Made by a program: the position numbers and the translations under genes
Part shown: piece after piece, positions 1 to 27,578 of the stretch
How the letters are laid out: every line of letters begins with the position of its first letter
Position numbering within the stretch: the first letter of the stretch is position 1
Virus record (IMG/VR): IMGVR_UViG_3300025809_000098
Location: 1-27,578 of that record
Source: a virus
DNA: 27,578 nt
Direction: 5' to 3' (one strand)
Notes under the pieces: generated by a model
The model's input: only the letters and a program-made list of their open reading frames with translations
The model's database searches: none
What the model was told of the DNA's origin: nothing

Positions 1-34
1 CTTAATAAATTAATTTCGGAAACTGGAGTACCGA

Positions 35-3000
35 ATGTCTTTACCTTCTGCAAGAGCGGCTGAAATTCAAGCCAGAGTTACATCTGAACAAAACGCATCA
101 GACCCTTCGACATCATCATACCTTCAAGACACGCCAGACGATCAAATCCTTAGTGACCCTCGTGCGCTGGCTGACATCCGTGACTACTACCGCAAATGGA
201 AAGGCCGTTACTTCGCAGACGATAAAGAGATGCTTGAGGAGTTCCATGAAGATCAATCTTGGAACAACTTAAACACTGTTGGTGCTGGCATAAACTGGGC
301 AGAATCAAGTAGTGCCAACGAAGAGCAACGCGCTCACATGGCTCGTATGTCTTCTCTTTACCATAAAGTTCCCATGCTCAATAGTAAGGGTGGCTTTGCT
401 GATAAGATCGGTGGATTCAATGTCGCAGCTAACATAGGCCAATCTGTTCTGGCTGACCCTCTTAACCTCATCGGCTTTGGTGCTGGTGCAGCAGTGGGTA
501 AAGCCGCAGCTCGTGGAGCTGTAGCAGTTGGAGAAAGTGGCATGCGAGCTGGTGTAAAAGCTGCTGCCAAACGTGGTGCATTAGTCGAGGGTGCAGTTGC
601 TGCTCCTGTTGGAGTAGGCATCGATGCCCTAACTCAAGGCTACCAACAAGAAGTTGGATTGCAAGATGAGTACAGCGTAGCTCAAGGTGCAATGGCTGGT
701 GGTATAGGTCTTCTTGCTGGTGCTGGTCTTGGTGGAATCATGGCTGCTTTCTCTGGAGCATGGGGTGCTCGCATAGGAACCAAGCAGGCCCAACGTCTAC
801 TTGATGAAGGCTACACTCCCGAATCAATTCCAATGATGACTCAAGCGGAAGTTGATTTTGCTATGACTCCAGAAGGAGCTACCGCAAAGCTAGAAACAGA
901 AACTCAAGCCGCATACGACAAACGTGCTGAGTTGGAAGCTACAGAATCAGCTCAATTTGATGCGATGGAAGCTCAACGTGCTGAGATGGATGCAGCAGAT
1001 CGAAAAGTTCCAGTACAAGAAGCCATCAGTTGGGCAGACAAAGATGACTACGATGTACTCACTGGAGCCATTGATCGAGTTCAAGCTAAGTTAGATCAAA
1101 CCACCAATCCAGTTGGTCGTAAGCCTCTTGTTGCACAGATTAATTTACTTAATCGTTCTCGCGTTAAGCTACGCAATGGTGCAGCTCGTCAGGCAGAAAT
1201 TGATGAGGAGTTAAAGACTGCCTCTGGTAAGGCGCAAGAAGCTCTCTTCAAAGAGAGTGAAGAATTAGCTGACCTAAAAGAAAGTGTCATCCAGATTCGT
1301 AACTCACTTCAGGCTTCTCAAGCTACACCAGCACCTACAACACGAGTGCCTATCGCTCCAGTAGAAGAAGCGTTACCAACACCACCAAAGGCAGACGTTG
1401 CTGATCCTATTTCTCCAACCACAGTTCCAGAACCCACTGTAGCTCCTGCAACTGGAGCAAAAATTGAAGAAGCCTCTGTTGATGTGAATGTGGCAGAGGC
1501 TGTTGCCGAAGCTCCAGTCGTAGATGCTCCAGTAACTCCTGCACTAGCAGATGATGCGATAGAAGCCGCAGTACCAGATGCCGCTCCTGTAGCTACTGGT
1601 CGCCCTAAGTCTGATTTAACCAATGAGTCTATCGCACTACTTCAAGATATGGGTGTTGACCAAAAGAAAATAGATAACGCAGTCAAGAGTAAGCGACCAG
1701 AGCAGCGCAAAGTCTTGATGAAGAAAATCATTGAAGAGTATGGACTAAAGATAGAAGGAGAAGACCTCAATTCTATCAACATCACTAATCTGGCTGCTCG
1801 CATTAAAGCCTACACAGATGAACAAGCTGCATCCAATGCTCCAGTAGCACCAGTTGCTCCTGATCCAGTAGCACCAGCTACTGCACTTGATGATGCTGCA
1901 AGAACAATTGATGAACTCACTGCTCCAGATCAAAGACCAGTTGATCCTGTAGATGGCCCAGATTACACCACGGCATCGATGGAATCTGACATTCCGACCA
2001 TGGATGATAAGAAATTATTTGAAGAAATTAATGGTCTTATTGGAGAACCTACACCTAGCAGAGTACCAGAAGAAACTGCACCAGTTGCTCCTACTGCTGA
2101 GACTGTTGCGGAAGCCCCATCATCAACTCCAAAAGCAAGCGATCCAGAGCCACTGCCAATAGAAAGTTTTGATAGAACTTTATCTGATCTAGGACTGACT
2201 CAAGAAGATGCTGTCATTTTAAGAGACGCTCTTAATCCTGTTGTTTCAAGAGCTATGAACGAAAAGGGTTACTTAGGTGTTTCTCTTGCCGAATTTGATA
2301 AAATAGCAACTGCCATGACTACCTTACCTTGGAGTAGAACCTCTACTGTAATGAAGAGCCGAATGGACGCAACCAAAGCCATTGAAGATGTTCGTGCAAA
2401 GTTACTGCCTAATGGAGTCATGAGAAACACTCAGTCTCGTAAAGCAGCCATCATTCAAATACGGGAAAAGTTTTCATCCCATGGCACTGAGTTTGTAGAA
2501 AATGCAGTGGCTCTATTAGATCGATTTGGAGATTTGGGTTACTCAGATGTCGCTCCTATTTTCAACAAGAAAAGGCAAAATAAGAGAGGCAGCGAGGGTA
2601 CTTGGAATACTTTATACAGCAAAAATGAAGTTACCATCATGGATGGTGATGGTTTTATTACCCCCAAGCTAGCGACTTTCTACCATGAAATGGCCCATTG
2701 GATGTATGGCAACATACTGACTCCTGGTCAAAGAAGTGATTTCATGCAAGCGATGGGCAAATACTACAAAGAAGACGGAAGCCTAGACGTAGAGAAGATG
2801 GCTGATGCGCTACCTATTGGCAGCGAATATCGCACAGGAGTTAACACATCTCGCATTGGTAACAAGCTAATAATTCACAACTCAGACCTTACGCCTCAAG
2901 AGTTTTTTGCAGAAAGTTTTTCTTTATTTGCAATGCGAACTAAAGCTTCACCAGACGCTCAGTTGGAGACGTACTTCCAGCAAGTCCAAAAGTATTTTAA

Positions 3001-6000
3001 ATATCTGTACGAGCGTTTTGTTAAACAGTCTGGAGTAGTCGATCCTGATTTAGAACGCTTGTTCATCAACATCATTCCAAATGAAAAGCAGCACCGAGAC
3101 TTGTTGGTACAGAATACCAAGAAGATTGATTTACTAAACGCTGAACCTAATACACCTACAGGCAAAGCTATTAAGTCTCGTATTGGAATGAACACTTTTC
3201 ACAATCAGGATATAGAGGACGCACTAGCTGGTAAAGACATGATTATGCCAATGAAAGAATTGGCTAAATCTTTCTGGTCATTAACCAGTGAGCGAGCACC
3301 AACGGGTAAGTTTAGACAAGTCTCTTCAATGTATGATGAACTCCGTCAAGCCTCTGAGGGAATCTATAACATCATTCGTGAAAAGTCTGCTGAAGATAAG
3401 GGCAAGATGGGTAGTGATCTTACTCCAGAAGAGTGGGCAGATTTAGAATCAGGCATGATTGAAATGCCAATGGAAGCGGAGAAAGAATTAATTTACGAGC
3501 TTGCGAAGCATTGGGAGACTGGTGGTGTTCGTGAACTCGTTCACAAGCTAGATGATACTTTGCGTGCTCAGTATTTCCGCAATGAGCAAGAGCTTATCTT
3601 GTCTGGCATGTCTAAAGATGCCTTCCCTGATGCGCTTGAAAAGTATCGTGATGGATTCAAGATAAAGTTGGCTTGGCAGAAGAAGAAGCCAGAGATCGAA
3701 CCTTCACTTGAGACCTTAGTGACATGGGCTAATAAGGCTAATTATAAGAAAGTTAAAAAGACTCCTCGTGATCAATTTAAGTCTGAAAAGTTTTCAGTTA
3801 AAGACCTTTCTATTAAGGAGCTAACTGATCTGGCTGGAGGCTTTGACATTAAAGGCCCAGCAGCGGCTGCTGCGCTTTTAGAGAGGTGGAAGAGTACCCC
3901 TGCAAAATTACCTAAAAACTTTAAAGAAGATGCAAGGTACAACAAGTTAGATACTCCAACCATTCGTCATCTTTTGCGTGAAGCAATCTCAGATGACGCT
4001 GCTGGAGATGCAAATGGCGCAGGCAACGTCAGAGCAATACGACTTGAGATGATAAGGCGTGGACAAAATAAAAGAGCAAAAGCAGCTAAGAATGACACTA
4101 AGCTAGGTCACATTGTCAGGATGCTCGTAGATAAAGAAGAGCGTCTGTTTAATGGGCCAGTCGATGAGAAAACAGGCATACCAAACGGCATGTCAACTCA
4201 GGGACAAGAGTTCATACGGATGTTCACCCATCGGGATAATTTGATACAGAACTCCATACGTCAGGTCATGTCTCGATTCTTAAATATGCTTGATATGGAA
4301 ACCAACAGTGAGTTTTTAAGCACAAAATTCTTAGATGCTTATACCATTGTGGACGACCTTGAATCTCACTGGGGAAGAATCGGTGATCCTAACACTCCTT
4401 ACGCTAGAGATATGATCAACTCAGTTGATCTAAGCTCTAAAGAAATGAGAGCGTTCTTGAGCCGAATCCGTAAGGATGTCACCAATCTGGCTATGATCTC
4501 AGGAGAAAGCACTGAGGGAATTAAAGATGGTATGAGAGGCATGGCTCGCCTAGCTCTCAGAACTCAAGCGATCCCATCCTCCAGTAAGATAGCCATTTTA
4601 GAAACCTATCGCTTACAGCCAGAGGTAATAAAGAAACGTGTTCGTAATTACCTTGGAGGCTCTGCTAGTGAGCATCAACAAATGGAGCACTTCTTTACTG
4701 AGTCTTTCATCCATTACATGTCAGGCCATTTTCCACAAAAGAATAATATCTTTACTGGCTTAACGAACAGGGAAGCTAACACTGTGATTGACATCTTCGA
4801 TGATGTTCGTGACAGCGTTAAATACCTAACTGAGGGTGTGGTTGATAAGCACAAGCTAGTTGGCATCTTTGACGAGCTTGCTTACGCTGAACCTCTTGGA
4901 GCGAATGAAGTTAAGATACAGCAAGCTGACGCTTTAAAAGATACATTCTTGAGAGCAGTCCTTCCAAAGGTGAAGGATAAAATGATCAATAGCTACATGG
5001 ATTATGCAGAGAAGGCCAGTCCAACTCGATTCAAGTTAATGGATAATGCAGCCAGAGGTCTTGGTCGCAAAGCTGATGGTTCAATACAAATCGTATGGCA
5101 CTCCAGCCCTAATGGTGCAGCATTTGACCGCAACAAAAACCCTGTGCTCAGACCTTCTGCCGATGGTCGTCATGGTCGAGGTATTCATGCCACAACTAAT
5201 GCTGATGTAGGATTTGAGACGTTTGCAAAACGCCCAACTCTTGCTTCTTTGCAAGGGATGATGGAAGCTCTTGCAAAAGAAAAGAAGATATTTAAGGAAT
5301 CTTCAACAATTGCTGGCCCATCAAAGTTTCTTTCGATGATGGATAACGTGAAGCTACTTCATGAGGCTCACATGGACAGCTCTCACTATGCCGAAAGCAT
5401 TGTGATGACTCAGAATAAAATCAGGTCTAAAGAGCAGATGATAGCTCGATTAGGCAGAGAGAGTAATGATCCAGATCGTATCGCTCGGATGGAAGAAGAG
5501 CTAGACAAAGACCTTACGGATTTAGAGTTCTTTAACCAAGCCTACGTTATGGCTGATGAGGAGGTTGGTAGGCTCAACCAAGTCCTTAATCAAGTCGTTG
5601 GCTATAAAGCAGACCCAGTAATGATACCGCTTATTGTCGGTGCTGAACGGGTCGCTATGTTTGATAAAACCCTTCATCGTCCAGACAGTGACCTGATCAA
5701 TGAAATGATTGGTCGCGTAAAGGAGCTTGAAACTAGCACTACTGATCCCACTGACAATCAACAAGTCATTTTAAATGGTTCTGAAGGTGGCCTCGCCCAA
5801 GCAATTGCAGAAGCAGTTGCGGATAAAGTGGCAGCTAATCCTGATAACACTTTAAGTGGGCAACAATTCTACAATATCTTGGAGTCAAACTTATCAGATG
5901 GAAGTCTGGATGGAGGGCCACTAGCTCGTGCGTTCATTGACGATATGTTGGAGTCACTTGGTTATGAAGCCAAGGTGGGTAGTACGACTAATCGCGTCAA

Positions 6001-8821
6001 TACCAATGATGAATTTGGAGAGCTTAAAACTTCAGAGTTAGTTAACTATGAAGAGATGGTATTCTTTGATAACAAGAAGATGCACCATCTTGCCTCCGAC
6101 TTGTTCGATGAAGACAGTCCTATGCTTTATAGTGAGCGCAGAGTTGTTGACACTGATGCGGATAACCCTAACTTTGCAGTGCTTACTGCTGCCATTAATT
6201 CTGAAGGCAACATTAACAATCGTGGTTGGGCAGATGCAGTAACTCCAATGGAGGATCAAGGTGCTCCCCCAACATTAACCTCTGCATTGGTAGCTGTGGC
6301 TAAACGCCAGCCACTGTCAGAAGCTCAAGCAAAAACCTTATCTCAGTACGGGCCAAAGCAGTTCTTCTCCAAGGGTTCTGATCGTCTTCGCAGCAATGGC
6401 ATGAAGTGGTTAGGTGATTTCATCCAGCCTCTCTCTGGTTCTGGCTTCCACGAGAAGCAGAACTCTGAGCTTGCTCGCAGGATTATTCCGATCATTCTAA
6501 AGATCAAAAAACTTCCCGATGCAAAAGGTATTGTTGGAGCTTGGGCTTCAAAGAATAATCCTCTAAGAACCAATCAGGCTCCTAGTGTCACTCGTATCGT
6601 GAAGACGTTGCGTAGACCTCTTGGGCATGAGTCAGAGAAGCGTCTGTCTCCAGAAGAGTTTGCGGTCTATCAAGACCTTCGTGCAGTGTTCTCTCAAGAG
6701 GCGATCAGCTTAAAAGAGTCGGGCGTAATCATGGGCCACATCGAGGACTACTTCCCTCAAGTGTGGAACAAAGAAGCCATGATTCGGGATAAAGATGGAG
6801 TCGTATCTGAACTTGCTCGTCACTTAATGCGAGAGTCAATCACTGAGCGTAACGCTGACATCACTCCGCAACAGGCTGTAGAGAAAGCTGGCAATATCTT
6901 TAATCGTTTAACTGATGATGATGGCGTGTACATGCCTCCTCCAACAGGTGGACGTAGAGATGCAACAGGTGATCACATTGATTACCAGCGTATGCTCCGT
7001 CTTGACCAGTACCCTGACTCACTCAAGTCTTTGGAGAAGTATTTAGAGAACGACCTCGAAGGCATGATGACCAAATACTTTGACCTATCTACTCGCAGAG
7101 TGGCAATGGCAAATCAGTTTGGCACAGGCTCTCATGGTTACTATGACTACATCTATACAGTCGAGCATGGTCTGCGTGGAGTCGTTGATTTAATCACTAA
7201 AGGCAAGGTGTTCTCTCGTGAGATTATTGTGCCAGACGCTGAAGGAACAACAAAGGCCACCATTGAGAATGACCTATTCACTCCAATGACCCAAGACCCA
7301 GCTCAAGCACAAGAGATTGCAAACCAAACATTGGAAATTGCAAAGACTCAAGGGCCAGCCGCAGCGCGTGACTTCTTGATTGCCACTCACCCCAAAGCGA
7401 CACAGGCTTGGGAGAAGAGGGCAGATGCTATCGCTAATGCTCTGGCTGAGTTTGAAGGTAAGCAGGGCATGATCCAAGAGAAGGAGTATAAGTTTACGCA
7501 AGGTCTATTTAGTGCCACTCAGCGTAAGCCTGTGTCTCCACAGGACACGTTCTTTGAGATGCAGAACAAGACATCCAAGGTACTTCGATCTGTTAACGCA
7601 GTGTCTCTGCTTGGCTGGACTACACTCACCTCATTGGGTGACGTAGCGTTACCACTTGTTCGTTCTGGAAACTTCAGAGCATGGGCAAATGGCTTACGAA
7701 AGTATGCCGCTGATCCTCAGTATCGACAGGATATTCAGAAGGTCGGTGTTGCCATTGAGAACTTAACTCATGAGCGTCTCACTGGTTTGGTTGGAGCTGA
7801 TTCAACGAAAGCAACTAACGCTTTCTTCAACTTCACCATGCTAACTCCATGGACAAACATGAACCGAGAAATGTCTGGTGCAGTATTCCATCAAGCCATT
7901 ATCTCTGAGCAACGTACAGCCCTAACAGCTAAGAAAGGCACAGCGAAGTATAGAACTTCAATGCGCTTCCTTAACCGCTATGGTCTGGCTGAGTTCGGTA
8001 AAGAAGGTGCTAAAGATTTAAACGATCCTCGTATCCTCGATAACGATTCTGTTCGTGAAGGCATGATCCGCTTTGCTAACGAAAGCATCTTCACTCCTAA
8101 CTCCAACGATGTACCGCTTTGGGCGCAGACTCCGTGGGGAAGCATCGCCTTCCAGCTCAAGTCATTCCCCTTGATGATGCAGCGTTTGACTCTAGGAGAA
8201 GGTGGATTAGTTAGTGAAGCTGCAAACCGAAACGTCTACCCATTGCTATATGCACTAACAGTTGGTGCTGGTTTTGGTATGGCATCCATGGCATCCAAAG
8301 ACGTATCTCAGGTGCGTGGTGGTGATGATGATCAGAGTGCTGCACTGCGTAATCGTAACCTCCTCAAGTCACTTGGCTATGATAAGAAGATTCATGGTGA
8401 TGAGAATGACTTCGCTGGCTGGTACTTAGATGGATTAATCCAGATGGGTGGTTTAGGTCTCCTATCCAACATGCTCTATGACTCAGCACAGCAGTTAGAT
8501 AATGGTGCTTATGGTCAGATGCGTGTGGCCTCCACAGTGTTTGGGCCTTCGGTTGGTCTGTTCATGTCTGGCTATAACGTAGCGGCTGGTGGAGCAGATG
8601 CACTGGGAGATGCCATGGGTAATGAGTCAACCAACTCCAAAGAGCGTCAGGGTATTCGAGAGTTAGCTAGTCGAGTGCCAGTGCTTGGAGGAATCAAAGG
8701 TCTTAGAGAGGGTGTCGTAGATACCTTGGCTGGCGAGTCCGAGGTTGGTCAATCTAAGTCCACTGGTTCATTTGGAAGTAGTGGATTTGGAAGTAGTGGA
8801 TTTGGAAGTAGTGGATTCTGA
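35..8821 (+). CDS. Giant multidomain phage ejection/polyvalent virion protein (2928 aa)
   Basis: Probably a virion protein delivered into the host with the DNA. A GGAG ribosome site lies 6 bases before the ATG. In order I see: Gly/Ala-rich hydrophobic segments at about residues 125-245; a charged coiled-coil stretch at about 280-430; Pro/Ala/Val-rich linkers at about 430-520, 600-620 and 677-702; a zincin-like HEMAH motif at 884-888 with downstream acidic residues E956 and E960 (EFFAES); an ADP-ribosyltransferase-like region from W1688-H1689 (WHSSP, then GRGIHATTN) to Y2005-E2006-E2007 before VFFD; and a long C-terminal region at about 2497-2868 resembling the conserved end of large phage internal proteins. 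The tail is three FGSSG repeats. Very large internal virion proteins and 'polyvalent' proteins combining such domains are known families; enzymatic activity here is inferred. It overlaps the M15 gene by one base (TGATG). I see no T7/N4-type RNA polymerase motifs. Confidence 0.85.
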   Translation: MSLPSARAAEIQARVTSEQNASDPSTSSYLQDTPDDQILSDPRALADIRDYYRKWKGRYFADDKEMLEEFHEDQSWNNLNTVGAGINWAESSSANEEQRAHMARMSSLYHKVPMLNSKGGFADKIGGFNVAANIGQSVLADPLNLIGFGAGAAVGKAAARGAVAVGESGMRAGVKAAAKRGALVEGAVAAPVGVGIDALTQGYQQEVGLQDEYSVAQGAMAGGIGLLAGAGLGGIMAAFSGAWGARIGTKQAQRLLDEGYTPESIPMMTQAEVDFAMTPEGATAKLETETQAAYDKRAELEATESAQFDAMEAQRAEMDAADRKVPVQEAISWADKDDYDVLTGAIDRVQAKLDQTTNPVGRKPLVAQINLLNRSRVKLRNGAARQAEIDEELKTASGKAQEALFKESEELADLKESVIQIRNSLQASQATPAPTTRVPIAPVEEALPTPPKADVADPISPTTVPEPTVAPATGAKIEEASVDVNVAEAVAEAPVVDAPVTPALADDAIEAAVPDAAPVATGRPKSDLTNESIALLQDMGVDQKKIDNAVKSKRPEQRKVLMKKIIEEYGLKIEGEDLNSINITNLAARIKAYTDEQAASNAPVAPVAPDPVAPATALDDAARTIDELTAPDQRPVDPVDGPDYTTASMESDIPTMDDKKLFEEINGLIGEPTPSRVPEETAPVAPTAETVAEAPSSTPKASDPEPLPIESFDRTLSDLGLTQEDAVILRDALNPVVSRAMNEKGYLGVSLAEFDKIATAMTTLPWSRTSTVMKSRMDATKAIEDVRAKLLPNGVMRNTQSRKAAIIQIREKFSSHGTEFVENAVALLDRFGDLGYSDVAPIFNKKRQNKRGSEGTWNTLYSKNEVTIMDGDGFITPKLATFYHEMAHWMYGNILTPGQRSDFMQAMGKYYKEDGSLDVEKMADALPIGSEYRTGVNTSRIGNKLIIHNSDLTPQEFFAESFSLFAMRTKASPDAQLETYFQQVQKYFKYLYERFVKQSGVVDPDLERLFINIIPNEKQHRDLLVQNTKKIDLLNAEPNTPTGKAIKSRIGMNTFHNQDIEDALAGKDMIMPMKELAKSFWSLTSERAPTGKFRQVSSMYDELRQASEGIYNIIREKSAEDKGKMGSDLTPEEWADLESGMIEMPMEAEKELIYELAKHWETGGVRELVHKLDDTLRAQYFRNEQELILSGMSKDAFPDALEKYRDGFKIKLAWQKKKPEIEPSLETLVTWANKANYKKVKKTPRDQFKSEKFSVKDLSIKELTDLAGGFDIKGPAAAAALLERWKSTPAKLPKNFKEDARYNKLDTPTIRHLLREAISDDAAGDANGAGNVRAIRLEMIRRGQNKRAKAAKNDTKLGHIVRMLVDKEERLFNGPVDEKTGIPNGMSTQGQEFIRMFTHRDNLIQNSIRQVMSRFLNMLDMETNSEFLSTKFLDAYTIVDDLESHWGRIGDPNTPYARDMINSVDLSSKEMRAFLSRIRKDVTNLAMISGESTEGIKDGMRGMARLALRTQAIPSSSKIAILETYRLQPEVIKKRVRNYLGGSASEHQQMEHFFTESFIHYMSGHFPQKNNIFTGLTNREANTVIDIFDDVRDSVKYLTEGVVDKHKLVGIFDELAYAEPLGANEVKIQQADALKDTFLRAVLPKVKDKMINSYMDYAEKASPTRFKLMDNAARGLGRKADGSIQIVWHSSPNGAAFDRNKNPVLRPSADGRHGRGIHATTNADVGFETFAKRPTLASLQGMMEALAKEKKIFKESSTIAGPSKFLSMMDNVKLLHEAHMDSSHYAESIVMTQNKIRSKEQMIARLGRESNDPDRIARMEEELDKDLTDLEFFNQAYVMADEEVGRLNQVLNQVVGYKADPVMIPLIVGAERVAMFDKTLHRPDSDLINEMIGRVKELETSTTDPTDNQQVILNGSEGGLAQAIAEAVADKVAANPDNTLSGQQFYNILESNLSDGSLDGGPLARAFIDDMLESLGYEAKVGSTTNRVNTNDEFGELKTSELVNYEEMVFFDNKKMHHLASDLFDEDSPMLYSERRVVDTDADNPNFAVLTAAINSEGNINNRGWADAVTPMEDQGAPPTLTSALVAVAKRQPLSEAQAKTLSQYGPKQFFSKGSDRLRSNGMKWLGDFIQPLSGSGFHEKQNSELARRIIPIILKIKKLPDAKGIVGAWASKNNPLRTNQAPSVTRIVKTLRRPLGHESEKRLSPEEFAVYQDLRAVFSQEAISLKESGVIMGHIEDYFPQVWNKEAMIRDKDGVVSELARHLMRESITERNADITPQQAVEKAGNIFNRLTDDDGVYMPPPTGGRRDATGDHIDYQRMLRLDQYPDSLKSLEKYLENDLEGMMTKYFDLSTRRVAMANQFGTGSHGYYDYIYTVEHGLRGVVDLITKGKVFSREIIVPDAEGTTKATIENDLFTPMTQDPAQAQEIANQTLEIAKTQGPAAARDFLIATHPKATQAWEKRADAIANALAEFEGKQGMIQEKEYKFTQGLFSATQRKPVSPQDTFFEMQNKTSKVLRSVNAVSLLGWTTLTSLGDVALPLVRSGNFRAWANGLRKYAADPQYRQDIQKVGVAIENLTHERLTGLVGADSTKATNAFFNFTMLTPWTNMNREMSGAVFHQAIISEQRTALTAKKGTAKYRTSMRFLNRYGLAEFGKEGAKDLNDPRILDNDSVREGMIRFANESIFTPNSNDVPLWAQTPWGSIAFQLKSFPLMMQRLTLGEGGLVSEAANRNVYPLLYALTVGAGFGMASMASKDVSQVRGGDDDQSAALRNRNLLKSLGYDKKIHGDENDFAGWYLDGLIQMGGLGLLSNMLYDSAQQLDNGAYGQMRVASTVFGPSVGLFMSGYNVAAGGADALGDAMGNESTNSKERQGIRELASRVPVLGGIKGLREGVVDTLAGESEVGQSKSTGSFGSSGFGSSGFGSSGF
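8771..8815 (+). repeat. Three perfect tandem 15-bp repeats coding FGSSG
   Basis: The unit TTTGGAAGTAGTGGA occurs three times head to tail with no mismatch and ends just before the stop codon of the giant protein. Each unit is in frame and adds Phe-Gly-Ser-Ser-Gly, giving a flexible tail. Perfect identity at third codon positions suggests recent expansion or slippage. Confidence 0.95.
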
Positions 8822-9186
8822 TGAGTGAATACGCGAGTCCTCATTTTAAATGGTCGGAGTTTGCCTGTAAATGTGGGTGCGGCTGCGCCTACGTTTCAGA
8901 GCAAGCTATTGAGAAACTAGAGACGCTTCGAGTTCTTCTCTCCGCACCGATGACTATCAACTCATGCTGTCGTTGTCCGATTCATAATGCCAAAGTCGGT
9001 GGAGCACCACTAAGCCAGCATCGAGCAACAAAGAGTAATCCCTCTACGGCTTTCGACATTGCCATTGGCAATCACGATAAGCAAGAGATCATTGAGCTTG
9101 CTGAACTTGCTGGGTTCAAAGGTATCGGAACTAAATATAAGACGTTTGTACACGTTGATGATCGCCCTAATCGGGCAAGGTGGTAA
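8821..9186 (+). CDS. Peptidase M15-family endolysin (D-Ala-D-Ala carboxypeptidase-like)
   Basis: A 121-residue zinc peptidase expected to cut peptidoglycan stem peptides during lysis. The M15_3-type pattern is visible: H67 in SQHRA, D79 in STAFDIAI and H111 in FVHVDD, the expected zinc ligands. The N-terminus has a Cys-rich patch (CKCGCGC at 16-22, CCRC at 49-52), common in short phage M15 enzymes. The length is normal for a single-domain lysin. No signal peptide is visible, so export would depend on a holin, and the next gene is a good holin candidate. The start codon overlaps the stop of the giant gene (TGATG) and the stop overlaps the next start (TAATG), so the three genes are probably co-translated as a late lysis cassette. 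Confidence 0.88.
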   Translation: MSEYASPHFKWSEFACKCGCGCAYVSEQAIEKLETLRVLLSAPMTINSCCRCPIHNAKVGGAPLSQHRATKSNPSTAFDIAIGNHDKQEIIELAELAGFKGIGTKYKTFVHVDDRPNRARW

Positions 9187-9650
9187 TGATGTTAGAGATG
9201 TTAGGGTCAGCCTTATTTGGTGGAGGCGTAGGAATATTTGGGTCAGTAGTCTCCAAGGTTCTATCTATCTGGCAATTCAAAGAAGAGTTGAAAGCAAAGA
9301 AAGTAGATTACGAGCATGAGAAGTCTCTGCTTGATAGACAGCTTGCTGCTAGGAAAGATGAGTTAGAGAGTGAACAAGCGATTGTTAATGTCGCTGCGGA
9401 TGAATCAGTTCGTGTGGCTTCGTATCAACATGCGAACAGTGTTGGAGAGACCAGCGTATGGGTGAATAATATACTTCGATTGGTGAGGCCATTACTGACC
9501 CTGATGATGGTGTGTTTAACAGCGTACATCGCTGCAACATTTGATGCGCTGACTCAGAAAGAGTTGGCTTCACAAGTGATCGCAATCACATCCATGTGTT
9601 TTGCTTGGTGGTTCGGAGATCGTTCTAAGACGACAACCAAAACGCCTTAG
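9186..9650 (+). CDS. Putative holin-like membrane protein (about 3 membrane segments)
   Basis: I chose the ATG that overlaps the lysin stop (TAATG), giving 154 residues; a GTG six bases upstream is possible. There is a Gly-rich hydrophobic segment at about residues 7-28, a charged coiled coil at about 33-72, and two further hydrophobic segments near 100-122 (from LRLVRPLLT) and 132-148 (to CFAWWFGD). The C-terminus is short and polar (DRSKTTTKTP). This layout and the WWFGDR-like end resemble phage three-segment holins encoded beside lysins. Its likely job is to permeabilise the inner membrane at lysis; a spanin-like role is less likely because I see no lipobox. The gene ends one base before the stop of the convergent nuclease gene, with no terminator between them. 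Confidence 0.6.
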   Translation: MMLEMLGSALFGGGVGIFGSVVSKVLSIWQFKEELKAKKVDYEHEKSLLDRQLAARKDELESEQAIVNVAADESVRVASYQHANSVGETSVWVNNILRLVRPLLTLMMVCLTAYIAATFDALTQKELASQVIAITSMCFAWWFGDRSKTTTKTP

Positions 9651-10472
9651 TTACTCTCGTGGCTGTGGATGATACCGCATGTATTTTTCGGGATCATTGC
9701 AGCCTTCAGTTCCTCCGCAGTTATCACACAACCATGTGCCATCCTTGACAGGTTTAGAGAACTGACAGCTTGATGCCTCGACTGGCACAGCCATGTCACT
9801 CCAGCATACATCTCGTTTGAAACATCCTCGACATCTCCAGTCAGTTATATCTACAGAAATCTTAGCAGCATTGCCTTCTAGCACAGTCACTATGCGATGC
9901 TTTAGATAACTCCACTCAAGCTGATCGAACTCAACAATCTCCGCATGATAGCGAGACTTGTCTTTGTTGTACGCAATAAAGAATGCTTCTTTCATGTCAG
10001 CCAGTGCCATGTACATCATCAACTGACAGTAGTAGCTGTGGTGTGAAATCTTCACGCCCTTGTTCAGAAACTTTTGGAAGCTGGTGTTGTTCATGGATTT
10101 GATTTCAAGGATGTAGGTCTTACCATCCAACTCAATCATGCCATCAGTGTGCGAACTAATGTGTCCACCCAACTCCTGATAACTCCACTGCTCTCCAGTC
10201 TCAGGATCATTCTCGATGACCACTGCACCCTTAACTTTTTTGAGGTCAGCAACAACAACTTCTTCGATCATGTGACCCATCGCAAAGATGCGCTTGAGAA
10301 ATGCTGAAGGCTCAGTGTTGGGGAATCCTCGCAATGAAAACGCTAGGTTAGCGTCACATGGATTACCTACTCCACTGGCCCCTATGTACTTGCGAGACTT
10401 GCTCTCCGTCTCTAGGTCATAAGCATTATCTATCAGCGTGATAACATTAAGTGCTGGCGATTGATCTGTCAT
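9651..10472 (-). CDS. Cas4/RecB-like PD-(D/E)XK nuclease with Fe-S cysteines and an extra C-terminal zinc motif
   Basis: A 273-residue nuclease probably acting in phage recombination or DNA end processing. Visible motifs are GHMIEE at 66-71, D110 (HTDGMIE), E123-x-K125 (LEIKS) and Q150 (QLMMYM), the standard RecB-type nuclease core. C39 near the N-terminus plus C214-x2-C217-x5-C223 match the four-cysteine Fe-S pattern of Cas4/AddB-type nucleases. Beyond this a second cluster, C236, C249-x2-C252 and C258, looks like a small zinc ribbon. The start lies inside the upstream winged-helix gene (26-base overlap), suggesting coupled translation. It is the last gene of the minus-strand recombination block. 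There is no CRISPR array here, so a CRISPR adaptation role is not supported. Confidence 0.82.
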   Translation of the reverse strand: MTDQSPALNVITLIDNAYDLETESKSRKYIGASGVGNPCDANLAFSLRGFPNTEPSAFLKRIFAMGHMIEEVVVADLKKVKGAVVIENDPETGEQWSYQELGGHISSHTDGMIELDGKTYILEIKSMNNTSFQKFLNKGVKISHHSYYCQLMMYMALADMKEAFFIAYNKDKSRYHAEIVEFDQLEWSYLKHRIVTVLEGNAAKISVDITDWRCRGCFKRDVCWSDMAVPVEASSCQFSKPVKDGTWLCDNCGGTEGCNDPEKYMRYHPQPRE

Positions 10473-10725
10473 TGAGAGTCACCTTGTATAAGTAAATTCC
10501 TTGGGAGAAGTAAATCTTATCCACAGTGTGAGCACCATGCCTATCCTTGCGGAGATGCCTGAGTTGTGCGCTCACACTAGCTTCGGGATCACCGCACTCT
10601 TTAGCGATAGCAGCCAGTGTCTTTGGTACGCCATCACGGGTTGCGAGTTTCACCCGATCCATTTGCTTGTCCAGCCTTGCGTCATCTCGCTCTGGCCTGT
10701 AGTCACTGCCATCAAACTTTTCCAT
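10447..10725 (-). CDS. Small winged-helix DNA-binding protein
   Basis: A 92-residue protein. Residues about 20-65 (from QMDRVKLATRDG, then TLAAIAKECGDPEASVSAQL, then RHLRKDRHG) have the alternating helices and 'DPEASVSAQLRHLRK' recognition helix of a small winged-helix fold, a type common beside phage recombination genes. A good ribosome site (AGAGGA) precedes the ATG. It sits after the terminator at 10751-10774, so it needs either readthrough or its own promoter, and it overlaps the nuclease gene by 26 bases. Its target is unknown. It could regulate the nuclease or act as a DNA-binding partner of it. Confidence 0.6.
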   Translation of the reverse strand: MEKFDGSDYRPERDDARLDKQMDRVKLATRDGVPKTLAAIAKECGDPEASVSAQLRHLRKDRHGAHTVDKIYFSQGIYLYKVTLNDRSIAST

Positions 10726-10750
10726 ACTCGTGTCCTCTTATTCTAGTACC

Positions 10751-10774
10751 AAAAAAGCCCCAATGAAGGGGCTT
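10751..10774 (-). terminator. Rho-independent terminator after the recombination genes
   Basis: A seven-base stem (AAGCCCC / GGGGCTT) with a short AATGAA loop is followed, on the minus strand, by a run of T. It lies 18 bases after the stop of the ssDNA-binding gene, separating the genes from 12567 to 10792 from the two downstream genes. Confidence 0.85.
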
Positions 10775-10791
10775 GGTGATCATGCTAAGAT

Positions 10792-11292
10792 TTAGAAGGG
10801 GATGTCGTCATCGAAGCTATCCTTACTAGATGCAGTGCTGGTTGCACCCACTGGAGCGGCTGGTTGATCTCCAGCAGCAAAGTACGGGTTGTTTTGGCGT
10901 GGCTCACCACCACCTTTTCTGCGTTCACCTGTCTGATCTTGCCAGTCAGCACCTTGCACTACATGAACACCAACTGTCAGACCTTTCATTTTCGCAACGT
11001 CTGGAGTTGAGTGGGCATAACCTGCCTTGACTAACATCGTCTTCAGCCTACGCTGACCAATCTCCTGCGCTTCAGCAGAAGCGTTGTGAATGTTCATGTA
11101 ATCGATGACCTGACCTGACCCATCCATAGATGTAAGGGTTACAGCTAACCGATGGCCTTTGCCATTTTTAGTCTTCTTAATCTCAGCATCTGCTATACGA
11201 CAGATGTGTGCTCCAGCCGCTAGGGTTGAACCACCCTTGTCTGCTTCTATTCCTGCTAAGTCTATTCCTGCTAAACCATTCCAATCGCTCAT
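10792..11292 (-). CDS. DUF669-type ssDNA-binding protein
   Basis: I chose the ATG at 11292, four bases after the upstream stop and preceded by GGAGA, giving 166 residues starting MSDWNGLAGI; a longer upstream extension would overlap the ATPase gene and looks spurious. The central pattern (TKNGKGHRLAVTLT, then YMNIHNASAEAQEIGQRRLK) matches the DUF669 phage family, regarded as single-stranded DNA-binding. The C-terminus is an acidic tip ending SFDDDIPF after a flexible Ala/Gly/Ser region, as in SSB proteins, where it recruits partners. Its position directly after a Sak4-like ATPase supports a role in annealing or recombination of phage DNA. Confidence 0.8.
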   Translation of the reverse strand: MSDWNGLAGIDLAGIEADKGGSTLAAGAHICRIADAEIKKTKNGKGHRLAVTLTSMDGSGQVIDYMNIHNASAEAQEIGQRRLKTMLVKAGYAHSTPDVAKMKGLTVGVHVVQGADWQDQTGERRKGGGEPRQNNPYFAAGDQPAAPVGATSTASSKDSFDDDIPF

Positions 11293-11296
11293 AAGT

Positions 11297-12109
11297 TTAC
11301 TTCTCCGTTGTGGCAGCTTTAGTGCTTGCCAGTTTATTAATATTGCTTGAGTGCTTTGCCCACTCTTCATCGTTCATCTGCATCTTTGCAAACAACACAG
11401 TGATGTCATCGCACTTCTCCACTGGCAGTAAACGCCTCCGTGGATCACGCGCTTTGGCGTAATGTCCTTGGACTTGATCAGTAACCAAGTACCGAGTCAC
11501 CTTTAACTCTCCATCAACCTCCGCAGTCTTTCGCTTGCCACAGAACACATGGTCAAACAATGCAGGGATTTGCTTACTCACCTTGCCACCTTTAACCATG
11601 GGCCAGTAAGTAGTCTGTCCATTGTCATCCTCCTCCTCGGCTAGGAGACAGGTACACACAACGTGCATGTCCAAATCTCGCATCCACTTCAAAGCAGCAA
11701 TCATCAATCGAGAGTTATCACCCCACTTATCAAACGTGTTTTTGTTGTCCTTGTGCTTCTCTTCCAAGAAAGACATTAGCTGATCCGACAACTCGGTTAC
11801 TGAGTCAATGAAAATCGCCTTGTATCCCATTGATTTAAATTCTGCGCCTGTGATCATGCTCATCGTGCCGCGAAAGGAGAACACTCCCTTCTCTGGATCA
11901 TGAGCATCATCCCAAGAGGTAACAGGGATCACATCAATGGATACGAGCGACAAAGATTTTAAGCCACCCTCCAAGGAGATGATTAAGGTCTTGCCGTACT
12001 CACGTTGAACGTGAATCGCTTGAGTGGTTTTTCCGAATCCATGATGAGCACATAAGAGAGTCTTCTCGAAGTGAACGTCTGCATCGGTGGTGCTTAATAC
12101 TTTAAACAT
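11297..12109 (-). CDS. Sak4-like RecA-fold ATPase (phage nucleotide-binding protein, AAA_24 type)
   Basis: A 270-residue ATPase with a clear Walker A (AHHGFGKTT at 21-29) and a Walker B strand (AIFIDSVTE, D102). Family knowledge: proteins of this size and pattern beside an ssDNA-binding protein are Sak4-like recombinases that support single-strand annealing. The C-terminal part is charged with no further recognised domain. The start overlaps the upstream stop (TAATG), and the downstream ssDNA-binding gene starts four bases after this stop, so these genes form a tight operon. Confidence 0.8.
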   Translation of the reverse strand: MFKVLSTTDADVHFEKTLLCAHHGFGKTTQAIHVQREYGKTLIISLEGGLKSLSLVSIDVIPVTSWDDAHDPEKGVFSFRGTMSMITGAEFKSMGYKAIFIDSVTELSDQLMSFLEEKHKDNKNTFDKWGDNSRLMIAALKWMRDLDMHVVCTCLLAEEEDDNGQTTYWPMVKGGKVSKQIPALFDHVFCGKRKTAEVDGELKVTRYLVTDQVQGHYAKARDPRRRLLPVEKCDDITVLFAKMQMNDEEWAKHSSNINKLASTKAATTEK

Positions 12110-12567
12110 TAGATGGCCTCGATTTTAAATTTAGGTTTCGCGGCTGAACGAGTGAGTGCATGAGCCAATCGATCTCGATCAAATTGTGATGCCTTCTCGT
12201 AGCGTGTCTTGGTTACTGCAAATTTCACGTTCATGCACTCAGGTAAATCGTCTGGCCCCTTATAAAGGTATGCCATAACATCCTGATCCCATGTCATCTT
12301 CTCAGCTACTGTTGTCTGTACTAATAGCTGCTCGGTCTTCACAGAGTGCTCACCGACTTCTCTCATAGCAGGGGGTAATGCCATGGCTAACCCCTCTGTT
12401 GCAGCGTCTAAGGCTTCTTTGGCAGCTTTAAAGCGTTGCTGTAATAGAACAACATCAAGAGCATGCTCTTGGATGCGTTCTAAAAAGTCTGCACCTTCTA
12501 CTTCTATCTTACTTGTTGGTAATGAAGAGCTGTCATCGTCATAACTGGATGGATCAAACATTCCCAT
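12109..12567 (-). CDS. Uncharacterised recombination-operon protein, helical
   Basis: A 152-residue protein I do not recognise by family name. Residues 1-25 are acidic and Ser-rich, followed by a helical, probably coiled-coil stretch (about 28-68) and a basic C-terminal third (TKTRYEKASQFDRDRL, then AAKPKFKIEAI). GGGAG lies 7 bases before the ATG. It is the first gene of the minus-strand recombination operon, its stop overlaps the Sak4-like start (TAATG), and its promoter region holds the shared palindrome at 12610-12628. A partner or loader for the ATPase is a reasonable guess, but nothing in the sequence proves it. Confidence 0.7.
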   Translation of the reverse strand: MGMFDPSSYDDDSSSLPTSKIEVEGADFLERIQEHALDVVLLQQRFKAAKEALDAATEGLAMALPPAMREVGEHSVKTEQLLVQTTVAEKMTWDQDVMAYLYKGPDDLPECMNVKFAVTKTRYEKASQFDRDRLAHALTRSAAKPKFKIEAI

Positions 12568-12587
12568 GTGTATCTCCCTTCTTTCTT

Positions 12588-12628
12588 ATTAATTAAATGT
12601 GATCTAATTTGTAATCATGCAAATGATA
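12588..12628 (-). promoter_or_regulatory. Putative leftward promoter carrying operator copy 1 (divergent control region)
   Basis: Operator copy 1 occupies 12610-12628, with ATCAT and ATGAT arms separated by GCAA. Read on the minus strand its end ATTACA can be a -35 hexamer, followed 16 bases later by ATTAAT as a -10. On the plus strand TTGTAA (12609-12614) and CACAAT 17 bases later could serve the rightward genes, placing the operator inside both promoters. The promoters are inferred from hexamer matches; the palindrome itself is seen directly. Confidence 0.55.
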
Positions 12629-12679
12629 TGTCACAATTGTGGCGAAATCAATACATTTTTTAAACAAGGGAAAAATAAA

Positions 12680-12997
12680 ATGTCAGTTCAATACAGACTC
12701 AACATCAACAGGTTGTTCCGAGACCTTGGTGGCCCAAGTGCTATGGCCCGATACACAGGCCACCCTAGAACCTCTTTCTATAGGTGGATCAATGCAGACA
12801 GTGTTAGCTCAAAACTTTTGGAAGATATAAAAACTGCGTTCCCTGATTTGGAACTCGACTTTTATTTTGAACCTATCGAAGTACGAGAAGTGATTGCCAG
12901 AACAGGACATATAAAGAGGGGGCTTGCCCCAAGAACAATCGACAGAGAGTTAACACAAAAAGAAAAGAATGCGCGGAAGACGTATCACAAGGAATAA
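12680..12997 (+). CDS. Cro-like helix-turn-helix regulator
   Basis: I chose the ATG at 12680, giving 105 residues, because AAGGG lies about 9 bases upstream and an earlier in-frame ATG at 12617 falls inside the palindromic operator and has no ribosome site. Residues about 10-35 (LFRDLGGPSAMARYTG, then RTSFYRWIN) form a helix-turn-helix like small Cro or YdaS-type repressors. The C-terminus is basic (IKRGLAP, then KNARKTYHKE). The gene sits at a divergent control region, next to operator copy 1 and leading into the primase/helicase, the classic place for a phage early switch. I infer that it binds the shared palindrome. No separate CI-like repressor is visible in the window. Confidence 0.65.
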   Translation: MSVQYRLNINRLFRDLGGPSAMARYTGHPRTSFYRWINADSVSSKLLEDIKTAFPDLELDFYFEPIEVREVIARTGHIKRGLAPRTIDRELTQKEKNARKTYHKE

Positions 12998-13001
12998 AAA
13001 A

Positions 13002-14936
13002 ATGAGCAAAGGAAATTTAGATAAAGCTCTGGAGTATTTGGAATCGGGCTGGTCAGTCATCCCACTATCATCTACTGAGAAGCATCCATTAGTGAAGTGG
13101 AAGAAGTACCAGAAGGAGCACCCATTAACTGAAGACTTAGAGCACTGGTGGGAAATGTGGCCCGATGCAGACGTAGGCATAATCACTGGTGCAATCTCAG
13201 GGATATGCGTAGTCGATGCAGACAATGAGGAGTCTGTTGAACGTGCAGAACTGGAAGGTTATCTTTCTCCTATACAAGTGAAGACCAAGCGCGGTTGGCA
13301 TTATTACTTTGCCCACCCAATGGATGGTGTAATCCGTGGCCCAAGGTCAGGGGTTAATAGTGGTAAGCACTGGATTGATTGCAATGGATTAGATTTCCGT
13401 GGCGATGGCAGCTACGTTAAAGCACCTCCCTCATCTGGCTACTCATGGAGCATTCCAGAAGGTATGGACTTGCATGAGGACATGCCTACCTTTAAGGACT
13501 ACATCAAACCACAAGCATCTGTTGACTCCGTGACCTCTGAGTTTCTTGGACTTGAATCGATTGATCTTTCGTCACTGGCTATGGAAGGTGATACGAGGCG
13601 AGACATCTGGAAAGAGACTGAGGATTACGCGAAGCAATTTGATAGCAATAAAATCCCCATGACTGGTGGGCATGGTTGTCATGATCGTGTGTTCAGCTAC
13701 TTATCCTATGCAGTGCTAGTGCATGGCGTAGGTGATGAGTTGGAAAAGGCTGGTCGAGAGTTCATGGAGAAGTTTTATGAAGAGCCGTTACCCGAACATA
13801 AGTTTAAAGTTAATCTCGATTCTGTTCGAGAGAAAGAGATGCGGAACCACCCAGAGAGATTCGACATTGAAGGTAATTATATTCCTCGTGACCAAGGTGA
13901 TGCAGATGTTGCGTTCACTTTGGATGTGGATGAAGAGGAGAAGGAAGATGAATACATTATCAAACCGCTCACTGTTGCTGATGCTGATGCGCTGATCGAA
14001 GAGGCTGCAAGTTTTAAGTACCTGATCGAGCCATGGTTAAGGAAGGGAAGCATTACTCAAATCTTTGGGTACTCAGGCCATGGCAAGTCGATGTTCTGCC
14101 AACACGCTATGTACCATCTGGCTGTTGGTAGAGCGATGGGAGCGTATGAGGTGGAGAAGCCAGCTAATGTTCTTTACTTTGATTGGGAGAATGGCAGGGC
14201 AACAATCGGCAACATGCTTAATCGTTTTCGCAACTCATTCGGATCGACTGATAAGTTTAAAATGTGGACTCCCTTTATCAGCCAGAACGAGATCAACTTG
14301 AATGATCAGAAGGGACTCATGGAGTTCCAGAAGTGGGTGGTTCAAGTTAACCCTGATGTCGTAGTCATCGATACAGTTCGCTCTGCCTTCAGTGGCCTAG
14401 AAGAATCCAAAGCGGAGAGCTGGGCCAGAATGAATAGCATCTTACTCAAACTCCGCAACGCAGGGTTCGCTGTCATCTGGCTGCACCACAGTAACAAGCC
14501 TAGTGAGAGCGGCCTTGGTCGTGAGGCTGGGAGTACCAACCAACTGACTGTGGTTGAAACGCAGATGCGTGTCACGCAAGTGTACGAAGATAAGTCTACT
14601 GCTCATCAAAACGCTGGACTGTTTGCTCCAGATGTAGCGGAGAGAGAGGGAGGCAACTGTGTCTTTCAAAGGTTCCGTCAGCAGATACCTCGTAACGCAA
14701 CCATGACTGTTGTGATGGAGCTGAGATACGGAAAGGTGCGTGAGTGGTCTGACCTTATGGAGCGTGTGATGTATGTTGGATTCGCACGAGACGAGCGCGA
14801 CAACTCAATCGTTGTGACTTCAAGATCACCCAAGCAAAAGGCTGAGTGGTACTACGAGAACAATCGTACACTGGAGAACATTGCTGATTCATTGCACAGA
14901 CCAATACGGACGATCCGTGAGTGGGTGGGCGAATGA
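13002..14936 (+). CDS. Bifunctional Prim-Pol / RepA-like hexameric helicase
   Basis: I chose the ATG at 13002, four bases after the upstream stop and with AAGG upstream, giving 644 residues; an upstream in-frame ATG overlaps the regulator. The N-terminal primase-polymerase domain (about 1-165) shows VDADN (D72, D74), RGWHYYFAHP around H100-H105 and GLDFRGDGSYVKAPPS. A linker with an acidic patch (near 305-315) leads to a RecA-fold helicase with Walker A GYSGHGKS at 356-363, Walker B VVVID ending at D457, and LHHSNK at 494-499. The last 40 residues look like a small winged helix (TLENIADSLHRPIRTIREW). Such fusions prime and unwind at phage and plasmid origins. The stop overlaps the next start (ATGA). 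Confidence 0.85.
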   Translation: MSKGNLDKALEYLESGWSVIPLSSTEKHPLVKWKKYQKEHPLTEDLEHWWEMWPDADVGIITGAISGICVVDADNEESVERAELEGYLSPIQVKTKRGWHYYFAHPMDGVIRGPRSGVNSGKHWIDCNGLDFRGDGSYVKAPPSSGYSWSIPEGMDLHEDMPTFKDYIKPQASVDSVTSEFLGLESIDLSSLAMEGDTRRDIWKETEDYAKQFDSNKIPMTGGHGCHDRVFSYLSYAVLVHGVGDELEKAGREFMEKFYEEPLPEHKFKVNLDSVREKEMRNHPERFDIEGNYIPRDQGDADVAFTLDVDEEEKEDEYIIKPLTVADADALIEEAASFKYLIEPWLRKGSITQIFGYSGHGKSMFCQHAMYHLAVGRAMGAYEVEKPANVLYFDWENGRATIGNMLNRFRNSFGSTDKFKMWTPFISQNEINLNDQKGLMEFQKWVVQVNPDVVVIDTVRSAFSGLEESKAESWARMNSILLKLRNAGFAVIWLHHSNKPSESGLGREAGSTNQLTVVETQMRVTQVYEDKSTAHQNAGLFAPDVAEREGGNCVFQRFRQQIPRNATMTVVMELRYGKVREWSDLMERVMYVGFARDERDNSIVVTSRSPKQKAEWYYENNRTLENIADSLHRPIRTIREWVGE

Positions 14937-15334
14937 TTGAAGCTGCGTTTTGTTTAGCATTGAATGTTTATTTTGAGACGAGGAGCCAAGGGATAGCTGA
15001 GATGATCGCTGTCTCTGAGGTGGTGATGAATCGTGTTGAGTCACCAAAGTATCCTGACACTGTATGTGGAGTGGTGAAGGATGGAGTGTACTGGAATGGG
15101 TATCCCATCAAACACAAATGCCAATTTTCTTGGCACTGTGATGGAATGTCTGATGTCCCTACAAATTTAAAAGCGTGGGAGTTATCCAAGCAGGTTGCCG
15201 AGGGTGTATTGCTTGGTCGCACGAAGGGTTCAGTGGGAAAAGCCATTCACTATCACGCTGAGTACGTTTACCCTGCATGGGCGAAGGTTCGTCCTATCGT
15301 AGGGAAGATTGGAAAACATATTTTTTACGAGTAA
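14933..15334 (+). CDS. SleB/CwlJ-like cell wall hydrolase (Hydrolase_2 type)
   Basis: I chose the ATG at 14933, which overlaps the helicase stop (ATGA), giving 133 residues. The start of the domain, LALNVYFETRSQG with E15 as probable catalytic acid, is typical of SleB/CwlJ-type peptidoglycan hydrolases, as are the VMNRV segment and the C-terminal HYHAEYVYPAWAK. There is no signal peptide or wall-binding domain. It is the second peptidoglycan-active enzyme in the window, and it sits in the replication operon rather than the late lysis cassette. It may be an extra endolysin or have a role early in infection; the sequence does not decide between these. Confidence 0.75.
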   Translation: MIEAAFCLALNVYFETRSQGIAEMIAVSEVVMNRVESPKYPDTVCGVVKDGVYWNGYPIKHKCQFSWHCDGMSDVPTNLKAWELSKQVAEGVLLGRTKGSVGKAIHYHAEYVYPAWAKVRPIVGKIGKHIFYE

Positions 15335-15397
15335 CGGACGAAAGTTGTCAATCAATCTACTCATAATGGATGCCTCCAACACATACGGACATTCATT

Positions 15398-15634
15398 ATG
15401 AGCTTACACAAATCCAATTCAATCGCACTAGCCAGAACCCATGTAGGTGTAGCCCTCAACAACGCGATGTCTGACGTTATGGGAGAACCCTTGCGTGAGA
15501 TAATGTCTTTACTCAAGAGCGGTGACATCGACTCCACTACTGCTCTCATTGATGACACCATGGAAGACTGTCATGACCCTCTCATAAAAGACCATCTTCA
15601 TAAAGCGTATGGATATTTGCAGGACATTTCTTAG
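15398..15634 (+). CDS. Small hypothetical protein (78 aa)
   Basis: I do not recognise this. It is a soluble, mostly helical protein with an acidic second half (GDIDSTTALIDDTMEDC). It follows the hydrolase after 63 bases and ends just before the stacked hairpins at 15646-15704. The ATG is preceded only by a weak purine stretch. Coding is supported mainly by strand, position and a balanced composition, not by similarity. Confidence 0.5.
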   Translation: MSLHKSNSIALARTHVGVALNNAMSDVMGEPLREIMSLLKSGDIDSTTALIDDTMEDCHDPLIKDHLHKAYGYLQDIS

Positions 15635-15637
15635 GTC

Positions 15638-15704
15638 AAAAAAAACCAGCGAAGGAGGGACGCTGGCGAAACACTGACTAGCATCAGTGGACTGCTGGGA
15701 GCAG
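15638..15704 (-). terminator. Terminator with three stacked hairpins after the small minus-strand gene
   Basis: On the minus strand the order is: stem CTGCT/AGCAG (15692-15704), stem CACTGA/TCAGTG (15672-15689), then stem CCAGCG/CGCTGG (15646-15666) followed by a run of T. The last hairpin is a standard rho-independent terminator for the gene at 15714-15878. The two extra stems are unexplained. Confidence 0.75.
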
Positions 15705-15713
15705 CAAAGGAAA

Positions 15714-15878
15714 CTATTTAATTCGTGTTACCACACCATCATCATCAACCATCTTGATCACCTTGAGTGGGCCGAAGGCTTCATTGAGTGCATCAAATCC
15801 TTCTACTGCCCAAGCAAACTTCTCTCGGTTCGCCTTACGTTTCTCCTCAGATTTCGTAAGTTGCTGATTTGGTTTCAT
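15714..15878 (-). CDS. Small basic hypothetical protein (54 aa)
   Basis: A short Lys/Glu-rich protein (MKPNQQLTKSEEKRKANREKF at its N-terminus) ending VDDDGVVTRIK. I chose ATG 15878; an upstream in-frame TTG at 15899 would add seven residues. It lies alone on the minus strand inside a plus-strand block and has its own strong terminator just downstream, which argues that it is a real transcription unit. Function unknown; a small independent cargo or regulator gene would fit. Confidence 0.5.
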   Translation of the reverse strand: MKPNQQLTKSEEKRKANREKFAWAVEGFDALNEAFGPLKVIKMVDDDGVVTRIK

Positions 15879-16080
15879 ATTTTCACTAAGTTGTTTCAAT
15901 TTTTTAGTTTGTAAATGAGTAGAGGAAAACTAGGTAGAGAAAAACTTGGTTAACCTTTGAACGAATATCTCTGCGAAGTGAAACGGGAGCAGAAAGATAT
16001 GAGCTAGTGTTACCTGTGTCTTGGTTACTTTAAAAACTAAAAAATAGGGTAGCACGGATCGCTTTATAAAGCAAATTTTT

Positions 16081-16122
16081 TAATCATCTAAATGATTACA
16101 ACATAGCATTACATGATAGTAT
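16081..16122 (+). promoter_or_regulatory. Operator copy 2 with candidate promoter for the gene at 16158
   Basis: TAATCAT and ATGATTA form a perfect 7-base inverted repeat around CTAA at 16081-16098, followed by CA. ATTACA (16095-16100) can be a -35, with TAGTAT (16117-16122) as a -10 after 16 bases. The flanking 15900-16080 region is noncoding and AT-rich, with nothing else that I can name. Confidence 0.6.
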
Positions 16123-16157
16123 TAATCCCTAAGTAAATTATTCTTAGGAGATGTGCA

Positions 16158-16451
16158 ATGCCAAAGAAAGTTGTCATACCCAAACAGTTCATGCGCTGGC
16201 TTAGAGAGAACCACGAAGACTATACTCACAAGCAACTGGCTTCCAGAGCTGGCTGTTGTGTAGACACCATGAAGCGTCTCCTCCACAGAGAAGGACTCCA
16301 AACATTCGAGGGAGCTAAGTACGTTGCGATCAACGAGAACCCACTGAAAATGTGGGACAGACCATGTATCCGATGTAAGTGTACGAAGTCTCGACCCAAG
16401 AACCAATACATCTGCTCACCCTGCTGGGGCAGAGAATACGAAGATGTCTAA
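16158..16451 (+). CDS. Small DNA-binding protein: helix-turn-helix plus C-terminal zinc motif
   Basis: A 97-residue basic protein with AGGAG 7 bases before the ATG. Residues about 23-46 (THKQLASRAGCCVDTMKRLL then HREGL) look like a helix-turn-helix. The C-terminus has CIRCKC near 70-75 and ICSPC near 85-89, a pair of Cys-x2-Cys knuckles that probably bind zinc. It is the first gene downstream of operator copy 2. I expect a phage transcription regulator or DNA-binding accessory protein, but the family is not recognised. Confidence 0.7.
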   Translation: MPKKVVIPKQFMRWLRENHEDYTHKQLASRAGCCVDTMKRLLHREGLQTFEGAKYVAINENPLKMWDRPCIRCKCTKSRPKNQYICSPCWGREYEDV

Positions 16452-16595
16452 GCCTCCTCTATCTGGCTGTCTACCATCCGCGCGTGCGCGTATTCGATGA
16501 AGGCACACACTTAAAGGCACATTGTTTTCCATGGTTGTCATCTCGCTGCGCTGGGCTGCGCGAGAGACGTTACAACTTTATCGTCATTCAATGCG
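16452..16595. other. GC-rich noncoding segment with inverted repeats
   Basis: This stretch between two genes holds CGCGC-GT-GCGCG (16479-16490) and a TCTCGC/GCGAGA stem (16541-16565) around a GC-rich loop. Neither is followed by a T run, so they are not ordinary terminators. Only very short open frames are present. It could be a small RNA, a recombination scar or a protein-binding site. Confidence 0.45.
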
Positions 16596-16637
16596 TATCA
16601 TATAAATGATTACATTACAGAGATAAACTGTTACTAT
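16596..16637 (+). promoter_or_regulatory. Operator copy 3 with candidate promoter for the accessory operon
   Basis: TATCAT, spacer ATAA and ATGATTACA occupy 16596-16614, differing from the reverse complement of copy 1 only in and around the spacer. ATTACA (16609-16614) is a candidate -35, with TACTAT (16632-16637) 17 bases later as the -10. The downstream gene starts at 16667. Confidence 0.6.
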
Positions 16638-16666
16638 TATTTGACAGGTTTAACGGGAGAATGATC

Positions 16667-17029
16667 ATGGAAACAAGAGCAATCGAAGACATCTTAATGG
16701 AAGCTAAAAAACCCACTGAAGATGTTCTTTTAAATGATTCACCAAAGAAGGATGTGCTTGCGTCTGAATGCCTCAACAATGCAGCAGGACACCTATCCAA
16801 TCGTGCATCCACTTACGACTCTCCTCAAGGAGAAAGAAGTATGTGTCGCACAGTCCACACGTTCACTTCATTAACTGGCATCGAGATGACTGAGGAGCAG
16901 GGGTGGATGTTCATGTCTATCCTCAAGATGGTTCGTAGTCAGCAGGGTAATTTTAAGCTAGACAACTATGAAGATGGAGCGGCTTATTTTGCATTGGCTG
17001 CGGAGGCAGCGGCCTCGGAAAGGTCATGA
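16667..17029 (+). CDS. DUF6378-like phage protein
   Basis: I chose ATG 16667 because GGGAG (16655-16659) is 7 bases upstream; an ATG at 16661 is too close to it. It gives 120 residues. The segment AAGHLSNRASTYDSPQGERS, followed by IEMTEEQGWMFMSILKMVRS and NFKLDNYEDGAAYFALAAE, matches the DUF6378 pattern seen in many phage and prophage small proteins, whose function is unknown. It is the first gene of an operon running to 19077 and lies directly downstream of operator copy 3. The stop overlaps the next start (ATGA). Confidence 0.72.
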   Translation: METRAIEDILMEAKKPTEDVLLNDSPKKDVLASECLNNAAGHLSNRASTYDSPQGERSMCRTVHTFTSLTGIEMTEEQGWMFMSILKMVRSQQGNFKLDNYEDGAAYFALAAEAAASERS

Positions 17030-17151
17030 ATATTGCAGCCAAACCGAACCCAAAAACAATCAAGAAAGTTAACAAGGCCAATCGCGCAGTGGTAGTTCAC
17101 AAAGACCCAGAAGAGCGCATTGGTTACAAGAAGAGAGACATCAAGAGATGA
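17026..17151 (+). CDS. Very small basic protein (41 aa)
   Basis: This frame begins at an ATG overlapping the stop of the previous gene (ATGA) and ends inside the next start, so it is linked on both sides. It encodes MNIAAKPNPKTIKKVNKAN, then RAVVVHKDPEERIGYKKRDIKR, and is strongly Lys/Arg-rich. No family is recognised. The continuous chain of ATGA overlaps is the main support that it is translated. Confidence 0.55.
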   Translation: MNIAAKPNPKTIKKVNKANRAVVVHKDPEERIGYKKRDIKR

Positions 17152-17327
17152 TTGAGAACATCGCAGTAACACACGCACTTATGACATCACTGTTTATTAT
17201 CATTGGTCAGTGTGTGGAGAAGGAAGACCTACCAACTCCTGTCCTTGCAGCTCTCGTCCTGACCATCCTATCCACTCCAATCACCCTAATTACTTACGCG
17301 ATCAATGTGTCTGGGATTGTACAATGA
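17148..17327 (+). CDS. Small membrane protein (59 aa, two hydrophobic segments)
   Basis: The frame starts in an ATGA overlap with the upstream gene and ends in an ATGA overlap with the downstream gene. Two hydrophobic segments, about residues 5-22 (HALMTSLFIIIG) and 31-56 (VLAALVLTILSTPITLITYA), flank a short charged loop (EKEDLP). It is probably an inner-membrane protein. A superinfection or toxin-like role is conceivable; nothing specific is recognised. Confidence 0.6.
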   Translation: MIENIAVTHALMTSLFIIIGQCVEKEDLPTPVLAALVLTILSTPITLITYAINVSGIVQ

Positions 17328-17773
17328 GAGTCAACGTCTACCGCAACGTCAAAAAGAAACCAAGCATCCTCTCCATACGATGTGCGTCCAGTGGATTAGT
17401 TCTCGGTCACTCACACCATGCCGAACTAACTGATTGCCGTTTTGTTATCCAATCATCTGGTCAGTCTCAAGTACGCAAGACCAATCAGAAAAATGTACAC
17501 GCATGGGTGAGTGGCAACCTTGAATACATTACGGACTTCTGCTCGATCAAGGACAGAGAACTTACTGATGATGTTCTTCACATCACTGAAGAAGAGGTTC
17601 AGCTTGTGCGTGACGTAACCTCATCCTCTCCTAACGTATTTAAGCGCATTCAGTATGACCCATACGAAGATGATACCTTCACTCTTAAAGGCACTGAGAT
17701 CGAAGTTGAGACAGCCGAGGCTGTATCTGTGTACGCAGATGGAACCATCTATGCAAGGGAGCCTAAGTCGTGA
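17324..17773 (+). CDS. Hypothetical phage/mobile-element protein (149 aa)
   Basis: I chose ATG 17324, which overlaps the preceding stop (ATGA); the frame is open further upstream, but that part overlaps the membrane protein. The N-terminal half (MRVNVYRNVKKK, then SSGLVLGHSHHAELTDCRFVI, then KNVHAWVSGNL) recalls a small family of phage and plasmid hypotheticals with a 'NVYRNL...NVHA' pattern; I am only moderately sure of this. The C-terminal half is acidic (YDPYEDDTFTLKGTEIEVETAEAVSV). The next gene starts at a GTG overlapping this stop. Confidence 0.55.
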   Translation: MRVNVYRNVKKKPSILSIRCASSGLVLGHSHHAELTDCRFVIQSSGQSQVRKTNQKNVHAWVSGNLEYITDFCSIKDRELTDDVLHITEEEVQLVRDVTSSSPNVFKRIQYDPYEDDTFTLKGTEIEVETAEAVSVYADGTIYAREPKS

Positions 17774-18132
17774 GCACTCCCAACGGGCTATCACCCAAAG
17801 GATTCTGGACAACCAAAGATGTCAGAATAATCTCAGAGCATTGGGGTCACAAAGACCACAAGGACATTGCATTACTCCTCAAGAGAACTCCAAACGCATT
17901 GCTCATCAAGGCTCAAGAGCTTGGTCTCGTATCCACTCGTCAGCACACTCGATCCATAGACAACCAAGACATCAAGAGGCTTCTCCTCAAGGGTCTCACC
18001 TCCCTAGAAATCTCAGTATACCTTGGGTGTACAAAGCGAAGGATTAATCAGATCATCACTGATGACATTCCCGAATACAAACCACTGCGAGATGCTATCG
18101 GTCAACTCCGAAGGAAGAGAGGCAAGTTCTAG
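17770..18132 (+). CDS. GcrA/SANT-like helix-turn-helix protein (120 aa)
   Basis: It starts at GTG 17770, overlapping the upstream stop (GTGA). Residues about 11-55 (FWTTKDVRIISEHWGHKDHKDI, split here, then ALLLKRTPNALLIKAQELGL) follow the W-T-x2-D-V...W-G...I-A-x2-L-x-R-T...K-A-x2-L-G-L pattern of GcrA-N-terminal or Myb/SANT-like DNA-binding domains. A second helix-turn-helix is likely near 80-100 (TSLEISVYLGCTKRRINQII). Two DNA-binding modules suggest a transcription regulator or a site-specific DNA binder. The target is unknown. Confidence 0.65.
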   Translation: MSTPNGLSPKGFWTTKDVRIISEHWGHKDHKDIALLLKRTPNALLIKAQELGLVSTRQHTRSIDNQDIKRLLLKGLTSLEISVYLGCTKRRINQIITDDIPEYKPLRDAIGQLRRKRGKF

Positions 18133-18737
18133 TGTATGCCACCCAGTCATGGCTGTACCCAGACATGTACTTAGTCTCACCATTTCATATTTGCTCAGTC
18201 GTCAACGAGACTCAACACTGGAGATCACCAACCATTGTGCGAACCGAGTGGGTCTCCATACCAAACGATAACCCAGTCATCCAAAAGAACTGGTACTCGC
18301 TCCACTCTGGCGTATTCATAGGCGATGAAGAGACGGGCCGAATTATTGTACGCAATCGCAAGTGGCGGTTCATTGAACTCCAGCCAGCACATCCCAGTCA
18401 GTCTCATTGCAACGTAGGCTGGAGCCGTAACCAAGACAAAGTAGGATGGGCAGGATTCAAGAATCCGTGTCCTACCTCCAGTTCGAGACGCACGTTCACC
18501 ATTGGAGACCTGCACTATCCGAACACATTTAAGGCAGGAACAATCACCAAACTCCAAGAGGCAAAAGACTCAGCCATTCGCTACGCGATAGACATTAACA
18601 GTCCGATCCCCTCAGAACTCCCAGAAGCAAACGATCCATTACCCATTACATTTATACCCCCAGCTCCACCCATACTTACTCAGGAAACAATCAATGCCAT
18701 CAATGAAAGGAATGAAACAGAAGGGCGACAATTTTGA
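18132..18737 (+). CDS. Hypothetical protein (201 aa)
   Basis: It starts at GTG 18132, overlapping the preceding stop by one base. It is rich in Trp, Ser, Pro and Asn (for example WRSPTIVRTEWVS, KNWYSLHSGVFIGDEETGRI). The C-terminal 50 residues are Pro-rich (LPEANDPLPITFIPPAPPIL) and look unstructured. No catalytic motif or membrane segment is evident and I do not recognise a family. Its end overlaps the nuclease gene by 44 bases. Confidence 0.6.
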   Translation: MYATQSWLYPDMYLVSPFHICSVVNETQHWRSPTIVRTEWVSIPNDNPVIQKNWYSLHSGVFIGDEETGRIIVRNRKWRFIELQPAHPSQSHCNVGWSRNQDKVGWAGFKNPCPTSSSRRTFTIGDLHYPNTFKAGTITKLQEAKDSAIRYAIDINSPIPSELPEANDPLPITFIPPAPPILTQETINAINERNETEGRQF

Positions 18738-19077
18738 ACGTGAACTTGCGGCTCATCTAAACGCGGAGTGTTACCCAACTACCCAGTCAGCTTATCGTGC
18801 TCCTCTATCTGGCGGTGGTAATGTAATGACATCTGGTGGAGCCGATTTGGTAGGTACACCTGACCTATTCGTGGAGGCCAAGCGAGTAGAGAAGTGCAAC
18901 TTCAAAGAAGCCATCAGGCAAGCCGAAAGGAATGCAAAGGATACTAAATCCCCTGAGACTCCCATCGTCATCAACCGAATGAACAACATGAAAACAACGG
19001 ACGCATATTGCGTCCTAAGACTTGGCCCATTCCTAAAATATTACAACGCTTGGTTGCGTGAGAACGGCTACAAATAA
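18694..19077 (+). CDS. Putative PD-(D/E)XK nuclease, VRR-NUC/resolvase-like (127 aa)
   Basis: A short nuclease-like protein with AGGA 8 bases before the ATG. A conserved Glu near the N-terminus (E15 in FERELAAHL) is followed by GADLVGTPDLFVEAKR, in which D57, E61 and K63 form the D-x3-E-x-K core. The order is typical of small Holliday-junction-resolvase-like or VRR-NUC-like phage enzymes. It closes the plus-strand accessory operon and starts inside the upstream gene. It probably acts on branched or replicating phage DNA; substrate preference cannot be read from sequence. Confidence 0.75.
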   Translation: MPSMKGMKQKGDNFERELAAHLNAECYPTTQSAYRAPLSGGGNVMTSGGADLVGTPDLFVEAKRVEKCNFKEAIRQAERNAKDTKSPETPIVINRMNNMKTTDAYCVLRLGPFLKYYNAWLRENGYK

Positions 19078-19082
19078 CAGGC

Positions 19083-19107
19083 AAAAAAATAGGGAGCCTC
19101 GGCTCCC
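19083..19107 (-). terminator. Rho-independent terminator of the small minus-strand gene at 19114
   Basis: A seven-base stem GGGAGCC / GGCTCCC with a two-base TC turn (19092-19107) is followed on the minus strand by a T run. It lies just beyond the stop of the 19114-19305 gene. It also lies just after the plus-strand nuclease gene, but on that side no T run follows the stem. Confidence 0.85.
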
Positions 19108-19113
19108 CTTAAA

Positions 19114-19305
19114 TTACTGCATCATGTCTTGCCATGGTATTCCGAGTTCATCAAGCAATGCTGCCCATGCCTCTCGTCTCTCGTCATGATCATCGATATT
19201 AATTATATCGTCAGCCGACTTAACAATCTCCATAGCAATGGTGTTCATGATCACACCAAATTTAACGCTTCTTCCTCTTACTAATTCTTCTAATTTTTTG
19301 TTCAC
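19114..19305 (-). CDS. Small hypothetical protein (63 aa)
   Basis: A soluble, acidic helical protein starting at GTG 19305 with GGGA about 7 bases upstream. Its sequence (MNKKLEELVRGRSVKFGVIMN, split here, then ADDIINIDDHDERREAW) shows no recognised motif. It has its own terminator downstream and a 10-base perfect hairpin just upstream (19323-19346), so it is an independent transcription unit facing away from the tRNA. Confidence 0.6.
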   Translation of the reverse strand: MNKKLEELVRGRSVKFGVIMNTIAMEIVKSADDIINIDDHDERREAWAALLDELGIPWQDMMQ

Positions 19306-19845
19306 TTTAATTCCCTAGCCTCTGACCACTGGATCACCAGTGGTCAATAAGATTTGTGTTTAACTTCCCTCCTAAATTTTCCATACACAAATCTTTTGGT
19401 GGCCCTTGGGGAGATGTGGATGTTGAGTTGCACCCTATTGAAAGAAATAGAATTTTTCCTTCAAGTAGACCCCATTTCGGCCAACAGTCTTTGTCGTTGT
19501 CAGTATGTATTATCCACCAACACCAGCAAGACTGCGTGTGCCAATACATAGATCGACTTCTGTTGTTGTTTAAATTGCAAACTAACATGCAATCTCCTTT
19601 ACAAATATTAGATATATATTTTATACATAATCTTTTATAACACGCTAAACTGTTCCTTACAATGTGCCTTGCACTAAGAATGCAATATTAAAACATCATC
19701 GTATGTACCATCTTAGTCATGTCACTCCGATCTGTAATGATTACTTTCTGACTCCATCGATTTGGGGATAGATAGCAGTTTACAACTGCTCCAAATCTCT
19801 GTAGCCTACGCCCTCGTTGACTATCAAACATCAATAGACAACAAA
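19306..19845. other. 540-base noncoding region rich in inverted repeats, left of the tRNA
   Basis: No convincing gene. It holds: a perfect 10-base inverted repeat with a 4-base loop (19323-19346, arms TGACCACTGG/CCAGTGGTCA); a perfect 11-base inverted repeat (AAGATTTGTGT at 19349-19359 and its complement at 19385-19395); a very AT-rich stretch near 19595-19645 with TTTACA and TTATAC 17 bases apart; the palindrome GTAATGATTAC (19734-19744); and a bulged two-stem hairpin at 19759-19797 (outer GATTTGG/CCAAATC, inner AGCAGTT/AACTGCT). It may contain integrase arm sites, an origin or a structured RNA. Confidence 0.6.
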
Positions 19846-19921
<76 letters not shown>

Positions 19922-19953
19922 GTGTTCCATGTAGTGTGGACACGCTACGCTTC

Positions 19954-21012
19954 TCACTCAAGCCCTCTGACTAACATTTCAGCATCCTTCACACCACCAT
20001 GAAAATAATTATCAGTGGTAGTTTGCACCTTACTGTGTCCCATGAACTGGCTCAACATCATTGGATTACAACTGCTATTGTTACCAGCATTCGTACCAAA
20101 CGTATGACGAAAAGCATACAGTGAAACACCAGCCTTAACTCCGAACTCATACCCAGCCGCCAAGGTTGCAGTCTTCAAACGATAGGCTACTGCCTTCGTT
20201 GAATCCTCGTAATCTGCCCAACATGTTTCGCTATCAAACTTGAAAACATGCTCATCACGCTTACAAGAACTTAGCTTGGATAGCTCATCGAACACTACCT
20301 CAATTGCAGAGGAGAAGGGTATCGTTCTTGCCTTCGCCTGACCATTCTTTCCCTTGTAAGATTGAATGGTAAAAGTCTTACCTCTGCGGTCAACATCACG
20401 CCATTGAAGATTGATCAACTCCTTCGGTCTGGCTCCTGACCAAGCAAGTACAACGAAATACCTTCGAGCATAATCATCCATAAAGCTCATGATTTTATCT
20501 CGATCATCATTGTACAAATATAACTTTCTGGCTGGACTATCTTGCCCTATAGTGGGCATTCGTATGGGTGGTAAAGACTTGCTCTTACACCCATAATTAA
20601 TGATAGCTTTCAGCACAGTGTTGTATCGCTTGATGGTAGCTGGAGACAACCCTCGCTCCAGCATACTTCGTTCCCATTCCAAGACCGCTGCTTCATTGAC
20701 ACTGGAGACACTTACTCGTCCCCAGTAATCAGCAACATGCTTAACCTTGTTGAGACTCTCCTTCGCAACTCCCTTCTCGTAGTAAAGCTCTAGCAGAACA
20801 TCCACTGTTAACTCACTACCCTTCACAAAAGCATGACCACCATTGTTCATGATGTCAGACTCAAGTTTTCCCAACGCCTTACTTGCAACTGACTCATCCT
20901 CAGTGAGGTTAATCTTTAGACTGCTCCTCACTGGTACTCCGAATGCGTCCTCGCCTCTGGCGTAATATTTTCCTCTATACTTTTCCAGCCTTAACTTTAT
21001 CTCTGTTTTCAT
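19954..21012 (-). CDS. int: Tyrosine-family integrase
   Basis: A 352-residue site-specific recombinase. The catalytic set is present: R195 (WSGARPKEL), K220 (IQSYKGKNG), R302 (YAFRHTFGT), H326 (FMGHSKVQ) and nucleophile Y336 (DNYFHG). The position three before R302 is Tyr instead of the commoner His, a variation also seen in other integrases. An N-terminal SAM-like core-binding domain lies around 68-145. AAGGAAG precedes the ATG. The start overlaps the upstream helix-turn-helix gene by 38 bases, so the two are probably translated together. Its 3' end faces the tRNA-Gly gene, the likely attachment site. Confidence 0.93.
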   Translation of the reverse strand: MKTEIKLRLEKYRGKYYARGEDAFGVPVRSSLKINLTEDESVASKALGKLESDIMNNGGHAFVKGSELTVDVLLELYYEKGVAKESLNKVKHVADYWGRVSVSSVNEAAVLEWERSMLERGLSPATIKRYNTVLKAIINYGCKSKSLPPIRMPTIGQDSPARKLYLYNDDRDKIMSFMDDYARRYFVVLAWSGARPKELINLQWRDVDRRGKTFTIQSYKGKNGQAKARTIPFSSAIEVVFDELSKLSSCKRDEHVFKFDSETCWADYEDSTKAVAYRLKTATLAAGYEFGVKAGVSLYAFRHTFGTNAGNNSSCNPMMLSQFMGHSKVQTTTDNYFHGGVKDAEMLVRGLE

Positions 21013-21484
21013 AGGTATCTTCCTTACTCTTCACATACAAATGTAAGTAAGGGTCTATCCTTCCCGAATCATAAGTAGCTGCCCAGTTCTTAGGCAAGCC
21101 ACCACTCCACTCCATATACTCAGCGTCAGTCGCTGACTCAAGAATAGGTAACAAGCGTCCACTTATCACATCCTTATCATCAGTCGCCATCTTCGTCCAC
21201 AACGCCTTCAGATGGAGCCTAGCAGTATTGCGGGAGCAACTCATGCGCCTCGCCATGTCTGCCATATTCATCCCACTAAACAGCCACATCTGCATCGCTG
21301 CATGCTGCTTACTGGTCATTACTGCGAGAACACTGCCATCAGTCAACGATGCGATCTGCTGCCGAGGGGTGACACTAGGTGTACCCATAGCAAATCTTAT
21401 GATTGATTTTAGCTCTTCCATTTGCCCTAACAGCTCAGTCCTGAGTGCCGTTATCTCGTTTGAAAGTTCCTCATTTGTACTCAT
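20975..21484 (-). CDS. Helix-turn-helix protein overlapping the integrase gene
   Basis: A 169-residue protein with AAGGAG before the ATG. The N-terminus (about 5-30) is a short coiled coil. Residues about 57-98 (TSKQHAAMQMWLFSGMNMADM, split here, then CSRNTARLHLKALW) match a LuxR/sigma-region-4 type helix-turn-helix. The C-terminal part is not recognised. It overlaps the integrase by 38 bases in a different frame, which suggests fixed stoichiometry. It may regulate lysogeny or act as a directionality factor; both are inferences. Confidence 0.7.
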   Translation of the reverse strand: MSTNEELSNEITALRTELLGQMEELKSIIRFAMGTPSVTPRQQIASLTDGSVLAVMTSKQHAAMQMWLFSGMNMADMARRMSCSRNTARLHLKALWTKMATDDKDVISGRLLPILESATDAEYMEWSGGLPKNWAATYDSGRIDPYLHLYVKSKEDTYENRDKVKAGKV

Positions 21485-21595
21485 CGTGCTTCTCCTTGTT
21501 AATCTTATGTGTCTCAGAATAGAGACACTCCCGTAGTATATCCATCTTATTGAAGATTACAATTGATATTTGTAATCATTCATCACATACCTCCT
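21485..21595 (-). promoter_or_regulatory. Leader of the integrase operon with a half operator
   Basis: On the minus strand ATGATTACA (complement of 21573-21581) matches the right half of the shared operator, but the left arm is missing. ATTACA followed 16 bases later by TTCAAT is a possible promoter. GATTACA and TGTAATC also form an inverted repeat in the plus strand around 21556-21579. Weak evidence. Confidence 0.35.
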
Positions 21596-22070
21596 CTTCA
21601 TCTAACCAAGCTGGATGTCGATCACCCATCTTGTGCAACTTAACTTCCGATTTAACATATCCCCTGTAAGCCTCAATCACATTAGGTATCGATGGCTCAC
21701 AGTCCTTGAACTCTTTAGGCACGCACCTTGGAGGGATGGTTCTGATCTGCGGAGTGATGCCGTACTCTGTATTAATGTAGTCTGAAAAGCTGCCGATCTC
21801 ATCACTCACAGTGTACCCACGCTTGTTAACTTCCCTCACCAAACTAGCCAGATACTTGACTGTCCATAACCAATTACCTTTCGACTTCTTTACCCACTTA
21901 ACCCATGAATGCTTTGGGTCGTGGCAAATAAACATAGCTTCTTCGCCTTCCCAGTGAGACGCACCTTCGCTCACCAATTCAACCGCATCAAACAACCTTC
22001 GTTCCCACACATCATCTGGCACAGACTTAGCAACAACTCTTGGACTCTCATCGATCATGTATATATTCAT
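21576..22070 (-). CDS. Phage protein of a family often labelled pyrimidine-dimer-glycosylase-like (164 aa)
   Basis: I chose ATG 22070, six bases after GGGAG; a TTG six bases upstream is also in frame. The pattern NIYMIDESPRVVAKSVPDD, then DPKHSWVKWVKKSKGNWLWTV, then EAYRGYVKSE and HPAWL resembles a widespread phage family with 'NIYVLD-P...HP...W...S..NY.W...P.....AYR.YY' residues, commonly annotated as pyrimidine dimer DNA glycosylase-like. The functional label of that family is weakly supported in general, so I treat it as a possible repair protein only. It lies between the small gene at 22048 and the integrase pair. Confidence 0.5.
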   Translation of the reverse strand: MNIYMIDESPRVVAKSVPDDVWERRLFDAVELVSEGASHWEGEEAMFICHDPKHSWVKWVKKSKGNWLWTVKYLASLVREVNKRGYTVSDEIGSFSDYINTEYGITPQIRTIPPRCVPKEFKDCEPSIPNVIEAYRGYVKSEVKLHKMGDRHPAWLDEEEVCDE

Positions 22071-22230
22071 CAACAACTCCCTTAACCTTTAACCAATCAC
22101 ACTTACGAATCTTCTTGCGCTTCACTATCTTCGCAATCGCTACCCAATCCCTCATGCTCAAGGCAGCACCCTTGGGTGCTAACCCGAACCACTCCGATCT
22201 AATCGTCAACCTAACTTGCTTTGCGGGCAT
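22048..22230 (-). CDS. Small basic hypothetical protein (60 aa)
   Basis: I chose ATG 22230 (MPAKQVRLTIRSEWFG), with a GGGATGG purine stretch 6-7 bases upstream; ATG 22239 is an alternative. The end of the vWA gene overlaps its start by 20 bases and its own end overlaps the next gene by 23. It is Lys/Arg-rich in the second half (AKIVKRKKIRKCDWLKVKG). No family is recognised. Confidence 0.55.
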   Translation of the reverse strand: MPAKQVRLTIRSEWFGLAPKGAALSMRDWVAIAKIVKRKKIRKCDWLKVKGVVDEYIHDR

Positions 22231-24058
22231 GTCCACCATCCCAGTGACCACCGATAAGCACATTACTAATACGATCAATCAACTCTTTCTCAAGGTCACT
22301 CGTATCGCTTACGACTGTGTTCCAGCGGTAGAATCTTTCCACTGCATTAGTCTGTATGCCTACTCCAAACACCTCAACACCCTTGGACTCAAGGTTATCT
22401 ATCACTGCCTTCAAGTCAGCACCCATCTGATCACGTCTCATCTCATCATCCTCTGGCATGCCATCACTCATCACCATTAAGATTTTACGCTTCTCCTTGC
22501 GATGCAACATCTGCTCTCCCAACTTCTTGACCGATGCACCATCGATGTTGTGGTAGCTACCTAGCCGATAGAAACTATCAATCATTCCTCCGATAACTGA
22601 ACGGCAACGATGCAATGGCTGCTCAAACTTCTTGTACTCAAGCAGGAGTATCGGACTTATGCTGGAGTAAGTAGCACCTGCGGCAGTGTCCTCTCGAAAT
22701 TGTTTGTGCCATTTGATTGGAATCTTCTTGGTCTTAAACCCTTGGATGCTCAACTTAACTTGTGTTGGCTCCAATGCTTCTGCCAAAGCAATCACTGCTT
22801 TCTGCGCCATCCAGATGCGCTTCTTGTGCCTCATGCTGCCACTGTGATCAACAGCAATCATCACAGCAATATCAAGGTCATCGCCAACATCCCTAGATTT
22901 ATACACACTCTCACTGCCAGTGTAAGCACCAACCAAACGTCTGCTATCTAAGCGTCCCTTCGTCTGGCCTCCATGCCAGCCACGCTGCACCTTGCTCATT
23001 AACTTTCTCTCCAGCTTCCTGCGGATCACATTGATCTGTCCAACCATCTCCTCATGAATGCTGGTAAATTTATCTTGGTCTTCCAAAAGTTTATCCTGAC
23101 TGAACACCTCGTCCAACTCATCTGAGAACCTACGATAACCTAAGTCGCTCATCTCTACGTCAGAGCCTGTCGCTGCCTTGAGAACATCCTCCTTGACATC
23201 ATCCTCGCTCAACACTTTGCCTTTGCTCTTACCCTCGGCTCCCTCAGTGTGTCCTTCATCCATCTTGGCAGGGCCAGTGCTCTCGCTAGTCTCCTCAGTC
23301 TCACTGGGTAGTACAGACTTACCACTCTCCTTGGTCTCATCTCCACCACCTACACTGGTCGATTCGTCATCGCCAGCAGTCTTCTCTTTCTCTTCCTCTT
23401 CCTCTTCCTCATCACGCTTGTCGTGCTTGTCAAACGAGGTCATCATCGAGGTCGCTAGATCAGCAACATCCTTCAGCGTAGTCTTGTCATCGATCTTGTC
23501 TACATGCTGCATGACAATCTCTTGGATGGCTGGGTCAATCTCCTTAAACATCTCAGCTCCAACCCTGCCATAAGACTTACGACCCCTGCCATACCATGTC
23601 GCTGCTAATGCACCTACCTCTCTGGCTGATAACTCACCTAGCGGTTGACCATCCAAGTTATCTCTCAACTTTTTACCAACAGCGTCAGCAACAGCATCGA
23701 GGTTATCTCGTGAGCCAGAGTATTCATTGAGCAACTTACCCTCAATCCTCACATCCTCCAGAGCATTGACTGTGCCATGGAAAGCATCCATGTCTGTGCC
23801 ATCCTCCTGCTCCCTCATGATCCTCGACCACGCCTTGTTGTCAGTCCACTTAACATGAGCGGCCTCATGGTCAACATAACCCCTCGCCACCTTGACATCG
23901 ACATCACTCATCTCATGATGCTCATTAACTGAGGGGAGGGTGATTAGCTTGCCATCAGTACAGGCATCCTGTCCTCCGAACACAACCTTGACATCACTGT
24001 TACGACCCATCACACCACTGACATTCTTTGCTTCAAACATATACTCTGATGCTTTCAT
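22211..24058 (-). CDS. CobT-like von Willebrand factor A protein with an HExxH motif (615 aa)
   Basis: AGGAGAG precedes the ATG. The N-terminal region has VDHEAAHVKWTD (H64, E65, H68, D73) followed by NALEDVRIE (98-106), a pattern like CobT-type proteins and like zinc metallopeptidases. A very acidic low-complexity linker lies at about 213-300 (a run of Glu near 216-225). The C-terminal vWA domain has the metal-ion site D404-H-S406-G-S408 (DHSGSM) and MVMSDGMPEDDE downstream. It directly follows the AAA+ gene. Family knowledge: MoxR-type AAA+ ATPases work with vWA partners to remodel or insert metal into target proteins, and such pairs occur in phages. A role in cobalamin synthesis is not supported. 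Confidence 0.8.
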   Translation of the reverse strand: MKASEYMFEAKNVSGVMGRNSDVKVVFGGQDACTDGKLITLPSVNEHHEMSDVDVKVARGYVDHEAAHVKWTDNKAWSRIMREQEDGTDMDAFHGTVNALEDVRIEGKLLNEYSGSRDNLDAVADAVGKKLRDNLDGQPLGELSAREVGALAATWYGRGRKSYGRVGAEMFKEIDPAIQEIVMQHVDKIDDKTTLKDVADLATSMMTSFDKHDKRDEEEEEEEKEKTAGDDESTSVGGGDETKESGKSVLPSETEETSESTGPAKMDEGHTEGAEGKSKGKVLSEDDVKEDVLKAATGSDVEMSDLGYRRFSDELDEVFSQDKLLEDQDKFTSIHEEMVGQINVIRRKLERKLMSKVQRGWHGGQTKGRLDSRRLVGAYTGSESVYKSRDVGDDLDIAVMIAVDHSGSMRHKKRIWMAQKAVIALAEALEPTQVKLSIQGFKTKKIPIKWHKQFREDTAAGATYSSISPILLLEYKKFEQPLHRCRSVIGGMIDSFYRLGSYHNIDGASVKKLGEQMLHRKEKRKILMVMSDGMPEDDEMRRDQMGADLKAVIDNLESKGVEVFGVGIQTNAVERFYRWNTVVSDTSDLEKELIDRISNVLIGGHWDGGHARKAS

Positions 24059-24084
24059 ACAACTCTCCTCGTAAACAAATTAAA

Positions 24085-25782
24085 CTACCCAGCCACTCGT
24101 TGATACAAGCCATCCAAGATCGTTCTATCTTGCTGAGTGCATCGAGCCAACACTGTCGCCTCAAACGCCTCTCGAAGACTCTCCTTGGTATCACTGGTCA
24201 ACCCAAACACTGTGACATACCGCTTCGCCATCGCTCTCAATCCCCTTGGAGACAGTGGCTGCATGATCTTGCCACTGGTGAAAGCCTTGCGATGCTCTGA
24301 GGCATACTTGATAAACAACTTAGCGTCATCAGGATTCAGTCCATCAGTCACACCCTTGAGCCAGTTAGTCTCCACACCCTTGCTCATGTAGCTCATCTCA
24401 ACCCAGTTCTCAAAGCGATCAAGTGTCGCCATACTCTGTGGTCTGGCCCCCTGATACATGGCAGTGTCATCACCCTGTCCAACAGTGTTAGCAGTAGCCA
24501 CCAATCTAAACCATGGGTTCGCCATAACCTTGCGGCCTCCATCCTCACTAATGAGCAAGCCATTGCCCTCCAAAACCCTCTGGAAAACATACATCACATC
24601 GGGTCGAACAAAATCGACCTCATCACACAACAGTAGGCAAGGGCGGCTCAGTGCATCAGGCAACACACCATCCACAAACTTTGATACTGTCTGACCATCC
24701 ACTGTCACTAACGTATCTCGACCAATCAAATCCATCCGTGAAATCTCACTGTCGAAGTTGACTCTCACAAGAGGGAAGTTGAGGTGAGCACATACCTGCT
24801 CAACCAAGGTAGATTTACCAGTGCCAGTGTGACCATACAGATAGCTGTTATTGCTATCGACAATGCCTTGGAGCACTCGGAACAAAGCGGTCATATCAAA
24901 CTTATAGTTGAGATCGATGCTCGGTACATCAGGATGCACACCCTCCCACTGGAAGAACGGAACATCAAAGTTCAGCAAGGTATCTCGCATCTTCTCCTCA
25001 GATTTCTCGACACTGAATATATCCTTGGCTCTCCGCATCAACACATTGCCCTCTGGAATCTTGCCATCGGCAGCAACGACTGTTGGAGCACTCACTGCAC
25101 TCATCGCAGTAGCTAACCGAGTCGCAAGGATACTCGCCTCCTCCTTGGCAGTAGCTGCATCGCTAACCAAATCATCCATCTGGCTATTGATTGAGTCAAC
25201 GCTCACACCAAGGTTCTCAAGGATTGCATTGACTGCTTTCTTGAGGTGATCATCCAGCTCAATTCTTTTCTCACTGCCCATACCTGCTCCCCGTTTAATT
25301 TCTTCTTTGATTTCTACTTTGATTTCTTTTTTACTGACGGCTCCTTCAACAGCAAAAATATCTTTGACATTCTCTAACAGCTCCTCATGTTGATCACTCA
25401 TGTGAGTGCTTCCAAACGGGAGATGACCAAGGTCTCCTTCGCAAATGATTCCAACAGAGTCAGCAACCCAAGCGGAAACTGACGTATCGAAATGAACCTC
25501 ATTGTTTAATGAGTAGGTGGCATGAATAACCAACTGCTCCAACACCGCTGGACTCAGACGACCACGAAAAGAATTGAAGGTAGGTTTTATTTTAAACTCC
25601 TCAAGACGGGACTTACCAATCGCTAAAATCGAAGAATCACATGCCATCCTAGCCTCTGGAGACATCTCTCCAAACATACAATCAGCTATCTTACGCAGCC
25701 TGTTTCTTCGGTTGTTGTAAGGGCTTTCCTTATCAACATCAATGTAATGCTTTATCACTTGGTTAAAGTCTTTATAATCCAT
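24085..25782 (-). CDS. MoxR/CobS-like AAA+ ATPase (565 aa)
   Basis: AGGAG precedes the ATG. The ATPase core starts near residue 285: Walker A GHTGTGKS at 317-324, Walker B LLLCDEVD with D387 and E388, a sensor-like VATANT, and an arginine-containing LDRF segment. This is the CobS/MoxR pattern. The first 285 residues are not recognised and contain two copies of a KDIF(A/S)VE motif (140-146 and 253-259) separated by a charged and helical stretch. The vWA gene follows after 26 bases, so the two almost certainly form one complex. The target of the remodeller is unknown: a virion protein, host polymerase or defence factor are all possible. Confidence 0.85.
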   Translation of the reverse strand: MDYKDFNQVIKHYIDVDKESPYNNRRNRLRKIADCMFGEMSPEARMACDSSILAIGKSRLEEFKIKPTFNSFRGRLSPAVLEQLVIHATYSLNNEVHFDTSVSAWVADSVGIICEGDLGHLPFGSTHMSDQHEELLENVKDIFAVEGAVSKKEIKVEIKEEIKRGAGMGSEKRIELDDHLKKAVNAILENLGVSVDSINSQMDDLVSDAATAKEEASILATRLATAMSAVSAPTVVAADGKIPEGNVLMRRAKDIFSVEKSEEKMRDTLLNFDVPFFQWEGVHPDVPSIDLNYKFDMTALFRVLQGIVDSNNSYLYGHTGTGKSTLVEQVCAHLNFPLVRVNFDSEISRMDLIGRDTLVTVDGQTVSKFVDGVLPDALSRPCLLLCDEVDFVRPDVMYVFQRVLEGNGLLISEDGGRKVMANPWFRLVATANTVGQGDDTAMYQGARPQSMATLDRFENWVEMSYMSKGVETNWLKGVTDGLNPDDAKLFIKYASEHRKAFTSGKIMQPLSPRGLRAMAKRYVTVFGLTSDTKESLREAFEATVLARCTQQDRTILDGLYQRVAG

Positions 25783-25824
25783 AAACTACTCCTAGTTAAT
25801 CTTTCTGGCTGATTCAGCTCAACA

Positions 25825-25849
25825 TCTCCTTGATTGAGGGCGTGAGTTA
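25825..25849. repeat. Stop-codon repeat, copy A (25 bases)
   Basis: On the minus strand this begins with the TAA stop of the 25847 gene and runs through CACGCCCTCA to TCAAGGAGA. It matches copy B at 26614-26638 with two differences in 25 bases. Weaker similarity extends further downstream (TCTGGCT on the plus strand at 25804). Confidence 0.85.
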
Positions 25850-26038
25850 TATACGCCACACACTCCTCAATAAAGTCCGACATCTAAGTTGCTCGGCTCT
25901 TGGCAACGTACCCCAAAACATACGAAGCCTATCCCAGTCATCAAACTCCCACTCCCTCCCCGTATCCTTGCACTCCAGTGCATAAATCTTTATCGGCAAG
26001 TGTCCTGCTGCTCTGGCTTTCTTGCCGAACTCACTCAC
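25847..26038 (-). CDS. Small hypothetical protein (63 aa)
   Basis: A basic, Trp-rich protein (GREWEFDDWDRLRMFWGTLP, then RCRTLLRSVWRI) starting in an ATGA overlap with the preceding gene. No family is recognised. Its stop codon forms the start of repeat copy A and the AAA+ gene starts 65 bases downstream. Confidence 0.6.
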   Translation of the reverse strand: MSEFGKKARAAGHLPIKIYALECKDTGREWEFDDWDRLRMFWGTLPRAEQLRCRTLLRSVWRI

Positions 26039-26253
26039 TTCTTTATCTGGCTAACTAAGTTCACGACACCATTACCCTTCAGCTCCAAGCCGTGCTCCGC
26101 ACGCCTCTTCACTTCAGCCGTACTGTTCTTTTTAGTTATCTCGTACATGATCTTCCCAATGCACCACATGTCCTGCATAGAGGCACTGAGAGAGCCGAAC
26201 TCGTTAACTGCATGGTTGAGGTACACATCCACACAAGTATTCATGGAGGCCAT
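26035..26253 (-). CDS. Small hypothetical protein (72 aa)
   Basis: The ATG overlaps the stop of the preceding gene by one base (TGATG) and the stop overlaps the next start (ATGA). It is mostly helical (SLSASMQDMWCIGKIMYEIT, then EVKRRAEHGLELKGNG) with no recognised motif. Support comes from the unbroken overlapping arrangement. Confidence 0.6.
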   Translation of the reverse strand: MASMNTCVDVYLNHAVNEFGSLSASMQDMWCIGKIMYEITKKNSTAEVKRRAEHGLELKGNGVVNLVSQIKK

Positions 26254-26462
26254 CAGGCAACGTCCTTGTAGACATCCAAGTCCATTATGTATGCCATCAC
26301 TTCGGTGTGAGTCTTCCCCATGTACACCACGAGGTTGGGTAGCTTCAATGCACGAGCAAAATCCATGCGGCTAACATGATCGTGAGCATCGAAGATGTTC
26401 AAGTTCACTAGCAATTTAAGGTCACTGTTAATCATGTCGAGTACGTCTTCTCGTAAGTTCAT
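26253..26462 (-). CDS. Small hypothetical protein (69 aa)
   Basis: It encodes MNLREDVLDMINSDLKLLVN, then MDFARALKLPNLVVYMGKTH; an AGGAAG-type site precedes the ATG. A leader of about 170 bases separates it from the upstream acidic-protein gene and contains the palindrome AAGTGT-A-ACACTT (26494-26506), so this may be the first gene of the operon leading to the AAA+/vWA pair. No family is recognised. Confidence 0.6.
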   Translation of the reverse strand: MNLREDVLDMINSDLKLLVNLNIFDAHDHVSRMDFARALKLPNLVVYMGKTHTEVMAYIMDLDVYKDVA

Positions 26463-26563
26463 AAGGTCTTCCTCTTTAATGTGTCACATAAGTGTAACAC
26501 TTTTAAATGATACTGTGAATCATCCCAATGGTACAGCGTAGCATTACAAATAAAACACAGAGC
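26463..26563 (-). promoter_or_regulatory. Candidate control region of the AAA+/vWA operon
   Basis: Noncoding and AT-rich, holding the palindrome AAGTGTAACACTT (26494-26506) and, on the minus strand, TATCATTTAA followed by GTTACA, a degenerate match to the shared operator. No convincing -10/-35 pair is visible. Tentative. Confidence 0.35.
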
Positions 26564-26564
26564 C

Positions 26565-26588
26565 AAAAAAACCAGCTATCAAGCTGGT
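26565..26588 (-). terminator. Rho-independent terminator after the acidic-protein gene
   Basis: A perfect seven-base stem ACCAGCT / AGCTGGT with a four-base loop (26571-26588) is followed on the minus strand by a T run. It lies about 48 bases after the stop at 26636. Confidence 0.85.
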
Positions 26589-26613
26589 GGTTTCTCTTCT
26601 GGCTAGTCAGTCT

Positions 26614-26638
26614 TCTCCTTGACTGAGGGCGTGGGTTA
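26614..26638. repeat. Stop-codon repeat, copy B (25 bases)
   Basis: Starts on the minus strand with the TAA stop of the acidic-protein gene and matches copy A (25825-25849) at 23 of 25 positions, including an AAGGAGA that looks like a ribosome-binding site but has no gene after it here. Confidence 0.85.
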
Positions 26639-27061
26639 CCTGTCCTCGTAACCCTCTCGATATTCTTCCTCCATGTGAACCATGTGTTCGACTCGACCTT
26701 CTTCGGCTACAATCCTATCCTCCTTAGCTTCCTCGTCTTCATCATCCTCGTCTTCATCATCCTCCTCTTCATCATCCTCCTCCTCCTCGTCATAGTCCTC
26801 CTCTTCCTCAGACACGATCAATTCTGGGTCTACCCAGTCAAGATGAGGTATCACTATCATGTGCTCAGACAACACTCCTGTTAACTTTCGCATCAACAGG
26901 TGAACACTTTCTGACTCTGCGTAGATGATGCTATCAAGAGCATTGACGATCACTGCTACATCGTGCAGGTTTAGTTCTACATCGTGCTCGACTGTCATAT
27001 CGACATCGATTTCATCGACACCGCCACTCTCAAAGTACACATGCGGATACAGTTGACTCAT
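26636..27061 (-). CDS. Extremely acidic protein (141 aa)
   Basis: The N-terminal 80 residues look folded (VYFESGGVDEIDVDMTV, then LHDVAVIVNALDSII), followed by an almost pure Asp/Glu run at about 85-112 and a further acidic tail. The start is an ATGA overlap with the upstream gene, and a terminator follows. I do not recognise a family. The charge pattern resembles DNA-mimic or nucleic-acid-binding-inhibitor proteins, but low-complexity acidic tails are also common in ordinary phage proteins. Confidence 0.6.
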   Translation of the reverse strand: MSQLYPHVYFESGGVDEIDVDMTVEHDVELNLHDVAVIVNALDSIIYAESESVHLLMRKLTGVLSEHMIVIPHLDWVDPELIVSEEEEDYDEEEEDDEEEDDEDEDDEDEEAKEDRIVAEEGRVEHMVHMEEEYREGYEDR

Positions 27062-27231
27062 TGCATTTTCCTCGCGTCACGTTTCTTGACATGCTGCCTA
27101 GTAAACTCGGCTGGAACATTTGGGCAATGCTCGATGATCTCCTCGGCTGAGAAACTATCGGGATGTCTAATCCCTTTCTGTTCAAACAAACCCATGATTG
27201 CGTCCATTACTTCTTCATCTGGCTTACTCAT
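27058..27231 (-). CDS. Small hypothetical protein (57 aa)
   Basis: Translating the minus strand gives MSKPDEEVMDAIMGLFEQKG, then IRHPDSFSAEEIIEHC, ending KKRDARKMQ. It starts in an ATGA overlap with the preceding gene and ends in an ATGA overlap with the acidic-protein gene. No family is recognised. Confidence 0.55.
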   Translation of the reverse strand: MSKPDEEVMDAIMGLFEQKGIRHPDSFSAEEIIEHCPNVPAEFTRQHVKKRDARKMQ

Positions 27232-27395
27232 TCAATCACCTCTATTTCAGTATGCTCTAAATCCAAGCCCCAGACTGTTGCTGCGCCTTGAAGTTTATCT
27301 TCAATCGAATCGCCTTGAATGTTGTGGGCCTCCTCGTCATTGTAGGTTGCTGCCCAAGTATCATCACCCAATTTGATTAGCGTTAGTTTACTCAT
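27228..27395 (-). CDS. Small hypothetical protein (55 aa)
   Basis: The frame encodes MSKLTLIKLGDDTWAATYND, then HNIQGDSIEDKLQGAATVWG, ending HTEIEVIE. A strong AGGAGG lies a few bases before the ATG, and both ends are ATGA overlaps. No family is recognised. Confidence 0.6.
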   Translation of the reverse strand: MSKLTLIKLGDDTWAATYNDEEAHNIQGDSIEDKLQGAATVWGLDLEHTEIEVIE

Positions 27396-27578
27396 ACATC
27401 CTCCTCGACTTTTGGAAAGGTGAACTCAAACCCAGTAAGCTCTGTTATTGAGTACGATAGATTCTCTCGCACAAGAGAATGATACGACTGTATCTCTTCC
27501 TCGGCATACTTAATGGCACTGCTCCGACTCAGGCTTTCTTGAGCATCATCCTCCCATGTGAAGTATTCACTCCATCGC
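27392..27578 (-). CDS. Partial hypothetical protein, truncated at the window edge
   Basis: An open frame runs in from the right edge for 61 residues (RWSEYFTWEDDAQESLSRSS, then AIKYAEEEIQSYHSL, ending FPKVEEDV) and stops in an ATGA overlap with the next gene. The start lies outside the window. It is acidic and helical; no family is recognised. Confidence 0.55.
   Translation of the reverse strand, partial: RWSEYFTWEDDAQESLSRSSAIKYAEEEIQSYHSLVRENLSYSITELTGFEFTFPKVEEDV

Follow-up and report, generated by a model that had tools for sequence, protein, structure and literature searches.

Roseobacter phage CRP-810 is temperate, integrates and founds a family of marine phages, most but not all of which have an integrase (PMC11288001). 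A LuxR-like gene has been suggested as a possible controller of the CRP-810 switch (PMC11288001), and the words 'repressor' and 'promoter' occur nowhere in the text of the family's founding paper (PMC11288001). We found no described regulator or operator for the CRP-810-type family in the literature. The window analysed here, the whole 27,578-nt stretch at positions 1–27,578 of IMG/VR virus record IMGVR_UViG_3300025809_000098, groups with the temperate CRP-810-type phages. Its primase is 48% identical to CRP-810 gp23 over 98% of the length, the core replication genes (prim-pol, AAA ATPase, PD-(D/E)XK nuclease) stand in CRP-810-type order, the Sak4/AAA and Cas4-type exonuclease genes match, and the integrase lies beside a tRNA gene, a feature of the type. 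Terminase, portal and capsid genes were not identified among the open reading frames examined in the 27.6-kb record. The genes that concern the analysis are as follows.

9651–12567, minus strand: leftward recombination operon (phrog_2480 protein, Sak4-like ATPase, ssDNA-binding-like protein, small open reading frame, Cas4-type exonuclease)
12680–12997, plus strand: Cro-like HTH regulator of 105 aa with recognition helix HPRTSFYRWIN, the proposed binder (from homologues, fold and the joint switch of helix and operator)
13002–14936, plus strand: primase/polymerase-AAA protein, directly downstream of the Cro-like gene and in the same orientation
16158–16451, plus strand: small protein of 97 aa with an HTH and four cysteines (zinc-ribbon-like; zinc/HTH below), a putative regulon member
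16667–19077, plus strand: accessory block, from a DUF6378/phrog_474 gene to a RusA-like Holliday junction resolvase (18694–19077)
19954–21012: integrase, beside tRNA-Gly (19846–19921)
20975: LuxR-like protein

A first-pass annotation of this DNA had described one palindromic word, ATCAT-N4-ATGATTACA, at three control regions, each between genes, with copies 1 and 3 differing mainly in the 4-base spacer. Intergenic DNA makes up only 7.6% of the window. An exact-match scan of the 27.6-kb virus record recovered exactly three copies, at 12610–12627 (minus strand, ATCATTTGCATGATTACA), 16083–16100 (plus strand, ATCATCTAAATGATTACA) and 16597–16614 (plus strand, ATCATATAAATGATTACA), all three outside genes and within 0–2 bases of the positions first given; the spacer is indeed the only difference between copies 1 and 3. 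With up to two mismatches allowed, the window held five matches against 0.35 expected, a number reached in 0 of 100 shuffles. The fuller dyad reads TGTMATCAT-N4-ATGRTKACA, site 2 departing from TGTAATCATN4ATGATTACA by one mismatch, and the symmetric core ATCATN4ATGAT occurs as three exact copies, again all intergenic. A matrix trained on the sites of relatives scored the three copies at 30.4, 23.2 and 21.8 bits and the next best position in the window at 8.55, a gap that arises partly by construction because the training set holds near-identical sites of close relatives; the chance expectation of 0.35 is free of this effect. The operators, given without strand, are listed below.

12610–12631, core 12614–12627: operator O1, TGTAATCATGCAAATGATATGT, between the divergent recombination and Cro-like/primase operons
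16079–16100, core 16083–16096: operator O2, TTTAATCATCTAAATGATTACA, upstream of the zinc/HTH gene
16593–16614, core 16597–16610: operator O3, GCGTATCATATAAATGATTACA, upstream of the accessory/Holliday-junction-resolvase block
26519–26532: candidate weak fourth operator, ATCATCCCAATGGT

The candidate at 26519–26532 is the sole intergenic one among four one-mismatch cores in the window (the other three are genic). It has a half-site ATGAT 21 bp away and lies upstream of a leftward operon leading to CobS/CobT; its word is identical in L036, a relative too similar for that to inform. CRP-810 likewise has an operator upstream of its cobS.

Four promoters were predicted at the three main sites, all of them by match to consensus and backed by conservation.

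12623–12651, minus strand: predicted PL, TTGATT-N17-TATCAT, reading into the recombination operon; its −10 and start region lie under the operator
12609–12637, plus strand: predicted PR, TTGTAA-N17-CACAAT, reading into the Cro-like gene and primase; its spacer holds the operator
16095–16122, plus strand: predicted P2, ATTACA-N16-TAGTAT; its −35 is shared in part with the right half of O2
16609–16637, plus strand: predicted P3, ATTACA-N17-TACTAT; its −35 is shared in part with the right half of O3

The pattern TTGATT-N17-TAnnnT was kept in 10 of 10 relatives having TTGATT, TTGTAA-N17-[TC]AnnnT in 11 of 11 relatives, and a right half-site of [AG]TTACA followed by TAnnnT in 13 of 13 sequences at sites 2 and 3 (spacing 16, n = 3; spacing 17, n = 10), counts drawn from related sequences and hence not independent evidence per sequence. 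The earlier suggestion that every copy overlaps an ATTACA −35 therefore stands for sites 2 and 3, where the overlap is conserved, and falls for site 1, where the leftward ATTACA is not conserved and was rejected, relatives being without TAnnnT at N16/17. Because the conserved promoters at site 1 are PL and PR, O1 appears to sit inside two overlapping, divergent predicted promoters.

The 12680 protein is encoded in 22 IMG/VR loci at 78–100% identity. O2 is kept in place in eight relatives (L006, L028, L031, L022, L032, L014, L033 and L023) and O3 in eight (L029, L031, L036, L014, L034, L038, L022 and L023); relatives whose sequence reaches these sites have them as AATCATN4ATGRTTACA or TGTCATCATN4ATGGTTACA. 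From the start of the O1 core to the 12680 start codon is 66 bp, against 66–68 bp in relatives and 67 bp in CRP-810. Site 1 is more variable: L011 has two dyad copies 21 bp apart (66 and 87 bp before the start codon), and L013, L019 and L026 have a copy about 31 bp further left. In another part of the clade (L020–L025) the site-1 dyad is degenerate and displaced by about 31 bp to the left, which counts against the reading proposed below.

Searches with the 12680 protein and with CRP-810 gp24, which are 47% identical, added over 80 loci; a homologous HTH gene occupies the same position in CRP-810 and in many IMG/VR relatives. The recognition helix in nearly all members of this larger group is V[VA]RTAPY[GS]W or TVRTAPYGW, and many members have ACACC-N4-GGTGT in the PR region, a different word in the 5-N4-5 geometry of the window that begins, in CRP-810-like members, 66–68 bp ahead of the start codon, matching the window. 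CRP-810 itself has PR dyads at 67 and 88 bp, the same 21-bp tandem spacing as in L011. It also encodes an unannotated zinc/HTH homologue (L027:16621–16914, 52% identity) with an operator upstream; the operator stands 75 bp before the zinc/HTH gene both in the window and in L132, whose operator is of the CRP type. As at O2, the CRP-type operator at the zinc/HTH gene overlaps the −35 of a conserved predicted promoter, with GGTG[TTGnnn]-N17-TAnnnT in 11 of 16 sequences with GTGTT and no other spacing in more than two. CRP-810 has five sites within one mismatch, all five intergenic (P ~ 3e-6), two of them ahead of cobS and a single one ahead of each of zinc/HTH, gp24 and gp36. Of three exact copies of the CRP-type dyad in the 58.5-kb record G023, one stands at PR, one precedes zinc/HTH and one falls within the first leftward gene. 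Several CRP-type loci (L163–L165 and L200 among them) have a single clear half-site or another word, which again counts against our reading. The gene called 'phosphofructokinase' in CRP-810 (gp30) was considered as a homologue of the 16667 gene and rejected, the two having no similarity.

A third pairing was found in L035, which has the same synteny and a more distant HTH protein with helix KPRTAPYRM. There a 22-bp word, TAAACTGACAAAACTTTGTCAC, containing GACAA-N4-TTGTC, is identical at the HTH and zinc/HTH control regions and occurs nowhere else in the locus; it stands 82 and 33 bp from the genes, against 66 and 75 bp in the window.

Other searches were less specific. An unbiased search through every 5-mer and spacer in the regions upstream of the HTH genes placed ACACC-N4-GGTGT high in the CRP group, together with equally scoring conserved palindromes (TGTAT-N8-ATACA) that are probably overlapping −10 elements; in the window group, related A/T-rich words ranked above ATCAT. 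Since other words score as high or higher, this search alone does not single out the operators. A scan of IMG/VR with the exact motif was uninformative: many contigs held a single match, no more than 14 fixed bases should yield in a collection of that size. A search for prophages in GTDB genomes, made with the HTH alignment, yielded a single short alphaproteobacterial contig of no use for operators. An inverted repeat at 21553–21579, considered as a further operator, was rejected: its geometry differs, and it occurs in no other locus.

A candidate for the protein that reads these sites is suggested by the switch of recognition helix and operator together: HPRTSFYRW is found with ATCAT, V[VA]RTAPY[GS]W with ACACC and KPRTAPYRM with GACAA, although three operator types do not suffice for a formal phylogenetic test. 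Nor is the correspondence one-to-one, because L269 and L275 have other helices (VSRTSPYRW and VSRTTPYRW), and the zinc gene of L275 has ACACC-N4-GGTGT. An AlphaFold model of the 12680 protein (13 sequences; mean pLDDT 68, HTH 84–87) comprises a strand, four helices and a strand. Foldseek ranked Cro of Xfaso 1 and operator-bound N15 Cro at the top (probability 0.97–0.99 at weak E values of 0.1–0.2), VIA-align gave Z scores of 5–6 to many XRE/Cro-class proteins, and Pfam matches of the family to YdaS and P22_Cro fell below cut-off. The model is an HTH fold, suggestive of the Cro class. As is typical of Cro/CI-type (XRE) regulators, dyad operators lie over predicted divergent early promoters beside the protein's own gene. 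Judged by comparison of sequences, the 12680 protein first put forward as the binder is thus a well-favoured candidate, and the idea of a regulon gains from the conserved orthologous sites and promoters and from a regulon of the CRP-810 type with a different operator.

In the reading that we consider likely, the Cro-like protein of 12680–12997 acts through O1–O3 as its operators, forming an autoregulated early-gene switch. A dimer of the protein would recognise the dyad TGTMATCAT-N4-ATGRTKACA. On O1 it would cover the cores of both PL and PR, shutting off the regulator/primase-polymerase operon and the leftward Sak4/exonuclease operon; on O2 and O3 the right half-site would bring it over the −35, repressing P2 (zinc/HTH) and P3 (accessory/resolvase block). 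The outcome would be an autoregulated damping of early replication, recombination and accessory genes. Repression rather than activation is presumed, and any role of the protein in lysogeny is hypothetical. Since its gene is co-oriented with the primase, a Cro role (damping of early genes) is favoured over maintenance of lysogeny; a regulator directly upstream of and co-oriented with a primase is unusual for a lysogeny-maintenance repressor, which counts against that role. It is conceivable, though on balance we doubt it, that the Cro-like protein is the master early switch of a widespread family of temperate marine phages, perhaps a CI-free immunity repressor, and that the family has repeatedly rewired its helix and all operators together. 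Such rewiring, if true, would have brought in new operator words while the same genes, sites and spacing were kept.

A variant in which the 12680 protein represses at site 1 but, as a class II-type activator, turns on the zinc/HTH and accessory operons from sites 2 and 3 seems unlikely. It draws on the position of O2 and O3, whose dyad centres precede the predicted start by about 40 bp (class II activator sites lie near −41.5) and abut a non-consensus −35 (ATTACA/GTTACA). Lambda CI at OR2 uses such a position. A protein placed there could equally block the −35, however, and the CRP-810 cobS promoter is flanked by dyads on both sides, a better fit to repression. Binding by the zinc/HTH (16158) or LuxR-like (20975) protein is considerably less probable. 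Both are encoded in the window and in CRP-810, and the zinc/HTH gene has a site upstream, but the second HTH helix of the zinc/HTH protein (CVDT[LMV]KR[IL]L) is nearly unchanged across phages of all three operator groups, whose operators are completely different. The zinc/HTH protein is therefore the weaker candidate; a fold search with it returned weak, generic HTH/homeodomain matches only. As for the LuxR-like gene, no such operator lies upstream of it, just a different inverted repeat absent from the other loci.

We give slightly less credence still to a host transcription factor as the binder, with the change of operator between groups reflecting different hosts. The hosts of the family do vary, from Roseobacter to SAR11 and Sphingomonadaceae (PMC11288001). 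Against this, the sites occupy early control regions of the phage and surround its own Cro-like gene, and the recognition helix of the phage protein changes along with them. That the repeats reflect promoters or chance similarity, with no dedicated regulator, is very improbable: at sites 2 and 3 the ATTACA part of the word does serve as the predicted −35, but the left half ATCAT, which lies outside the promoter, is conserved too, the dyad is symmetric with a large score gap to background, and other phages retain the dyad with a different word. Repression by the 12680 protein remains our preferred reading.

The analysis names a candidate regulator, its putative operators and four predicted promoters, and adds an unannotated candidate regulon gene, the zinc/HTH homologue, in CRP-810. 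The natural series of matched operator and helix variants should be useful for studying how phage immunity specificity diverges. Among known systems, the YdaS/RacR region of the Rac prophage is brought to mind by the weak, below-cut-off Pfam similarity of the Cro-like family to YdaS; a published letter argues from genetic context for a regulatory role of YdaS/YdaT (PMC5917428). No toxin role is implied for the window protein. The Cro systems of lambda, N15 and P22 share with the window a small HTH protein beside divergent early promoters and short dyads that overlap promoters; autoregulation is implied, as for lambda-like Cro, and the top fold matches of the model, weak in E value, are to N15 Cro and Xfaso 1 Cro. 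Unlike lambda-like Cro, the window regulator is the first gene of the primase operon, no CI partner was found among the window's genes, and operators also stand at two distant downstream promoters. The CRP-810-type phages come closest: the order of recombination genes, Cro-like gene, prim-pol, zinc/HTH, Holliday junction resolvase, LuxR-like gene, integrase and CobT/CobS is shared, the promoters are syntenic and the dyad geometry is the same. The window differs from them in pairing ATCAT/ATGAT with HPRTSFYRW, where they pair ACACC/GGTGT with VVRTAPYGW, and in carrying, between zinc/HTH and the resolvase, an accessory block with an operator of its own.

Further copies of the dyad ACACC-N4-GGTGT, the proposed operator of the CRP-type phages, hint at where the regulon might extend. 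In Roseobacter phage CRP-810, a copy with one mismatch (OR671924.1 31261-31274) occupies the small intergenic interval preceding gp36, which encodes an internal virion protein, suggesting that a structural operon may be a regulon member. Within the leftward recombination operon's opening gene, approximately 160 bp from the operator at PR, the predicted rightward promoter of the Cro-like gene, two CRP-type phages carry an exact ACACCTCAAGGTGT (L132:4785-4798, and the same place in L169) that could be an auxiliary operator. Immediately right of the operator, upstream regions of CRP-type HTH genes (for example, L129 and L170) share another conserved dyad, TGTA-N10-TACA, which may represent the overlapping -10 elements of two divergent promoters.

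The window's small zinc/HTH protein has a 97-aa homologue in CRP-810 (52% identical), unannotated there. A single open reading frame of 2928 aa (window 35-8821), judged by position alone, may be the counterpart of two CRP-810 genes, gp35 and gp34. Other features are as follows.

L027:16621-16914 (OR671924.1 14316-14023): CRP-810 zinc/HTH homologue, between primase and Holliday junction resolvase
Window 17770-18132: another small predicted transcription regulator (phrog_323, D5-like), within the accessory block that follows site 3
Window 19846-21012: tRNA-Gly (GCC) adjoining a tyrosine-type integrase

The tRNA-Gly/integrase region is a likely attachment region, comparable to that at tRNA-Thr in CRP-810. 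About 100 bp ahead of it lies a short intergenic near-palindrome built from the operator's half-word (TGTAATGATTACT, 19733-19745). Upstream of the LuxR-like/integrase genes, an inverted repeat resembling GATTACAA-N7-TTGTAATC (21553-21579) has half-sites similar to the operator's but in reversed orientation, and a search with an N6 pattern found no match to it in any other locus.

At window 26498-26532, upstream of a leftward operon leading to CobS/CobT, ATCATCCCAATGGT occurs with an ATGAT half-site at a distance of 21 bp, and is possibly a weak fourth operator. In CRP-810 an exact copy of that phage's operator precedes cobS.
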